NCBI RefSeq assembly: GCF_900177385.1
Contig: NZ_FXBJ01000002.1
Coordinates: forward strand, 62,001-126,000
Direction of reading: 5' to 3'
Source of the DNA: Carnobacterium iners
Lineage (GTDB): Bacteria > Bacillota > Bacilli > Lactobacillales > Carnobacteriaceae
Length of the DNA: 64,000 bases
The position numbers and the translations under genes are program-made. The notes beneath the pieces are model-generated. The model was not told the origin of the DNA, searched no databases, and was given only the letters and a program-made list of their open reading frames with translations. Positions 1 to 64,000 of this stretch are shown piece by piece; position 1 is the stretch's first letter; each line of letters begins with the position of its first letter.

Positions 1-126
1 GTGTTACTCACCCGTCCGCCACTCCTCTACTATCGAGTGCAAGCACTCAATAGTAGAAGCGTTCGACTTGCATGTATTAGGCATGCCGCCAGCGTTCGTC
101 CTGAGCCAGGATCAAACTCTCATAAA
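1..126 (-). rRNA. 16S ribosomal RNA, 5' end only
   Basis: Read on the minus strand, the sequence contains the universal 16S start (AGAGTTTGATCCTGGCTCAG), then GACGAACGCTGGCGGCATGC, the V1 hairpin and GGCGGACGGGTGAGTAACAC. Only about the first 125 nt are in the window and the gene continues past the left edge. The V1 stem has a long AT-rich arm with a GTGCTTGCAC tip. The 5' boundary is placed by comparison with other Lactobacillales 16S genes and could be off by a few bases. Confidence 0.97.
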
Positions 127-324
127 AGTTGAAACAACCCGTTAGGATTGTTTCGCTTTTTAACGATGCTTGAAGCTCATTAAAATGACTTGCTAGCGAA
201 TAATTATTCACTTTGTTTCTTTTGGTTCGACCCTTGGCCGAACCGCCGTTCACAGTTTGTTGTTCTACTTTGTTCAGTTTTCAAAGGTCTAATTTGTTTG
301 CGTTGTCGTTTTGACAACTTCTAA

Positions 325-354
325 ATACTACCAGAAGCCATTTAATTTGTCAAT
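325..354 (-). promoter_or_regulatory. rRNA operon promoter, proximal
   Basis: On the minus strand TTGACA (354-349) is followed after 18 bp by TAGTAT (330-325), a good vegetative sigma-A promoter. It lies about 200 bp upstream of the 16S 5' end. The transcribed leader contains CTTTGAAAACTGAAC near 286-270, a motif common in rRNA leaders of this order and linked there to antitermination or processing. The position and sequence fit the promoter-proximal part of an rrn operon. Confidence 0.7.
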
Positions 355-428
355 ACTTTTAGATAAATATTTTTTATTAATGTATATTTATTCAATATTG
401 ATTTCCTCGTTCAACACGACTTCAATAT

Positions 429-456
429 ATTATCATGAATGGTTATTCATTGTCAA
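429..456 (-). promoter_or_regulatory. rRNA operon promoter, distal
   Basis: On the minus strand TTGACA (456-451) and GATAAT (434-429) are separated by 16 bp. Together with the promoter at 325-354 this gives the tandem arrangement typical of rrn operons. No protein-coding gene is evident between 127 and 596; the open frames there are chance frames in AT-rich DNA. Confidence 0.6.
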
Positions 457-596
457 GCACATCATCTATGTTTTTTCTTTAATGCTTTATCTCATTATTC
501 TGTTGCACAACTTGTGTAACAACTTCTATTAATATAACAAGTTTATTAATATTGGTCAATAGAAAAACAGCTTTTTTTCTTTTTTAGGCCAATCTT

Positions 597-1136
597 TTAA
601 TTAAATGAATCTAAATCACATTGATAGAGATGAAAATCTTTTTTTTCACCGTCTGCTATCCTATCTATTTTCTTTCCAACATAAGTGAATCCAATATCTT
701 GATACAGTTTGTTCAAGTAGGCATTATCTGCTATACAGTCTAAACGTATTGCTGAATTTTTTTTCTTTTTAGCATAAAGTTTCGCTTCAGATAAAAGTTG
801 TTTTGATATCCCTTGTCCTGAAAAACTACGTTGAACAGTTAGACGATGCAAATATACATAAGCATCACTTGAATCTTTACCCCAAAATTCTTCATCCCAT
901 TCACTTTGATGGTTCCATAAAACAAACATCCCTGCTAGTTGATCATCAATCCTGCCAATAAAAACTTCGCCACGCTTAATAGCTTCTGAAGTATTATGCC
1001 TGTCTTCACCTTTTAAAATTCCACTCCATTGCTTTGAGCCTTTTGTTTGTAACCACTGTGCAGCTTGTTGCAACATTTCTTTGATGAACGGTTCATCTTT
1101 TAGCTCAGCTCTTCGGACAACTAATTTTCTAGTCAT
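597..1136 (-). CDS. GNAT family N-acetyltransferase
   Basis: The 179-residue protein has the GNAT fold pattern. An N-terminal half (residues about 5-90) leads into a beta strand and the acetyl-CoA binding segment VQRSFSGQGISKQLL (around 102-116), the Q/RxxGxG/A-type loop that holds the pyrophosphate of acetyl-CoA. This is followed by RLDCIADNAYLNKLYQDIGF, the usual motif B end. The acceptor substrate cannot be read from sequence. The gene stands alone, pointing towards the 16S gene and away from pgi. No clear hairpin terminator is visible beyond its stop. Confidence 0.85.
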   Translation of the reverse strand: MTRKLVVRRAELKDEPFIKEMLQQAAQWLQTKGSKQWSGILKGEDRHNTSEAIKRGEVFIGRIDDQLAGMFVLWNHQSEWDEEFWGKDSSDAYVYLHRLTVQRSFSGQGISKQLLSEAKLYAKKKKNSAIRLDCIADNAYLNKLYQDIGFTYVGKKIDRIADGEKKDFHLYQCDLDSFN

Positions 1137-1185
1137 ATTTTTCCACTTCCAGTCTATTATATAGTAGTAAATCTATTATCTTCTA

Positions 1186-1280
1186 TTAAAAAAAATAAAA
1201 AATCCTGATTATAGGTACAGTCAAGGCAATCAATGACTAGATTAGTTGCTGCTTGCCTTGACTATACGACATCAGGATTC
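1186..1280 (-). terminator. terminator of pgi
   Basis: On the minus strand a long hairpin has outer arms ATCAGGATT/AATCCTGAT (1271-1279 with 1201-1209) and an inner stem of AGTCAAGGCAA with its complement. It is followed by a U-rich tract (1200-1186). It sits just beyond the pgi stop and ends that transcript before the GNAT gene. Confidence 0.75.
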
Positions 1281-1296
1281 GTATTTATTCGTTATT

Positions 1297-2643
1297 TTAT
1301 AGACGTGCGTTTAATTCTTTTGCTAATTCTTCAAATCCAGGCTTACCCAATAGAGCAAACATATTTTTTTTGTAAGCTTCTACTCCTGGTTGATCAAATG
1401 GGTTTACCCCATTTAAGTAACCAGAAATACCGACTGCTATTTCAAAGAAATACATCAAATAACCTAAAGTATAAGCATCCGTTTCAGGAATCGTTACAAG
1501 CAAGTTCGGTACGTCTCCATCAGTATGAGCTAACAAAGTGCCTTGGAAAGCTTTAGTATTAACAAAGTCGATTTCCTTTCCTTGCAAATAACCCAATCCA
1601 TCTAAGTCATCAGCCGTTGTTGGGATGACCAATGTGTGTTTAGCTTTATTTACTTTAATAATCGTTTCAAAGATATTTCTTTGTCCATCTTGAATGGTTT
1701 GTCCAACGGAATGTAAATCAGTGGAGAAGTTTGCACTTGCCGGAAAAATACCTTTTTGATCTTTTCCTTCTGATTCGCCGAATAACTGTTTCCACCACTC
1801 TGAGAAATATTGTAAGTTTGGTTCGTAGTTAACCAATATTTCAGTTGTTTTGCCTTTACGATATAGTGCATTACGAATAGCTGCATATTGGTAAGCTTCA
1901 TTTTCTTCTAACTTATCGCTGCTAAAAGCGTCTACTGCATCTGCTGCACCCTGCATCAAAGCATCGATATCTGCTCCACTTGCTGCAATAGGCAATAAAC
2001 CTACTGCTGTTAATACTGAAAAACGTCCGCCGATGTCATCTGGGATAATGAAAGATTCATATCCTTGTGCATTAGCTTCTTCTTTTAAAGCACCTTTTGC
2101 TTTGTCTGTTGTTGCATAAATTCGTTTTTTAGCTTCATCTTTGCCATATTTCTTTTCTAACATTTCTTTAAAGATACGAAACGCGATTGCTGGCTCTGTT
2201 GTTGTACCTGATTTTGAAATGATATTTACAGAAAAATCTTTGTCTCCAATAACATCAATCAAGTCGCTTAGATACGATGAACTAATACTATTACCGGCAA
2301 AGAAAACTTGCGGCTGTTTTCTATCTTCTTTAGGAAGAACGTTATAGAATGAATGATTTAAAAAATCTAGTGCCGCTTTAGCACCTAGATATGATCCACC
2401 AATACCAATAACCACTAAAACTTCTGAATCATTTTGGATTTTTTTTGCTGCAGCTTTGATACGAGAAAATTCTTCTTTATCATAATTTTTAGGCAAGTCA
2501 ATCCAACCCAAATAGTCACTTCCTGCACCTGTTCCCTTACGCAACATTTTATCCGCAGTAGTCACTTGCTGTTGCATATTTGAAATTTCATGTGCTTGAA
2601 CAAATTTGTCGATTTTTGAATAGTCAAATTTAATGTGTCCCAT
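1297..2643 (-). CDS. pgi: glucose-6-phosphate isomerase
   Basis: This enzyme interconverts glucose-6-phosphate and fructose-6-phosphate in cytoplasmic glycolysis. The 448-residue length is the short Firmicutes form. Both family signatures are present: [16 protein letters not shown] near residue 205 and [14 protein letters not shown] near residue 417. The phosphate-binding [12 protein letters not shown] and [10 protein letters not shown] segments are also intact. A strong ribosome site (GGAGGG) precedes the ATG. The gene is monocistronic, with its own terminator downstream. Long shadow frames inside it are not genes. Confidence 0.97.
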
Positions 2644-2736
2644 GTAAATCCCTCCATCATTTTATGTATTTATAAATGTACCCTTGCTTCATTTATCATA
2701 CTTTCTTAACTTTAGTAGTTTTTTATAGAAATAGCA

Positions 2737-2774
2737 AGAAAAAACAGCATGATTTCACGTGGCATGCTGTTTGT
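2737..2774 (-). terminator. hairpin terminator after the Nudix-like gene
   Basis: On the minus strand AACAGCATG...CATGCTGTT forms a stem around a short loop and is followed by a run of T (2746-2737). It separates the Nudix-like gene from pgi. Confidence 0.75.
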
Positions 2775-2784
2775 TATTTTTATT

Positions 2785-3165
2785 TTAAAATTGTGGAACA
2801 CCAGTAATTTCCCATTCTTCAAGAGCTTCTTTTAAAGTAGCTGATTGAACAAAAGAGAGATGCGCTAAATTTTCTTTCAAAATAGTACTTACCTGTATCT
2901 CTTTGTTTGCAACTTCAAATACAAATAAGGGAATATTCTTTCCGTTAACAACTGCATTTGTTAATTCAAATAAGTTTAGATTGTGGATATCAATAGCTAA
3001 CTGTTGCTTTAGTTCTTCTAAAATACACGCTAACCCTGTTTGTGTATCAAGAATCTGAGTTACTGGAAAGGAAACTTTTTCATTTTCTTCCTTCACTAAA
3101 AATAAGTATTTACCTTCTGGGCTATGCGTCATTATAGTTCCAGCTACCCGTTGTCTTTCTGTCAT
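2785..3165 (-). CDS. Nudix-like protein with a degenerate Nudix box
   Basis: The product is about 126 residues. I place the start at the ATG at 3165, because a frame extended to a GTG at 3180 would begin inside the ribosome site GAGGTG. The start VAGTIMTHSPEGKYLFLVK and the helix LACILEELKQQLAIDI align by eye with the strand-helix core of Nudix hydrolases (GxxxxxE...RExxEExG). The catalytic glutamates and the R-E pair are largely replaced. It may therefore be a non-catalytic family member, or bind nucleotide without hydrolysing it. Function is not known from sequence. Confidence 0.6.
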   Translation of the reverse strand: MTERQRVAGTIMTHSPEGKYLFLVKEENEKVSFPVTQILDTQTGLACILEELKQQLAIDIHNLNLFELTNAVVNGKNIPLFVFEVANKEIQVSTILKENLAHLSFVQSATLKEALEEWEITGVPQF

Positions 3166-3251
3166 TTTCAAACACCTCACGCTTAAGTTTTTAAATCCAG
3201 TCAGTAAATAGATAAATTTTTAATACAGCACAAAGAACAAATAAATCTTCC

Positions 3252-3629
3252 TCAGTTTATTTGCCTTGCTTCATCGTCTTTAGCTTCTTTGATCCAATAC
3301 GGCATTAACTCACGGATAGTATCAAATCCATCACGATCCGTTTTTTCTTGGCGGTATTTTCTTTTTTTAGAATGGTACTGGAAATGATTTTGTTCTTCTA
3401 GTACTCTTAATGACAGACTAATTTTCTTTGTATACTCATCGATATCTAAAATCATAATATCCATTGTGTCTCCAACAGTTAATACATCATTTAGATTTTT
3501 AACGTATCCATGCGTGCATTCGGAAATATGAATTAATCCTTGCGTCTCTTTATCCAAAGAAACAAATGCACCATAAGGTTGAATACCTGTTATTTTCCCT
3601 TTAACTATCATCCCAATTTTATAATCCAC
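3252..3629 (-). CDS. S1-domain RNA-binding protein (YugI/CvfD-like)
   Basis: The 125-residue protein begins with a complete S1 domain (residues 1-75): GMIVKGKITGIQPYGAFVSL, then GLIHISE and KISLSLR. A basic tail rich in K, R and Q follows. This matches the general stress protein 13 / CvfD family, small S1 proteins that associate with ribosomes or RNA and act as post-transcriptional regulators. A GTG start at 3629 with GAGGTGACC upstream is preferred. The gene lies close upstream of the Nudix-like gene (about 90 bp) in the same direction, so the two may be co-transcribed. Confidence 0.85.
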   Translation of the reverse strand: MDYKIGMIVKGKITGIQPYGAFVSLDKETQGLIHISECTHGYVKNLNDVLTVGDTMDIMILDIDEYTKKISLSLRVLEEQNHFQYHSKKRKYRQEKTDRDGFDTIRELMPYWIKEAKDDEARQIN

Positions 3630-3844
3630 CCGGTCACCTCATTTTAATACGTTTATAAAAATCTTCTATTTATTTGCTTCTTAATTGTATCATAACGATA
3701 AAATTTATGAAAATAGTATTCGCTTTCAAAGTCTGATTCTTTTTTTATGAAAGGTAAATAGTTATAGAATCACTATCTTTATTAACGTATACTGGGACAG
3801 AGATGAACAAAATTATTTTATTACAAGACAAAGGGAGTGTTTAT

Positions 3845-5017
3845 ATGGACTATTCGTTTGACGAAGTTATCGACCGTAAAGACAGTTTAGGACTTAAATG
3901 GAATAATTTAGATCAACAATTTGGTTGCGAAGAAGTTTTACCTATGTGGGTAGCCGATATGGATTTTTCCAGTCCACAACCCATACTTGATTCATTAAAG
4001 GGCGTTCTTGATACTCGTATTTTAGGCTACGCCACTCCTCCTGACACTCTTTATAACGCTATTATTCACTGGCAAAAAGAGCACCATCAAATGGAATTAA
4101 CAAAAGACGCTATTTTATTTGCACCAGGAGTTGTTCCTAGTATTGCCGTTATTATTCAGGCTCTAACCAACGAACAAGACGCTATTATGATTCACGATCC
4201 TGTTTATACACCTTTTTCAACTATGATTGAATTAAATAAACGCCGCTGTATTCGTTCTACACTATTAATGGAGAACAATCAATTTAAAATGGATTTTGAA
4301 GACATCGAAAAGAAACTGGTTGAAGAGCAAGTGAAATTATTTGTTTTATGTAATCCACAAAACCCAGGTGGACGTGTTTGGTCTAAACAAGAACTCTTAA
4401 CTTTAGCTGAACTCTGTAAAAAATACCACGTGCTCATTATTAGTGATGAAATACATGCTGACTTAATTTTTTCACCTTACCAATTTACTTCTTTAGTTAC
4501 CTTAGACCCAAGCTACCAAGATTTTGTCTTAACACTTTCTGCTGCAACTAAGACATTTAATATAGCGGGTGTAAAATTAGCTATGATTTTTGCCCATAAC
4601 CCAAAGCTCTACAAACAAATTCATCTTTACCAAGAAGCTATTGAACATAGTTGCTTGAATACATTTGGCTATGTTGCTACGGAGACTGCATTTACTCAAT
4701 GTGGCCCTTGGTTGGAACAATTGATGGCAAGGCTCGAAGAAAATCTGACGATGGTTTGTCACTTTTTTGATACACGACTACCCCAAGTGAACTATATGAA
4801 ACCACAAGGAACGTACTTATTCTGGTTTGATTGTTCTAGCCTTGGTTTGACGGACGAAGAATTGATGAATCACTTTATCCATGTAGGTAAAATCGCCTTA
4901 AACGCTGGTGTGGCATACGGTCCAGGAGGCTCACAATATATGCGCTTAAATTTTGCAGCTCCAAAAGTGCTTATTGAAGAAGGCTTAAAACGAATCAAAT
5001 TTGCTTTTGAACAATAA
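3845..5017 (+). CDS. MalY/PatB family pyridoxal-phosphate C-S lyase/aminotransferase
   Basis: This is a fold-type I PLP enzyme of about 390 residues. ATG 3845 is chosen because AAGGGAGTG lies 8-14 bp upstream; an in-frame ATG at 3803 lacks such a site. Family marks are LPMWVADMDF near the N-terminus, NPQNPGGRVW in the middle, DEIHADL, and the Schiff-base lysine in LSAATKTFNIAG. The C-terminus has YMRLNFAAP. The order of motifs fits cystathionine beta-lyase/PatB-type C-S lyases, which release homocysteine or H2S from thioether amino acids. The exact substrate is not certain. Confidence 0.9.
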   Translation: MDYSFDEVIDRKDSLGLKWNNLDQQFGCEEVLPMWVADMDFSSPQPILDSLKGVLDTRILGYATPPDTLYNAIIHWQKEHHQMELTKDAILFAPGVVPSIAVIIQALTNEQDAIMIHDPVYTPFSTMIELNKRRCIRSTLLMENNQFKMDFEDIEKKLVEEQVKLFVLCNPQNPGGRVWSKQELLTLAELCKKYHVLIISDEIHADLIFSPYQFTSLVTLDPSYQDFVLTLSAATKTFNIAGVKLAMIFAHNPKLYKQIHLYQEAIEHSCLNTFGYVATETAFTQCGPWLEQLMARLEENLTMVCHFFDTRLPQVNYMKPQGTYLFWFDCSSLGLTDEELMNHFIHVGKIALNAGVAYGPGGSQYMRLNFAAPKVLIEEGLKRIKFAFEQ

Positions 5018-5021
5018 AAAT

Positions 5022-5077
5022 AAAAACGACTCGATAAGAAGAACACTTTAAAAGTGGCTTTTATTGAGTCGTTTTTA
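5022..5077. terminator. bidirectional terminator
   Basis: AAAAACGACTCGATAA (5021-5036) pairs with TTATTGAGTCGTTTTT (5061-5076), with A and T tracts on either side. It can therefore end both the plus-strand C-S lyase gene and the minus-strand kinase gene that converge here. Confidence 0.75.
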
Positions 5078-5086
5078 CTTAGTTAG

Positions 5087-5950
5087 TTAGTTAGTTAGTT
5101 GTTCTGCCGCTAACAACAAACATCCAGTAATCCCAGCATTATCTCCTAGAGCTGGTGGAACAATGTATTCTTCTAATGGAGGCAGTTCAACATAATCACC
5201 CATTAGTTTTTCAAATTCTTGGCGAATTAGTGGGAATAGTTGTGCTTGCTTCATAACTCCTCCACCTAAGACAATTCTTTCAGGACTTACTATTAACGTA
5301 TAATTCATCAATGCCTGAGCAATGTAGTAGGCTTCCATTTCCCAAACAGCTGAATCAGAGGTTAATTCATGACCTGTTTTTCCATATCTTTGTTCGATAG
5401 CTGGACCGGCTGCAATACCTTCTAGACAATTTCCGTGGTATGGACAAGTTCCTTTAAACGTTTCATCTGGGTGCAAACGAACCATGATGTGCCCCATTTC
5501 TGGATGACCGTATCCGGATAATAATTCTCCATTTACAACTGCTCCACCACCAATACCCGTACCAACCGTTAGATAAACACAACTAGAAAGCCCCATTGCT
5601 GCCCCTTTTTTCACCTCTCCTAACGCTGCTGCGTTAACGTCAGTCGTCCATCCTATAGGAATAGCGTATCTTTTTTTGATAGCTCCTAAGAAATCAAAGT
5701 TTTTCCAAGCTGTTTTAGGTGTTGTCGTTACGTATCCATAAGTTGGTGACGTTGGATTAACATCTATCGGGCCAAATGACCCAATGCCTATCGCTGATAA
5801 CTCGAACGAATCAAAATAATTAAAAACGTGTTCCAGTGTTTCTTCTGGCGTTGTTGTTGGAATACTAATTTTCTCTTTTAATTCTCCTCGTTCATCACTT
5901 ATTGCACAAACAAATTTTGTTCCACCTGCTTCAATTGCACCATACATCAT
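5087..5950 (-). CDS. ROK family fructokinase
   Basis: The product is a 287-residue cytoplasmic sugar kinase of the ROK family. It has the N-terminal ATP phosphate loop GAIEAGGTKFVCAI and GTGIGGGAVVNG in the centre. It also has the ROK zinc cluster pattern HPEMGHI...CPYHGNCLEG, which makes it close to the ScrK/GmuE fructokinases. It converts fructose to fructose-6-phosphate, directly upstream of glycolysis. Five copies of the tetranucleotide TTAG (plus strand, 5079-5098) contain the stop codon. Because this repeat yields the same stop after any number of units above about three, slippage there would not alter the protein. Confidence 0.9.
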   Translation of the reverse strand: MMYGAIEAGGTKFVCAISDERGELKEKISIPTTTPEETLEHVFNYFDSFELSAIGIGSFGPIDVNPTSPTYGYVTTTPKTAWKNFDFLGAIKKRYAIPIGWTTDVNAAALGEVKKGAAMGLSSCVYLTVGTGIGGGAVVNGELLSGYGHPEMGHIMVRLHPDETFKGTCPYHGNCLEGIAAGPAIEQRYGKTGHELTSDSAVWEMEAYYIAQALMNYTLIVSPERIVLGGGVMKQAQLFPLIRQEFEKLMGDYVELPPLEEYIVPPALGDNAGITGCLLLAAEQLTN

Positions 5951-6211
5951 TCATTAAACAGTCCCTTCTCACTCTTGTTGTCCACTATATTATAACATAA
6001 GTCGTAAAAAATGAGGGCGTTCTCAACTAATCTAATGAAAAAAACAGGGTAAACAAACTCTTACTGCTTCAATCACAACTCGTTTTAGCTGCTGTTAGAT
6101 TTATTGAGCTTTTAATGGCTCAATTGACTTGTCGATTTTTTTTAAATAGGATATCTTATATTTATCTACTGCCCTTTTTGCATTTATTCTTTACCATTGG
6201 AGGTTTCAATC

Positions 6212-6388
6212 TTGCCTATAAAACTGACTGTCCTAACTATCTTAATCTTTGTTGCTCTTGATCACTTTTTAAATCCTATTGCAGGATTACTCTTTCCAAT
6301 TGACGCCTTAGGGGTTCTTTTTAGTTTTCTCTATTGGTTTTTATTGCTCTTTCTTTCTTATAGATTAGCTTGTTATTTCACTAAATAA
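6212..6388 (+). CDS. small hydrophobic membrane protein
   Basis: The 58-residue frame begins at TTG 6212, which is preceded at 8 bp by GGAGG (6199-6203). An upstream in-frame TTG at 6197 would overlap that ribosome site. Two hydrophobic segments (about residues 5-30 and 38-52) are separated by a short polar turn, with a basic C-terminal end. I do not recognise the family. It is supported only by the ribosome site, its length and its membrane-like composition. Confidence 0.5.
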   Translation: MPIKLTVLTILIFVALDHFLNPIAGLLFPIDALGVLFSFLYWFLLLFLSYRLACYFTK

Positions 6389-6435
6389 AAGACGTTTCAT
6401 TATAAAAGTTAGTTATGGTTTGTACTCAGCCAAAA

Positions 6436-6476
6436 TAAAAAAACTCATCGCAACTAGTGCAACGAGTTTTTTTATT
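6436..6476 (-). terminator. terminator of the cyclophilin gene
   Basis: On the minus strand AAACTCGTTGCA...TGCGATGAGTTT forms a hairpin followed by TTTTTTTATTTT. The plus strand also carries a T run, so it may act on both converging transcripts. Confidence 0.7.
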
Positions 6477-6482
6477 TTTAAC

Positions 6483-6995
6483 TTAAGCTAATTCGATTGT
6501 TTCGATTACAACATCATTAACAGGTTTGTCTTGAGGACCACGTTTGACGTTTTGAATAGATTCAACCACATCCATACCTTCAATAACTTGTCCAAAAACA
6601 GTGTGCTTGTTATCTAACCAAGGTGTTCCATCTGGAGCTGTAACGATAAAGAATTGGCTTCCGTTTGTCCCAGGTCCAGCATTAGCCATTGAAAGTGTGC
6701 CGTACAAGTTAAAAACTTCTGTTGAAAATTCATCTTCAAAAGAATCTCCCCATAAGCTTTCTCCGCCCATTCCAGTACCTGTTGGGTCACCACCTTGAAT
6801 CATAAATTCAGGAATGACACGGTGAAAAATAACGCCATCGTAATAGCCTTTCTTTGCTAGGCCTAAAAAGTTTTCAACTGTTTTAGGAGCCACTTCTGGG
6901 AAGAGTTTAATTTTAACGTCACCCATCGTTGTTTTAACGGTTACTAATTTTTCGTTGTCTGCTATTTCTTTTGATAATTGAGAAAGTTGAGTCAT
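6483..6995 (-). CDS. peptidyl-prolyl cis-trans isomerase, cyclophilin type
   Basis: This 170-residue cyclophilin has no signal peptide, so it is cytoplasmic. Its core motifs are [30 protein letters not shown], and [20 protein letters not shown] followed by [12 protein letters not shown]. These contain the catalytic arginine and the substrate pocket. Length fits the short bacterial PpiB group. It stands alone with a good ribosome site (AGGAGG) and its own terminator. Confidence 0.95.
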
Positions 6996-7229
6996 GTTGT
7001 ATCCTCCTTATTTTTAATTACTCTTCAATCATACTTAAGAAGTTAACTTTTTACCAATGATTTTAATCAAATACAGGAACTAATTTTTAATCTTATTGCT
7101 AACTTAGCGTTTTAAACCCTATTTAGAACTAAAAAAGATGATTTTTTAATTCTTTTAACTTAAGCATGCTCTGTTTTCATGGTATGATAGAGAAAATAAA
7201 TAGGCTTTACTTAAAAAAGGTGGTACATT

Positions 7230-7730
7230 ATGGCAATTTTATCTAATTTTCCTCTTATCGCTGCTGTAACCGCGATTATCTTTGCACAACTGATTAAAAT
7301 TCCAGTTGCTTTTCTTTTACAAAGGAAAAGCACCTGGGGATTAGCTACTTCAACCGGCGGTATGCCTAGTTCTCATTCGGCATCTGTGACGGCTTTGATC
7401 ACAGCCTTAGCCCTTCAAGAAGGTGTGAGTTCACCTTTTGTAGCAATCGCTAGTACATTTGGGATGATTGTCATGTTTGATTCGATGGGTGTTCGCAGAC
7501 AAAGTGGCGAACAAGGGATCTTATTGAATCACTTAATCATTGATTTTCAAAACCTCAGCAACAAAGTTTTAAGAATTTCCCAAGAACCTGACGGCACACA
7601 AACCGTGCAAAAAGAGACTCATTTGAAAGAATATTTAGGACATAAACCGATTGAAGTCTTCTTTGGAATTTTAACCGGTATTGGCGTTGCCTTTGTTGTT
7701 AAAAATATTTTACTAACTATCGGATTCTGA
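7230..7730 (+). CDS. divergent PAP2 family membrane protein (YuiD-like)
   Basis: The 166-residue protein starts after AAAAGGTGG and has three to four hydrophobic segments. The motif TGGMPSSHSASVTAL (about residues 44-58) is the phosphate-binding and catalytic Ser-His part of the acid phosphatase/vanadium peroxidase superfamily. DSMGVRRQSGEQ follows. This is the DUF212/YuiD family. The activity is unproven; a role on lipid phosphates fits both the fold and the nearby pgpA gene. A TGGTATGATA extended -10 box lies near 7181-7190. Confidence 0.85.
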   Translation: MAILSNFPLIAAVTAIIFAQLIKIPVAFLLQRKSTWGLATSTGGMPSSHSASVTALITALALQEGVSSPFVAIASTFGMIVMFDSMGVRRQSGEQGILLNHLIIDFQNLSNKVLRISQEPDGTQTVQKETHLKEYLGHKPIEVFFGILTGIGVAFVVKNILLTIGF

Positions 7731-7773
7731 AAAATTTCAGTTTGGTCGGATAATTATCTTAAAGCATCTTTTA

Positions 7774-7813
7774 GTGGACCAGTGTAGGTCCTGCTAATAA
7801 AGATGTTTTTATT
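7774..7813 (+). terminator. terminator after the YuiD-like gene
   Basis: GCATCTTTTAGTGGACC pairs imperfectly with GGTCCTGCTAATAAAGATG (7787-7805 side) and is followed by TTTTTATTT. It overlaps the first bases of the longest reading frame of the next gene, which is a strong reason to start that gene later, at 7899. Confidence 0.7.
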
Positions 7814-7898
7814 TATATCGGAGACCATTGAATCCAAAAAAATTTCACGTTATACTAAAACACACCTGACAGATTTATTACTAGATGGAGGAATAACC

Positions 7899-8891
7899 TT
7901 GAAAACAACTGAAGAACTATTTGACATCACGATTATTGGTGGTGGCCCGACAGGCATGTTTGCGGCTTTTTATGGCGGTATGCGGAATGCAAAAGTTAAA
8001 ATTATCGAAAGCCTTCCACAACTCGGCGGACAATTATCAATGCTTTATCCTGAAAAAGATATCTTTGATATTGCTGCTATGCCAGTGATTGGTGCCCAAG
8101 AATTAATTGACAACCTCGCTGTTCAGCTGTCTCGCTTCGATCAAACAACTTGCTTGGAAGAAGAAGTGGTTGATATCAAAAAGAATCATGACGGTATATT
8201 TGAATTACACACTAAGAAAGCCATTCACTATTCAAAAGCAGTTATTATTACTGCTGGAAATGGTGCGTTTCAACCGCGTCGCTTAGAAATTGAACAGGCA
8301 GAAAAATATGAAGGTAAAACCCTTCATTACTACGTTAATAATGTTGAACAATTTAAAAACCGAACCGTTGCTATTTGTGGTGGTGGAGACTCTGCTGTTG
8401 ATTGGGCATTAGCGCTAGAGCCCATCGCTAAAAAAGTTTACCTCATTCATCGTCGCAATAAATTCAGAGCACTAGAACACAGTGTTTCTTTGCTTGAAAA
8501 ATCTAGTGTTGAAATAAAAACACCCTTTGTACCTGAATCTCTAAGTGGTACCGATCGCTCTTTAAGCCACGTCACTTTAAAAGAAGTCAGAGGAGACCAA
8601 GAAAAAACACTAGAAATCGATGATTTTCTCGTTAATTATGGCTTTACTTCTTCTATTGGGCCTATGAAGAATTGGGGTTTTGAAGTAAAGCATAACGAAA
8701 TTGTTGTTAACACAAAAATGGAAACCACTGTTCCTGGCATATATGCTGCTGGTGACATCTGTACCTACGACGGTAAAATCAAACTCATTGCGACTGGCTT
8801 CGGTGAAGCTCCTACAGCTATTAATAATGCGATGAGTTACATCAACCCAGACGAACGTGTTCAACCCATGCACAGTACTAGTTTATTTTAA
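7899..8891 (+). CDS. ferredoxin-NADP(+) reductase, thioredoxin-reductase type
   Basis: The product is a 330-residue flavoprotein. TTG 7899 has TGGAGGAA 6-12 bp upstream. A longer frame to 7803 would start inside a terminator and add 32 residues not seen in the family. An FAD-binding Rossmann motif ([15 protein letters not shown]) is at the N-terminus, followed by the NADPH-binding [12 protein letters not shown] in the middle and [21 protein letters not shown] at the end. The CxxC redox pair of true thioredoxin reductases is absent, which marks the YumC/FNR2 group. It passes electrons from NADPH to ferredoxin or flavodoxin. Confidence 0.93.
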
Positions 8892-8962
8892 AAGTCACTT
8901 TTTCCGACTATTTTCTTTAGTTACGGTATAATGGACTTATTTATTATAGGAGGTTTTACAAC

Positions 8963-9469
8963 ATGGTAAAAGAAAGTGAAGGTTTGCATCAAAAAGCACT
9001 TAGCTTGATTAAAGAACGTGGCGTAGAATTAACGGATATAGCAGATTTAGTTTTATTTTTACAAACACCTTATATTAAAGATTTAACCCAAGAAGAATGT
9101 TTGCTTAACGTTGAAGCTGTTTTAACAAAACGCGAAGTTCAAAACACTATCTTGACTGGGATTCAATTAGATATTTTAGCAGAACAAAACCAATTAATGG
9201 AACCTTTACAAAGTATCATTTTAAGTGATGAAGGACTTTATGGGATTGATGAAATTTTAGCTCTTTCAATTGTTAATGTCTACGGATCAATTGGATTTAC
9301 AAACTATGGCTATATCGATAAAATAAAGCCGGGTATTTTAGCTCAACTAAACAGTCACGAAGGCGATAAAGTACACACCTTTATGGATGACATAGTCGGA
9401 GCTATCGCGGCGGCGGCAGCAAGTCGACTAGCACACGCCAACCCAGCAAAAAGCGACCTAGTAAAATAA
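8963..9469 (+). CDS. phosphatidylglycerophosphatase A family protein (YutG-like)
   Basis: This 168-residue protein matches the PgpA/YutG family throughout. It has LIKERGVELTDIADLVLFLQ at the N-terminus and LSDEGLYGIDEILALSIVNVYGSIGFTNYG in the middle. It ends with HTFMDDIVGAIAAAAASRLAH, with acidic residues suited to metal binding. It would remove the phosphate from phosphatidylglycerophosphate in membrane lipid synthesis, but the soluble Firmicutes branch is less well tested. TATAAT (8927-8932) and TAGGAGG lie upstream, giving a well-defined promoter and ribosome site. Confidence 0.88.
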   Translation: MVKESEGLHQKALSLIKERGVELTDIADLVLFLQTPYIKDLTQEECLLNVEAVLTKREVQNTILTGIQLDILAEQNQLMEPLQSIILSDEGLYGIDEILALSIVNVYGSIGFTNYGYIDKIKPGILAQLNSHEGDKVHTFMDDIVGAIAAAAASRLAHANPAKSDLVK

Positions 9470-9590
9470 GATAAGAAGAACTCTGTTCAGCTCTGACAAG
9501 GAAATGTAACATTACCCAAAGAGCTAAGGTTCAAAGCTCCATTATGGCAAGATTTGGAGCGACCTATCTTGTTTCGAAAAGAAAACAAGA

Positions 9591-9637
9591 AACAGTAAGC
9601 ACCTTACTATTAAATTAGTAGGGTGCTTACTGTTTTT
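9591..9637. terminator. bidirectional terminator between pgpA and the TIGR01906 gene
   Basis: AACAGTAAGCACCTTACTA pairs with TAGTAGGGTGCTTACTGTT and is followed on the plus strand by TTTTTTATC. The stem is long and nearly perfect, and it lies between converging genes. The 120 bp before it (9470-9590) carry no visible gene. Confidence 0.8.
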
Positions 9638-10272
9638 TATCTTTTTTTAAACGCTAATCGTTTAGTAGTAAAATAGCCGATTACCATCGCTAGCTCTATC
9701 AAAGAAAAAACTAAAATAAAGCAATGCATAAAGAATGCTTCTGGCAAAGCCAATATAATAGGGTCTGTTGAAGGATTGAATAACCAAGCATCGTTGTTAA
9801 AAAACAATTCATGGAAAGCAATAAATAAGGCATCGAAATTTAAAGCCACAATGACTAAAACAACAAAAGGCATAATCATTCCCCATTGAAATGGACGAAC
9901 AAGTTTCCAAGTTTGTTCAGTACGTTTAATGTATCTCAAATAAAAGAAAGTTCCGATCGTTGATAGAAAAGCCACACTATAATTTAGTAAAAATAATCTC
10001 TTTACTTCATAAAAATGGAAAAGACCATCTTCTGAACTAGGAAAATCTGGCATCACTAATTCTGATACCCAAGGTTTATTTAAGTAGTCTAATAAAATAG
10101 AGTAATTATTCATAATCGTTTCTTTGCGGAAACCGAGTGATTCAGGAATAGTAAAATAAGTGACGTCAAATGCATATAACGGAGTGAAATTGATCGTAAA
10201 GGTAATGGCTAAAGTTAAAATGCATAAAAATAAACTGATTAAACCGAAAAAGTGACTAGCTGTCTTTTTCAT
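9637..10272 (-). CDS. TIGR01906 family integral membrane protein
   Basis: This membrane protein of about 211 residues has an N-terminal helix (around residues 10-30), a long outside loop and three to four further helices. It ends in a basic tail. The layout and its position directly after a YutF-type HAD gene identify the TIGR01906 family, common in lactic acid bacteria and of unknown role. I start it at ATG 10272, whose ATGA overlaps the TGA of the upstream gene and implies translational coupling. An in-frame ATG at 10284 is the alternative. Confidence 0.75.
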   Translation of the reverse strand: MKKTASHFFGLISLFLCILTLAITFTINFTPLYAFDVTYFTIPESLGFRKETIMNNYSILLDYLNKPWVSELVMPDFPSSEDGLFHFYEVKRLFLLNYSVAFLSTIGTFFYLRYIKRTEQTWKLVRPFQWGMIMPFVVLVIVALNFDALFIAFHELFFNNDAWLFNPSTDPIILALPEAFFMHCFILVFSLIELAMVIGYFTTKRLAFKKR

Positions 10273-11036
10273 CTTATTGTCCACTCATCTAACGAATGGA
10301 TACTATGCGTAGGTTTTTTCATATCTAGTGTTAAGTCTTCTGGTTTCGTAAAACCAGTGTAAACCAATAAAGTATCGATGTCATTTTGAATACCAGCTAA
10401 AATATCTGTTTCATAATTGTCACCAACCATGACAACTTCTTCTTTCTTTAATCCAATTGCTTCCAATGCTTCACCCATAATAATCGACTCAGGTTTCCCA
10501 ATGAATGTAGGCTCTACTCGAGTTGCAGCAACGACTAAAGCTACTAGTGAGCCTGCTCCAGGAACCATCCCTTTTTCACTTGGCATATTCGTATCTTTAT
10601 TAGTCGCTATAAATTGGGCCCCTTTTTGAATAGCTAAAGTTGCTGTTTCAAAATCGGTATATGTAGCTTCACGATCTAAAGCAACAACGACGAAATCAGG
10701 ATTTTTTTTATCTTCAATAAAGCCAGCTTTAGTTAAGGCATCTTTTAGACCTGTTTCTCCAATGGCAAAAACTTTATTGCCTTTATTTAATTTTTTCATA
10801 TACTTAGCTGTCGCTAATGAACCCGTATAAATATGATCTTCTGTTACAGTAATACCAAAATTCGTCTGCAGATTATCCATCACTTCTTCTTGTGTTTTCG
10901 TTGTATTGTTCGTAACAAATAAAAAGGGTACCTGTTTATCTTGTAGTCGTTTGATAAATCTTGGGGCTGCAAGAATAGGTTCTGTTCCATTGTACATCGT
11001 TCCGTCTAAATCAATTAAATAGCCTTTATAATCCAT
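10269..11036 (-). CDS. yutF: HAD-IIA family hydrolase (YutF/NagD-like, TIGR01457)
   Basis: The 255-residue HAD phosphatase has motif I DLDGTMYNG with both catalytic aspartates at residues 9 and 11 and motif II VTNNTTK. The lysine segment IGKPES and motif III GDNYETDILAG follow. The large C2 cap between motifs II and III puts it in the NagD/YutF group. Natural substrates of this group are phosphorylated metabolites; the one used here cannot be told. It is expressed with the membrane gene downstream (ATGA overlap) and lies 17 bp after the YutD gene. Confidence 0.9.
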   Translation of the reverse strand: MDYKGYLIDLDGTMYNGTEPILAAPRFIKRLQDKQVPFLFVTNNTTKTQEEVMDNLQTNFGITVTEDHIYTGSLATAKYMKKLNKGNKVFAIGETGLKDALTKAGFIEDKKNPDFVVVALDREATYTDFETATLAIQKGAQFIATNKDTNMPSEKGMVPGAGSLVALVVAATRVEPTFIGKPESIIMGEALEAIGLKKEEVVMVGDNYETDILAGIQNDIDTLLVYTGFTKPEDLTLDMKKPTHSIHSLDEWTIR

Positions 11037-11053
11037 ACTTAATTTTACAACTC

Positions 11054-11956
11054 CTATTCTTTTTCTTTATCCGTTTCACTTATTTTACGCCGAATACTAA
11101 AGTGACGCTTACCATTGGCCTCATTCTTTGGTTTAAACGTTTCACTTTCTTGTACTTGCTTTTTCTCAATGGGCGTTGTCTTTATCTCTTTTTTAACAAA
11201 ATCACGTTTTGGTTTTGGTTTTGGTTTGGGTCTTGATTTTGTTTTAGAACTTAAAGGAGCTTGTTTTTTATCCTTTTCAACATCAGCTCGTGTTGTTTGC
11301 TCTTTTGCTTCTTGTTTTTGATTCGTTGAATTTTTGTTTTTTTGGTTTCTTTTTCTTCTAATGGGTTTTTCTATTTTTTCTGCTGCTTCTTTCTTAGGCT
11401 TATTCTTTTTCGCTTCTAAGCGTTGGACAACAAAATAAGGACAGCCAAAATTACAGTATTCATATAAGTAATCTTCTAAATTATTAATCCTCTGGTCTTG
11501 TGGAACTTTTCGGTTACGATTATCATAAAACCCCTTTAGGCGTAACTGTTCAAATCCCCAGTCCGCTACAATATAGTCATATTTATCAAGAATTTCGCTG
11601 TATCTTTCACCTAGACGTTCGCCATCAAAAGCCTCTTTGTAGTCTTTAACAATTTCGTACTTTATTCCATCAATTGTAATCATAGTAGCATCTATACGAT
11701 AAACAAGCTGTTCTATTTTTTCGCCAGTTAACTCTGATTCTAGTTGCAACGCTGAACCCAATGCCATTGTTTCTTTCTTTTCAGTTGTGCGTTTTCTTGA
11801 GGGAATGCGCTTTTTGCTATGTGATTCTCTCGTTGGTTGTTTTCTTGCTTTTTTATATTCGTCATTTTTCACGGTTTTCCCGTTAGACTTATTTTCCAAA
11901 GTCTGTTCTTTTGTTTTATCTATCTGTTCACTTTGATTGACTTCATTTCCTGGCAT
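11054..11956 (-). CDS. yutD: YutD family protein with long charged extensions
   Basis: The conserved YutD (DUF1027) domain occupies about residues 75-185. Its marks are IDGIKYEIVKDYKEAFD, YDYIVADWGFEQLRLKGFY and YLYEYCNFGCPYFVVQR. Either side is a low-complexity, Lys/Arg/Gln-rich stretch, about 70 residues before and 110 after. The typical YutD protein is much shorter, so these tails are notable and may bind nucleic acid or membranes. ATG 11956 follows AGGTGG. The function of the family is unknown. It lies in the conserved yunD-yutD-yutF order. Confidence 0.85.
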   Translation of the reverse strand: MPGNEVNQSEQIDKTKEQTLENKSNGKTVKNDEYKKARKQPTRESHSKKRIPSRKRTTEKKETMALGSALQLESELTGEKIEQLVYRIDATMITIDGIKYEIVKDYKEAFDGERLGERYSEILDKYDYIVADWGFEQLRLKGFYDNRNRKVPQDQRINNLEDYLYEYCNFGCPYFVVQRLEAKKNKPKKEAAEKIEKPIRRKRNQKNKNSTNQKQEAKEQTTRADVEKDKKQAPLSSKTKSRPKPKPKPKRDFVKKEIKTTPIEKKQVQESETFKPKNEANGKRHFSIRRKISETDKEKE

Positions 11957-12004
11957 CTTTTCCACCTACATTTTCTATTCGTATTTGTTTTTCTTACTTA
12001 TCCG

Positions 12005-13387
12005 TTAGTGTCTAATGGGAAACTCTTTTTGCAAATACTGTCCTAAAACATTCCTAATAAAATAAGGGAATAAAACTTCATTCTTTCCTTTCAACTCTAT
12101 GGTCGGGAAAAATGGAACATAAAGAAAGTGATCAACCGTAGCAAAAGTATAGATTTTTTCTACTTTAATTTGCTCACCTTGCCAGGTTACCTCACCTGTT
12201 TTTTCATCAAGATGAATTCCACTATAACAAATTTCACCAAAAACTTCGCCTCTAAAACCCATCCCTTTAATTGGAAAATTGCGTAAGAAGAGATGGTTTT
12301 TATTCATCTCATACATCAAGCGAATCAACTCTTCGCCACTTAACGTACAGCGCATGACTCTGATAGGATGCGGTAAAATCTGATGCAGCTCATCATTGGT
12401 TACAATTCCTTTGATAATTGGTTGCATAAACAAACCCGCATTGACTATCGCTACACCCGTTTTAGCATAATCTTTAAGCGCCTCTAATCCAACCTCAACT
12501 AGATTAGATTTCTTCTGCCAACTGACAGATAAATTTTTAGGCACAAAAGCAATTTCTTGTTCGTTTAGGAGTTGATGACCTAGCTGTTCGTAGCCTTTTA
12601 TCAAATCTCCTTCATTATCAACAGCTGGAAGCTGACTTGTTTCAGTAACTGTTGCCTGTGCGGAAACTAAGCGACTGCCTTCGACATCAAGGGTTACATG
12701 ACCAACATATCTCCCAAACTTTCCAGCTGCTGCTATTAATGTATTGCGCACTTGTTCGCCTTCTGGTAATAAATGATGAGTATGTGAACCTAGGATGATT
12801 TTTATCATTGGATATTTTTCAGCAATTTCTCGATCTTCAAGAATACCTAGATGAGACAATAAAATCACCGTATCTACAAGAGGCGTTAATAACTCTAACA
12901 TTTCGGGTATCACATCATCAGTCTCTTTTACTTTCCAACCAATTGGTTCGTAGCTAGTAGGAAAAGGCGCTGTTAAGGCAAATAAACCAATTTTATGTCC
13001 TGTTTCTGTCTGTAAAATATCAAACGGCTGGGTAAAATCCGGGTAAGCGGCAGTTTTTTTATCCAACACATTTGATAAAATAACTTTAAAGTTTGCTTCA
13101 TCGTATAACTGATTCAGTTCTGCTTTTGAACTGCCAATTCCTTCATTGTTCCCAATTGTTACAGCATCGTAATGGACTTCGTTCAATAATTTCACATTCG
13201 CTTGCCCATTCGTCGCCTCCGTTAAAGGGTGGACTCGATCACACGCATCTCCAAGATCAAACAAAAAACACGGTTCATTTAACTGAACTTTTTCTTTCTT
13301 TTTAGCTTGAAGATAAGCAGAAATTCTTGGCCAATTTTCAAAATGAGAATGGAAATCATTGGTATGATAAATATGAATACGCTCCAT
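12005..13387 (-). CDS. yunD: bifunctional metallophosphatase/5'-nucleotidase (YunD-like)
   Basis: This 460-residue enzyme has a calcineurin-type metallophosphatase domain at the N-terminus: HTNDFHSHFENW, DLGDACD, GNNEG and GSHTHHLLPEG, all metal ligands. A 5'-nucleotidase C-terminal domain with VAIVNAGLF and LPHPIRVMRCTLSG follows. No signal peptide is visible, so it acts in the cytoplasm, unlike secreted UshA. It likely hydrolyses nucleotides or UDP-sugars. It is the first gene of a minus-strand cluster with yutD, yutF and the TIGR01906 gene. Confidence 0.88.
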   Translation of the reverse strand: MERIHIYHTNDFHSHFENWPRISAYLQAKKKEKVQLNEPCFLFDLGDACDRVHPLTEATNGQANVKLLNEVHYDAVTIGNNEGIGSSKAELNQLYDEANFKVILSNVLDKKTAAYPDFTQPFDILQTETGHKIGLFALTAPFPTSYEPIGWKVKETDDVIPEMLELLTPLVDTVILLSHLGILEDREIAEKYPMIKIILGSHTHHLLPEGEQVRNTLIAAAGKFGRYVGHVTLDVEGSRLVSAQATVTETSQLPAVDNEGDLIKGYEQLGHQLLNEQEIAFVPKNLSVSWQKKSNLVEVGLEALKDYAKTGVAIVNAGLFMQPIIKGIVTNDELHQILPHPIRVMRCTLSGEELIRLMYEMNKNHLFLRNFPIKGMGFRGEVFGEICYSGIHLDEKTGEVTWQGEQIKVEKIYTFATVDHFLYVPFFPTIELKGKNEVLFPYFIRNVLGQYLQKEFPIRH

Positions 13388-13902
13388 AGCTTATTTACCT
13401 TCTCTTTCTAAAATTTAGATACATTCAGTATACCAATATTCATAAGATTTCGCTTGAATTTTAGAAAAAAAATAAATCTCTCCTTTTTTCATTCTTTTCA
13501 TGCTAAAAACACAAAGAAAGAAGGTTTTTTTTGATCAATAAAATCAGTTGTAAAAAACTTTCAGTTAATTCTTATTTACAATTCAACTAGTTTAATGCTA
13601 ATCTTAGGGTTCATGGCTTAGCTAACCCAACAGAAAGCGAACAATACAACGTATTATGACTACATTATGTCGTTTTGCATTAGACTATTTCTGACTATTT
13701 TTTATAAGTCCTTAAATTTATATCTGAAAAGATGAATGCTAGTCAGCCCTGTTGGTGGCTATTTTATTTAATGGTTTTTTAGCTAACTTATTTTAAAAAG
13801 CAACTGTTTTATATAAAGATAGGAAGCATAAGAGGTATTTAAAGCGCCTCCTATTCTTCCTCCTTTATTTATCTTCACAAATTGATTAAGGAGTGTGTCT
13901 AC
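13388..13902. other. 515-bp divergent intergenic region
   Basis: No reading frame here looks coding. It must contain the promoters of both the minus-strand yunD cluster and the plus-strand ABC importer. An imperfect hairpin, AGGAAGCATAAGAGG with CCTCCTATTCTTCCT (about 13823-13862), is followed by CCTTTATTTATC just before the importer's ribosome site. It could be a leader attenuator, but there is no T-box or known riboswitch motif. GGGTT...AACCC near 13606-13629 can form a second small stem. Confidence 0.4.
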
Positions 13903-14631
13903 ATGATTGAATTTAAAAATGTTGAAAAATATTACGGTGACTTTCATGCATTAAAAAATATTAATTTACATTTCAAAAAAGGGGAAGTTGTTGTAGTAAT
14001 TGGTCCTTCTGGTTCCGGCAAAAGTACGATGTTGCGTTGTATTAATGGACTAGAAGAAATTACAAAAGGCGATTTGACTATTAATGAATACAATATTCAC
14101 GATAAAAAAACAAACATCAATAAAATTCGGAAAAATGTCGGAATGGTTTTCCAACACTTTAACTTATACCCTCATAAAACAGTGCTAGAAAACATCATGC
14201 TTGCACCCGTAAAAGTATTGAAACAAACAAAAGAAGAAGCACAAAAAAATGCTGAAAAGTTATTAGATAAAGTAAATATGCTAGACAAAAAAGATTCTTA
14301 TCCTTCTCAACTTTCCGGTGGACAACAACAACGGATTGCGATTGCTAGAGGGCTTGCAATGGATCCGAATGTCTTGCTTTTCGATGAGCCAACAAGTGCG
14401 CTTGATCCTGAAACGATTGAAGATGTTTTAGATGTTATGAAAAAATTAGCTAAAGAAGGCATGACGATGATTGTCGTTACCCACGAAATGGGCTTTGCTC
14501 GTGAAGTAGCTGACCGGGTTATTTTTATGGCAGATGGGCAAGTCTTAGAAGACCGTGAAGCAGCTGCTTTTTACGAGAATCCCCAAGAACCAAGAGCAAA
14601 ACAATTTTTAAGTAAAATTATTAATCATTAA
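13903..14631 (+). CDS. glnQ: polar amino acid ABC transporter ATP-binding protein
   Basis: The product is a 242-residue ATPase. ATG 13903 has AAGGAG 10-15 bp upstream; the in-frame ATG at 13882 does not. Walker A is GPSGSGKSTM, the Q loop lies in GMVFQHFNLYPHKTV, the signature is [14 protein letters not shown] and Walker B is [14 protein letters not shown]. The H loop is VVTHEMGFA. It belongs to the polar amino acid group (GlnQ/GltL) and energises the importer formed with the three genes after it. Confidence 0.93.
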   Translation: MIEFKNVEKYYGDFHALKNINLHFKKGEVVVVIGPSGSGKSTMLRCINGLEEITKGDLTINEYNIHDKKTNINKIRKNVGMVFQHFNLYPHKTVLENIMLAPVKVLKQTKEEAQKNAEKLLDKVNMLDKKDSYPSQLSGGQQQRIAIARGLAMDPNVLLFDEPTSALDPETIEDVLDVMKKLAKEGMTMIVVTHEMGFAREVADRVIFMADGQVLEDREAAAFYENPQEPRAKQFLSKIINH

Positions 14632-14650
14632 TCAAAAGGAGGGTGTTTAA

Positions 14651-15451
14651 ATGAAACAGACGTTTAAACCAGTTACTTTACTCCTTTTACTCTTTCCGGT
14701 ACTTCTATTAGCAGCTTGTGGTACAAAAAGCTTATCTACAGTAGCTATTAACGACCGACTAGAAGAAAACCCAGAGATTACTTGGGGAGTAAAAGTAGAT
14801 ACAAGTTTATTTGGATTATACAATATTGAAACAACAGAGATTGAAGGATTCGATATTGATATCGCAAAAGCTTTAACGAAAGAGATCACCGGTGATGCCC
14901 AAAATGCAAATTTTGTTGAAGTCACATCAAAAACAAGGATTCCCTTATTAAAAAATGGCAATATCGATGTCATTATCGCTACGATGACCATTAACGAAGA
15001 ACGTAAAAAGCAAGTTAATTTTTCGGATGTTTACTTCGCCGCTGGACAAGCTTTGTTGGTTCCAATGGACAGCTCAATCCAAGGTATTGAAGACTTATCC
15101 AGTGAAACAACTGTTTTAGCAGTTAAAGGATCAACATCTGCTGTAAATATCAGAAAATATGCGCCCGACGCGACAGTTCTTGAATTAGAAAATTATTCTG
15201 AAGCTTTTACCGCCATGCAATCTGGCCAAGGCGATGCAATGACCACGGATAATGCTATCCTGTTAGGCATCATTGCTAAAAATCCAGACTATCGTTTAGC
15301 CGGTGATAACTTCACTGACGAACCTTATGGGATTGCTATCAATAAAGGACAAGAGCCTTTTGTTAAAACGATTAATACTGCTTTACAAACCATTAAAGAG
15401 AATGGGATTTACGATAAAATCTACGCAAAATGGATTCCTAAATTAGATTAA
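14651..15451 (+). CDS. glnH: amino acid ABC transporter substrate-binding lipoprotein
   Basis: The 266-residue protein has a signal sequence ending in the lipobox LLLAACG, so it is anchored to the outer face of the membrane at Cys22 or close to it. The mature part is an SBP_bac_3 domain. IEGFDIDIAKALTKEITG, IDVIIATMTINEERKKQVNFSDVY and DAMTTDNAILLG are the usual segments lining the ligand cleft, with an arginine contacting the amino acid carboxylate. It lies 19 bp after the ATPase. The likely ligand is glutamine or glutamate/aspartate, but this is inference. Confidence 0.92.
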   Translation: MKQTFKPVTLLLLLFPVLLLAACGTKSLSTVAINDRLEENPEITWGVKVDTSLFGLYNIETTEIEGFDIDIAKALTKEITGDAQNANFVEVTSKTRIPLLKNGNIDVIIATMTINEERKKQVNFSDVYFAAGQALLVPMDSSIQGIEDLSSETTVLAVKGSTSAVNIRKYAPDATVLELENYSEAFTAMQSGQGDAMTTDNAILLGIIAKNPDYRLAGDNFTDEPYGIAINKGQEPFVKTINTALQTIKENGIYDKIYAKWIPKLD

Positions 15452-15491
15452 TTAGTGTACTTATTTCAATAGATAAAGTGAGGTGTCACCT

Positions 15492-16139
15492 ATGATTCAA
15501 ATTTTCAATGATAATTCAGGTATTTTACTTGAGGGGTTTAAATTCACCTTATATTCAAGTGTCATTGCCTTATTTTTTAGTTTAATAATTGGTACCTTAT
15601 TCGCTATCTTTCAAATTTCAACAAATAAAGTGGTCAGATTATTAGCTAGTGCTTATGTTGAGTTTTTCAGAAACATCCCTTTACTGATTATCGTGATGTT
15701 TTTCTATGTTGTTGTTCCATTGTATTGGTTCCAAATTGATGGATTCACAGCTGGAACAATTGGATTGACGATTTACACGTCTGCTTTTATTGCTGAAACC
15801 ATCCGAGCAGGTATTTTAAGTGTTCCAAAAGGACAAATGGAAGCTGGTCTTTCAACTGGATTTACCTATAGCCAAACAATGCGCTACATTGTCTTGCCTC
15901 AAGCGGTTAAAATTGTTATTCCGCCTCTTGGCAATCAATTTATCAATCTTGTTAAAAATTCATCGGTGCTGGCTATGGTAGCCGGTCTTGATTTGATGTA
16001 TCAAGGAGACTTGATCGCAAGCACAACTTTTAATACATTTGATACCTATATTTTAATCGGTCTTTTATATTTAATCATCACTTTACCATTAACTTACTTG
16101 ATGGCGCACATTGAACGTCGCTTAGCGAGTAACGATTAA
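15492..16139 (+). CDS. glnM: amino acid ABC transporter permease 1
   Basis: This permease of about 215 residues has five membrane segments and the HisMQ-type inner domain. FRNIPLLIIVMFF follows the second helix and EAGLSTGFTYSQTMRYIVLPQ is the EAA loop that docks on the ATPase. ATG 15492 is preferred over a GTG at 15483 because GTGAGGTG lies just upstream. It forms a heterodimer with the next permease. Confidence 0.9.
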   Translation: MIQIFNDNSGILLEGFKFTLYSSVIALFFSLIIGTLFAIFQISTNKVVRLLASAYVEFFRNIPLLIIVMFFYVVVPLYWFQIDGFTAGTIGLTIYTSAFIAETIRAGILSVPKGQMEAGLSTGFTYSQTMRYIVLPQAVKIVIPPLGNQFINLVKNSSVLAMVAGLDLMYQGDLIASTTFNTFDTYILIGLLYLIITLPLTYLMAHIERRLASND

Positions 16140-16154
16140 AAGGAGGAAATTCAA

Positions 16155-16808
16155 TTGAACTTTGTAGAGGCTTTATCATGGGTCAACATCCGCTTCTTGT
16201 TGGATGGACTCCTAGTTACCGTAGAAGTAGCGGTTCTTTCCATTATTTTCAGTTTTATTATTGGTAGTTTATTAGGCTTAGTTCGTTACTTGAAGATTCC
16301 AGCTGTTTCAAAATTAGTCGGTTTACTCATTGACTTAATTCGAAACTTGCCACTTTTACTGATTATCTTCTTCACCTACTTTGCTTTACCACAAATCGGC
16401 ATCCGCTTAGACATCTTTTGGTCGGCGATTGCTGCAATGACTATTTTTGAATCAGCTATGCTATCTGAAATTATTCGTGCCGGACTAAACTCTATACCTA
16501 AAGGACAAACAGAAGCAGGTCTTTCAACTGGACTAACGTATAGCCAAACGTTGATGCATCTTATTATTCCACAAGCCTTTAAAGCGATGGTTCCACCTAT
16601 TTTAAGTCAGTTCATCTCACTGATTAAAGACACTTCCTTGGCTGTCATTATCTCTCTTCCTGAGATTACACATAACGCTAAAATTATTTACGGTCAAAAT
16701 ACCGACTATGTTATCCCGATGTTTGTTGCAATGGCTTTATTGTATTTCAGTATTTGTTTTGCTTTATCACGTGTCGTCAAACGGTTGAAATTAGGCGTAC
16801 AAATTTAA
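16155..16808 (+). CDS. glnP: amino acid ABC transporter permease 2
   Basis: A 217-residue permease parallels the previous gene. FLLDGLLVTVEVAVLS leads into the first helix, then LIRNLPLLLIIFFTY and the EAA loop EAGLSTGLTYSQTLMHLIIPQ. It starts at TTG 16155 with AAAGGAGGAA 7-13 bp upstream. It is the last gene of the four-gene order ATPase, binding protein, permease, permease, the same as glnQHMP in Bacillus. Confidence 0.9.
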   Translation: MNFVEALSWVNIRFLLDGLLVTVEVAVLSIIFSFIIGSLLGLVRYLKIPAVSKLVGLLIDLIRNLPLLLIIFFTYFALPQIGIRLDIFWSAIAAMTIFESAMLSEIIRAGLNSIPKGQTEAGLSTGLTYSQTLMHLIIPQAFKAMVPPILSQFISLIKDTSLAVIISLPEITHNAKIIYGQNTDYVIPMFVAMALLYFSICFALSRVVKRLKLGVQI

Positions 16809-16852
16809 AAAAAGATTTCAACCATATATGTTGGTTGAAATCTTTTTTTATT
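16807..16852. terminator. bidirectional terminator after the amino acid importer
   Basis: AAAGATTTCAACCA pairs with TGGTTGAAATCTTT, with a run of A before and TTTTTTTATTT after. It serves the plus-strand importer and the minus-strand hydrolase that converge here. Confidence 0.85.
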
Positions 16853-16861
16853 TACTCTCAA

Positions 16862-17784
16862 TTAACTTATATAGGTAGAAACAAATTCTTGAACCACTTT
16901 TTTATAGGCTTCTTTATTTTCTTGATAGGCTTTTGCATGCGCTGCATGTGGTGAGAGATACATCTTTTTAGGCGACGCATTCGCTTCGTATACCTCATGA
17001 AGCATTTTTGTTGGAACAAATGTATCCTTCTCACCATGGATAAAGAGCATTGAAACTTATTTTTCTTCACTTGGTTCACACTGCTCGCTTCACTAAACCA
17101 GTAGTTCGAACGAATTTTAGTGATTAAACTAGTGATTAGCACTAAGGGAAAAGCCGGTAAATGGTACATTTCTTTCAACTGATGAGCTAATTCACCTGTT
17201 ACAGAACTATACCCGCAGTCTTCCACAATGACTTTAACATTAGCAGGTAAGGGTTCACCACTAACATTCATCACTGTTGCACCACCCATACTAATGCCGA
17301 ATAAAGCTATTTCAGTATCTTTACCGACTTTTTCAAGCATTAATTGAATCCATTGCAAGTAATCTTTTCGTTCATGCCAACCAAATCCAATATAATTCCC
17401 TTCGCTTTCCCCGTGTCCTCTAGCATCTGGCACAAGGACGTTAAAGCCCATTTCAGCATATCGTTTGGCGTATGGTGCCATCTCTTTCAAATTGCCAGTA
17501 TACCCATGAGCTAATAGTGCTACCTTTTTAGAATCTGGATTTTCTGCTAAATAAATAGCTGATAAGATCAAGTTATCCGTTGATTGAATCGTAAGAATCT
17601 GATGATTCGCTTTCTCGTACCACATTCGCTCCGTTCTCCACGGATCATCAAGCGGATAGACACCCGCAATAATAGCTTGCCCAATAAACTCTTTGTCATT
17701 TAACGCTACGGCTTTACGGTAAAAGAACTCTCCTCCGATACCTAATCCTATCATAAGTAGAATAACTAAAATAACCAAAATCAT
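16862..17784 (-). pseudogene. alpha/beta hydrolase, frameshifted near the C-terminus
   Basis: The frame starting at ATG 17784 has an N-terminal membrane helix and then an alpha/beta hydrolase domain: VALLAHGYTGN for the oxyanion hole and GISMGGATVM for the nucleophile serine. About 240 residues in, at 17050-17060, the frame shifts. The rest of the domain continues in another frame as MLFIHGEKDTFVP (catalytic Asp) and PHAAHAKAY (catalytic His). One missing base near 17056 explains this. As written, the translated protein loses the Asp and His of the triad. It is either a real recent loss or a sequencing error. Confidence 0.85.
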
Positions 17785-17879
17785 TAATGCTATTCCCCCC
17801 ACATTTTCTCACTCCTACATACGCTTATTAACTAGTTCATTCTTTCCTAGCCTCTTTTGATGAGAATTAGTAGAGTTCT

Positions 17880-18800
17880 TTATCTATCGTATTGTAAAAA
17901 TTCAGCAATTCTTTCGTCAACATCCTTATTCTCATGTAATTGACTGTGGCTGGCTTGGTCACCCGTTATTATCACCTCTTGGTAGTTAAATTTATTTGAC
18001 TGCATTAAGTACCCAATGGATAAACTGCTGCTGAGAGAAACGGTGCCATCACTTTTAGATCCATCTGTTTTATCTCCAGCAATATTGAGCATTCCTGTTG
18101 ATGCAGGATACTGTTGAATTGCAGCTGAAAATTCCGTGTAGCGCCCGCTATAAACAAGTGGACCATTTTGATGCAGTGCTTCAAGTGTTTGATTTTCATT
18201 ACCAGCTACAAAATCATTAAATGGCGCACCCATTGCTACGAAACGTTTAACAACTGGCTGTGTATCTTCCTTTCCATAAGCAACTAAATATCTAAAGCTG
18301 CTAACTCCTCCCATTGAGTGCCCAACTAAATTCACTTCATCTACCTGATAAGTCGTTTTTAGATAAACCAAAACGGCTTTAATCCAATCAGCTTGATTCC
18401 ATTCATTGTTTTTATTATCTACAAATAAAACCTGAATGAACGGATTAGAAGAATCGCTCTGCCAATTACCCGTCTCAAAAATACCGCCATCTGGTTCAAC
18501 AGTTAGGGTTAACTCTTGTTTTCCGTAATCTTCAGCCTCAAAACGAGTTAGCATAGCATTGAATGTAAAATCCGTTCCGCCATACCCATGGATAAAAAGA
18601 GTCGGTATGCTAGCTTGGCTAGTGGAACTTGAATCACGTTTTTCGCTATTAGCTATTTTCTCTTGAGTAATCTCGCTTGATTTTGACTCACTTATTAACT
18701 GACTTTCATTAACGGAGTCTGCCCTTTTTTTGTTTCCACACCCTACCACTAGGATACTCAATAAAATAGCTATAAATGAAACTAAAACCACTCGCTTCAA
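17880..18800 (-). CDS. DUF915 family alpha/beta hydrolase lipoprotein
   Basis: The 306-residue protein starts at TTG 18800 behind GGGAGG. A signal sequence with lipobox LVVGC anchors it outside the cell, followed by a Ser/Lys/Glu linker (about residues 22-65). The hydrolase domain has FIHGYGGTDFTF (oxyanion hole), VGHSMGGVSSF (nucleophile Ser) and a C-terminal GDQASHSQLHEN that supplies the histidine. This is the DUF915 cell-surface hydrolase family; substrates are unknown, with esters of lipids or cell-wall carbohydrates most likely. Confidence 0.88.
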   Translation of the reverse strand: MKRVVLVSFIAILLSILVVGCGNKKRADSVNESQLISESKSSEITQEKIANSEKRDSSSTSQASIPTLFIHGYGGTDFTFNAMLTRFEAEDYGKQELTLTVEPDGGIFETGNWQSDSSNPFIQVLFVDNKNNEWNQADWIKAVLVYLKTTYQVDEVNLVGHSMGGVSSFRYLVAYGKEDTQPVVKRFVAMGAPFNDFVAGNENQTLEALHQNGPLVYSGRYTEFSAAIQQYPASTGMLNIAGDKTDGSKSDGTVSLSSSLSIGYLMQSNKFNYQEVIITGDQASHSQLHENKDVDERIAEFLQYDR

Positions 18801-18890
18801 TTTTTTCCTCCCAACATTACTTCCACTTATCTGTACTTTCTTTTCTTACACTCATTATAACCCACCAACTAATTCTTCACCCTTCTAAAT

Positions 18891-19443
18891 AGACAAGACA
18901 GACAGGAATATTACCTCACTCAGGCGTTTTCAACGCAAAGATGACCAGTCGATTCACTCTAGTCCATCACTCGGCAGTTTTTGTTTCGCTTTGGACAAGT
19001 GAGGTAGCTGGAGGTTGAATCTGGTCCGTTCCAAAGCCGAAACGCGAATAGGAGCAGTGATGAGGTTCTTTTCTTCAAAATGGACAAGTCAAACAAAAAT
19101 ATTACCTCACTCAGGCGTTTTCAACGCTAAACCGACCAGCTCATTCCCCCTAGCCTCTCACTTAGCAGTTTTTGTTTCGTTTTGGACAATTAAGGTAGCT
19201 GGAGGTTGAATCTGGTCCGTTCCAAAGCCGAAACGCGAATAGGAGCAGTGATGAGGTTCTTTTCTTCAAAATGGACAAGTCAGACAAACAGATTACCTCA
19301 CTCAGGCGTTTTCAACGCTAAACCGACCAGCTCATTCCCTCTAGCCTCTCACTCGGCAGTTTTTGTTTCGCTTCGGACAAGTGAGGTAAATGGAGGTTGA
19401 ATCTGGTCCGTTCCAAAGCTTAAATCTAAATTGGAGTAGTAAA
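18891..19443. repeat. 191-bp tandem repeat, about 2.9 copies
   Basis: Copies begin at 18891, 19082 and 19273, at GGACAAG or a close variant. The spacing is exactly 191 bp and identity is high; the third copy decays after about 19421. Each copy carries the core GCGTTTTCAACGC (a 5-bp hairpin), AATCTGGTCCGTTCCAAAG and a TTACCTCACT near its start. In copies 1 and 3 this TTACCTCACT can pair with AGTGAGGTA about 85-100 bp later; copy 2 has lost that pairing. 191 is not a multiple of three, and short chance frames in it are not genes. The repeat type is not one I recognise. Confidence 0.9.
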
Positions 19444-19497
19444 AAAGATTTTTAAGTATAAAAACTTAAAAAACCTTTCTTTTAAACAAATAGGCTA

Positions 19498-20307
19498 TTA
19501 GAGCGTTTCAATTATCTGGATATCTCCTGTGGATAAGTTAAAATCAAATAGCTCTAAATTAGATAATTGGCGCTGTATGTTATGAGATTTGGGGATAACC
19601 ACGACTTTTCTCTGAATTTGATAACGAAGCAATACTTGTCCCCAGTTTTTCCCATACTTATCCCCAATAGTGGTTAACTTAGCTCGTTGTTCCTCGGTTA
19701 CTCTACTTAATGGCCCCCAAGCTTCAGGTATGATTAATTGATTTTTCAAGTAGTCAATTAGTTCATTGTTCCAATTAGATGGATTGGATTCAATCTGATT
19801 GACAGCAGGTTGGATTTTTGTGTAAACTTTCATTTCTTCTAATAGTCTAATAGAAAAATTAGATACACCAATCGACTTTATTTTTCCTGCATCAACGAAT
19901 GACTCCAATACTTGCCATGTTCTTTTTAACGTCTTTTTGTCTTCAATCGGCTGGTGGATTAAATATAAATCAATGTAGTCTGTTTGTAAGTTTTCTAAAC
20001 TTTTCAATAAAGCTTGTTCAACGATTTCTTTAGATCCTATATACTCCTCAATTTCAGGGATTTTTGTTGTTAAGTAAAATTCTTCTCGAGCAATGCCGCT
20101 GTCTTTGATTGTTTGACCAACACCTGCTTCATTTCGATAATAAATAGCCGTATCAATTAAACGATAACCTGCTTTAATAGCTGATTCTAACGCTCTAAAA
20201 TCATTATTCAAGTCACCTTTGTATTGATTTTCTACTTTTCCATACGTATTCGTCCCCGTTCCAACTAGTGGCATTTTCGTTCCATTTGCTAACGTAACTG
20301 TTTCCAT
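19498..20307 (-). CDS. aldo/keto reductase
   Basis: This 269-residue NADPH-dependent oxidoreductase has the AKR (TIM-barrel) family pattern. The catalytic tetrad is visible as Asp-Tyr in DTAIYYRNEAGVG, Lys in TKIPE and His in YLIHQP. IGVSNFSIR and PAVNQIESNP form the barrel strands, and VVVIPKSHN binds the cofactor phosphate. Length is typical. It would reduce aldehydes or ketones such as methylglyoxal, but the physiological substrate is not apparent. ATG 20307 follows a GGGGATGG site. Confidence 0.9.
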   Translation of the reverse strand: METVTLANGTKMPLVGTGTNTYGKVENQYKGDLNNDFRALESAIKAGYRLIDTAIYYRNEAGVGQTIKDSGIAREEFYLTTKIPEIEEYIGSKEIVEQALLKSLENLQTDYIDLYLIHQPIEDKKTLKRTWQVLESFVDAGKIKSIGVSNFSIRLLEEMKVYTKIQPAVNQIESNPSNWNNELIDYLKNQLIIPEAWGPLSRVTEEQRAKLTTIGDKYGKNWGQVLLRYQIQRKVVVIPKSHNIQRQLSNLELFDFNLSTGDIQIIETL

Positions 20308-20411
20308 TACTTGCCATCCCCTTTGTTGTATGATAAATCGAATCTATTATCTTTATAGTAGAGATTTTCACCTGTATAAGTCAAGTTAGAGGATTGATTT
20401 TTTTGAAAAGC

Positions 20412-20453
20412 AAAAAAGCCAAAAGTACGTTTTGAACATACTTTCGACTTTTT
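20412..20453 (-). terminator. terminator of the NhaC-type antiporter gene
   Basis: On the minus strand AAAAAGTCGAAAGTATGTT and AACGTACTTTTGGCTTTTTT form an imperfect stem with a U-rich end, immediately downstream of the antiporter stop. Confidence 0.65.
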
Positions 20454-20457
20454 ATTA

Positions 20458-21837
20458 TTAGCTTAATGTTGATGGCTTAAGTTTTTTAATCCCAATATTT
20501 GCATAGCCACTTATCACCGTTAAGATTGGTGAAAATAAACAAAAGAAAGCATATGGTAAATACGTTAACGTTGGAACGCCTAAAGCAGTTGAGATAAAGA
20601 CACCACTTACGCCCCATGGAATTAACGAATTCATCACTGCACCCGCATCTTCTAGTACACGTGAAAGAGCTAAAGGAGATAGTCCCATCTGTTTGTATGT
20701 TTTCTTAAAGGCATTTCCTGGCAAAACAATCGCTAAATACTGTTCACCGACTAAAGCATTAATGCCGATAGCAGATAATGCCGTAACTAGAATTAGATTC
20801 CCAATTGATAGACGCGCATTAGAAATTGGCGCCATAACTGTATCAATAATCTTAAATTCCATCAACAATCCACCTAGAGCAAGGGCCAAAATAATCAGTG
20901 AAATAGACCACATCATACTCTGAACTCCACCCCTTGAAAGTAACGCATCGATTATTTCATTACCTGTTGTTGAAACATATCCTTCTTGAATGTAACTGGA
21001 CATCTGCGAAAGGCTGACTTCTGGCGAATGAATTTTTAATAATCCAATCGAAACAGCAATATTAATCAATAGTGTTGGGATAGCTGGAATCCTTCTCCAT
21101 GAACTAATGAAGATAAGAACAATTGGGATGGCTGCTAACCAACTTACGGTAAAATTCGTTTCTATCACTTTTGTTAACTCAGCAACTTGGTTCGTTGTTG
21201 CAAGTTGCTTGTTCATTCCAAAAAACAAAAACAATAAAGCCGATAGAATCAAACTCGGAATCGTTGTCCACATTAAGTTTTTTATGTGTTTAAACAAATC
21301 TACTTCAGCTACTGCTGCTGATAAATTTGTACTATCGGATAAAGGAGACATCTTATCCCCAAAAACACTCCCCGATACAATCGCTCCCGCTACTAAACCA
21401 GGGGCAAAACCCATAGCTGTTCCCATCCCCAAAAAAGCTAATCCGATGGTAGAAACTGTCGTGAAGGCTGAGCCAATCGACGTACCCACTACGGCACAAA
21501 TTAAAAAGACGGATGGAATAAAGAAGCTAGGATTTAATAATTTAAATCCAATAACCATCATCGAAGGAATAATCCCTGAGGCAATCCAAATAGCAATCAA
21601 GGCACCAATTAGAATGAAAATAATCATTGGAATAACACCTGTCTTCACACCTTTTTGAATGCCTTCGTGAATCTCTTCCCAGCTGTGTTTACGAAACCTT
21701 CCCCAGATGATTAGCACAGTTATGGCTAATAATAAGGGCGTTTGTGGATCCAAATTAAATTTAATAATGCTGACACCGATCATAATTAATAATAAAAATA
21801 GTAAAGCAAAACTTTCTCGTATTGACAATTTCTTCAT
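20458..21837 (-). CDS. Na+/H+ antiporter NhaC family protein
   Basis: This 459-residue integral membrane protein has eleven or so hydrophobic segments and a good ribosome site (TTAGGAGTG). FGDKMSPLSDSTNLSAAVAEV in the first half is the typical NhaC signature, including polar residues within the membrane. SSYIQEGYVSTTGNEIID and EDAGAVMNSLIPWGVSGVF are in the second half. It is likely to exchange Na+ for H+, or an organic ion such as malate for lactate in related members. It is monocistronic with its own terminator. Confidence 0.9.
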   Translation of the reverse strand: MKKLSIRESFALLFLLLIMIGVSIIKFNLDPQTPLLLAITVLIIWGRFRKHSWEEIHEGIQKGVKTGVIPMIIFILIGALIAIWIASGIIPSMMVIGFKLLNPSFFIPSVFLICAVVGTSIGSAFTTVSTIGLAFLGMGTAMGFAPGLVAGAIVSGSVFGDKMSPLSDSTNLSAAVAEVDLFKHIKNLMWTTIPSLILSALLFLFFGMNKQLATTNQVAELTKVIETNFTVSWLAAIPIVLIFISSWRRIPAIPTLLINIAVSIGLLKIHSPEVSLSQMSSYIQEGYVSTTGNEIIDALLSRGGVQSMMWSISLIILALALGGLLMEFKIIDTVMAPISNARLSIGNLILVTALSAIGINALVGEQYLAIVLPGNAFKKTYKQMGLSPLALSRVLEDAGAVMNSLIPWGVSGVFISTALGVPTLTYLPYAFFCLFSPILTVISGYANIGIKKLKPSTLS

Positions 21838-22041
21838 TTTCTACACTCCTAATTTTTATAGTGATGAGGTAAAATGAGTCATACGATAATAGGTAATGCC
21901 TCCAGTTGTTTTACATAAAAACATTGCCCATACTTCCTTTCTTTCCTCTATGTAGTCATTTCTCTTAATGTATTCGTAGAAAAAACTATTCCACTTAGTA
22001 TGTCTTATTAGTAAGGTCTTGTCAAAGTAATGTTACTAATG

Positions 22042-22073
22042 AAAAGGAAATTAGCCATGGCTAATCTCCTTTT
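22042..22073. terminator. perfect hairpin, possible terminator
   Basis: AAAAGGARATTAGCC faces GGCTAATYTCCTTTT (with one G/C change per arm), forming an almost perfect 32-bp palindrome in the 630-bp gap between the antiporter and helicase genes. The T tract on either strand is part of the stem. The antiporter promoter region lies to its left. Confidence 0.5.
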
Positions 22074-22145
22074 AGATAATAATATGCTTTTAATAAACGG
22101 ATTCTTCTAGAAATTTTTGGAGTTATCAACAGAAATTAATCATTT

Positions 22146-22429
22146 TGTTGATAAATAAAGGGATTAATTTCTACTATAATTTCTTTGCCCAGTGTAAAAG
22201 ATATATTTTCTACAAAATGAGGTGCCGAGTGCACTTGAACTCCCATTTTGAAGACTTTAAAAACAAGACTAGAAACATCTCAAAAGTTTTTTGATTTAAG
22301 AAGTATAGCTATCTTTTCTTCTTTATTTTGAAGCAAATCTACTTCACCTGTTAATTTTACTGACCAGCCATATAATAAGTCATAGTCTATGGTATTCATT
22401 TCTTGATTTATTGTTGTCGTCATAGTCAT
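22146..22429 (-). pseudogene. decayed small gene, unidentified
   Basis: From ATG 22429 (GAAGGGATG context) a frame of 49 residues (MTMTTTINQEMNTIDYDLLY start) reads to a TGA at 22280. Beyond the stop, coding-like sequence resumes in a shifted frame across a run of seven A's near 22257-22263, with VHSAPHFVENISFTL. Taken together this looks like a former protein of about 90 residues that gained a stop and a homopolymer frameshift. I do not recognise the family. It could be a real 49-residue peptide instead. Confidence 0.35.
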
Positions 22430-22468
22430 CCCTTCAGGTTTAATTTTTTGATCATATCACTAACTATT

Positions 22469-25351
22469 TTAATCTTGACCTGCCTCTAAATAACGATAAA
22501 GGTTTAAATCTATTGGTTCAGAAAATTTTAATAACATCTCAACGACTTTTTTCTTTCCGCCATCTTGAGTTGGTTTTTCTAATTCAATAATTGTTTCTTC
22601 TACTGGTTTTACATCTCCTAAGTAATAAAATTCTGTTCCCTCATTGTCAGATTTTTTAGCGAATACGCGGATGGTCCAATCTTTGGGATGCATTAATTTT
22701 TTTACTTCCGGAGAGTTTAGCGATCTGGGAGCTTTCGTAAACCATTTCATTGTTGAAGTATCTAGTAGTTCATCTTCGTAAGCCATTTGAGCACCAGAAA
22801 AATTTTCACCTTTTTTTAGTGTAACAAAAATAACAAATTCTCCATTGCTTGTTGTATATCCTCCAATATTTTGATCGACCATTTGTTGTTGCCAATTTAG
22901 TAATCGTAAAACATCTTTGCGCTTGTATTTTTGATAGCGTGTTAAAAGTTCAGTAGGCACATAGCTAGCAGACTTCATCTTACCTGTATCAAGAATATCT
23001 TCCATCAATTTAATGAAATAAGCATGATTCATTTCTTTTTTGAATAATGGTGATAAAGTAACTTTATTCTCAATTTTTTCTATAAAAGCTTGTTTTTTAT
23101 AAGCTTTAGCTAAAGATCCGGTATAAAAACTTAGGTCTAAGGTATTCAAAACAGATCTAATTATCTCATCGCTTACTAATAACGATTCTTGCTCAAATAA
23201 TTGTTTTATATTTTCTAAAGACCAGGATCTATCAAGATCGTTCATCATATTTTGTAATAAAATTAGTTCCTGTTTTCTCATTCCTTGTAAAAATTCTCTT
23301 GTAGCGATCATTAAAAAAATAGTAGCGGTTTTTGTTAATGTTGCTTCATTTTTCTTTATATTTTCTAAGAACCCATAATAAGTTGCTTTTTTATTCGCAA
23401 TTAATAGTGGGTCTAACGTTTGTTGTTCTTGGAAATCTTTAAGATAAGGAACTCTCCCAAGTCGATTAGAGAGTAAGTCGAAGCTCTTTCTTAATTCACT
23501 CATGCTATCCATAGCAACTTTATTAATTGAAGTGAAAATTTGTTGTTTCGCTATTTTTTCAAAGTTAACAGAAGAAATACCTGAAATAAAATTAGCATCA
23601 AATGTATCTTTACGTAAATTATTCTTGTCTCTTGATGTATCTCCTGATAGGGCCATCGGAATCATATAGTTATTTTTGTAGTTTCCAATAAAATCAATAA
23701 CTGTAACAAATTCTTTGGAATGGTCTTTTCTTAGCCCTCTGCCTAATTGTTGGATAAAGATAATACTTGATTGTGTATTCCGAAGCATCACTACTTGATT
23801 TACTTTTGGTATATCAATTCCTTCGTTAAATATATCTACTGTAAAAATATAATTAATTTCACCTTTTTCTAATCGCTCAACTTCATTTTCTCGCTCTTCA
23901 AGTGAATGGTCCCCAGAAAGATAAGAGCTTGGTCTTCCCTTTTGATTGAAAATTCCTGAAAGAGTTTGCGCTTCTTGTTTACGACTACAGAATATTAATC
24001 CTTTAGGGCTATTACCAGAACAACCATAATAAGTTAACTTTTCAAGTAAATACGTTACTCTCTCTTCATCTACCAAATATTTCAAGTCTGTTGCCTCAGA
24101 AATTAACTCGCCATTTCTTTCATAATCTGTTACTCCAAAATAATGAAATGGACAAAGCATCTCTTCTTCAAGTGCTTCTTGAAGGCGTATTTCGTAAGCA
24201 ATATTGTAATCAAATAGTTCAAAGATATTAAATCCGTCTGTTCTCTCTGGAGTAGCGGTCATGCCCAATAAGAACGAGGGTTTAAAATAGTCTAGTACAC
24301 GATGATAAGACTTTGCACCAGCTTTATGGACTTCATCTATTAAAATATAGTCAAAATGATCTTTAGGAAACTGAGCCAGTATTTGCTCTTTAGAAATCGT
24401 TTGAATTGTAGCAAAAAGGTATTTCGCATCGATTTCTTTTTTATTCCCAGATAATATTCCATAGTCTTTATCCAGTCCACCAAGAATTTTTTGATAATCA
24501 CTTTTTGCTTTATTTAGAATTTGTTCTCGATGAACAACAAACAAGACTCTTTTAGGCTTAACCTGTAAAACATCAAATGCAGATAGAAACGTCTTACCTG
24601 TACCCGTAGCTGAGATAACTAAGCCTTTTCCAGCTCCGGATTCCCTCAACTCAGCTAAGTTAGCTAAGGCAATTTTTTGCATCTTATTCGGTACAATATA
24701 CGGTACATCTTTGTCTATTAAAGAGTGCTCATTGACCATTGTCATCTCTTTAAAAAAAGTTGTTGGTTGATAGAAATTTTTATAATTTAAAATCCATTCT
24801 GGAGTCAACAACTCCGCTTCTTGCCATTCTTTTTCCATATGCTTTTGAATATCTTGAATCATCTTCCCATGATTGTATGATGTTAAACGCACGTTCCACT
24901 CATAATTAATTTTCAACGCACTCATCGTTAAATTAGAACTGCCAATAATAAAAGAATGATAGCCTGTTTGTTTGAAAAGATACCCTTTGGAATGGAATCC
25001 TTGTTTTTTCGAAATACGTACCTCTATATTAGGTATATTAAGCAAGTCTTCAAACACTGCTGGTTGGTTAAAGGCTAAATAAATAGAAGTTAAAATTTTC
25101 CCTGTAATTTTTTGTCTATGTAAATCTGATAGTTGTGTTTTTAATGCAGCTAATCCATCTTGGGTTAGAAAAGCTACTGAAAAAAAGAATTCTTGACAAC
25201 TATTCAACTCATCTTGTAAAACATTCAACATATACTGTTTTGTTTCAACATCGTTTATAATAATTTTAGGATCATATATCGAGCCCTCAACTCTTTGATC
25301 AATAAAAGCTTTTTTCAATGAACGTTCTAGAATATCAGTCAATAGTATCAC
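22469..25351 (-). CDS. PLD-like nuclease and superfamily II helicase with DUF3427 domain
   Basis: This is a 960-residue multidomain protein. Residues about 30-160 form a phospholipase D-like HKD nuclease domain with HSKGYLF and, 16 residues on, GSSN. Residues about 220-560 form a helicase: Walker A SATGTGKTF (about 247-255), DEVH box (about 339-342), GMTATPERTDG, and motif VI QQLGRGLRKD. The C-terminal 250 residues match DUF3427. It starts by overlap (ATGA) with the stop of the upstream Nudix gene, so the two form an operon. Such helicase-PLD proteins occur in DNA repair and anti-phage contexts. The exact job here is inference. Confidence 0.9.
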   Translation of the reverse strand: MILLTDILERSLKKAFIDQRVEGSIYDPKIIINDVETKQYMLNVLQDELNSCQEFFFSVAFLTQDGLAALKTQLSDLHRQKITGKILTSIYLAFNQPAVFEDLLNIPNIEVRISKKQGFHSKGYLFKQTGYHSFIIGSSNLTMSALKINYEWNVRLTSYNHGKMIQDIQKHMEKEWQEAELLTPEWILNYKNFYQPTTFFKEMTMVNEHSLIDKDVPYIVPNKMQKIALANLAELRESGAGKGLVISATGTGKTFLSAFDVLQVKPKRVLFVVHREQILNKAKSDYQKILGGLDKDYGILSGNKKEIDAKYLFATIQTISKEQILAQFPKDHFDYILIDEVHKAGAKSYHRVLDYFKPSFLLGMTATPERTDGFNIFELFDYNIAYEIRLQEALEEEMLCPFHYFGVTDYERNGELISEATDLKYLVDEERVTYLLEKLTYYGCSGNSPKGLIFCSRKQEAQTLSGIFNQKGRPSSYLSGDHSLEERENEVERLEKGEINYIFTVDIFNEGIDIPKVNQVVMLRNTQSSIIFIQQLGRGLRKDHSKEFVTVIDFIGNYKNNYMIPMALSGDTSRDKNNLRKDTFDANFISGISSVNFEKIAKQQIFTSINKVAMDSMSELRKSFDLLSNRLGRVPYLKDFQEQQTLDPLLIANKKATYYGFLENIKKNEATLTKTATIFLMIATREFLQGMRKQELILLQNMMNDLDRSWSLENIKQLFEQESLLVSDEIIRSVLNTLDLSFYTGSLAKAYKKQAFIEKIENKVTLSPLFKKEMNHAYFIKLMEDILDTGKMKSASYVPTELLTRYQKYKRKDVLRLLNWQQQMVDQNIGGYTTSNGEFVIFVTLKKGENFSGAQMAYEDELLDTSTMKWFTKAPRSLNSPEVKKLMHPKDWTIRVFAKKSDNEGTEFYYLGDVKPVEETIIELEKPTQDGGKKKVVEMLLKFSEPIDLNLYRYLEAGQD

Positions 25352-25740
25352 ATTTCTTTCATCAATTTTTTAACTGCCGGTATATCCGCCGGCGCCCATT
25401 CTAAGCTATCTAACTCTGAAGACTTAAGCCATTTCATTTTAGTGTGTTCTGTTAACTGGGGACTTCCTTTTTTTATTAGACAAATAAAAGTCGTTAAATT
25501 TACTAAACCAAAATCATAGGAATAACTTGTCTCTTCAAATTTTTCTGATGCTACTTCTACTTCAATCATCAATTCTTCTTTTAGCTCTCTTCCTAATGCT
25601 TCTTGGGGTGTCTCGCCGAGTTCAATTTTCCCGCCCGGAAATTCCCATAGCTTTGCTAATGTTTTAGTTTCTCCTCTCTGAGCACACAGTATCCGATTAT
25701 TTTCTATTACTATCGCACCTACGACATTTATTTCTTTCAC
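25348..25740 (-). CDS. Nudix (MutT-like) hydrolase
   Basis: The product is a 130-residue Nudix hydrolase. A near-consensus Nudix box reads GGKIELGETPQEALGRELKE then EL, with all metal-binding glutamates, and the usual final Gly is Met. GAVIVENNRILCAQRG and KLWEFPGGK place it with MutT/NTP pyrophosphohydrolases that cleanse or deplete nucleotides such as 8-oxo-dGTP or (d)CTP. Its stop overlaps the helicase start by 4 nt (ATGA), implying coupled translation and a shared process. Confidence 0.92.
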   Translation of the reverse strand: MKEINVVGAIVIENNRILCAQRGETKTLAKLWEFPGGKIELGETPQEALGRELKEELMIEVEVASEKFEETSYSYDFGLVNLTTFICLIKKGSPQLTEHTKMKWLKSSELDSLEWAPADIPAVKKLMKEM

Positions 25741-25872
25741 TTCTTTCCCTTCTTCCTTTTTTTATTTATAGATCTATTTTAGCATAGACATATTGGATTT
25801 AACGTAAAATTTATATCCAAACTACTTAATAAACTAGAATGAACTAGAATGAACTTAGCAATCTAGTTGACT

Positions 25873-25914
25873 GTGAAAAAAGCTATCCCTCAACACAAAA
25901 GGATAGCGCTCTTT
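25873..25914 (-). terminator. terminator of the choloylglycine hydrolase gene
   Basis: On the minus strand GCTATCC...GGATAGC forms the stem, with TTTTTTCAC following. It lies 13 bp beyond the end of the gene. Confidence 0.8.
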
Positions 25915-25926
25915 ATTATTCTTATT

Positions 25927-26904
25927 TTAGTTATTTACATAGTTAATTTGCTGCGTTTTAATGAGTTTAAATGTTGTTAACTCATCTGAATCCAAGTTTT
26001 CATTATACATATTAATAGCCGTCAGTTGATTATTTTCGTAAGTCTTATAATAATAAATACCTTTATCTGTATTCACACAACAAGCATAAGAGGTAATATC
26101 ATTTTTCCCCTCTTTAGTGAGCGCACTGCCACGTACCATAGTTACTGAATCAAGGATATGGAAAAATTGCGAAAGATTTGCATTCTCATCATCCTCGGAA
26201 ACAGCATTCATTTTATGAAAAGTCGCACGCACAAACCGAGATGCAGGAGAAACATCGCCAGGTAATCCTAGGCTGCCCATCCAAACTCCATAGGGTCTCA
26301 ACTCAATTTCTGAACTAAAACGATCTATGGGATAGTGCGCTGTAAGATTTAAATAATTAGCCAGATTCATTTTATGAAATTCAAACGGTGGATTATTCGT
26401 TAAGACACCAAATAGATTGTCATGGATTCTTAACCCCACTTTCATTGGTTCCACTACGATACACTGATTACGGTCTGCTATCATCCAATGTTATGGTGCT
26501 AAAAGGATTTGTTCGTTGAAAGGCATGTTTACTATATTAGTGTTTTGTAAGGCCGCTTTCGTCTCTTCTACTGTCGTACAGATTCCTAATATCCAAGGAA
26601 TCAGTTCAAATGGCGTGATATTAATCTGATCTTGTTTTTCTTTTAAATAAACGGCATTTCCTGGAAAATTTAGCGCAGCTATTGAAAGACCTTTTTCATT
26701 AGTCGCTTCAGCATATAGAGGGTAGTTCTCAATTACTGTTGCCATACCTATCATTGCATAATGGCTCTTTAATCTCTTGTATCTTTTTAAGCCAAAAGAA
26801 AATTTACGCGGTGTAACCACTACTTTTTCATTAAATGAATACTCAATATCCATATTTCTACCGAAATAAAAAGCAATCTTTTTATACGTTAGAGATGTGC
26901 ACAT
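25927..26904 (-). pseudogene. choloylglycine hydrolase family gene (bile salt hydrolase/penicillin V acylase) with one in-frame stop
   Basis: Reading through one TAA (26491-26493) gives about 325 residues, the usual family length. The N-terminal nucleophile is MCTSL (Cys2), followed by FGRNMDIE, NEKGLSIAALNFP, LTNNPPFEFH and ASRFVRATF, all conserved. The stop falls within LLAP-stop-HWMIADR, where the family normally has a leucine, so a TTA to TAA change fits. No frameshift is present. It is disrupted as written; a sequencing error or stop read-through could rescue it. ATG 26904 follows TAGGAGGAA. Confidence 0.9.
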
Positions 26905-27081
26905 ATTTATTCCTCCTAATTCAAGAAAATAACAACTGAAAATTAAAAATATTAGGTTGTAACTTTTTCACAAAAACTAGATGAACTGCATTATAATTAT
27001 CCTCCCACAGAATAGCCTTTGTTAGAAATAATAAAAGAAAATCGAGCGTTTATTTCAATTTATACTTAACCGTTTGAAATT

Positions 27082-27123
27082 AAGAATAGCCCATTCAACT
27101 TAATGTTGAATGGGCTATTCTTT
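27082..27123. terminator. strong hairpin between acylase and lipoprotein genes
   Basis: AAGAATAGCCCATTCAAC pairs perfectly with GTTGAATGGGCTATTCTT around TTAAT. It lies downstream of the minus-strand lipoprotein gene and upstream of the acylase gene. The U tract is short, so it may be a weak terminator or an mRNA stabiliser. Confidence 0.6.
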
Positions 27124-27198
27124 AAAATTTGTTTTATAGTCAAATGAACCACTATTAAGTGAGAAAAGGTCAGTCAACTAAACTAATTTACTTAAAGA

Positions 27199-27762
27199 TT
27201 ATTCAGCTACGGTTGTTTCTCCAGTAATTGTTTCGCCATCAAAAGTTGATGCATCCATTAATTCTTGAGAATCAAACGTAACGTTTCCTTCAACAGTCGA
27301 GTTAGCAAGAGTAAAGCCTTCTGCTTTAACGATGATATCGCCAATAACTGTTCCATTTTCTATTTTAAAGTTTGGGGACTCAACAATAATCGTTGGTACA
27401 GTTAATGTGTACTCATCTGTTACTGTACGGTCTTCATCTTGTGCATATAGAGCTAGTTTACGGTAAACATCTGTACTTTCATCATCTTTATCGTAGAAAG
27501 TTCCAGCAACAACTAAATCTTCAGTTAGTGTAATATCATCTGTCGCTGCAAAGATCCAACCACCCTCTTCGCTAAGTCCCATAACTAAATCTTCTGGTTT
27601 ACTACTAATTGATGCTCCTGCAACAACTTCTGTACTTTCAGCTGTTGATGATGAAGCCATTGACTCTTTATCCATTGCCTCATCGTCACTTCCACAACCT
27701 GCTACCATAATGACAAGTGATGCACAAAAACCTAAAGATAACCCTCTTTTTTTGTTTAACAT
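27199..27762 (-). CDS. putative secreted lipoprotein
   Basis: A 187-residue protein starts with a signal sequence ending in a VAGCGS lipobox. A Ser/Thr/Glu-rich linker (about residues 25-55) and an acidic domain with repeated strands follow. Segments such as NFKIENGTVIGDIIVKAEG and FTLANSTVEGNVTFDSQ look like turns of a beta-helix or bactofilin-like stack. I do not recognise a named family. It is probably on the cell surface, with unknown function. Confidence 0.7.
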   Translation of the reverse strand: MLNKKRGLSLGFCASLVIMVAGCGSDDEAMDKESMASSSTAESTEVVAGASISSKPEDLVMGLSEEGGWIFAATDDITLTEDLVVAGTFYDKDDESTDVYRKLALYAQDEDRTVTDEYTLTVPTIIVESPNFKIENGTVIGDIIVKAEGFTLANSTVEGNVTFDSQELMDASTFDGETITGETTVAE

Positions 27763-27882
27763 ATATACTACCTTTATTTTTTTTGGTTATAAAACGATAA
27801 TCACCTTTCAAAAAGGTGAAAGCGTATTAAAACTTTCTTAAACAGTTTATTATGCATTTGTGAATTAATCAACAAATGAACT

Positions 27883-27918
27883 AAAAAAAGCCTAAGAATT
27901 TTATCTTAGGCCTTATAA
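27883..27918 (-). terminator. terminator after manO
   Basis: On the minus strand GGCCTAAGATAAAATTCTTAGGC forms a hairpin, followed by TTTTTTTAGTTC. It ends the DUF956 transcript. Confidence 0.75.
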
Positions 27919-27928
27919 ATTGTGGTAG

Positions 27929-28321
27929 CTATTTATTTTTTTTAGCTAATCTTTTTCCCATAAAAGATTTAAAAGCACGCTTAAGCACATCAAAGAAACC
28001 CAACGAATGAACAATATATTCTGGTTCGATGTATTCTTTTATTGCTCGAAGGACTTTTTTAGGTTTTTTTGAAGAGAATGTATAGGTTCCGTTTTTCTTT
28101 GTTTCGATAGCGTAACGCGGAATCCATCTTCCTTTAAACATCACAGAAGCAATGACAAGATTAACTTCTTCCCATGGAATTTGAATAAACTTACGCGGAT
28201 CACGCGCATGGTAAAATTCAAAGCCATTGTCCCCTATCATAATCTTTCCATAATCTGTTAACCCGGTAAAAGCGGTGGCATCTATTACCAAATCTACCTT
28301 TGTATTAATTGATTCAACCAT
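27929..28321 (-). CDS. manO: DUF956 protein ManO
   Basis: The 130-residue protein of the DUF956 family begins with VDLVIDATAFTGLTDYGKIMIGD and has RKFIQIPWEEVNLVIASV and KGRWIPRYAIETKKNG. A basic tail follows. The gene lies directly downstream of the mannose PTS genes in many Lactobacillales, and ManO is reported as a regulator or accessory factor of that system. Here it is separated from the IID gene by a terminator hairpin, so it may be read from a partial read-through or a promoter of its own. Confidence 0.9.
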   Translation of the reverse strand: MVESINTKVDLVIDATAFTGLTDYGKIMIGDNGFEFYHARDPRKFIQIPWEEVNLVIASVMFKGRWIPRYAIETKKNGTYTFSSKKPKKVLRAIKEYIEPEYIVHSLGFFDVLKRAFKSFMGKRLAKKNK

Positions 28322-28385
28322 TTTATCCGCTCCGTTTCTTTTATCTTATTTCGTTCATTATACCTTTTTTGAGAAGTTAAACCAA

Positions 28386-28420
28386 CACAAAAAGTGGCTG
28401 AGAACAAGCTCAACCACTTT
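28386..28420 (-). terminator. hairpin between manN and manO
   Basis: On the minus strand AAAGTGGTTGAGCTTG and its partner TCTCAGCCACTTT form a stem, with TTTGTG following. It may partly end the PTS transcript and lower manO expression. Confidence 0.7.
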
Positions 28421-28473
28421 AGTGTTTGCAGACTTTTTAGTCTACGGATTTTCATCGGTTTATCTTTTTAAGA

Positions 28474-29385
28474 TTATAGAAGTCCGATTAAGTGTCCACC
28501 AATACCAACTACGAATAAACCAAGAATGATAATGATTGGGCTAACTTTTTTGTTTAATAACCACATACACAAGAATGTTAATCCTAATGCTGCTAATCCT
28601 GGGATTAACTGGTCTAAGTTATTTTGTAATGTTGTTACTTTTGTAGAAGAAAGAGCTAAACCTGAATTGACTTGTTCAATTGCTTGACGCATGCCTTCTG
28701 CTCCTGCTGGAAGTTGATCCCATTCAATATAGGCACCTTTATCTAATTGAACTTCAGAAACAACTGGTTTAAAGCTAACCGTTACCCACCGCTGTACTAG
28801 CGAGGCTAAGACAAACATACCAAGGATAGACGCTCCTTTAGTAATATCTTGTAATACTCCGCCTGAAAGATCATCGGTAATTTTAGAACCTGCTTTATAG
28901 CCAAGTTCTTGTGTGTACCACATGAATCCCCAACGAATAGCATTCCAAGCTACGAAGAAAATAATTGGTCCAAGAATACTTCCACCTAATGCTAATGATG
29001 CTCCTAGAGCACCTAACATTGGACGTACAGTAAACCAGAATACTGGATCGCCGACACCAGCCAACGGTCCCATCATTCCTACTTTTACTCCTTGTATTGC
29101 TACATCATCAACTGGCATACCATTTGCACGTTCTTCTTCTAGCGCTAAAGTAACACCAATAATTGGTGAAGCAACATAGGGATGAGTATTAAAGAACTCT
29201 AAGTGACGTTTAAGTGCTGCTGCACGATCTTCTTGTGTTGTATATAATTTTTTAATTGCGGGAATCATTGAGAAAGCCCAACCACCATTTTGCATACGTT
29301 CGTAATTCCAAGAACCTTGGATAAATGTAGAGCGCCACGCAACGGCTAAACGATCTCTTTTAGTTAATATAATTTTTTCTACCAT
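28474..29385 (-). CDS. manN: mannose-family PTS component IID
   Basis: This 303-residue membrane component of the mannose PTS has the IID motif run. Its marks are QGSWNYERMQNGGWAFSMIP, GMMGPLAGVGDPVFWFT and LGASLALGGSILGPI. Hydrophobic helices follow towards the C-terminus. With IIC it forms the sugar channel, which in this family is also a receptor for several class IIa bacteriocins and a phage entry site. It lies 21 bp after manM, with GGAGGAG before the ATG. Confidence 0.95.
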   Translation of the reverse strand: MVEKIILTKRDRLAVAWRSTFIQGSWNYERMQNGGWAFSMIPAIKKLYTTQEDRAAALKRHLEFFNTHPYVASPIIGVTLALEEERANGMPVDDVAIQGVKVGMMGPLAGVGDPVFWFTVRPMLGALGASLALGGSILGPIIFFVAWNAIRWGFMWYTQELGYKAGSKITDDLSGGVLQDITKGASILGMFVLASLVQRWVTVSFKPVVSEVQLDKGAYIEWDQLPAGAEGMRQAIEQVNSGLALSSTKVTTLQNNLDQLIPGLAALGLTFLCMWLLNKKVSPIIIILGLFVVGIGGHLIGLL

Positions 29386-29406
29386 GTCTCTTCTCCTCCT
29401 TTAGGA

Positions 29407-30204
29407 TCAATAATCGTTTAAGATGTCGCCAAGTGGATCGCCTGAGTTGCCTCCACCGTTTGATGAGCCGCCCATTTTAGAAAGGTTCAAGTAAATAAGA
29501 GCTAGTGCGACACCAATTCCTCCAATTGCGATAAGAGTTAATTGAGAAATTGCTGCTATTACGAAACCAAGAACAAAGAATGGCCATACTTCTTTTGTTG
29601 CCATCATGTTGATAACTAGTGCATAACCAACTGCAACAACCATTCCGCCACCAATTGCCATACCTTCTGTTAACCATAAAGGCATTGACTCTAAGAAGTT
29701 TTGAACTGATTCTGCTGGGATAAATAAAAGTGCTGCTGCTGGAATAGCAATACGAACACCTTGCATACATACTGCGCCAATGTGTAACCATTCAATTTTT
29801 CTGAAATTTCCTGTTTCAGCTGCTGTATCCATTAAATGTACGATAGGTACTGCTAATGTACGAACAACCATTGTTAAGAAAAGACCTGCAACGGCCAATG
29901 GAATTGCAACTGCGATTGCTGCTGGAATACCGGCAACGCCTTGTCCACCTAATACTAAAATAATTGCTGATGCAACAGATGCTAATGCAGCATCTGGTGC
30001 TACGGCTGCTCCAATGTTCGCCCAACCAAGTGCGATCATTTGAAGACTTCCGCCAAGAATGATACCGGCTGTTAGATTTCCTGTAACTAAACCGATTAAT
30101 GTACATGCGACTAACGGTTGGTGAAATTGGAATTCATCTAAGATTCCTTCCATACCAGCTAGAAATGCAACAAATATTACTAAAATAATGGATATAATAG
30201 ACAT
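29407..30204 (-). CDS. manM: mannose-family PTS component IIC
   Basis: The 265-residue integral membrane protein has eight or so hydrophobic segments. LGGSLQMIALGWANIGAAVAPD is the strong mannose IIC signature. The extracellular region before it is the known contact of class IIa bacteriocins in related species. A Gly/Ser/Asn-rich C-terminus (GGSSNGGGNSGD) stays soluble. It is the second gene of manLMN. Confidence 0.95.
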   Translation of the reverse strand: MSIISIILVIFVAFLAGMEGILDEFQFHQPLVACTLIGLVTGNLTAGIILGGSLQMIALGWANIGAAVAPDAALASVASAIILVLGGQGVAGIPAAIAVAIPLAVAGLFLTMVVRTLAVPIVHLMDTAAETGNFRKIEWLHIGAVCMQGVRIAIPAAALLFIPAESVQNFLESMPLWLTEGMAIGGGMVVAVGYALVINMMATKEVWPFFVLGFVIAAISQLTLIAIGGIGVALALIYLNLSKMGGSSNGGGNSGDPLGDILNDY

Positions 30205-30237
30205 AATAGGCCTCCTATTTAATTTAATTTTGTTCTG

Positions 30238-31233
30238 TTATTTAGCTCGTGCTAACTCATTTTTAGCTTTTTTAAGGATGTCGTCCATATTAGAACCTGA
30301 ATCATTTGGTACTTTACGTACATCAAATTTAACGCCTTTTTGTTTCAATTTAGTGAAAGCTTCTACGTCTTCTTTGCTCATAGAAAGAACATTGTTGACA
30401 ACAACTTTTCCAACTGAGTGGGCCATTGAACCAACGTTGATCTCTTTAAAGTCTACTCCACCATCAATTGCTCTAAGAACATCTGTCGGATTTTCAAATA
30501 AGATTAAGGCTTTTGTTGTACCAAATCGAGGATCTTTAGAAATCTCAATCATTTTGCTAATTGTAATAACATTTGCTTTAACACCTGGAGGAGCTGCTTG
30601 CTCAATTAACTTTTTACGAAGTTCGTCTTTGGAAACGATATCGGAAACAACGATAATACGGTTTGGTTGAGTAGATTTTGTCCATGCTGTAGCAACTTGT
30701 CCATGCAATAAACGAGAATCCACACGTACTAATACGTATTTGATTTGTCCATCACCAACAACTGTATTTGGAGCAAGGTGTCCTTTAGGTAAACCATCTT
30801 CTGCAACTTTAACACCCGCTGCTTCTGCTGGTTCTAATTCTTCAGGTCTAATTCTAATGCCATCCTTAGCTGTTTCAAGAATGTGTGTTGCAATTTCATG
30901 AGCAGACGTCATGGATAAACGAGAAGCGTATGCCTCAATTACCATTGGTAAATTCAACCCAGAAACGATTGCCCATTTCTCTTTATGGTCTTCGAACAAT
31001 GTGTTCGCTTGATTAAATGGAGTACCACCCCATAAGTCGACTAAGAATAAAACTTCATCTTGGTCATCAAAAGAAGCAACAGCTTTTTGCATTTTTGCTT
31101 TTACATCTTCTGGTCCTTCACTTGGCATTAACGTAATAGCCTTGACGTTTTCTTGTTCTCCAAAAATCATCGCTCCAGATTGTAAGATGCCTTCTGCGAA
31201 CTCGCCATGGCTTGCTAGTATAATTCCTACCAT
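30238..31233 (-). CDS. manL: mannose-family PTS component IIAB
   Basis: The 331-residue cytoplasmic phosphotransferase has two domains. The IIA domain (about 1-135) includes GIILASHGEFAEG with the phospho-accepting histidine and VLFLVDLWGGTPFNQA. The IIB domain (about 165-331) includes VRVDSRLLHGQVATAW with the second phosphohistidine. It receives phosphate from HPr and passes it to incoming glucose or mannose. It is first in the operon, read from a -24/-12 promoter. Confidence 0.96.
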   Translation of the reverse strand: MVGIILASHGEFAEGILQSGAMIFGEQENVKAITLMPSEGPEDVKAKMQKAVASFDDQDEVLFLVDLWGGTPFNQANTLFEDHKEKWAIVSGLNLPMVIEAYASRLSMTSAHEIATHILETAKDGIRIRPEELEPAEAAGVKVAEDGLPKGHLAPNTVVGDGQIKYVLVRVDSRLLHGQVATAWTKSTQPNRIIVVSDIVSKDELRKKLIEQAAPPGVKANVITISKMIEISKDPRFGTTKALILFENPTDVLRAIDGGVDFKEINVGSMAHSVGKVVVNNVLSMSKEDVEAFTKLKQKGVKFDVRKVPNDSGSNMDDILKKAKNELARAK

Positions 31234-31439
31234 ATTTCTACCTCCTAAATAATGTATTTTCCTTTTACTGATTTAGATGCAATCAACAAAATTAAGTGGC
31301 CTCTTTTTCGTTTTTTGAATCTACTTTTTAATAAGTTCCTCACTTCTAACAAAGCACCTACTTTAAACCATAAAGGCTAAGATAAGCAATCACGTTAGAT
31401 CGTTTAGTTCTTATCTGTTTCATCAGTCACTTATTATAA

Positions 31440-31456
31440 TGCAAGTTCTGTGCCAA
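31440..31456 (-). promoter_or_regulatory. sigma-54 (-24/-12) promoter of manLMN
   Basis: On the minus strand the sequence TTGGCACAGAACTTGCAT matches the RpoN consensus TGGCAC-N5-TTGC exactly, with GG (-24) at 31454-31453 and GC (-12) at 31442-31441. Transcription would start near 31429, leaving a leader of about 195 nt before manL. In Listeria, Enterococcus and related genera this operon is driven by sigma-54 together with a LevR-type activator, ManR; no ManR gene is in this window. Confidence 0.85.
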
Positions 31457-31511
31457 CTTTAGTGTATTGCAATCAGATTGCTTTAAAACCAACAGTTAGA
31501 CATCATTAGAC

Positions 31512-31551
31512 AAACAAAACCGATACACTAATTAGTGTATCGGTTTTGTTT
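31512..31551. repeat. 40-bp perfect palindrome upstream of the mannose operon
   Basis: Arms AAACAAAACCGATACACTAA and its exact complement meet without a loop. It lies 56-95 bp upstream of the -24/-12 promoter and also 138 bp beyond the stop of the dnd-like gene. It could be the activator's upstream binding site or a terminator hairpin for that gene; the position suits both. Confidence 0.75.
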
Positions 31552-31688
31552 GTTTATTATTCTTCGATACTGTAGTGTATCATGTGTATGAATTAAGATT
31601 TAATCGATTGCTTTACTATAATATACTTTTTTGAAATAAAATTCCTAAAAGATAATCCTTACTAATTCTCTTATTGAGTATTTCTCAA

Positions 31689-32135
31689 TTAAAAAGGAAG
31701 TTCTGTAATATTTTCATATACATATTTCAGTATGTCTATTTCGTACTTTGTATAACTACCTTGGAGTATTCCATCTTGGTATCTATCTTTGAAAACATCT
31801 TCAATTAGAATGTCCATTCCACCGTTAGAATACTTTTGATATTCTCTGACTACTGAATTAATAGCTTCTGTTCCAGTGAGTTCAGACAGAGGCTTAAGTC
31901 CATTTGCAATTGCATATAAAACAGATTTTTGTGTATCGTCAAAATAAGTTACTCTTAATTCTTTTCTTCCTACAATAAAATCATTGCTTTTTCTTTTAGA
32001 ATGGAAACCTATCAAAACACATAGATAGAATATTTCAGAAATAGTCATATCCGTTTTTTCTGATAATTTTGTGTAGACATCTTCATATCGTACATCTGCT
32101 TTGATTGTTCTTTTCCCTTCGCTTAAAAAATCCAT
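31689..32135 (-). CDS. small phosphorothioation-associated protein (Dnd-associated type)
   Basis: The intact protein has 148 residues. Its N-terminal half (TMTISEIFYL-like region, CVLIGFHSKRKSNDFIVGRKE) resembles small proteins encoded beside Dnd DNA phosphorothioation genes. The family call is by eye and tentative (DndE or dnd-associated protein 4). The start ATG follows GAGAGGG and lies 2 bp after the stop of a decayed DndD-like gene, so it was once co-translated with it. Without modification genes in this window it is probably an orphan, and its persistence is unexplained. Confidence 0.45.
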   Translation of the reverse strand: MDFLSEGKRTIKADVRYEDVYTKLSEKTDMTISEIFYLCVLIGFHSKRKSNDFIVGRKELRVTYFDDTQKSVLYAIANGLKPLSELTGTEAINSVVREYQKYSNGGMDILIEDVFKDRYQDGILQGSYTKYEIDILKYVYENITELPF

Positions 32136-32137
32136 AG

Positions 32138-32414
32138 TTACCCTCTCACTTTCAACTCCATTATATTGCTTTTTTCCTCAATTCTTGTTCTTCCTTCTTC
32201 ATTAACCAACTCGTAAACTTTACCAACTCTACCATAATGATCGAATGCATTTTGTTCTATTTTTGTTAATTCTGTATCCGTTAATAATAATATCCAATGA
32301 TTTGTCATTTCAGGAATTTGCTGAATTAAATTATCTCTATTTTCACCACTAATACGACCAAAAGGGAGTATCCATTGTAGCGCTATCTTTTATAAGATTA
32401 GTCTGTCTAAAGAG
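32138..32414 (-). pseudogene. decayed 3' end of a DndD-like ABC ATPase gene
   Basis: On the minus strand, reading DSATMDTPF then shifting one base within a run of four A's (32361-32364) continues as GRISGENRDNLIQQIPEM and LLLTDTELTKIEQNAFDHYG. The MDTPFGRIS...R.N pattern is the Walker B/C-terminal signature of DndD, the SMC-like ATPase of DNA phosphorothioation. Upstream of about 32414 homology stops and stop codons appear, so the first four-fifths of the gene is gone. The stop codon TAA is at 32138-32140. Confidence 0.6.
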
Positions 32415-33043
32415 CTATAAATTCCAGTTGAAAGGATAGTGATTTATAAAAAAAAATAAAAAGTACAAATTATTTAAGATAGATTATTTCTCTAAAAAAC
32501 TATTATACGATTCTTTCAAAAACAAGAGAATTTGCTATTTTTTATTTTTGGGAATCGTCTTAGATAAAGAGAATAAACTAATGGTGCCATTTCAAAATAT
32601 AAATCAATAAAAAAAAGAAGAAAGAGAAAAATCATAGCATTTAAGCTTTATTCTTCTGTTCTTTTTATTTAGATGCTCATAAGAATGTTCGAATTTGTAA
32701 GGATAATACAAATAATATTTATGTAATTAATAAACTCTTATCTGCTACTCTCTAGTATTTCCCATAATGAGAATAAAGCAGTTATAAGTTTGTAGGCGTA
32801 TTTATTTAAAATATAAAATCCGTAAATTTCAAGTTTAAGTTAGCCACCCATTATTTTTCAGCTATGTTATCTTTGTTTAGAAAGAAAACTCAATTTTAGA
32901 GGTATACTTTCTTCTCATGCTTTTATTTACGATTGAAGAATATGTTTACCCTGTATTTTTTTGACTATTTTTGTTAATTTTGATTATTAGTTACATCACC
33001 TCTATAAAAATAATTCTGTATAAAGGCGAATTAAATTAACTAG
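32415..33043. other. 630-bp AT-rich stretch without a gene
   Basis: No reading frame over this stretch shows recognisable protein sequence on either strand. It separates the DndD relic from the DUF1541 lipoprotein gene and probably marks the deletion that removed the rest of the phosphorothioation operon. Confidence 0.5.
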
Positions 33044-33096
33044 CAAAAAAAGAATACAGCTCTTTTTTTTGAAAGAGAGCTGTATTCTTTTGCGAG
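33044..33096 (-). terminator. terminator after the DUF1541 gene
   Basis: On the minus strand AAAGAATACAGCTCT and AGAGCTGTATTCTTT form a long stem, with TTTTTTTGC following. It is strong and may act in both directions. Confidence 0.8.
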
Positions 33097-33153
33097 TTAA
33101 AGCTGTCCCTATATTTTATCCTGATATAAAATTTCTAGTTATAAATACTGATC

Positions 33154-33774
33154 TTATTCTTTTGATAGTTCGTCTTCTGTAAACCATTTATGGTTCGTAA
33201 CGGTTTCTCCACCGCTTGTTGGCTCATAGTCTATCATATACACCGTAGTATCTTCAAAGGAATCAATGGTGGCTGATGCACCCTCCATTCCTGCCATGTG
33301 TTTTGCTTCTACTATAATCTCTGTTCCTGGTTCCAAAGGTTTTTCTTGATCTTTAGTTCCAGCAATTTCTTCTTGAATAACCCATTTGTGGTTCTCTACT
33401 AACTCATCACCATTTGTAGGTTGAAACGTTAATTCATAGGCAGTAGTATCAAAAGCTCCTACTATTGTTGCAGTTGCACCTTTCATTCCTGGCATATGAT
33501 CTGTTAGCAAAGTAACCTGGTCGCCTATTTCATATTCTGAATTTTCTGCTTCTTGTAATCCTACTGGAATTTCACTTAAATCGTCATGCTGCATACCTTC
33601 CATGCTTTCAGTTTTACTTTCGGTTTGAGAGTTACTACTCTCCATAGTTGGCATACTTGATTGTGTACCTCCATCAACAGCTTCTTCATTTTCATTGTCT
33701 TGGGATGAACAAGCAGTTAGTACTGTTAAAATAGTTAAAGTTAATACTCCTTGGATAACTTTATTATTCTTCAT
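33154..33774 (-). CDS. YdhK family lipoprotein (DUF1541, two repeats)
   Basis: The 206-residue protein has a signal sequence with lipobox VLTACS, a Ser/Met/Glu-rich linker and two DUF1541 repeats. The repeats are GDQVTLLTDHMPGMKGATAT with ENHKWV and GTEIIVEAKHMAGMEGASAT with TNHKWF. His, Met and acid residues in each repeat (DHMPGM, KHMAGM) suit metal binding, and the family often lies with copper or heavy-metal resistance genes. It stands alone here, next to a resolvase, which points to an accessory cargo gene. Confidence 0.88.
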   Translation of the reverse strand: MKNNKVIQGVLTLTILTVLTACSSQDNENEEAVDGGTQSSMPTMESSNSQTESKTESMEGMQHDDLSEIPVGLQEAENSEYEIGDQVTLLTDHMPGMKGATATIVGAFDTTAYELTFQPTNGDELVENHKWVIQEEIAGTKDQEKPLEPGTEIIVEAKHMAGMEGASATIDSFEDTTVYMIDYEPTSGGETVTNHKWFTEDELSKE

Positions 33775-33940
33775 AATTTATCTTCCTTTCTTTTATGAAC
33801 ATTCTCAAACTTAACTTATAGTTTAATTTTTCCATATAAAAATGTCAATTTAATAGTCTTAATCAGAACTAGACTCTGGACGTTCTGTCACCTTCATAGA
33901 AAAATTGAAATAAAAGATCCGTATTTAGGATTATAATTAA

Positions 33941-34078
33941 TTATTTCCAAAAACAAGTGTTTTTGGTAATATGTTTTTCTAAAGACCAATTTATTAGAAA
34001 ACATTATAAAGTCAACTTTCTTAATATTACCAAAAACAATATCCATAATTATTACCAAATACCATTACATATAAGAGA
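33941..34078. promoter_or_regulatory. possible resolvase binding (res) region
   Basis: The 140 bp before the resolvase gene hold several inverted repeats. CCAAAAACAAGTGTTTTTGG (33947-33966) is one. TGTTTTTCTAA faces TTAGAAAACA over a 17-bp centre, and TACCAAAAACA-type half-sites follow. Serine resolvases of the Tn3 type bind such paired sites next to their own gene. The assignment rests on position and repeats only. Confidence 0.45.
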
Positions 34079-34169
34079 TAAATGGTAAAATTAAATTAAG
34101 TTGTTCTAAAAATCAGAGAATGACTTTATTTACATACATAATAAAAAAATATCTTAAAGAGGTGAAATC

Positions 34170-34781
34170 ATGCGAATTGCCTATGCCAGAGTATCGACGG
34201 ACAAACAAGAACTTTATCGTCAATTGGACGCTTTAAAAAAAGTTGGTTATGATAAGCTGATTCAAGAAAAATTTACAGGTACTCAAAAAAAACGTGCTGG
34301 ATTAGATAGCTTATTTAATACCGTCAGACCAGGAGATATAATTATTATCGAATCGATTAGTCGATTGGGTAGAAAGACATTAGATATTCTTTCTACAGTT
34401 GAAGAATTAAAAGAGCAAGGAGTAGAAATCATTTCATTAAAAGAAAATTTAGATACCTCTACACCTACTGGTCAGGCTATGTTTCAGATGATGGCTGTAA
34501 TTGCTCAACTGGAACGCGATCTGACAGTACAACGTGTAAATGAAGGCTTAACGTCAGCTAAAGCGCGCGGTGTGAAGCTTGGTAGACCGAAAATGGGTAA
34601 ACAAAAAGTAAAAGATGCTTTAAGACTATATGATTCAGGCCAATATTCTGTTAAAGATATTATCAGAATAACTGGTATCTCTCAAGGATCGTTATACCGA
34701 AAGCTAAAAGAGAGAGAATCAAAAATGCTTTTATTTGATATAAAAAACAAACTAAAAAAAGATGAAGATCAGAGCTCTTGA
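34170..34781 (+). CDS. serine recombinase (resolvase/invertase type)
   Basis: This 203-residue recombinase has the catalytic serine in ARVSTDKQ (Ser9) and IIIESISRLGRKTLDIL, with active-site arginines. A long E helix and the C-terminal Hin-type HTH (YSVKDIIRITGISQGSLYRK) follow. The size and layout fit Tn3-family and plasmid resolvases that act on res sites, not the large phage integrases. GAGGTG precedes the ATG. It flanks the restriction-modification cassette on the left, and a decayed resolvase flanks it on the right. Confidence 0.93.
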   Translation: MRIAYARVSTDKQELYRQLDALKKVGYDKLIQEKFTGTQKKRAGLDSLFNTVRPGDIIIIESISRLGRKTLDILSTVEELKEQGVEIISLKENLDTSTPTGQAMFQMMAVIAQLERDLTVQRVNEGLTSAKARGVKLGRPKMGKQKVKDALRLYDSGQYSVKDIIRITGISQGSLYRKLKERESKMLLFDIKNKLKKDEDQSS

Positions 34782-35165
34782 GCTACTATCCTTCAGTTTT
34801 TTTAGTTTGAACTATTTGTATTTATCTTAACTAGAATAAATACAAAAAAACCAAATTCTTTACTTTTTCTAATACTATCTTTTTTTGCTTGTTTTCCTGT
34901 TTGAAGAAGTATCTCTTAAAACGAGTTAATAAAATTATCTATATTAAAATAAAACGACTCATTAATATAGAATTCATTATATATTTATTTGAGGTTTTTT
35001 TAGTACGAATTATAATTTATAAAAAATACGCATAAACTAAAGTCGTTTTAAATTTTATTGTATTTGATTATCTAGAATGTTATCATAATAGATGTATTTC
35101 GTGTTTTTTTACTCATAAAAGAATGATAAGCATCAGATAAATGAATAATACAAAGAGGTGTTATA
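34782..35165. other. 384-bp control region of the restriction-modification cassette
   Basis: A stem TTTGTATTTAT / ATAAATACAAA lies at about 34816-34845. A 10-bp inverted repeat, TAAAACGACT at 34950-34959 and AGTCGTTTTA at 35041-35050, lies 80 bp apart just before the promoter. The HTH-bearing methyltransferase downstream might use these as operators. No gene is seen. Confidence 0.4.
35058..35086 (+). promoter_or_regulatory. promoter of the restriction-modification operon
   Basis: TTGTAT (35058-35063) and TATCAT (35081-35086) are 17 bp apart, about 80 bp before the methyltransferase start. It is a moderate sigma-A promoter. Confidence 0.45.
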
Positions 35166-36641
35166 GTGGTATACGAATCAACTGATGAAGTTTCTAAAAA
35201 ATGGGGCATCTCCCCACGTAGGATTGCTACCTTATGTCAAAATAACAGAATCAATGGGGCTAGAAAAATTGGGAAAACATGGTTGATTCCTAATTATATC
35301 GAAAAACCACTAGATGGAAGGAAATCAAAAAACAATATGAACTTACATGATTTATACAAAAAAATGGAAGAAGGATATAATGTTATTTATCCTAGTCAAG
35401 ATGGTGCTACTTACACAAGTCCACTAAATTATTCAGATGATTTATCTAAAACCAGACAAAGATGGTATAGATATAAAGAAGGATATTCTATTGAATTAGT
35501 TAAAAAGATTATAAGTGACTACTGTGAAGGTGATAATTTACAAATATTAGATCCTTTTTTAGGAAGTGGATCAACAATAATTGGAGCTAATTCTATTGGA
35601 CACAGAGGGATTGGATTTGAAGTAAATCCTTTTTCTAATTTTTTATCTGAGTGTAAACTTAAAAATTATACTATTGAAGAAGCGGAACTCTTTAATAGTA
35701 CTTATAAAGAAATAATTGAAGAATCGAAAGACAGTTCATTAGATTATTCTTTACCTGATTTATCGATTTCAAATAAGGTTTTCGATATAGAAGTAGAGCC
35801 TTTTTTTATGAAAATCAATTTTTTAATTAAGGAAAGAAATATTCCCCAAAATGTTAAGAACCTTCTTAAATTAGGCTGGTTATCTGCTCTTGAAATAGTT
35901 TCATTATATAGAAAAGCTGGGAATGGCTTAAAAAAAAGAAAATCACCTAAATCAACAGTAACAACAATTCTTGAAACGGAAGTAGTTTTGAGAAAGAACT
36001 ATGAAGATATTTATTCTGATATAGTAAATAATACAGAATTGAAGTTTGATGCAAAAATAATCAATGATTCCAGCTTAAATATGTCATCATATATAAATGA
36101 TAACAGCATTGATGCCATTATTTTTTCACCTCCCTATGCTAATTGTTTTGATTATACAGAAATTTATAAGTTAGAATTATGGTTTGGAGATTTTGTCAAA
36201 GCATATTCTGATTTGAAAGTTTTGAGATCTAGCTCTTTACACTCGCATCTTAATGGGATATCTCAATTAACAACAAATGCCATCATCGAAAAAAACGACC
36301 CTCTTTTTCTCCTTTTAGAGGAATTGAAAGGTCGAGAATTATGGGATAAGAAAATACCTGTAATGTTGGCTCTTTACTTTTTTGAGATGAAAGAAATTAT
36401 AAAAAAAAGTTATGATGCTTTAAAGACAAATGGAGTATGTGCGATTGTTGTGGGTAACTCTGCATATGGTGGAGTGATTTTCCCAACTGATTTACTTCTC
36501 GCTAAATATGCTGAAAACATTGGATTTAAAGTTGATAGAATTGAAGTAGATAGATATATTATTACGAGCTCTCAACAGTATGAGAAAACGAAGAAATCAA
36601 AACAATATTTAAGGGAGAGTATCTTATGTCTAGTGAAATAA
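35166..36641 (+). CDS. DNA methyltransferase with N-terminal HTH domain (cassette M1)
   Basis: The 491-residue protein starts at GTG 35166 behind AGAGGTG. Residues 1-50 form an excisionase-type HTH (EVSKKWGISPRRIATLCQNN). The methyltransferase follows: motif I ILDPFLGSGSTIIGAN (about 122-137, SAM binding) and motif IV IIFSPPYANCFDY (about 318-330, catalytic SPPY). The SPPY form is that of N4-cytosine or N6-adenine enzymes. Its C-terminus overlaps the second methyltransferase by 16 bp. The HTH fusion suggests self-regulation of the cassette. Very AT-rich. Confidence 0.88.
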   Translation: MVYESTDEVSKKWGISPRRIATLCQNNRINGARKIGKTWLIPNYIEKPLDGRKSKNNMNLHDLYKKMEEGYNVIYPSQDGATYTSPLNYSDDLSKTRQRWYRYKEGYSIELVKKIISDYCEGDNLQILDPFLGSGSTIIGANSIGHRGIGFEVNPFSNFLSECKLKNYTIEEAELFNSTYKEIIEESKDSSLDYSLPDLSISNKVFDIEVEPFFMKINFLIKERNIPQNVKNLLKLGWLSALEIVSLYRKAGNGLKKRKSPKSTVTTILETEVVLRKNYEDIYSDIVNNTELKFDAKIINDSSLNMSSYINDNSIDAIIFSPPYANCFDYTEIYKLELWFGDFVKAYSDLKVLRSSSLHSHLNGISQLTTNAIIEKNDPLFLLLEELKGRELWDKKIPVMLALYFFEMKEIIKKSYDALKTNGVCAIVVGNSAYGGVIFPTDLLLAKYAENIGFKVDRIEVDRYIITSSQQYEKTKKSKQYLRESILCLVK

Positions 36642-37885
36642 TCAGTGTAAAGAATCTACCTAACAATCCAGAAAAAAACGGAACTTATTATATAGAACAA
36701 GCCAGTCCCAATACGTATACTCATGGGTTTTTTAAATATCCTTGTAAATTTATTCCTGAGATTCCAAGATGGAGTATTAAAAAGTATGGGAATGAAAAAG
36801 ATATAAATATTTTCGATCCTTTTGCTGGTTCTGGAACAACTTTATTAGAAGGTATATTATTAGGTAATAACACGTATGGTACTGAGATAGATCTCGTAGC
36901 AAAAAAAATTATTAAAGCCAAAACTAATTTGTTTTCAATGAAAGATATTCAAGATGTTAAATATATATATACAGAAATAATTAACAAAGTAGAAAAAGAA
37001 GAAACTGTTATATATATTCCCAAAATAAATAATTTGGATCATTGGTTTAATAAAAATAATTTAGAGGTATTAGGCAAGCTGAAGACCTCTATTGATGAGA
37101 TCAACAACGAGACTATTAAACTCTTTTTTGAAATTTGTTTTATTTCAATCATAAAAAAAGTTTCTAATGCTGATGACTCTTCACCTAAACCATATGTTTC
37201 TAGGAAAATTATCAAGACTCCTCCTGATGCACTAAATGAATTCAAAAAAACATTTTTAAGATACTTGTTAATGGAACAGGAAATGGTTGAAGAAAACATA
37301 ACTAACATTTGTACTATTATTGAAGGAGATGCATTGTATTTTAAAACAAAAATAAAATTCGACTTAGCTGTGACCTCTCCTCCGTATATAAATGCTTTTG
37401 ATTACCCTAGAACAATGAGGTTAGAAAACTTATGGCTCGAAACCATAGACGAAGATATGATAAGAAAGTCAAAAAAAGACTATGTAGGAACAGAACAGAT
37501 AAACGTAAAAGAAGAAAGTAATAAACTGGATATTCTTAATAATTCTTCAATTTTAAAAGAAATTTATTATCAAATAGCTGAAATAGATTTGAAAAGAGCA
37601 TTAATTGTTAAGAAATTTTTTGAAGACATGGAAAAAAATTTAATATCAGTAAACAAATCATTAAAAGAAAACGGATATTATGTTATTGTTATAGGTGACA
37701 GTACAATCAGAAAAATAAACGTTCCTAGCTGGAAAATCATCAAAGAAATAGCTCTAAAAAACGGATATTCTTATGAAACAAACTTCTCTTATGTTATTAG
37801 AAATCCTTACATTAGATTTCCACGCAATAATAAAGGAGGAAAAATTAGTTCTGATTGTGTGTTAGTCATAAAAAAGGAGAGTTAA
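36626..37885 (+). CDS. DNA methyltransferase (cassette M2)
   Basis: The 419-residue enzyme opens with HGFFKYPCKFIPEIPRWS, the N-terminal motif of beta-type DNA methylases. Motif I NIFDPFAGSGTTLLEG follows at about 59-74, and the catalytic LAVTSPPYINAFDY at about 249-262. It has the same layout as M1 but no HTH. Two different methyltransferases beside one endonuclease usually mean an asymmetric recognition site, one enzyme per strand. ATG 36626 has AAGGGAGAG upstream and overlaps the M1 stop. Confidence 0.9.
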   Translation: MSSEIISVKNLPNNPEKNGTYYIEQASPNTYTHGFFKYPCKFIPEIPRWSIKKYGNEKDINIFDPFAGSGTTLLEGILLGNNTYGTEIDLVAKKIIKAKTNLFSMKDIQDVKYIYTEIINKVEKEETVIYIPKINNLDHWFNKNNLEVLGKLKTSIDEINNETIKLFFEICFISIIKKVSNADDSSPKPYVSRKIIKTPPDALNEFKKTFLRYLLMEQEMVEENITNICTIIEGDALYFKTKIKFDLAVTSPPYINAFDYPRTMRLENLWLETIDEDMIRKSKKDYVGTEQINVKEESNKLDILNNSSILKEIYYQIAEIDLKRALIVKKFFEDMEKNLISVNKSLKENGYYVIVIGDSTIRKINVPSWKIIKEIALKNGYSYETNFSYVIRNPYIRFPRNNKGGKISSDCVLVIKKES

Positions 37886-37886
37886 T

Positions 37887-39665
37887 ATGGCACAAAAAAA
37901 TAGAAGTAAAGAATTATGGTTAGTACCAAAAAGAAGTAGCATACATCAGACTATATGTTTAATAGAAGGTATTGTTGATAGAAATTACAATGGAAAATCC
38001 TGGGATGCTTCGAAACAAAATAATCTTGGAGTGAATTTAAAAAATAGAGGGGCTACTAATAATGGTAGAAATATATCTGATCAATCTATCCGTACTCTTT
38101 TAGCTTTACCACAATATCTTGGTCTTTTATATATTAATTCCAGTTCTACTCCTAATACAATAAATCTTACCAAAGCCGGAGAAAAAATATTGGATATGCA
38201 TAGAAATAATTTAGTTAAAATTCCTAATTTAAAACAGGGTGGTGATTTTTTAATTACAGAATCATCCGTAGTTCTTGAACAAATGGAAAAACTAATAATT
38301 ACTAATCCTATAATATTAAAAGATTGTGAGAATATTTTATTGTTTCCTTTTAGGATTACCTTATATCTACTAAGTAAATTAATTTATTTAGATCGAGAAG
38401 AAATAGGATATTATTTATTACGAATAAAGGAAGAGTCTGAAAAAGATTTAGTAATTCAAGAAATTAAAAATTTTAGAGATTTAGAACTTGAAAAAAGATC
38501 CAATTTAATGACAGAGTATAAAAAAACACATATAGGAAATATTACTTTAGTGAAAGCCCCCTCTGCTTCTTATTTCGAATCTATTTTAGAAGCTACAGGT
38601 ATTATTGAACGAATTAAAGTCAAACCTAACAATAGAAAAAATAAGTTGCCTGCAATAAAAGTAAAAAAAGAATTTCAAACTTATGTAGAGAGTGTTATAA
38701 ATAAAAAGTATCAGGACGCAGAAATCTACGATTTTGGTAAAAATGTAGATTTGTGGATTGATTATATTGGAGACCCTAGTAGACTATTTCCACCAATAGC
38801 TATTACAATAACTAATAGCTTGAAAAAGAGTTTTTTAATAAATATAGAAAAAGAAAATCACATAATATTTATTGATTTAATTGAAGAAAATGGTTTAATA
38901 GAATTGCCAATGTTTCCTAATGAGGAATACATACTATCTATTATTAGTATAGAAGACGGAACTGTTTTAGAGAGCATACATTTTATTCCGACATTTTCAA
39001 ATAGAATAATAACTATCTCAACAATTTCTTCTATGAAAATAACAGAAATTCCTAAATTAACGTACAATCAACAATTTAACTTGATAAAACAAAAAATAAT
39101 TAGTCATTCAGAAGCAAGTAACTTTAGTGGAGAATTTTCGAATTATTTAAACGTTTTATTGAAAAGTACTGGTGTTGATAAAACTAGTGATAAATCATTG
39201 CGAGGAGGGTACTATGAATATTTATTTTATAGTATTCTGAACCTTATGAAAAACGAGGAGTTAATAGATGATGTAGTCTGGAATGGAAGAATAGGTAAAT
39301 TTGGTCTTCCTGTCGCTGCTCCAGGAGGAAAGATAGGTACGCCTGATATAGTATTTACCATAAATGGAATACACTATGTTTTAGAATTAACTACAATCAA
39401 AGCTAAGAGTTTTCAACAAAAAGCCGAAGTTCCTTCAGTCATTGATCATGTTCGAGTTTATAAGGATAATATTATAAGAGGTTATAGTGTTGTAGGGATA
39501 TTTAGTGCCCCTTTAATTCATGATAGAAATAGTACTGTAATGAAACATCTTTTAAATGAGAATAATATTGAGTTTATTGGAATTACAGATAAAGACTTAT
39601 TGGAGTTATTTGATTCAAAAAATAAAGATGAGCTTATCGAGAAAATTCTAAAAGTAATTTTATAA
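37887..39665 (+). CDS. restriction endonuclease, AlwI-like
   Basis: This 592-residue protein starts 1 bp after the M2 stop with GGAGAG before the ATG. SKELWLVPKRSS begins the N-terminal DNA-binding half, and TLLALPQYLGLLYI, LTKAGEKILDM match the AlwI/BspD6I family as I remember it. The nuclease centre is near the end: GTPDIVFTINGIHYVLELTT, a PD-(D/E)xK-like arrangement with Asp (in TPD) and Glu (in LELT). AlwI relatives cut a few bases beside short asymmetric sites such as GGATC or GAGTC. The target here is unknown. Confidence 0.75.
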   Translation: MAQKNRSKELWLVPKRSSIHQTICLIEGIVDRNYNGKSWDASKQNNLGVNLKNRGATNNGRNISDQSIRTLLALPQYLGLLYINSSSTPNTINLTKAGEKILDMHRNNLVKIPNLKQGGDFLITESSVVLEQMEKLIITNPIILKDCENILLFPFRITLYLLSKLIYLDREEIGYYLLRIKEESEKDLVIQEIKNFRDLELEKRSNLMTEYKKTHIGNITLVKAPSASYFESILEATGIIERIKVKPNNRKNKLPAIKVKKEFQTYVESVINKKYQDAEIYDFGKNVDLWIDYIGDPSRLFPPIAITITNSLKKSFLINIEKENHIIFIDLIEENGLIELPMFPNEEYILSIISIEDGTVLESIHFIPTFSNRIITISTISSMKITEIPKLTYNQQFNLIKQKIISHSEASNFSGEFSNYLNVLLKSTGVDKTSDKSLRGGYYEYLFYSILNLMKNEELIDDVVWNGRIGKFGLPVAAPGGKIGTPDIVFTINGIHYVLELTTIKAKSFQQKAEVPSVIDHVRVYKDNIIRGYSVVGIFSAPLIHDRNSTVMKHLLNENNIEFIGITDKDLLELFDSKNKDELIEKILKVIL

Positions 39666-39845
39666 TTCTGAAGATATGTGCGTTTTGCTTTACTGTGTTA
39701 CAAACTACGATAAGATATACATGCACACACTTATAGTATCATTACTATGATTTTTAGTTCTATTAATTTTAATTTCAGCTCTTTCGAAGTGTTAATTGAC
39801 CTATTGGTAATAATAGGGTTAGTTAGATTAGTAGGAGGGATGTTT

Positions 39846-39917
39846 ATGAAATTAATCTTTGGCGAGGGAAAAACGTATAAACGAGATGAAATCACCTTAG
39901 AATTAAATAGTAACTAG
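39846..39917 (+). CDS. 23-residue open frame overlapping a tRNA-like element
   Basis: ATG 39846 is preceded at 7 bp by TAGGAGGG and reads MKLIFGEGKTYKRDEITLEL then NSN and a stop. The ribosome site is among the best in the cassette. The frame runs into the tRNA-like structure at 39882. It might be a leader peptide, or the first codons of a gene cut off by insertion of another sequence. I do not recognise it. Confidence 0.3.
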   Translation: MKLIFGEGKTYKRDEITLELNSN

Positions 39918-39965
39918 TATTTTAAGTAGTGCTTAATACGTGAAGGTTAGAATCCTTCCATCTCG
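39882..39965 (+). other. tRNA-like element (84 nt)
   Basis: CGAGATG (39882-39888) pairs with CATCTCG (39959-39965), exactly as in a 7-bp acceptor stem. Directly before the 3' arm is GAAGG-TTAGAAT-CCTTC (39942-39958), a 5-bp stem with 7-nt loop in T-arm geometry; the loop resembles TTCGAAT with one change. The D and anticodon arms are not convincing: ACTA/TAGT with a 10-nt loop is the best match to an anticodon stem. It could be a decayed tRNA, a phage-type tRNA or an integration-site relic. Confidence 0.45.
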
Positions 39966-39971
39966 ATATTT

Positions 39972-40020
39972 AATTCAAAAAAAAGGGAGCTGATTTTAGC
40001 TCTTTTTTTTTTTTGAATTA
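39972..40020 (+). terminator. terminator after the restriction cassette
   Basis: GGAGCTGATTTTAGCTC forms a stem with a 6-nt loop, inside a longer AATTCAAAAA...TTTTTGAATT pairing, and a run of T follows. It ends transcripts from the cassette and the tRNA-like element. Confidence 0.8.
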
Positions 40021-40131
40021 AATTACTGTCCAAGAAAACATTTAAACAATCACATTCTGAATTAACTTTTGTAAACTAGAATTTCCTAATTCTTGATTGA
40101 GAATTGAAATATTTAAAACCATTAGTCTAAT

Positions 40132-40318
40132 TTATTTTCGATCAAGCTCTTTTAATAATTTGTATACTATAATTATAGTTTCTTCCTAAACGACCCAGTG
40201 ACTCTAGTAATAATGTATCTTGTTGTCTTAGAAACTTTAGAGTTTCTTTTAACTCTAATCATTATTTTTTAACTTTGCTCCGTTGTTGATATACCTAGCT
40301 ATCCTTCGTATTATCCCC
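40132..40318 (-). pseudogene. decayed serine resolvase fragment
   Basis: On the minus strand two parts of a resolvase can be read: IARYINNGAKLKNND (as in IARVST..Q.L.NQ) and, after a gap and frame change, LELKETLKFLRQQDTLLLES followed by LGRLGRNY. The end resumes in a third frame as LLKELDRK. The catalytic serine has been lost (ARYIN in place of ARVS). It is about 60 residues of an original of about 200. It is related to, but not the same as, the intact resolvase at 34170. Its place on the far side of the cassette is suggestive. Confidence 0.65.
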
Positions 40319-40412
40319 TATTCCTAAACCATTTAATAGACACTTATAATCCACACTACAAATATAGTGAAATCAATAATCGTCATTGTCTATTATGGGT
40401 ATACTTAAATCA

Positions 40413-40479
40413 GACTATAGTTGAAATAATTTTCAACTATAGTAAAAGAGGTCAGGATTTTTTATCCTAACCTCTTTTG
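40413..40479 (-). terminator. two hairpins, terminator of the beta-glucoside operon
   Basis: AAAAGAGGTCAGGAT (40444-40458) pairs with ATCCTAACCTCTTTT (40464-40478), directly after the operon's stop on the minus strand. A second perfect stem, ACTATAGTTGAAA with TTTCAACTATAGT, lies at 40413-40443. Confidence 0.75.
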
Positions 40480-40480
40480 C

Positions 40481-43300
<2,820 letters not shown>

Positions 43301-43308
<8 letters not shown>

Positions 43309-43801
43309 TCACTTTCAAAGCTTTTTTGTATTTTAAAACTTCTTTATATAATCGGTCTTTTTTGTTATGAATCTTGACAAGTTTTCTTAGAGAAGTGGCC
43401 ACGATAAGAGTGCCTAAAATTAAAACAAAAACTATCCCTATAAATCCTTGGAGACTAGTTGCCATGAAAGGAAAAGCCATTCTATAAAATGAGGAGAATA
43501 AGGATAAAGCTAAGAGTAAAATATTGACGATTAATTGAATAGTAAAATATTTTTTTATATGTTTTAAAGAAGTTTCTTTGTTGCCATATAATCTTATCTG
43601 TTCGTAAATCGGTAAGGTTATATACATCAATAGAAGTAATGGAATAAATAAAAGGGGGGATTTAGAGACAATTAATGATACGAACCAATTTAAATTTGCA
43701 AAGAACAATAAAGCTAGTGCGTAACGTATTCCTATAAATCTGGTATATTCCATATTTTTTAATGAAACTTTTTTTTTATAGCTTTCTGCACTATTTTCCA
43801 T
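43301..43801 (-). CDS. membrane protein of unknown function in the beta-glucoside operon
   Basis: About 166 residues long from ATG 43801, which has GGGGAAT upstream; the frame from 43822 overlaps the previous gene more. Four hydrophobic segments (about residues 25-45, 48-65, 85-105, 115-140) are followed by a basic C-terminal helix with many Lys. I do not recognise a named family. Its place between IIA and IIC, with overlaps at both ends, suggests a role in assembly or signalling of this PTS. Confidence 0.7.
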
Positions 43802-44120
43802 TATATTCCCCAACCTTTTCATAAAGAGCTAACATCTCTAAGGCAACCTCACGAAGAGTCATTGTTGTCATTAAATGATCTTGAGCATGAACCATAATAA
43901 TTTCCATATTGATATTTACGCCATTTGCATATTTTTTTAATAAGTCTGTTTGAACCTTGTGTGCTTCGACTAAACTTTCATTAGAGCTCTCTAACTTTTC
44001 ACGTGCTTTATTGTAATTTGATTCTCTCATGTCCTTGAATGACTCGTGTACAGTATTCCTTGCATCCCCGCTGTGCAAGATAATCGTAAAGGCTATTTTT
44101 TGAATTTCTTCAGATTCCAT
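43791..44120 (-). CDS. PTS component IIA, lactose/cellobiose family
   Basis: The 109-residue, all-helical phosphotransferase has IAFTIILHSGDAR in the first helix and IIMVHAQDHLMTTMTLRE in the last, with the phospho-accepting histidine in MVHAQDHLM. It takes phosphate from HPr and gives it to the IIB protein. It lies 22 bp downstream of the regulator gene. Confidence 0.95.
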   Translation of the reverse strand: MESEEIQKIAFTIILHSGDARNTVHESFKDMRESNYNKAREKLESSNESLVEAHKVQTDLLKKYANGVNINMEIIMVHAQDHLMTTMTLREVALEMLALYEKVGEYNGK

Positions 44121-44142
44121 ATTCTCATTTCACTCCTTTTAT

Positions 44143-46152
44143 TTACTTTAATATTTGAATTAATTTCTTCTTAAAATCTTTATAATTCCTGGTACTTACT
44201 AGTGCATCTATGGAGGTCTGGCATTCTAATATTGGTAAGATGGCTTTACTAACCAATTCTATCTGTTGATTTCCAAAACGGTCTGGCAACAGCAACAAAG
44301 TCATTCTAATATTTTTATTATTTAAATCCCAATTAATCCCATTAGGTGTAATTAAAACAGCTACTTTAGATTTATTAGATGCTCCTTCCATAGGATGAGG
44401 TACAGCTATATCTTTTGAAAAAACAACAGAGCTAAACTTTTCTCTTAATTTTAATTGATTTTTTAAAAAAATTTTATCAATACTGTTGTCTTGCTCGACA
44501 CTTTTATTTATCAAAACGTCAATAGCTTCTTCTCTGTTTGTTATCTCATTTGAGAAAACAAACAAAGAGGAATCAAAGTATTCATCAGTGATTTCTTTAA
44601 TATCTATTGATTTTTCGAAAAACTTCATGCTTTTGTCTCTATCTATAGAGACATTTGATGAAATGACATTATTAATGGCTTTAATGTCCTCTTCATTAAG
44701 TAAAACACTGACATTAACAATTGGAATACTGAATACAATATTGGATAAATCAATTGAAGAAACAATTAAGTCAATATTTTTTAATCTTTCTTGTGTAATT
44801 TCATAATAGCTGATAATATCTTTAATGATAATTTTAGATCCTAATTCATTTTCTAAACGCAATCTTATAATTTGAGAGCTACCTAAGCCAGTTGCACAGA
44901 TAACAAGTATCTGAGATTTACTTACACTCATTTGTCTCTCATTTGAGGCGATAACGTATAGAGCTATATAAGCCCATTCATCGTCAGAAATATTTTTATT
45001 CTCCATTACTTTTATGTTAGAAAAGGCATCTCTTGTTTGCTCAAACAAAGATTTATAGTTATTTTTTATTTCTTTTAGTAATGGGTTCAGTATTTTGCTC
45101 CCACTGTTTATTCTGATAATCAATGGAATAAAATGTGCTATTAATCCATTGATCAAAATTGAATCTTCAGAATAATGATACGACGTTTGTCTTTCGAGCT
45201 TTTTTAGTCCTTCAATTATTTGATCATGTAACTCTGATTCATTAATATTCTGTGAATCGAGCAAAACTTTATTTGATTGCCTACTTTTTAAGTGCAAAGC
45301 AATGTTATAAATTTCTGCATCTGGTAATAATATACCAGTGATTTGTTCTAAACGATTAATAATGTTTTTAGCAGTTTGAACTTCTTCGGCACTATTTAAC
45401 TCATTACTATTCATGTTTGAGCTAACCTGATAACCTTCTTCAACTCGCATTATTGCTAAAGCAATATGGAGAGTTATGTTGAAAATGGTGGTATCATTTA
45501 ATTTTAAATTCTGGTTTCTATACTCATCTAAAACAATTATTAGAATTTCTTCTAAACTAATGTTGTTTAGAATTAATGAAATCTGTTCAAATGACTTCAT
45601 ATTATTTTGGTATCGATCCAACAAGAAGTAACTTATGATAAAATGTCTCTTACTTCGTTCATCTCCTATGATACGTAAACCTTTTTGTTTGCTTGTTTTT
45701 AAACATAAGTCAAATGGTTTTAATGTCAAATTCATTTCCGTAATATCATTTATTAGTGTAGAATTTGAGATAAATAGTTCACTGAGACAATCCTCCACAT
45801 AAATTAAATCATTTTCGAAAAAAAGACGTTGTAATAAAAAAAACTGACGATCGTTAGGCTCTTCAATATAACTGAGATCCCGTATTGTCTGATCAATATT
45901 CATATTATCTCTATAAAAATTCTTAAATACTATATCATCATGAACAATTAATCGATATCCATGGCCTCTTGTAGATTTAATCTGAGCTGATTTGTCATAA
46001 ATCGATTCATCGAGCTGCTTCATATACTTTCGACTAGTCTTATCGGATACTCCTATAAGAGAGGCTATTTCTTGACTAGTTGTATATTTTGTTGAATTAT
46101 GAAACAATATTTCTAAGATCTGTATCTCTTTTTTATTCAACAGATTAATCAA
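44143..46152 (-). CDS. PRD-type transcriptional regulator with EIIB and EIIA domains (LicR/CelR-like)
   Basis: The 669-residue regulator has an HTH at the N-terminus (TSQEIASLIGVSDKTSRKYM), a second HTH, then two PRD domains (about residues 170-400). An EIIB-like domain with ICATGLGSSQII (phospho-Cys) and an EIIA domain with DIAVPHPMEG (phospho-His) follow. The PTS controls it by phosphorylating these sites. The layout is that of LicR/CelR activators, not of LevR/ManR, since no sigma-54 ATPase domain is present. The start is uncertain (TTG 46152 or 46140). Confidence 0.93.
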   Translation of the reverse strand: MINLLNKKEIQILEILFHNSTKYTTSQEIASLIGVSDKTSRKYMKQLDESIYDKSAQIKSTRGHGYRLIVHDDIVFKNFYRDNMNIDQTIRDLSYIEEPNDRQFFLLQRLFFENDLIYVEDCLSELFISNSTLINDITEMNLTLKPFDLCLKTSKQKGLRIIGDERSKRHFIISYFLLDRYQNNMKSFEQISLILNNISLEEILIIVLDEYRNQNLKLNDTTIFNITLHIALAIMRVEEGYQVSSNMNSNELNSAEEVQTAKNIINRLEQITGILLPDAEIYNIALHLKSRQSNKVLLDSQNINESELHDQIIEGLKKLERQTSYHYSEDSILINGLIAHFIPLIIRINSGSKILNPLLKEIKNNYKSLFEQTRDAFSNIKVMENKNISDDEWAYIALYVIASNERQMSVSKSQILVICATGLGSSQIIRLRLENELGSKIIIKDIISYYEITQERLKNIDLIVSSIDLSNIVFSIPIVNVSVLLNEEDIKAINNVISSNVSIDRDKSMKFFEKSIDIKEITDEYFDSSLFVFSNEITNREEAIDVLINKSVEQDNSIDKIFLKNQLKLREKFSSVVFSKDIAVPHPMEGASNKSKVAVLITPNGINWDLNNKNIRMTLLLLPDRFGNQQIELVSKAILPILECQTSIDALVSTRNYKDFKKKLIQILK

Positions 46153-46159
46153 ATCCTTT

Positions 46160-46474
46160 TTAAATATTATCTTCTACCAATTTAGCCATTTTCTCAGTAC
46201 TCATAGGAATTGGAATATAAGCTTGAGGGGGAATATTTATAATTGGTTTACCAACTTTATCTGCTGCTTTTTTTAAATTATTAAAATACATTTTGGTTTG
46301 TGGGCTAACAAGATACAAGTCAAATTGATCTTTTTCAATTATTTTCGAACCTTGAGCTGCACTCGTTGCATCTAATTCTATCTCCTTTCCTTTCGATTGC
46401 AATAAGTCAGTTGTCTTTTTTGCAATCATTGATGAAGACATCCCACCTGCACAAATAATTAAAGCTTTTTTCAT
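46160..46474 (-). CDS. PTS component IIB, lactose/cellobiose family
   Basis: This 104-residue protein begins MKKALIICAGGMSSSMIAKK; the cysteine is the phosphorylation site and the Gly/Ser loop holds the phosphate. It passes phosphate from IIA to the sugar carried through IIC. It is first in the operon, 8 bp before the regulator, behind TAAGGAGGAG. Confidence 0.95.
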   Translation of the reverse strand: MKKALIICAGGMSSSMIAKKTTDLLQSKGKEIELDATSAAQGSKIIEKDQFDLYLVSPQTKMYFNNLKKAADKVGKPIINIPPQAYIPIPMSTEKMAKLVEDNI

Positions 46475-46513
46475 CTTTATCTCCTCCTTATTTTTAACTA
46501 ACTTAAGTTTACG

Positions 46514-46527
46514 TTATAGCGCTTTCA
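46514..46527 (-). promoter_or_regulatory. cre site of the beta-glucoside operon
   Basis: On the minus strand TGAAAGCGCTATAA agrees with the CcpA operator consensus TGWAANCGNTNWCA at 13 of 14 positions. It lies 40-53 bp before the IIB start, where CcpA would repress transcription when glucose is present. Confidence 0.6.
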
Positions 46528-46538
46528 TTGTCTATATG

Positions 46539-46568
46539 ATTAACTTCCGTTGCGTAACGGAAGTTAAT
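46539..46568. promoter_or_regulatory. 30-bp palindrome upstream of the beta-glucoside operon
   Basis: ATTAACTTCCGTT faces AACGGAAGTTAAT around GCGT. It is 65 bp from the IIB start and just upstream of the cre site, a suitable place for an activator such as the operon's own PRD regulator. No other copy was noticed in the window. It has no U tract, so it is not a normal terminator. Confidence 0.6.
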
Positions 46569-46607
46569 TTCAGCACTTCATGAATTGCCAACACTTTATT
46601 AGAAAGG

Positions 46608-46810
46608 CTAATGGTTAATAGTTAAATAACTTGCAATGTAATTATAAGCAAATACTTCAGCGATATCTTTTCCCAGAAAATGAAAAATATTTTTATTGAG
46701 ATATCTATTTTTAATAGTAAATAGTTTTCCTTCAACATAGCAAATACGATTGACAAAATAAAAAGAAGTTTCAATCTCACATTGAAGCCCAAGATTTCTT
46801 GTTACATTTG
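46608..46810 (-). pseudogene. relic of a GntR-type regulator (UTRA domain C-terminus)
   Basis: On the minus strand the frame NVTRNLGLQCEIETSFYF followed by VNRICYVEGKLFTIKNRYLN and DIAEVFAYNYIASYLTIN resembles the C-terminal part of the UTRA ligand-binding domain in GntR/HutC regulators. Upstream of 46810 the frame breaks repeatedly; TLREAFDVIFDKVVPYLV near 46930-46990 may be another piece. The HTH half is not recognisable. Confidence 0.45.
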
Positions 46811-47835
46811 TTTCTGATCATTGTAAGTTAATAATCTCAGAATAAGTATTCTATCTTAAAATTTTCGTTAAATACTCTAATGAAATTAATTATAATCATA
46901 TCAAGAAAAATTAATTTACCAGTATAAATATTGGCTACCTCAGACTAGGTAAGGAACAACTTTATCAAAAATTACATCAAAGGCCTCTCGTAAAGTATTT
47001 TTTTGATAATATACTTTATTATTAGACCGTTTATTATATGTAAGCGAACTTAATTTTTATATTTCTCATAAGTAACTTTTTCTAAAATTTGATTAACAAT
47101 CTTTATGTATTTTCTTGTTATTCGTTCTCATTTTGATAATTTTTTATTCGTTATATGCAATCAATATAACAAATAGAAAGGATTAAACCAATACAGGCCT
47201 AACTCTTTCTATATATTTGTACCATATTATTTTATTGGTTTCATTTCATTTTCTTTTCTTTTAATAAGAATTATTTAATTTTCAACAAAAAACGAATGTT
47301 AAATTCCTGTATAGACATAGATCGTAGTTATTTGAATAATCAAGCCTTGCCAACTATTTAAATAATCTAAAATTAGCAAGCCATAAGTAACTAATTATTG
47401 ATATTAAAAAACAAGATACAATGGAAACCCTAAATATTTTTTAGTTATCTAACGCATTATCAATTAAGATGTATCTAATAATTCTCACAAATATATCGGG
47501 TCTATAAATGTCTAATCAGAAATAATAAATATTAAAAAAATAGCGGAAATCTCATTTGGAGAAACGTACAAAATTTTCCTTGTCACTTTGTAAACTACTA
47601 TCGAATCAAGTACATCGGTAACTACTGATATTGTTACAAAATATTTTTCGAGGTTTCTTTAGTATCAATATCTAGCATTTTCACTCTGATATTAAATTTG
47701 AAAAGAGATATATTCGCTATGATGACCTGAAAAATAATAGCGATGATAATCACGTTCACTTTTATTCAATTTTTGGGTATAACATTATTAAGATATTTTT
47801 TTCTTTCAGTGACTACAAAAAAATCCAGCAAAAAA
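46811..47835. other. 1-kb decayed region
   Basis: Short runs of plausible protein (for example NVIIIAIIFQVIIANISLF at 47650-47760, minus strand) are interrupted by stops and shifts on every frame. No family can be named. It appears to be former coding DNA, not a regulatory region. Confidence 0.45.
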
Positions 47836-48125
47836 TCAGTTAATATTATAATAAGCTACTAAGTATAAAATAGCTATACTCATAGCATCGACATTTCCAT
47901 CGTATACAACATTCATAAAAACAGCAACCAACGCTAGGGTATTTAAAGTTAGACCGGTTACTTGATTCAATAGCACAGACCAATCGGAACCGAATTAGCT
48001 TGTAATCCAATTTTTTCACTGAAGGGTTAAGCAATTAATAGTTTATAACAAACATAACCAACAAGAGCTATTGGTATAGTTAATAAGAAAACCACTATAA
48101 TTGTAAGCATAGCTCTTGTGTTGAC
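47836..48125 (-). pseudogene. relic of a membrane protein gene
   Basis: On the minus strand hydrophobic segments follow each other across a stop and a frame change: AMLTIIVVFLLTIPIALVGY, then QVTGLTLNTLALVAVFMNVV and SIAILYLVAYYN. The helices and their spacing suggest the C-terminal part of a transporter. The family is not clear. Confidence 0.4.
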
Positions 48126-48236
48126 TAATCATTTTAAAAAGTTGAGAAGATCATTAAGAAATATAAAACTTATTTATTTTTAATCTCTAGTTTTTTTATC
48201 ATTCTGATAAACACCCCCCTTTTCGTTATGAATATA

Positions 48237-48640
48237 TTATTTTTTAGTCCATTTTATTGTTCTTTCTTCTTCAATATGACGAATCAAACTTATATTACAA
48301 ACAACTACTTCACTATTTTCTTTTTGGAAATAGATATTTTCATGAAAAAAACCACAGAAAACTCCTACAATATCATCTTTATATTTCCCATTAAATAAAC
48401 AGTCTCCTTGAACGATAACTACTTTTTTTGACTATAAGAATGATCGATTGACTCATATACTTGTTCTTCTTGTTTATCTTTTTTAAAATTTATTTTTTTA
48501 GAGCTTTTGCTTTTTTCGGCTGTCAATTCATTATGTTCGGACAATATTAACCCTTGCCACTTGGCCATTTTCCGGTCACTATAACCAGAAGTGTTGAGTT
48601 TTGAATGTAAAAAAGACTTAAATAATAATTCGACCTAAAA
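48237..48640 (-). pseudogene. YolD-like protein gene, frameshifted
   Basis: On the minus strand YSDRKMAKWQGLILSEHNEL matches the YolD N-terminal pattern (DRG.iKW....lpEH...L). At the run of seven T's (48423-48429) the frame ends with a stop and the second half, GDCLFNGKYKDDIVGVFCGF and NISLIRHIEEERTIKW, continues in another frame to TAA 48237. A single indel in the homopolymer would explain it. YolD proteins usually accompany a Y-family polymerase gene in mobile elements; none is seen here. Confidence 0.6.
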
Positions 48641-48847
48641 GAACGTTCGCTATATTATTTTACGGACTTATATTTTTTGAAGTTAAACTATTTACTCAAT
48701 GATCTTAAATATATTAATCGAAACTCATAAACATTAGGTGCTCAATCAAATAAACATATGATATCTGTTGTTTTTGGGTAAAGTTTATTGTGCAATTAAT
48801 AATAAAAAGAACAGGAAATAACACATAATTAGTTTTAGTTAGAAATA

Positions 48848-49219
48848 TCATCCCACTTCATCAATTATAAATTTCTTTTTACCAATTTGATATTTGATTT
48901 TAATCTCTACATATCCCTTACTAACTATTGTATTAATCTCATCTAATAATGAACTTACTTGATAAGTACCATTATTTATCTTAAAGATAAGCTTTTCCTC
49001 TATCATTTTTGTTAATATATTATTCAAAGTTCCTACACTTATTCTCAATTTGTTTGCTAGTTTATTCTTCACATAAGAATTTAAGACTAGTTTTCTATCA
49101 TTCTGATCCTTTATCCATAATTCAAATAATAGTTTGCTATGTTTTTTGGGGAGATCGTGTAGTAACATAATATCTTTCAAAAACACTTCAACTTGATTAT
49201 AAAGTTCATCTTTTTCCAT
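48848..49219 (-). CDS. winged-helix protein, RepL-like
   Basis: The 123-residue protein is intact, with GGAGAT upstream of the ATG. The middle part, LVLNSYVKNKLANKLRISVG followed by TLNNILTKMIEE, and the wing KINNGTYQVSS have the pattern of a winged HTH in plasmid and phage replication proteins of the RepL type. It lies among decayed mobile-element genes. The replication role is a guess; a transcriptional role is equally possible. Confidence 0.5.
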   Translation of the reverse strand: MEKDELYNQVEVFLKDIMLLHDLPKKHSKLLFELWIKDQNDRKLVLNSYVKNKLANKLRISVGTLNNILTKMIEEKLIFKINNGTYQVSSLLDEINTIVSKGYVEIKIKYQIGKKKFIIDEVG

Positions 49220-49304
49220 AATCTTTTATCTCCATCTTAATAAAATATGATTTTCTTTTATCTAGAATGTTAGTGTATCAAAAAATAAAGAAGTCTTTAA
49301 TATC

Positions 49305-49775
49305 TTACCGAATACCAACAACTTTCACTTTAATCTCCCCAGAAGGAATGTCTATGGATACTTCATCGTTTACTTTACTTCCTAATAAACTTTTTCAGAT
49401 AGGTGACTCTATTGAAATTTTATACTCTATGGGATTAACTTCTAGCGCACCAACAATGGTATAGTTTTCTTCTTCTCCACCAGGTAACTCTATAAAGGTT
49501 ACGGTACTTCCGATTCTTACTATTGGAAATTTTTCATTCTTAGGATCAATTAGTTCTGAATGATTAAGCGTATTTTCAATTAATGTTATTTAATTTTGTA
49601 ATAAAGATCGTTTCTTAAACACATCATCAAAGGTTGCAACTTCTGAAGAATGACAAAAACTACGTAGCTATTTGATTTCATTAGTTAGTTCTTTTTGTTT
49701 TTCCACTTTTAAATATATTAACTTTTCTTCTAGCTCTTTTTTACCTACTGCTGTCATAGGATACTTCTCTACCAT
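49305..49775 (-). pseudogene. GreA-family transcription elongation factor gene with three in-frame stops
   Basis: A single frame of 157 codons (MVEKYPMTAVGKKELEEKL at the start) covers a complete GreA-like protein. The C-terminal domain reads GSTVTFIELPGGEEENYTIV, then SIESPI and KSLLGSKVNDEVSIDIPSGE. Inside are TAG, TAA and TGA stops at about residues 36, 71 and 122. No frameshift is needed. Length and sequence match GreA well, so this is a second greA copy that decayed by base substitution alone. Confidence 0.85.
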
Positions 49776-49839
49776 AAAATAGGACTCTCCTTTTTGTAAC
49801 CTAGCTCGTTTCTATTCTGTTAGAGAAACCACGATTATT

Positions 49840-50121
49840 TTAACTAATGTAGTTTAAAAATTCTTTTATCATTTCTTCATCAATTTCTCCGCTTTCTAAT
49901 TCAGAAAAATAATTGTGAAATTGGAAAAGAATCTCGTCTGTATCGTTTAAATGGTCTAATTCTTTCTTTGTTAAAAAATCAAGATCATGCATAAAAAAAA
50001 CTTCTGCATTTTCATAAGTCGTTATCTTAAACGCTTGGTCATAAATCATTTGTTTGTCTTTTTTTAACAGTTCGTTTTTGAATGCAGTCATTTCATTTTG
50101 GATTTTATTTTGTAGTGTCAT
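49840..50121 (-). CDS. small DUF3848-like protein
   Basis: The 93-residue acidic, helical protein begins MTLQNKIQNEMTAFKNELLKK and has MIYDQAFKITTYENAEVFF. It resembles the DUF3848 proteins often found in Firmicutes mobile elements; this is a by-eye call. A GGAAG-type ribosome site lies upstream. No catalytic motif is seen. Confidence 0.5.
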   Translation of the reverse strand: MTLQNKIQNEMTAFKNELLKKDKQMIYDQAFKITTYENAEVFFMHDLDFLTKKELDHLNDTDEILFQFHNYFSELESGEIDEEMIKEFLNYIS

Positions 50122-50155
50122 TTTTTTTCTTCCTCTTTCTTTAAAGGTAACATCC

Positions 50156-50976
50156 TTATTTATTTTTCACTATTTCTGGAATATCCCAAGGCGTCATTAT
50201 TCCGACAATATTAGTGGGTGACTTGATGTGTTCATTTTTTGAAATAAGTAAGACATAAGCTGTTTTACCTTCTTTTATTCTTTTATTAAAGATAGCTTCA
50301 ACATCAAAGATTGATTTACTTTCATTGACTACTTCGTATAATCGTTTTTCTTCATGTGCACCCAATACTTCCTCAATCGTACTATCTTTAATTGAAATCA
50401 AATCTTCAGAAATAGCGTTTGCTAAAAATTTGTAATCCCATTTTCAGATACAATACCGACAAGTTTGTTGTCATTAAATACGGGAAACTGAGAATAACTT
50501 TTTTCTTTTACTTTTTTTAGAACTAAACTTAGTTTATCGCCTTGGTCAAATGTTACAACCTCGCTTAAAAACAAGTCTTTTACTTTTTTGGGATGTTTAA
50601 TTTTTTCAGTAATCATCTCAATTTCTTCTATTAATAAACTACTAGGCGTTGCTATTGCTTCTTCTCCGCTAACTGTTTTATGAATCAATAAGTTTCTAAA
50701 TTCACGAAAAAAGTCTAAGCTGTCCATATAACTAAGAATTACTTTATCTTTTTGGAATCGAGCTATTCCTCATAACGAACCAAAATCGGTCTCTGCTGAC
50801 TTATTTATCTTTTTAACAACCACTTCTTGAAGTTTATTAAACGCATTATAAAATCGTGATATATTTTCACTAGTTTCGTTAAAGGAAGCGGTGTCAACTA
50901 ACTTGTCTATTGATTCTATTATACCAATAACTAAGAGAGAATGTATATTGATTCTAGTTCTTTTTTTATGAGACAA
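50156..50976 (-). pseudogene. CBS-domain protein gene with one stop and one frameshift
   Basis: From ATG 50976 the frame reads to a TGA at 50770-50772. It continues in the same frame as FFREFRNLLIHKTVSGEEAI and a first CBS motif, YSQFPVFNDNKLVGIVSENG. Then a single T is missing from a run of T near 50437. The rest follows in another frame (ISIKDSTIEEVLG, IVGIMTPWDIPEIV), the second CBS motif. Restored, it would be about 270 residues with an N-terminal helical domain and a CBS pair that binds adenyl nucleotides. Confidence 0.75.
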
Positions 50977-51086
50977 ATCCTTTCTTTTTCTTAAGAATAC
51001 TTAACAACCATTGGTAAAAAAGACTAGACGTGATAGACTTATTCTGTTGTTTTAATACATTTTACAGCAAATGGAGTTGAACTAGT

Positions 51087-52544
51087 TTGATTAATAAGAA
51101 TTACAAATGGCGTGCACTCGTTTTTAATCCTCTTGTCGTTATTGTCTATGGAATCGGATGCTACTACTTATCCTTATTTGCTAAGTACGGCGGTATTAGA
51201 CTGAGAGTCCCCATTATCTTAATTATTTTTCTTAGCTTACTTCTTTGGTTTATTGGCTGCCTTTACTGGTATATGATAAACCGTTACGAAAAGAATACTA
51301 AAGAAAAGAAACCTTCCTATCATCTAAACCGATTTAGTCAGTTTATCTTTCTTTTAAGTGTGACTTCTCTTGTCTTGATTACACTTGCAACAGGTAAAAG
51401 TATCTACGAGAGTGGGACTCATTTAAATGGACGATTGGCTTTCGTCATTGATGAGTTAGTTAATAAACGAACGGTTCCTTTCAAGCATGATAATTTGTAT
51501 CAAGAGGACTTAGATGGCTTATTTGAAGACCTAGAATCTAAAATTGATTTGCCTAAAGAACTGTATATCGATAATCACTTCGAATTGACCTTCAATAAAA
51601 AGGGAGAAATCACTTCTTTCTATAGCTTCTTATATGGTTTAAATGATAAGAGTGAAAAGAAAACTTTTTTAATCGATTATGACCGTTCAAAAAGCAAGAA
51701 GATAAACGTGGTTTTAAACGGATTTACTCATTCAACTTTTAATGAAACAGCTAGACTTCAGCCACTAATAGACGGTATAAAACATCTGCCTATCAAAGAA
51801 ACCGTTAAGGATTGGGATGAAGAGACACTTGGCATCTACTATACGGGTTACCGTAACTGGGGATACAATGATAGCAGTATTCGTTATTTTGATAAAAGCG
51901 GAATGACTTTTCCGATAAAATCAACTGAAGAAGAAATAACTGGTTATACTATTTCTGTTTATACGCCTAATGAACCTAGTATAACACCCATACGCTTCAT
52001 TGATTACTCCTTAATACGCTCTTCTCTACAAGAAAAAGTAGCGATAGATACTCATGAAACCAATGAAGATGAAACAGTCTTTTTAACTGAAAGAGTCGGT
52101 TACCAATTAAAGGTAGCCGATGCTGCTCTAGGTTCTCGTTTTTATGTATTGGATCAGACTACTGATGGAGGAGAGACTTGGGCAACAATTAATCCTGATC
52201 CTTTTTTAGGTGAAATAGGAATCAGTTCAGGAATAACGTTTATCACTAAAAATCTTGGCTTTATTGGACTATCTCATAGTGGATCTGATTATGCAGAACT
52301 GTATCGAACAGCGGATGGGGGTCGAACATTTAAGAAATTAACTTTCCCAGCTGTCGAAATTCCTTTAGCCGATACTAAAGAAGCCAATCCTTTTGATTTC
52401 CCAGGAGTTCCGTACAGAGAAAATGAGTCACTCTTTCTGCAAATAGGGCAAGGTGAGAATAGCGATTACCATGGTGGAAGTCAAGTCCTCTACCAGTCTG
52501 ATGACGATGGAAAAACATGGAAGTATACTGCAGAGATTAAATAA
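51087..52544 (+). CDS. membrane-anchored protein with BNR-type repeats
   Basis: The intact 485-residue protein starts at TTG 51087 with TGGAG upstream. Three membrane helices lie in the first 110 residues (about 10-30, 38-60, 85-105). A long extracellular part follows, whose last 150 residues hold BNR (Asp-box) motifs TTDGGETWATI, TADGGRTFKKL and SDDDGKTWKYT. Such motifs occur in sialidases, sortilins and photosystem assembly factors. The sialidase catalytic residues are not evident, so it is unlikely to be one. The family is not recognised. Confidence 0.75.
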   Translation: MINKNYKWRALVFNPLVVIVYGIGCYYLSLFAKYGGIRLRVPIILIIFLSLLLWFIGCLYWYMINRYEKNTKEKKPSYHLNRFSQFIFLLSVTSLVLITLATGKSIYESGTHLNGRLAFVIDELVNKRTVPFKHDNLYQEDLDGLFEDLESKIDLPKELYIDNHFELTFNKKGEITSFYSFLYGLNDKSEKKTFLIDYDRSKSKKINVVLNGFTHSTFNETARLQPLIDGIKHLPIKETVKDWDEETLGIYYTGYRNWGYNDSSIRYFDKSGMTFPIKSTEEEITGYTISVYTPNEPSITPIRFIDYSLIRSSLQEKVAIDTHETNEDETVFLTERVGYQLKVADAALGSRFYVLDQTTDGGETWATINPDPFLGEIGISSGITFITKNLGFIGLSHSGSDYAELYRTADGGRTFKKLTFPAVEIPLADTKEANPFDFPGVPYRENESLFLQIGQGENSDYHGGSQVLYQSDDDGKTWKYTAEIK

Positions 52545-52549
52545 CTGTC

Positions 52550-52603
52550 TAGGGCTGACCTTTAAATGAAGGAATCTTTCATTCAGAAGTCAGCCCTTTT
52601 TTG
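52550..52603 (+). terminator. terminator of the BNR-repeat protein gene
   Basis: AGGGCTGAC pairs with GTCAGCCCT across an inner TGAA...TTCA stem and is followed by TTTTTTG. It is 6 bp past the stop codon. Confidence 0.85.
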
Positions 52604-52748
52604 TTTAGTTTTAAGTTAGACTCTAAATTGCTGAAAAGCTTTAGTTAGCATAGCATTCCTGACAAGCTAATAAGTTGTCTAGCTTGTCTAATTATTTTCG
52701 CTAAATGTTATAGAGATAACTTATACGTACTACCTGATTTTATTGTAG

Positions 52749-54085
52749 TTAGTCTGTTTTTCTATCAAGCTCTCGTAAAGCACTTTTTATTTCTTCTTAT
52801 TCTTCTGGTAAAAATCTTTTATATAGATTTGTTTGTACTATTCCTTCGTTATTGGTAACAATATCAATAATTTTTAAGTTTATCATTCTAGATTGTGCTA
52901 TTGTATAATTTCCTGCTTCAATAGCCTTTTCATAGCACTTGATAGCTTATCTATTATCTAACTTTATGCCTTTTCCATTTGCGTACATATCTGCAATCGC
53001 TAATACCCCTTCTTTATTTCCTAATTCAACTAACTTATCTTAGTATTTTTTCGATTCATTGTATTTGGCCATCTCTTCATGTAATTTACCTAATGCAAGA
53101 AAACCCTCTTCTTCATGACCTTCTAACTGTATCAACTCTTCATAAGACTCTTTTGCTTTGTCAAAATCTGATTGATTTTTATAGGCCTCACCTAAGCATT
53201 CTAAAACTTACACAGATCCTAATTTATAGGCTTTTTCAAACCACTTAATGTTATTTATGTCCTCTCTTTTATTTTCATCATAAATTAGTACACATCTTAA
53301 AACAACATCACTCTTACTTAGTTCTGCTGACTTTCTATACCATTCAATGGCTCCATTTATATTGTTCAAGCGCTCATCATCTATTTCTGCTACGAAATAC
53401 ATGGCCTGTTCATCTCGCAGGCCTTTTGTCTTAATGTACCAATTTATTACTACCTTGGACTCTTTCAAATGCTTATGATAAATCATTACGATTTAATTTA
53501 TTGCATCAATACTTCCTGTTAATGCCTCTTCTTCGTACTGATTAACCGCTTTTTTATACCATTTAATTTCTTTGATCCGATTTTTTCTACTCCTAATCCT
53601 TGGTAATAAAATCTTTCTAACCAAAAAATTGCTTCATTTCCTTCAAGTTCTGCTACTTTCTGAAATAGACAAAATACTTTAGCATAATTCTGTTTTACAC
53701 CTAGTCCTTTATAATAGAACTTCCCTAAATTAGTTCGTGCTATTAAATCATTTTCTTTTTTAATTACTAGGTGAATCATTTCCTATGCCATCTTATATTC
53801 TTCAGCGTCAAAACACATCATCCCAAATTGACTCACCGCTTCTGTGTTGCCGTACTTAATAGTGAGTCGATAAAGAGAACTAGCTTGTTTAATATGATTT
53901 ATTCTTGAAAAATGATTATTAAAAGATAAATCTCCCAGATCTACCCTTGCTTTTGAATGATTATTTTCTATTAATCCTTCTAAATTTGAGAATAGTTCTT
54001 TATCTTCTTTTCGTAAATGCTTTCGAATATTATCAAGTATCGATATTTTCATTGTTTCATTTATATAACGTCTTCCTTCATTCAT
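52749..54085 (-). pseudogene. Sel1/tetratricopeptide-repeat protein gene, multiply disrupted
   Basis: From ATG 54085 to a TAA at 52749 nearly the whole minus strand reads as Sel1-type repeats. Examples are ARTNLGKFYYKGLGVKQNYA, GAIEWYRKSAELSKSD, IKWFEKAYKLGSV, GFLALGKLHEEMAKYNESKK and AIKCYEKAIEAGNYTIAQS. At least six in-frame stops and one frameshift (near 53575) break it. Restored it would be about 445 residues. A short membrane-like frame (LFLINGFLPFLVFFIMLLKL) ends at its start codon with TGAATG overlap and was probably its partner. Confidence 0.8.
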
Positions 54086-54394
54086 TCTCTTTTAATCAAA
54101 TACATCTTTTTACAGATTGCTTTTCTTAACGTTACTACTTTATGTATTAAGTATCGGTCTTTGTATCTATCTGTTAGTAATTTCATCTGGTCTCTATCAT
54201 CTCTCAACTTTAACAGCATTATAAAAAAAACAAGGAATGGAAGAAAACCATTTATTAAAAATAGAATTTGTTTTATACATATCCATGTATTATGTCTTTT
54301 TTATTGGTCTTGGATGAGTCATCTGAGTTCAGTATAAAAGATTTTTTTCTTTTCGAATAATTTAAACAAATTCGTGAAACAATTAATATTTCAG

Positions 54395-54816
54395 ACAGCA
54401 CTAATGTAACTAAATGAAGCTAAATCATCTGGCGCAGATAAAACAGATGTTATGGGTGAAGACTGGAAGGAAGCATTTGGTGAAAAAGTCGATTTGCTAT
54501 TGATTCTGCAGGCGCAGCAACATTAAACAATTCATTAAGCACATTAAGACTTGGTGGAGCAATCGTTTTATTTGGTTCATCTACTGGTGATAAAGTAGAA
54601 TTTAATTTACGTAACTTCTTTTATCGGCAGCACACATTAAAAAGCATTACCATGGGGAGTCAAGCAGAATCAGAAGAAATAATAGCGTATTCTTAAAAAC
54701 ATACTATCAGACCACTAATCGACAAAGTTTACGATTTCGAATATTATAAAAAAGCTTTTGAACGAGTAGGCTAAGCAAAATAAACGGGTAAATTTATATT
54801 AAAATTAGCAGACTAA
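54395..54816 (+). pseudogene. zinc-type alcohol dehydrogenase/quinone oxidoreductase gene, C-terminal relic
   Basis: The plus strand reads NEAKSSGADKTDVMGEDWKE, a one-base shift near 54505, then DSAGAATLNNSLSTLRLGGA, IVLFGSSTGDKVEFNLRNFF, PLIDKVYDFEYYKKAFERVG and GKFILKLAD. This is the cofactor-binding C-terminal part of a medium-chain dehydrogenase. Three in-frame stops follow the shift. The first half, with the catalytic zinc ligands, is missing. Confidence 0.8.
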
Positions 54817-54949
54817 CTTATACCGCTATTACGACAAAAAGACAAACGATTTCATTCGGCATATTACATAAGCACGTATTAAAGAGGTATAAAAAAAAGA
54901 ACCCACTCTGAGGAAGTCAAAATTCAGAGGAGGTCAAATCTGAACATAG

Positions 54950-55633
54950 TTAGAAAACGTTATTATCGAGTGTATTATGTGTATTTAATTCAGTGATTTT
55001 ACCTGATTCAAGATAAACAATCCATTCGCATAAATTTGTCACGTAATCGCTGATACGTTCCAGATTTCCGGCTACAAAAATGTAATTAGCTGCACCAAAT
55101 ATTAACTCAGAATCTTTCTTCATTTCATTCAATGTTCTTTTTTGTAATTCGAAAGCAAGCTGATCGATTTTGTCGTCTTTTAGAGCAATTTTTTTAGCTT
55201 CTGTTACATCTGCTTCGATGAAAGCAGTTAAAGAACGTTCAACTAATTTCTTAACTTTTTCAGCCATTACCGCCAAGTCATTTTCAATATCCAAATTCTT
55301 TTTATTCCCTTTAACACGAATCGTTGCTTTGGCAATGTTAACCGCATGGTCTCCCATACGTTCTAAATCGGCACAAGCCTTCATGATGGTAATGATACGA
55401 CGTAAATCACTGGTTACGGGCTGTTGCAAGGCAATGAGCTCAATAGATTTGGTTTCGATTTTTACTTGTTGTTCATTGATTAGGTGATCGTTATTCACGA
55501 CTTTTTCAGCTATGGCTTTGTCATGGGCAACAAATCCCTTAACAGATAGATAGATTGATTCAGATACCATTAATCCCATCTGGTAAAACTGTGAATGCAG
55601 ACTGTTTAGTTCTTCTTCGAATACTTTTCTCAT
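54950..55633 (-). CDS. phoU: phosphate signalling protein PhoU
   Basis: The product is a 227-residue, all-helical protein with two PhoU repeats. Each has the acidic motif used for metal binding (ERMGDHAVNIAK and ERISDYVTNLCE). It links the state of the Pst importer to the PhoR-PhoP system and restrains phosphate uptake. ATG 55633 is chosen over the in-frame GTG at 55645 because GAGGTGG sits between them. It is the last gene of the pst operon. Confidence 0.96.
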   Translation of the reverse strand: MRKVFEEELNSLHSQFYQMGLMVSESIYLSVKGFVAHDKAIAEKVVNNDHLINEQQVKIETKSIELIALQQPVTSDLRRIITIMKACADLERMGDHAVNIAKATIRVKGNKKNLDIENDLAVMAEKVKKLVERSLTAFIEADVTEAKKIALKDDKIDQLAFELQKRTLNEMKKDSELIFGAANYIFVAGNLERISDYVTNLCEWIVYLESGKITELNTHNTLDNNVF

Positions 55634-55699
55634 GAAATAGACCACCTCTTATTTTTTTGAACTGTTATGCGTTTATTTGATTCTACTGACATTTGCTGT

Positions 55700-56473
55700 T
55701 TAACCGAACTTACCTGAAATATAATCATCTGTTCGTATGTCCTTAGGATTGGAATACATTTTTTCTGTTGAATCAAATTCAATGATTTCTCCATTTAAAA
55801 AGAAAGCTGTTTTATCCGATATTCGAGCAGCTTGTTGCATGTTATGTGTGACAATGATAATGCTGTAATTTTTCTTGAGTTCATGAATCAAGTCTTCTAT
55901 TTTGGCAGTGGATAACGGATCGAGCGCTGAGGTTGGTTCATCCATCAGTATGACTTCTGGTTCTACAGCTAAAGCTCGAGCGATGCAAAGACGTTGCTGC
56001 TGACCTCCAGAAAGACTAAAGGCATTTTCACTTAATCTGTCTTTTACTTCATTCCATAACGCAGCACCTTTCAAGCCTCTTTCAACAACCTCATCTAGCG
56101 TCTTTTTATCTTTAATCCCATGAATACGGGGTCCATAAGCGACATTGTCATAGATGGATTTCGGGAAAGGATTGGGTTTTTGAAAAACCATCCCAACCTC
56201 TGTACGTAAAGCTTCTACTTTAGCGTCAGATTTAAAAATGTCCTCATTGTTATAGTGGATGGAGCCTTTCATTTTTACAGAAGGAACGAGCTCCACCATT
56301 CGGTTTAATGTTTTAATAAATGTTGATTTACCACATCCAGAGGGTCCAATTATTGCAACAACCTGTTTTTCAGGTATATCAATTGAGATATCTTTTAGTG
56401 CCTGTGTATCACCGTACCATAAGTTGAAATTTTTGACGGAATAGACAGACTGAATAGTTTCTTCTTTATTCAT
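55700..56473 (-). CDS. pstB: phosphate ABC transporter ATP-binding protein
   Basis: The 257-residue ATPase has Walker [14 protein letters not shown], the PstB-typical [11 protein letters not shown], the signature [16 protein letters not shown], Walker [14 protein letters not shown] and [13 protein letters not shown]. It drives phosphate import through PstC and PstA. It lies 16 bp after pstA with TAGGAGG before the ATG. Only one pstB copy is present here, although many Lactobacillales have two. Confidence 0.97.
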
Positions 56474-56488
56474 TATTTACCTCCTACA

Positions 56489-57367
56489 TTAATAACGTTT
56501 TGAGTATTTATTACGAATAGCAATAGCCAGCGAATTCATCGCAATTAAAATAATGAGTAAGACTATGCTTCCGGCTGCGGCTACTGCTTGAAACTCTGCT
56601 TGGGGTCTGCTTGCCCAGCTGAAAATTTGAATAGGTAACACAGTAAAGCCATCTAATACGGAAGTTGGGGTATAGGCAATAAACGTCATTGCGCCAATCA
56701 TCAACAGAGATGCTGTTTCACCGACACCTCTAGATAAGGATAGAATCGCTCCAGTTAATATTCCGGGTGTGGCTGCTGGAAGGACAACGGTTCGAATAAT
56801 CTGCCATTTGGTTGCACCCATTGCATAAGCGGCCTCATACTGTTCTTGTGGAATAGATCGTATGGCCTCTTTTGAAGCGACGACTATGACCGGTAAAATA
56901 AGCAGAGACATGGTTAATCCTCCAGCTAAAATACTTCTACCCATTCCTAATATTCGAACAAATACTGTCAGACCAAGTAAACCAAATACAACGGAAGGCA
57001 CTCCTGCTAAGTTTGCTATATTCAGTTCGATAAAACGGGTAAATTTATTTTTCGGTGCGTATTCTTCTAAATAAATGGATGTACCCACACCTAATATTAG
57101 AGAAACTGGTATCGTGATAGACATAACCCAAATAGTTCCGAGGATTGCAGCTTTAATTCCCGCATCTTCAGGTCTTCTTGATGCATAATTAGTGAAGAAA
57201 TCAGTATTTAAATAGCCAATCCCTTGCGTAACAATTCGTATAATTAGAGTAGCTAGTACAATCATCCCAAAAAGAGTAGCTGTAAAGAAAATTCCTTTGG
57301 CCAGTTTATTTTTTGTAATTCTTTTAGATATTTGTTTTTCATCAGGTACAACAATTTTGTTTTTCAT
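56489..57367 (-). CDS. pstA: phosphate ABC transporter permease PstA
   Basis: The 292-residue permease has six membrane segments and the EAA loop EAAYAMGATKWQIIRTVVLP that contacts PstB. FTNYASRRPEDAGIKAAILG before the second helix is typical of PstA. Its ATG overlaps the stop of pstC by one base (TAATG). Confidence 0.95.
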   Translation of the reverse strand: MKNKIVVPDEKQISKRITKNKLAKGIFFTATLFGMIVLATLIIRIVTQGIGYLNTDFFTNYASRRPEDAGIKAAILGTIWVMSITIPVSLILGVGTSIYLEEYAPKNKFTRFIELNIANLAGVPSVVFGLLGLTVFVRILGMGRSILAGGLTMSLLILPVIVVASKEAIRSIPQEQYEAAYAMGATKWQIIRTVVLPAATPGILTGAILSLSRGVGETASLLMIGAMTFIAYTPTSVLDGFTVLPIQIFSWASRPQAEFQAVAAAGSIVLLIILIAMNSLAIAIRNKYSKRY

Positions 57368-58296
57368 TAATAAACCTCCCTATATCGACGGGAAATATGA
57401 TTGGCAAAGACATTCATGACTAAAGTAAAGAGGAACAGAGTCATCCCTACCGCATAGATACTATAATAAATAGTCGACCCAAACGTTGCATCCCCCATGC
57501 TGACTTGAACTATATAAGCAGTCATTGTCTGAATTGATTCAGTGGGAGTAAAACCTAAGTTTGGTGTGGATCCTGCTGCAGTGGCGACAATCATTGTTTC
57601 ACCGATTGCACGTGATAGGCCTAAAACAAGCGAAGAAACAATCCCACTAAGTGAGCCGGGAATAACAATTTTCAAAGCAACTTCTAAACGTGTTGCACCT
57701 AAGGCCAATGCGCCATCTCGCATGGATTGGGGAACAGCATTCATCGCTTCTTGAGATAACGAAGTGATCTGGGGAATAATCATAATTCCTACAACTATAC
57801 CCGGGCTTAAGGCATTAAAAATAGGTAAATCTGTGACAAACGTTCGTAATAAAGGCGTAACAAACGTTAAAGCAAACAACCCATAGACAACTGTCGGAAC
57901 ACCGGCTAATACTTCCAAGATAGGTTTCAATACTTTACGTCTTTGATCACTGGCGTATTCACTCAAATAAACGGCTGCAGCTAAACCAATTGGGATAGCA
58001 ACTATCATCGCAATTACAGCAATGGTGAATGTGCCAGAAATTAATGGCCAAATACCATAACTGGGATCATTTCCGAAAAATGGGTACCATTCTGTGCCGG
58101 TTATGAAATCAATAAAAGAAACCTGCGTAAAAAACAAAAAGGTTTCTCTGAATAAAGTGAAAATGATTCCTACCGTTACAAGAATGGAGAGAGAAGCCAT
58201 GAGTAAAAATAAGTTAGGCATTAATTTCTCGATTTTATTATGAGAGGATTGTTTAGCTCTATTTTGTTTAATCCTTTCACGTATAGTTGATTGCAT
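57367..58296 (-). CDS. pstC: phosphate ABC transporter permease PstC
   Basis: The product is a 309-residue permease. ATG 58296 follows AAGGAGTG; the longer frame to 58332 has no site. Six hydrophobic segments are seen. The EAA loop is DGALALGATRLEVALKIVIP, and EWYPFFGNDPSYGIWPLISG lies in the first outside loop, as in PstC. With PstA it forms the phosphate channel. Confidence 0.95.
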   Translation of the reverse strand: MQSTIRERIKQNRAKQSSHNKIEKLMPNLFLLMASLSILVTVGIIFTLFRETFLFFTQVSFIDFITGTEWYPFFGNDPSYGIWPLISGTFTIAVIAMIVAIPIGLAAAVYLSEYASDQRRKVLKPILEVLAGVPTVVYGLFALTFVTPLLRTFVTDLPIFNALSPGIVVGIMIIPQITSLSQEAMNAVPQSMRDGALALGATRLEVALKIVIPGSLSGIVSSLVLGLSRAIGETMIVATAAGSTPNLGFTPTESIQTMTAYIVQVSMGDATFGSTIYYSIYAVGMTLFLFTLVMNVFANHISRRYREVY

Positions 58297-58438
58297 GATG
58301 TAACACTCCTTAAACATAGGCAAAATGTCCATCGAGTGAGTCCGCGATGGATATTTTGCTGGATATTAATCTTTGTTATAACTATTTCTTACAAGTTTTT
58401 AATAGTAATCACTGATTTTTTCTGAAAGTTATAAAAAT

Positions 58439-59380
58439 TTATCTTAAGCTTTCAAGCGTTTCTAGACCCTCTGTATAAATGGAATCATCAAGCGCTACGT
58501 ATCCAACTTCAGTAGCCATTTCTCCGGCCATTTCCAATGTATACTTAGCAAATTCATAAGCCGTATCATTTTCTACAATAGATTCATTATTTACGTAGAA
58601 GAATAACGGTCTAGATAGAGGCTCGTAAGTGCCGTCTTGAACGGTCTCATCTGACGGTGTTATGACTTCCCCATTATTATTTTCGATGGGAACAATTTTA
58701 ACGGTATCTTTATTTTCTACATAATATGCATATCCAAAGTAAGATAATGCATTTTCAGATCCTTTAGTACCTTGAACCAGCACGTTATCGTCTTCTGATA
58801 AAGACGCTTCTTTATTAATTTGCTCTCCGTCTAAGATGATTTCATCGAAATAATCGTATGTCCCGGAATCTGCCCCTGGGCTAAACAATAGAATTTTTTC
58901 ATCTGGCCAGCCTTCTCTTACATCTGCCCATGTTTCGACGTCACTTTCTTCTAACCAAATGGATTTTAGTTCGTCAAGAGTTAAATAATCTACCCAATCA
59001 TTTTCCGGATTAACAACGACTGATAATCCGTCAAGAGCTATTTGAAATTCAGTGTACTCAATGCCTGCGTCCGCAAGCAAAGCAGCTTCTTCTTTTTTCA
59101 TTGGTCGAGAAGCATTCGTGATATCTGTTTCTCCAGCGATAAATTTTTCCATTCCTCCGCCAGTTCCTGATACACCAATAGTTGCTCGAGCTTCTGGGTT
59201 TACAATAGAGAATTCTTCAGCTACGCCCTCCATAATTGGAAAGACGGTTGATGATCCGTCAACCTGAACTGAACCAGTAATGCCTTCAGTTGTTTCGTCA
59301 GTCGATGTGTTTCCACATGCTGCTAAGAGAAGTACCATACTTAGTGATGCACCAATTTTTGCCAACCCACTCATTTTCAT
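58439..59380 (-). CDS. pstS: phosphate-binding lipoprotein PstS
   Basis: The 313-residue protein starts at ATG 59380 (GAGGGA upstream), with the lipobox LLLAACG. The phosphate site is visible as VDGSSTVFPI, GVSGTGGGMEKF and SPGADSGTYDYF, whose Ser, Thr, Asp and Arg residues bind the anion. It captures phosphate outside the cell for PstCAB. It is first in the operon, 143 bp before pstC. Confidence 0.96.
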   Translation of the reverse strand: MKMSGLAKIGASLSMVLLLAACGNTSTDETTEGITGSVQVDGSSTVFPIMEGVAEEFSIVNPEARATIGVSGTGGGMEKFIAGETDITNASRPMKKEEAALLADAGIEYTEFQIALDGLSVVVNPENDWVDYLTLDELKSIWLEESDVETWADVREGWPDEKILLFSPGADSGTYDYFDEIILDGEQINKEASLSEDDNVLVQGTKGSENALSYFGYAYYVENKDTVKIVPIENNNGEVITPSDETVQDGTYEPLSRPLFFYVNNESIVENDTAYEFAKYTLEMAGEMATEVGYVALDDSIYTEGLETLESLR

Positions 59381-59457
59381 ATAAAATCCCTCTTTCTCTT
59401 TATAAGTTGAACATCTCCTGTTCATACTTTCATAATAAACGACTAACATTGATTCCA

Positions 59458-59485
59458 CGTAAATTGAATGTAAAGATTATGTAAA
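59458..59485 (-). promoter_or_regulatory. Pho box of the pst operon (three direct repeats)
   Basis: On the minus strand TTTACA (59485-59480), TTTACA (59474-59469) and TTTACG (59463-59458) are spaced exactly 11 bp apart. This is the pattern bound by PhoP in Bacillus and relatives (TTHACA repeats). TATTAT near 59434-59439 would be the -10 box. Low phosphate would switch the operon on. Confidence 0.8.
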
Positions 59486-59638
59486 TATTCATGATAGTTG
59501 AATTGGTGTGCAAGTATTTCTTATGTGAATATGCTTTATGTGACTTAAACTTAGTTAAATCACCAGGCTATTTAATCTGTCCTTGCTTTAAATAACACCA
59601 CTTTACAGGTCCTTAAAAACTTCGTTTTTCTTATGCCG

Positions 59639-60132
59639 CTATTCAGGAAGTGCCTGCCCATAAGATTGATACCTTTTAGCTTCTTGATTAATGATACGTT
59701 GGACAATTACTTCTGAAACACTTCCGTCTCTAGCAATCGTCTTAATTGTTTGAGAATCTATCGCTTTGATTAAAATAAGCCCTTTGACTGTATCTGCAAG
59801 AAAGGACTTTTCTTTAACATTAAGTGTTTTAGCAGTAAAAGTTGAGTGACATGCTTTACACATGAATCGTTGTTTTTTCAATAATAAATAAGTCGGATAG
59901 ATTCCAGACATTAGTAGTGTAATACGAGACAAGTGAGTTCCGTTCCGATAATGAGAATAGTTTTGATTGGGAGTATAACATTTAGGGCATGTCGATGGCG
60001 TATATGTTAATATTCCTTCAATAAATTTGCTTTTTTCCCTTTATATTGATTATATTTGACACAATTATTATTAAAATGGATATTTCCATCTTGAATATAT
60101 AATACTTTTAGCCTAGCATTTGAAGTAGGCAC
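59639..60132 (-). pseudogene. truncated ISL3-family transposase
   Basis: On the minus strand the N-terminal half of an ISL3 transposase can be read. CPKCYTPNQNYSHYRNGTHL and the second zinc pair in RFMCKACHSTFTAKT are followed by the HTH IKTIARDGSVSEVIVQRIIN. A frame change near 60040 precedes these. It stops at LPE, where the DDE catalytic domain should begin (normally LPEHLSFDEFK). No catalytic domain or terminal repeat was found. Confidence 0.8.
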
Positions 60133-60210
60133 GTGAGTTCCTCCTAGTGGTAAATTTTCGTCAATTATCATTCTGCAAGAAAAATCACTTGTTTTCTATT
60201 TATATGATAT

Positions 60211-60257
60211 AAAAAAGAAAAATGACGTCAGTGAGTTTTTTACTCACCAACGTCATA
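60211..60257 (-). terminator. terminator of the thiamine operon
   Basis: On the minus strand ATGACGTTGGTGAGT pairs with ACTCACTGACGTCAT around a short A loop and is followed by TTTTTCTTTTTT. It is 60 bp past the thiD stop. Confidence 0.85.
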
Positions 60258-60316
60258 TATTGTACAACCGTTTTTTCTAAATTCGCTCAATACTCTAATG
60301 GTTTCTTTGTGTAGCT

Positions 60317-61108
60317 TTACTTGTTCTTGCTGATATTCCATATATGGTTAAGTGGCCCTTCTCCTTTCCCCAAATCAAGCATAGCCTTTAATGCGCCAGA
60401 TATATAGTCTTTTGCTAGTTGGATTGATGTTTCCAAATCTATACCTTGAGCAAGCCCCACAGTGATTGCACTGGACAAAGTGCACCCGGTTCCATGAGTA
60501 TTTTTATTGTCAATCCTCTCCCCAATAAACCAACGGTACTTATGGTTATGGTATAAAAGATCATTGGCATCGTTTAGGCCATGTCCACCTTTACAGAGAA
60601 CAGCACATTCGTATTCTTCACTAATTATTTTCGCAGCTTTAATCATATCTTCTTTTGTTGTAATAGAAATCCCTGATAATATAGAAGCCTCCGGAATATT
60701 TGGTGTCAACAAAACTGCCTGACGAAACAAACATTTCTTTAGGGTTTCCATTGCATCTTCTTCAAGAAGTCTTGAACCACTAGTAGCGACCATTACTGGA
60801 TCTACAACAATATTCTTCGCATTATAAAAGTTTAATTTTTCTGATATGATTTCAATTAGTTCGGCTGATGAAACCATGCCAATCTTAATTGCATCTGGAT
60901 AAATATCAGTAAAAATACTATCCAACTGTTTACCTAAAAATTCTGGCGTGACATTCATAATTTCTGTAACACCCATTGTATTTTGCACAGTAAGTGCTGT
61001 AATTGCACTCATAGCATATACACCGTTTGCAGTCATCGTCTTAATATCAGCCTGAATGCCGGCGCCTCCACTAGGATCGCTTCCTGCAATTGTCAGTGCA
61101 GTCTTCAT
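60317..61108 (-). CDS. thiD: hydroxymethylpyrimidine/phosphomethylpyrimidine kinase
   Basis: The 263-residue ribokinase-fold enzyme carries GSDPSGGAGIQADIKTM at the N-terminus, VMVATSGSRLLEEDA in the middle, CKGGHG, and the anion hole THGTGCTLSSAI with the catalytic base region. It phosphorylates the pyrimidine moiety of thiamine twice. It is the last gene of the cluster thiM-thiE-(HAD)-thiD. Confidence 0.95.
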   Translation of the reverse strand: MKTALTIAGSDPSGGAGIQADIKTMTANGVYAMSAITALTVQNTMGVTEIMNVTPEFLGKQLDSIFTDIYPDAIKIGMVSSAELIEIISEKLNFYNAKNIVVDPVMVATSGSRLLEEDAMETLKKCLFRQAVLLTPNIPEASILSGISITTKEDMIKAAKIISEEYECAVLCKGGHGLNDANDLLYHNHKYRWFIGERIDNKNTHGTGCTLSSAITVGLAQGIDLETSIQLAKDYISGALKAMLDLGKGEGPLNHIWNISKNK

Positions 61109-61155
61109 ATTTTACCTCCATTTACTTTATTTACTTAAAAAAATATTAAAATTGC

Positions 61156-61775
61156 TTAGTTTTTTAAAATAGCTGTAACTGTTTTTCTTAATCTCTTCCC
61201 AATCTGCCGCTTGGTAATAATCAAATACATCAACTATCCTGAAGTCAGCTTTTTTTGCCGTCTGAATTACATGGAGTACATCTTAAAAAACCATGCGTTC
61301 TTGGTAAGTCCCTTCACATACCCAGCTGTTGCGAAAAATATATCCGTATTTGATTTGCTCGTACCTATTTCAGTACATGCAAATATTTCATCAAATTCAC
61401 CGATGATATCTAGTCTTATAAAAACTCTTTCCACAAGATTCCTGCTACAAGCTAACACAGTAACTATTTTAACATTAAACTACTTCATATTTTTTATCAC
61501 CTGTTTCACACCCTCCTTAAGTTGGACCTGGTTGTAATGAAAATTTTTCAAGAGCGTAATTAATTCCCGCTGTAATTTTAGCCATCTCTACATTTAGAAG
61601 ATAGCTATCATTTGAAAACTCAGTACTATTTATCATAGTCATAGAACATAATGTTTTACTAACATTTTTTCTGTTTCTATGCCCATCCTTTTCAAATATA
61701 TCTAAACGACTTTATCCCAAATTGACATAGAGTCTAGTGTAGTACCATCTATATCAAAGATTACTCCTTCAATCA
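61156..61775 (-). pseudogene. HAD-family phosphatase gene, decayed, inside the thiamine operon
   Basis: From ATG 61775 the minus strand reads MIEGVIFDIDGTTLDSMSIW, a complete HAD motif I. Stops and shifts follow, and the central and C-terminal parts appear in pieces: LVERVFIRLDIIGEFDEIFA, then KSNTDIFFATAGYVKG. It is about 205 codons, the size of a beta-phosphoglucomutase-type HAD enzyme. Its place between thiE and thiD suggests it dephosphorylated a thiamine pathway phosphate. At least three lesions are present. Confidence 0.75.
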
Positions 61776-61831
61776 TAATCTTGTCGCTCCCGAATATAAA
61801 TATCATAATAGCTTAGTTTATCGCTTTTTAG

Positions 61832-62533
61832 TTAGATTTTGTGAACCTTCCAAGCATCCACAAGCTCAGCAGATGCAGACTTTGGATCATCTGCCTTAGT
61901 CACAGCTGATACGACAAAGAAACCTTCAACACCCGTTTGCGCCAGTTGAGGTATATCTTGAAGCTTTACTCCTCCGCCTACAACAACCGGGATTGAACTA
62001 AGTTTAGCAAGCTTAGCAATCTCTTCAAAACTTCTGGTAAGTACTTTCCCGTTCGTATCTAATCCACAGTCTGGTTTGGTAAGTGTTTCATGTAGCGGTC
62101 CAACACCAAAGTAATCCAACAGAGAAGCATCTGCTGTTTTGATATACTCAAACAGTTCAGTAGTTCTAGCTGATAAACCGATGATTGAGTCTTCCCCCAA
62201 GTATTCACGGCAAACTTTTACAGGGATATCCGATTGTCCGACATGAATCCCATCAACTTTTATTCCTTCTTTTCTTGCGGCCAATATGACATCTAGTCGG
62301 TCATTTACCACAAGTGCAACATAATGGGACTTGCCAACTTCTGCAATTGCATCTGCAGCTTCACGAGTCAGCTGAATCAACTCGCGGGCAGATGCAACTT
62401 TGGAACGAACCTGTACGAATGTAAAGCCAGCTTCAACTGCCTCTTTGATTATTATGCCAACAGATCGGCCTTTTGTATTCTCTGGGCCTATAACTAAATA
62501 TGCTGAAATATCAACTCTTTTTCTAATGTCCAT
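61832..62533 (-). CDS. thiE: thiamine-phosphate synthase
   Basis: The 233-residue TIM-barrel enzyme starts at ATG 62533 behind GGAGGAAA. It has FVQVRSK (family QxR..), LVVNDRLDVILA, GIHVGQSD, the phosphate loop FGVGPLHETLTKPD and VVVGGGVKLQDIP. It joins the thiazole phosphate from ThiM and the pyrimidine diphosphate from ThiD to make thiamine phosphate. It is slightly divergent from the commonest ThiE motifs. It lies 75 bp downstream of thiM. Confidence 0.9.
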   Translation of the reverse strand: MDIRKRVDISAYLVIGPENTKGRSVGIIIKEAVEAGFTFVQVRSKVASARELIQLTREAADAIAEVGKSHYVALVVNDRLDVILAARKEGIKVDGIHVGQSDIPVKVCREYLGEDSIIGLSARTTELFEYIKTADASLLDYFGVGPLHETLTKPDCGLDTNGKVLTRSFEEIAKLAKLSSIPVVVGGGVKLQDIPQLAQTGVEGFFVVSAVTKADDPKSASAELVDAWKVHKI

Positions 62534-62607
62534 TTTTTTCCTCCTACGTGTATTAGTAATATTATCACTTTTTAATTTTAGATTTGCAGTTATACCTAGC
62601 ATGTGAA

Positions 62608-63444
62608 TTAGACTTCCGTAAGCTCAAATGGATTGTTGGCTATATCGTCTGCTGTTGCTTTATACAATTCATCAAGAAATTGAATCTGAAAACTTGCTGG
62701 ACCATCTACTTTATCTCCGGCTCGCTTTCCAGCTATATTGTATACTGCAGTAGCAGTAAGAGCAGCAATAAAAGGCGAAGTAGCGGTTGCATAAATAGCA
62801 ACAACACCACCCAAGGAGCAACCTGCTCCTGTAATTTTCTCCATAAAATGGGATCCTCCAGAAGAACGAGCTATGATGGAACCATCGGTTATTAAATCGG
62901 TTTCGCCAGAGACCGCAACTGCACCACCTGTCCACTTAGCCAATGCCACAGCTGCATCCTTTGCGGCACTTACTGAGTCCGTAGAATCAACGCCACGAGT
63001 ATTAGATACTTTCTCTCCACCGTCCAATCCCCACTGCCCAGCCAAAGCAATAATTTCTGAAGCATTCCCCCTGATTATATTGGGTTTATACTCTTTGAAC
63101 TCTTGTAACAATTGGTTTCTAAGGCTACCAATTCCAATTGCAACTGGATCTAGAACCCAAGGTTTGCCCAGACTACGTATAACTTTTGCTGTTCGTAGTA
63201 AAGTTTCCTCATAAATCGGAAGAAAGGTACCAGTGTTTATATATGTGGCTCCAGCGGCTTTCGCTAAAAACTCCCCCTCATCAGGCAGATAGACCATAGC
63301 AGCAGATCCTCCGACGGCAAGTTGCGCATTTGCTACAAAATTAATAGTGACACTGTTAGTAATTGATCCTGCCATAGGGTTAGTCTGTTTGACAGTTTTA
63401 ACTGCTTGAATCATCTGATTTTTAATATCTTTCTTATTTATCAT
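62608..63444 (-). CDS. thiM: hydroxyethylthiazole kinase
   Basis: The 278-residue ribokinase-fold kinase has TNSVTINFVANAQLAVGGSA at the N-terminus and WVLDPVAIGIG in the middle. NIIRGNASEI is followed by the anion hole EKITGAGCSLGGVVA. It salvages the thiazole part of thiamine. The set thiM, thiE, thiD without thiC, thiG or thiF is a salvage pathway. I see no TPP riboswitch in the 550 bp before it. The ribosome site is weak (AAAGGAAT). Confidence 0.93.
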   Translation of the reverse strand: MINKKDIKNQMIQAVKTVKQTNPMAGSITNSVTINFVANAQLAVGGSAAMVYLPDEGEFLAKAAGATYINTGTFLPIYEETLLRTAKVIRSLGKPWVLDPVAIGIGSLRNQLLQEFKEYKPNIIRGNASEIIALAGQWGLDGGEKVSNTRGVDSTDSVSAAKDAAVALAKWTGGAVAVSGETDLITDGSIIARSSGGSHFMEKITGAGCSLGGVVAIYATATSPFIAALTATAVYNIAGKRAGDKVDGPASFQIQFLDELYKATADDIANNPFELTEV

Positions 63445-63639
63445 TTCACATTATTCCTTTCCTTACTATTCTATGGATGTAGTTTGTATAGAATGCGATT
63501 CCTTGTGTTTTTTGTATATATTATTCATAACTCATGTCCCAAAATTTCATTCCGTATTCAAATTCTAGCATATAGTCTAGAAGCTTTTTAACTTCTACAC
63601 ATTCATCCCTTCTGGAGTAAATTGTCAGAAAAAGATTAT

Positions 63640-64000
63640 ACCTGGTGATATACTAAATGAAACTAAAGTAAATCCTCCAAATATTAATTTCAAGTTTATA
63701 TTGGTGCCAGTTATTGCTGTAAGTTCAATTGCCATTATTCCTTCAAAAAAATCTAAAGGTATCTGTAATGAAAAAAAGAGGATTCACATTAACCCAGTAT
63801 TTTATTTCTCCCAACAATTTTATTTACTATAATACATATAATAAAGATGATTATCATGACCGGTAAGGTATTACCAATCGGAGTATCTATTTTCATAAAT
63901 AGGCGATATAGTGTTAAACCTACTAACTATACGATAAGATTACTTCTGTCAAAATTTAATAAAGTACTATCCATCTTTAATATAAAATAGTGGGCAATCA
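63640..64000 (-). pseudogene. fragments of a membrane protein gene at the window edge
   Basis: On the minus strand, hydrophobic frames DTPIGNTLPVMIIIFIICII (about 63810-63890) and NINLKLIFGGFTLVSFSISP (63645-63720) lie in different frames with stops between. They look like a broken transporter upstream of thiM, perhaps for a thiamine precursor, but the family cannot be named. It may continue beyond the right edge. Confidence 0.35.

What the first reader, a model, noticed from the sequence alone, without database searches (positions are those of the whole stretch)
34170..40318. Mobile AlwI-like restriction-modification cassette bounded by resolvase sequences
Two different SPPY-type methyltransferases and a PD-(D/E)xK AlwI-like endonuclease form one very AT-rich operon (overlap 16 bp, then a 1-bp gap). 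An intact serine resolvase with repeats resembling a res region lies on the left, and a decayed resolvase fragment lies on the right. This looks like a cassette moved by resolvase-linked elements or plasmid integration. Two methyltransferases point to an asymmetric site with one enzyme per strand.
Basis: partly seen in the sequence, partly recalled or inferred. Interest (0 to 1): 0.65.

Follow-up and report, generated by a model that had tools for sequence, protein, structure and literature searches.

The report
DNA-cutting defence with swappable cutters
This is a three-gene restriction-modification defence system whose pair of DNA-marking enzymes is found in various bacteria and a few archaea joined to quite different DNA-cutting machines; the resolvases beside it look like leftovers of plasmids rather than the machinery that moved it.

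Summary
In detail: an intact serine resolvase with a res site, an operon of two SPPY methyltransferases (M1, M2) and a 592-residue endonuclease (R), then a decayed resolvase. R is AlwI/BspD6I-like: profile match to N.BspD6I (E 1.5e-7), AlphaFold model (pLDDT 88.7) with Z 23.5 to it, four acidic residues invariant. It misses Pfam RE_AlwI, so it is a divergent relative. R has no match in the 58 other genomes first searched; 23 of 79 related loci carry M1-M2-R. The resolvase bracket fails: the two resolvases are different families, and the left one belongs to a plasmid res module. The family is more interesting. M1-M2 relatives are followed by an AlwI-like cutter, two kinds of McrBC-type machine, HNH or NO-VEIN nucleases, or no recognised cutter; the M1+M2 tree needs 9 changes of type (4 is the minimum). 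For the LlaJI-type cutter the shared reader is unproven. New variant of a known kind: a modification and recognition chassis with exchangeable nucleases.

The parts
32536..32670 (+). remnant of the C-terminus of a fic gene; the matching stretch on pCAR50 lies 89 bp upstream of res
   Evidence: tblastn E 4e-5, one stop inside
32954..33919 (-). DUF1541 gene segment, 96% identical to a second place in the same genome, lying between the fic remnant and res
33943..34170 (+). res site of the left resolvase; core palindrome CCAAAAACAAGTGTTTTTGG at 33947-33966
34170..34781 (+). intact small serine resolvase (203 aa), 87-93% identical to five Carnobacterium/Jeotgalibaca plasmid resolvases
35166..36641 (+). 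M1: amino-methyltransferase (PDLC03224) with N-terminal HTH_17-like domain (residues about 1-57; below the Pfam cut-off)
36626..37885 (+). M2: amino-methyltransferase (PDLC03362), overlaps M1 by 16 bp
37887..39665 (+). R: AlwI/BspD6I-like endonuclease; recognition part about residues 1-250, beta-strand region about 303-383, PD-(D/E)xK domain about 397-592 (E444, D487, E500, E514)
39882..39966 (+). decayed tRNA-like sequence (below Rfam threshold)
   Evidence: 25.0 bits, threshold 29
40026..40430 (-). remnant of a second, different resolvase and of the DNA upstream of it

Best explanation
A horizontally acquired, three-gene type II (probably IIS) restriction-modification operon. M1 and M2 each methylate an exocyclic amino group (most likely m4C, inferred from SPPY) on one strand of an asymmetric site. 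R reads the same unmethylated site with its N-terminal winged-helix recognition domain and cuts beside it with a BspD6I/AlwI-type PD-(D/E)xK domain, probably as a transient dimer since no small second subunit gene is present. The HTH on M1 probably tunes its own operon. The operon has landed in a chromosomal mosaic of plasmid remnants (fic-res-resolvase on the left, another resolvase on the right). In the wider family the M1-M2 pair keeps its place while the cutting machine is exchanged: AlwI-like, LlaJI/McrBC-like, HNH or NO-VEIN nuclease. Shown: gene content, homology, predicted fold, conserved residues, family distribution, changes of cutter on the tree. Inferred: m4C, the site, cutting mode, regulation, shared target of different cutters.
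For: PADLOC families. R profile (alignment A3, 24 rows, among them the McrB fusion L122 and a truncated R) against PDB sequences at E up to 1: 5 hits, all BspD6I, best E 1.5e-7. AlphaFold on 22 rows (A4) pLDDT 88.7; Foldseek's first 8 rows are BspD6I, E 1.1e-14 to 5.1e-13; Z 23.5 over 427 residues, and C-terminal domain to R.BspD6I2 Z 17.4, rmsd 2.3 over 159. E444, D487, E500, E514 invariant in 22 rows. 23 of 79 loci carry M1-M2-R in this order. R in 1 of 59 genomes, the own one; among 398 phylum and 398 class genomes the own genome gave the only full-length hit. Cutter type: 9 changes on the 46-row tree, minimum 4, shuffled mean 21.2, as low in 0 of 200. R against 13 proteins bearing other readers: 96.7%, E 4.4e-10, over R 50-202; R 251-390 and 391-592 against ten proteins of other systems: at most 2.7%.
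Against: R gives no Pfam hit, so the curated RE_AlwI threshold is missed. A profile of the other readers finds nothing in the PDB, BspD6I included. The LlaJI-type reader subunit is not established as a homologue: 23%, 19.6%, single sequences 0.1-4.0%. rmsd over whole BspD6I is 25 (arrangement of domains differs). No methylation data, no site, no activity. The single-sequence AlphaFold run failed (pLDDT 34).
Confidence: 0.85

Rival explanations
1. Resolvase-bracketed mobile cassette: the two flanking resolvases are its ends and moved it.
For: An intact res and resolvase lie on the left and a resolvase remnant on the right. The DNA left of res differs between most of the 12 aligned copies right outside the res core (the C17-4 plasmid, G011_C5 and G013_C3 resemble each other there), as res-by-res exchange would leave it. 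In G004 the same resolvase also sits at a rearrangement junction.
Against: The two resolvases are different families (29% identity, measured on the fuller copy L043). In two sister genomes the right-hand family stands upstream of type I hsd genes. None of the five plasmid neighbourhoods examined (8 kb each side at most) shows this operon, and R has no match in 72,556 plasmid records at E 1e-5. Small serine resolvases normally resolve rather than integrate (recalled).
Confidence: 0.12
2. R acts as a strand-specific nickase or as the large subunit of a heterodimer, like BspD6I, rather than as a dimerising double-strand cutter.
For: The fold and the profile match are to BspD6I, whose large subunit alone nicks (PMC4081073 passages).
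Against: No small-subunit gene follows R in the window, and I saw no shared gene behind R in the related loci (read by eye). A lone nickase would be a weak barrier (inference).
Confidence: 0.2
3. A decayed or silent operon kept only for methylation.
For: 3 rows of the 46-row tree (L094, L096, L097), nested among R-bearing ones, keep M1-M2 with no recognised cutter in the stretch held.
Against: All three window genes are open with tight overlaps, and the conserved acidic residues are intact.
Confidence: 0.08

Closest known systems
BspD6I / BstNBI / AlwI endonucleases
   Same: Recognition part plus C-terminal PD-(D/E)xK domain, whole-chain fold, acidic residues
   Different: 17-18% identity, no Pfam RE_AlwI hit; a beta-strand region about 303-383 whose other listed matches are unrelated proteins; two separate SPPY methyltransferases, whereas AlwI has two joined in one chain (PMC4081073 passage)
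LlaJI (and BsuMI, recalled) McrBC-like type II systems
   Same: Two methyltransferases for an asymmetric site; some relatives of M1-M2 are followed by McrB-like and LlaJI-family genes
   Different: LlaJI methyltransferases are 5mC (PMC1459862 passages) and its reader is a B3 domain (PMC12707154 passage); the window uses a single-chain AlwI-like cutter
PADLOC families PDLC03224, PDLC03362, PDLC03422
   Same: M1, M2 and R match them at E 2.3e-108, 1.3e-131, 9.3e-175
   Different: The table shown names them only as type II methyltransferase or restriction enzyme, with no shared reader and no exchange of cutters
Resolvases of Carnobacterium plasmids pCAR50, pWNCR47, pWNCR64, pDC01-1 and Jeotgalibaca pMA1X17-3
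   Same: res and resolvase 77-83% identical in DNA
   Different: On the plasmids other cargo lies beside them

Membership tests
AlwI/BspD6I-like endonuclease superfamily | sequence profile similarity to a solved member | tested here: met
   N.BspD6I E 1.5e-7; the 5 hits at E up to 1 are all BspD6I
AlwI/BspD6I-like endonuclease superfamily | recognition plus PD-(D/E)xK fold | tested here: met
   Z 23.5; C-terminal domain Z 17.4, rmsd 2.3 over 159 residues (predicted model)
AlwI/BspD6I-like endonuclease superfamily | conserved catalytic acidic residues | tested here: met
   E444, D487, E500, E514 invariant in 22 rows; the PD...E..TT segment aligns with BspD6I; which BspD6I residues are catalytic is partly recalled (E418A and D456A appear in PDB titles)
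Pfam RE_AlwI (PF09491) | score above the curated cut-off | tested here: not met
   no Pfam family at E up to 1 for R
PADLOC PDLC03422 | full-length profile match | tested here: met
   E 9.3e-175, positions 1-583 of 591
Type IIS restriction-modification | two methyltransferases with one endonuclease in one operon | tested here: met
Type IIS restriction-modification | asymmetric site, cleavage outside it | not testable with these tools
   needs methylation calls and digests
Resolvase-mobilised cassette | both ends carry the same recombinase or site | tested here: not met
   different resolvase families; one res core at the locus, in G000 otherwise only a one-mismatch site 783 kb away on C2 (up to 2 mismatches searched)
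LlaJI-like McrBC type II system | McrB-like AAA+ and McrC/LlaJI-R2 genes | tested here: not met
   the operon's three proteins are M1, M2 and R, with no AAA+ or McrC hit of weight

The most novel reading that the evidence does not exclude
A pair of amino-methyltransferases and a BspD6I-type winged-helix reader form a chassis onto which bacteria and archaea plug unrelated cutting engines (AlwI-type PD-(D/E)xK, McrBC motors, HNH, NO-VEIN). In the window's own clade the cutter changed while the methyltransferases' presumed target-reading segments stayed nearly as similar as within the AlwI-type group, so the same DNA site may now be policed by different machines.
Probability: 0.55. Interest if true: 0.7.

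Novelty: new variant of a known kind. Interest (0 to 1): 0.55.

Why it matters
Restriction systems are usually classed by their cutter. A family in which marking enzymes and reader stay while the cutter is exchanged would give a natural set of matched enzymes for asking what an McrBC motor adds over a simple nuclease, and a hint of how methyltransferase-associated McrBC systems (noted, but left to a later paper, by Bell et al. 2024, PMC11090510, passages read) obtain their specificity. It also offers a family of AlwI-like enzymes for which I found no experiment.

Tried and rejected
Resolvase bracket: rejected because the two resolvases are of different families and the plasmid relatives carry other cargo. 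Clean empty site: not found. Flanks of the locus are scattered in G004: left flank at C1:1.105-1.110 Mb, a beta-glucosidase relative at 1.776 Mb, a pst-operon match at 1.726 Mb (gene names by eye). R in plasmids, phages, viral contigs and, with its own peptides, genome contigs: nothing; M2 in viral contigs: nothing. AlphaFold of R alone: useless (pLDDT 34), replaced by the 22-row run. LlaJI-type reader subunit as homologue of R's reader: suggestive only (23%, shuffle maximum 4.4%; 19.6%; single sequences 3.4, 4.0 and 0.1%). The other readers against the PDB: no hit at E up to 10; the LlaJI-type reader: best E 0.21. Orphan res-like palindromes in relatives' chromosomes: in L164, L165 and L167 they lie between a DEAD-box-helicase-like gene and the next gene, in L168, L169 and L171 inside a conserved gene, so not taken as integration sites. 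Recognition sequence: I came on no named, tested relative, so none is proposed. Literature: one query returned nothing; some searches gave listings. I read found passages only of PMC1459862, PMC11779793, PMC12898733, PMC11090510, PMC4081073 and PMC12707154. In these searches and passages I saw no report of this shared reader or cutter exchange; no wider claim is made.

Full report
What is there. M1 (491 aa) and M2 (419 aa) are amino-methyltransferases with SPPY motifs; R (592 aa) has no Pfam hit but matches PADLOC REase_II PDLC03422 at E 9.3e-175. The window lies on a 2.52-Mb contig of a genome in the same GTDB family as Carnobacterium (inferred: contig C1 of G017, same family, has the length of pCAR50, 50,105 bases, and gave the same hits). 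The first 57 residues of M1 are an HTH domain 53% identical to a small separate HTH protein on enterococcal plasmids; its HTH_17 score is below the Pfam cut-off.

What R is. Directly against the PDB, R gave nothing significant (best E 0.52). Relatives from loci found with an M1 alignment changed that: a 24-row profile (A3, which includes the McrB fusion L122 and a truncated R) finds BspD6I only, 5 hits at E up to 1, best 1.5e-7. AlphaFold with 22 rows (A4: window and 21 of the 24 R loci; L102 as duplicate, L105 as other code and L113 as truncated left out) gives pLDDT 88.7. Foldseek ranks eight BspD6I chains first, then FokI and the small subunit of R.BspD6I; VIA-align gives Z 23.5 over 427 residues (rmsd 25) and, for the C-terminal domain, Z 17.4 with rmsd 2.3 over 159 residues to the small subunit. 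E444, D487, E500 and E514 are invariant. Two RE_AlwI proteins from other genomes weakly match the PDLC03422 profile (E 2.7e-7 and 1.8e-8). R is therefore a divergent AlwI/BspD6I-like enzyme.

How widespread. Among 59 genomes only the window's own has R. The R family's profile found full-length R only in the own genome among 398 phylum and 398 class genomes; four other weak partial hits appeared, of which L003 and L005 are RE_AlwI proteins. With M1 as query in genome contigs, 356 stretches matched, 295 encode a relative, and the best 80 were kept as 79 loci, so everything below describes the nearest part of a larger family. tblastn of R hits 24 of these 79, and 23 of them have M1-M2-R in order (L138 lacks an M2 of this kind; L101 and L102 are near-identical). 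By record title the hosts include Lachnospiraceae and other Clostridia, Vagococcus humatus (nearest to the window, 57%), Mycoplasma testudinis, and MAGs of Paceibacterota, Omnitrophota, WOR-3, Actinomycetota, Rhodocyclaceae and Woesearchaeota.

Exchange of cutters. A careful tree of concatenated M1+M2 has 46 rows: window, two plasmids, 43 of the 79 loci. Left out were loci without a clear M2 and L098, L102, L105, L111, L116, L130, L132, L138 as split, duplicate, other code, fused, partial or without a known gene behind; 2 rows had no cutter label. It needs 9 changes of cutter type, loss counted (minimum 4; shuffled mean 21.2, as low in 0 of 200). The LlaJI-type rows share a starred set of 23 rows with 14 AlwI-type and 3 cutterless ones, and starred branches force two changes for them. 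Within that set the segment between motifs I and IV, where I presume the target-reading part lies, is nearly as similar between window and LlaJI-type rows (M1 37-41%, M2 34-41%) as between window and AlwI-type rows of like divergence (M1 37-44%, M2 34-53%). For the other types it is 19-26% (M1) and 23-31% (M2), so their site may differ.

A shared reader. By profile-profile comparison, R residues 1-250 match the ~390-aa reader subunits (94.9%, E 4e-8), the N-terminus of the McrB fusion (93.5%) and of the HNH proteins (90.4%), and less clearly the L125/L142 pair (53.7% over 51 columns), whereas R 251-390 and 391-592 match none of ten proteins or sets of other systems (at most 2.7%). Five unrelated controls gave at most 0.6%, forty column shuffles of each of four targets at most 4.4%, and ten HTH proteins at most 0.4%. 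With 13 reader-bearing proteins together the probability is 96.7%, E 4.4e-10, over R 50-202. That stretch overlaps the one that matched BspD6I (71-204). The McrB fusion also touches Pfam RE_AlwI with its N-terminus (18.4 bits, under the cut-off of 23.1). Against: the 13-row profile finds nothing in the PDB, eleven single sequences score 0.1-82.5%, and the LlaJI-type subunit is not established.

The resolvases. Block 33943-34837 (res plus resolvase) is shared at 77-83% with five plasmids of Carnobacterium and Jeotgalibaca, whose neighbouring genes differ, save that pCAR50 and pWNCR47 share fic and the genes before it. The res core is present in 11 of 12 copies (9 exact); outside it most copies diverge, while the C17-4 plasmid, G011_C5 and G013_C3 resemble each other. 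Upstream in the window lie a fic remnant and, between it and res, a DUF1541 segment duplicated at 96% elsewhere in the genome. In G004 the same resolvase lies about 2.5 kb beyond the left-flank genes too, but its other neighbour, an aquaporin-like gene (by eye), lies about 970 kb away in the window's genome. The right remnant belongs to another resolvase family (29% identity, measured on L043), which in G001 stands just before hsdM-hsdS-hsdR and in G004 upstream of hsdM and hsdR with two genes between. The picture is a region patched from plasmid pieces in which a restriction operon was retained; movement by either resolvase is unproven. Elsewhere in the family a LlaJI-type cassette looks mobile: about 8 kb, 99.6-99.8% identical in three genomes, begins within the last 100 bases of a uracil-methyltransferase-family gene in L093 and L114 and beside a large serine recombinase in L092; its right end was not reached.

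Precedent and novelty. LlaJI is a known McrBC-like type II system with two methyltransferases (PMC1459862 passages) and a B3 reader (PMC12707154 passage); Bell et al. (PMC11090510 passages) note methyltransferase-associated McrBC branches and defer them. The window operon itself is a new member of families already present in PADLOC. The shared BspD6I-type reader and the recurrent exchange of cutters behind one methyltransferase pair were not seen in the passages and listings I read.

Noticed in passing
window 39882-39966: Decayed tRNA-like sequence with pairing acceptor and T stems but no clear middle (25.0 bits, Rfam threshold 29; ARAGORN found none).
   Followed up: partly
window 54836-59595: Stretch with pst-like genes (by eye) 97% identical to G004, although the other stretches matching G004 are 66-88%; may be a recent exchange between species.
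   Followed up: no
window 32954-33919 and G000:C2:815125-816096: DUF1541 gene segment duplicated at 96% within the genome; one copy ends next to res.
   Followed up: partly
window 54271-54406; L039 about 11898-12516: A repeat family matching a stretch of L039 with dozens of matches in the window's genome.
   Followed up: no
L041 4514-18940: In G001 a type I restriction operon and an N6_N4 methyltransferase/PglZ gene set lie on either side of a copy of the left resolvase.
   Followed up: partly
L092, L093, L114, L091: About 8-kb LlaJI-type cassettes, 99.6-99.8% identical in two Clostridium species and an Erysipelotrichaceae strain and 89% in Ligilactobacillus agilis; left end in a uracil-methyltransferase-family gene in L091, L093 and L114.
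   Followed up: partly
L164, L165, L167: A palindrome like the res core downstream of a DEAD-box-helicase-like gene in chromosomes of the relatives' genus g3.
   Followed up: partly
L139, L145, L146, L150, L152, L155 and others: M1 relatives next to a second large methyltransferase and, in several, a ~950-aa protein; Pfam on L148, L150 and L127 shows ResIII helicase domains, a further apparent engine type.
   Followed up: partly
window 1-127: 5' end of a 16S rRNA gene on the minus strand.
   Followed up: no
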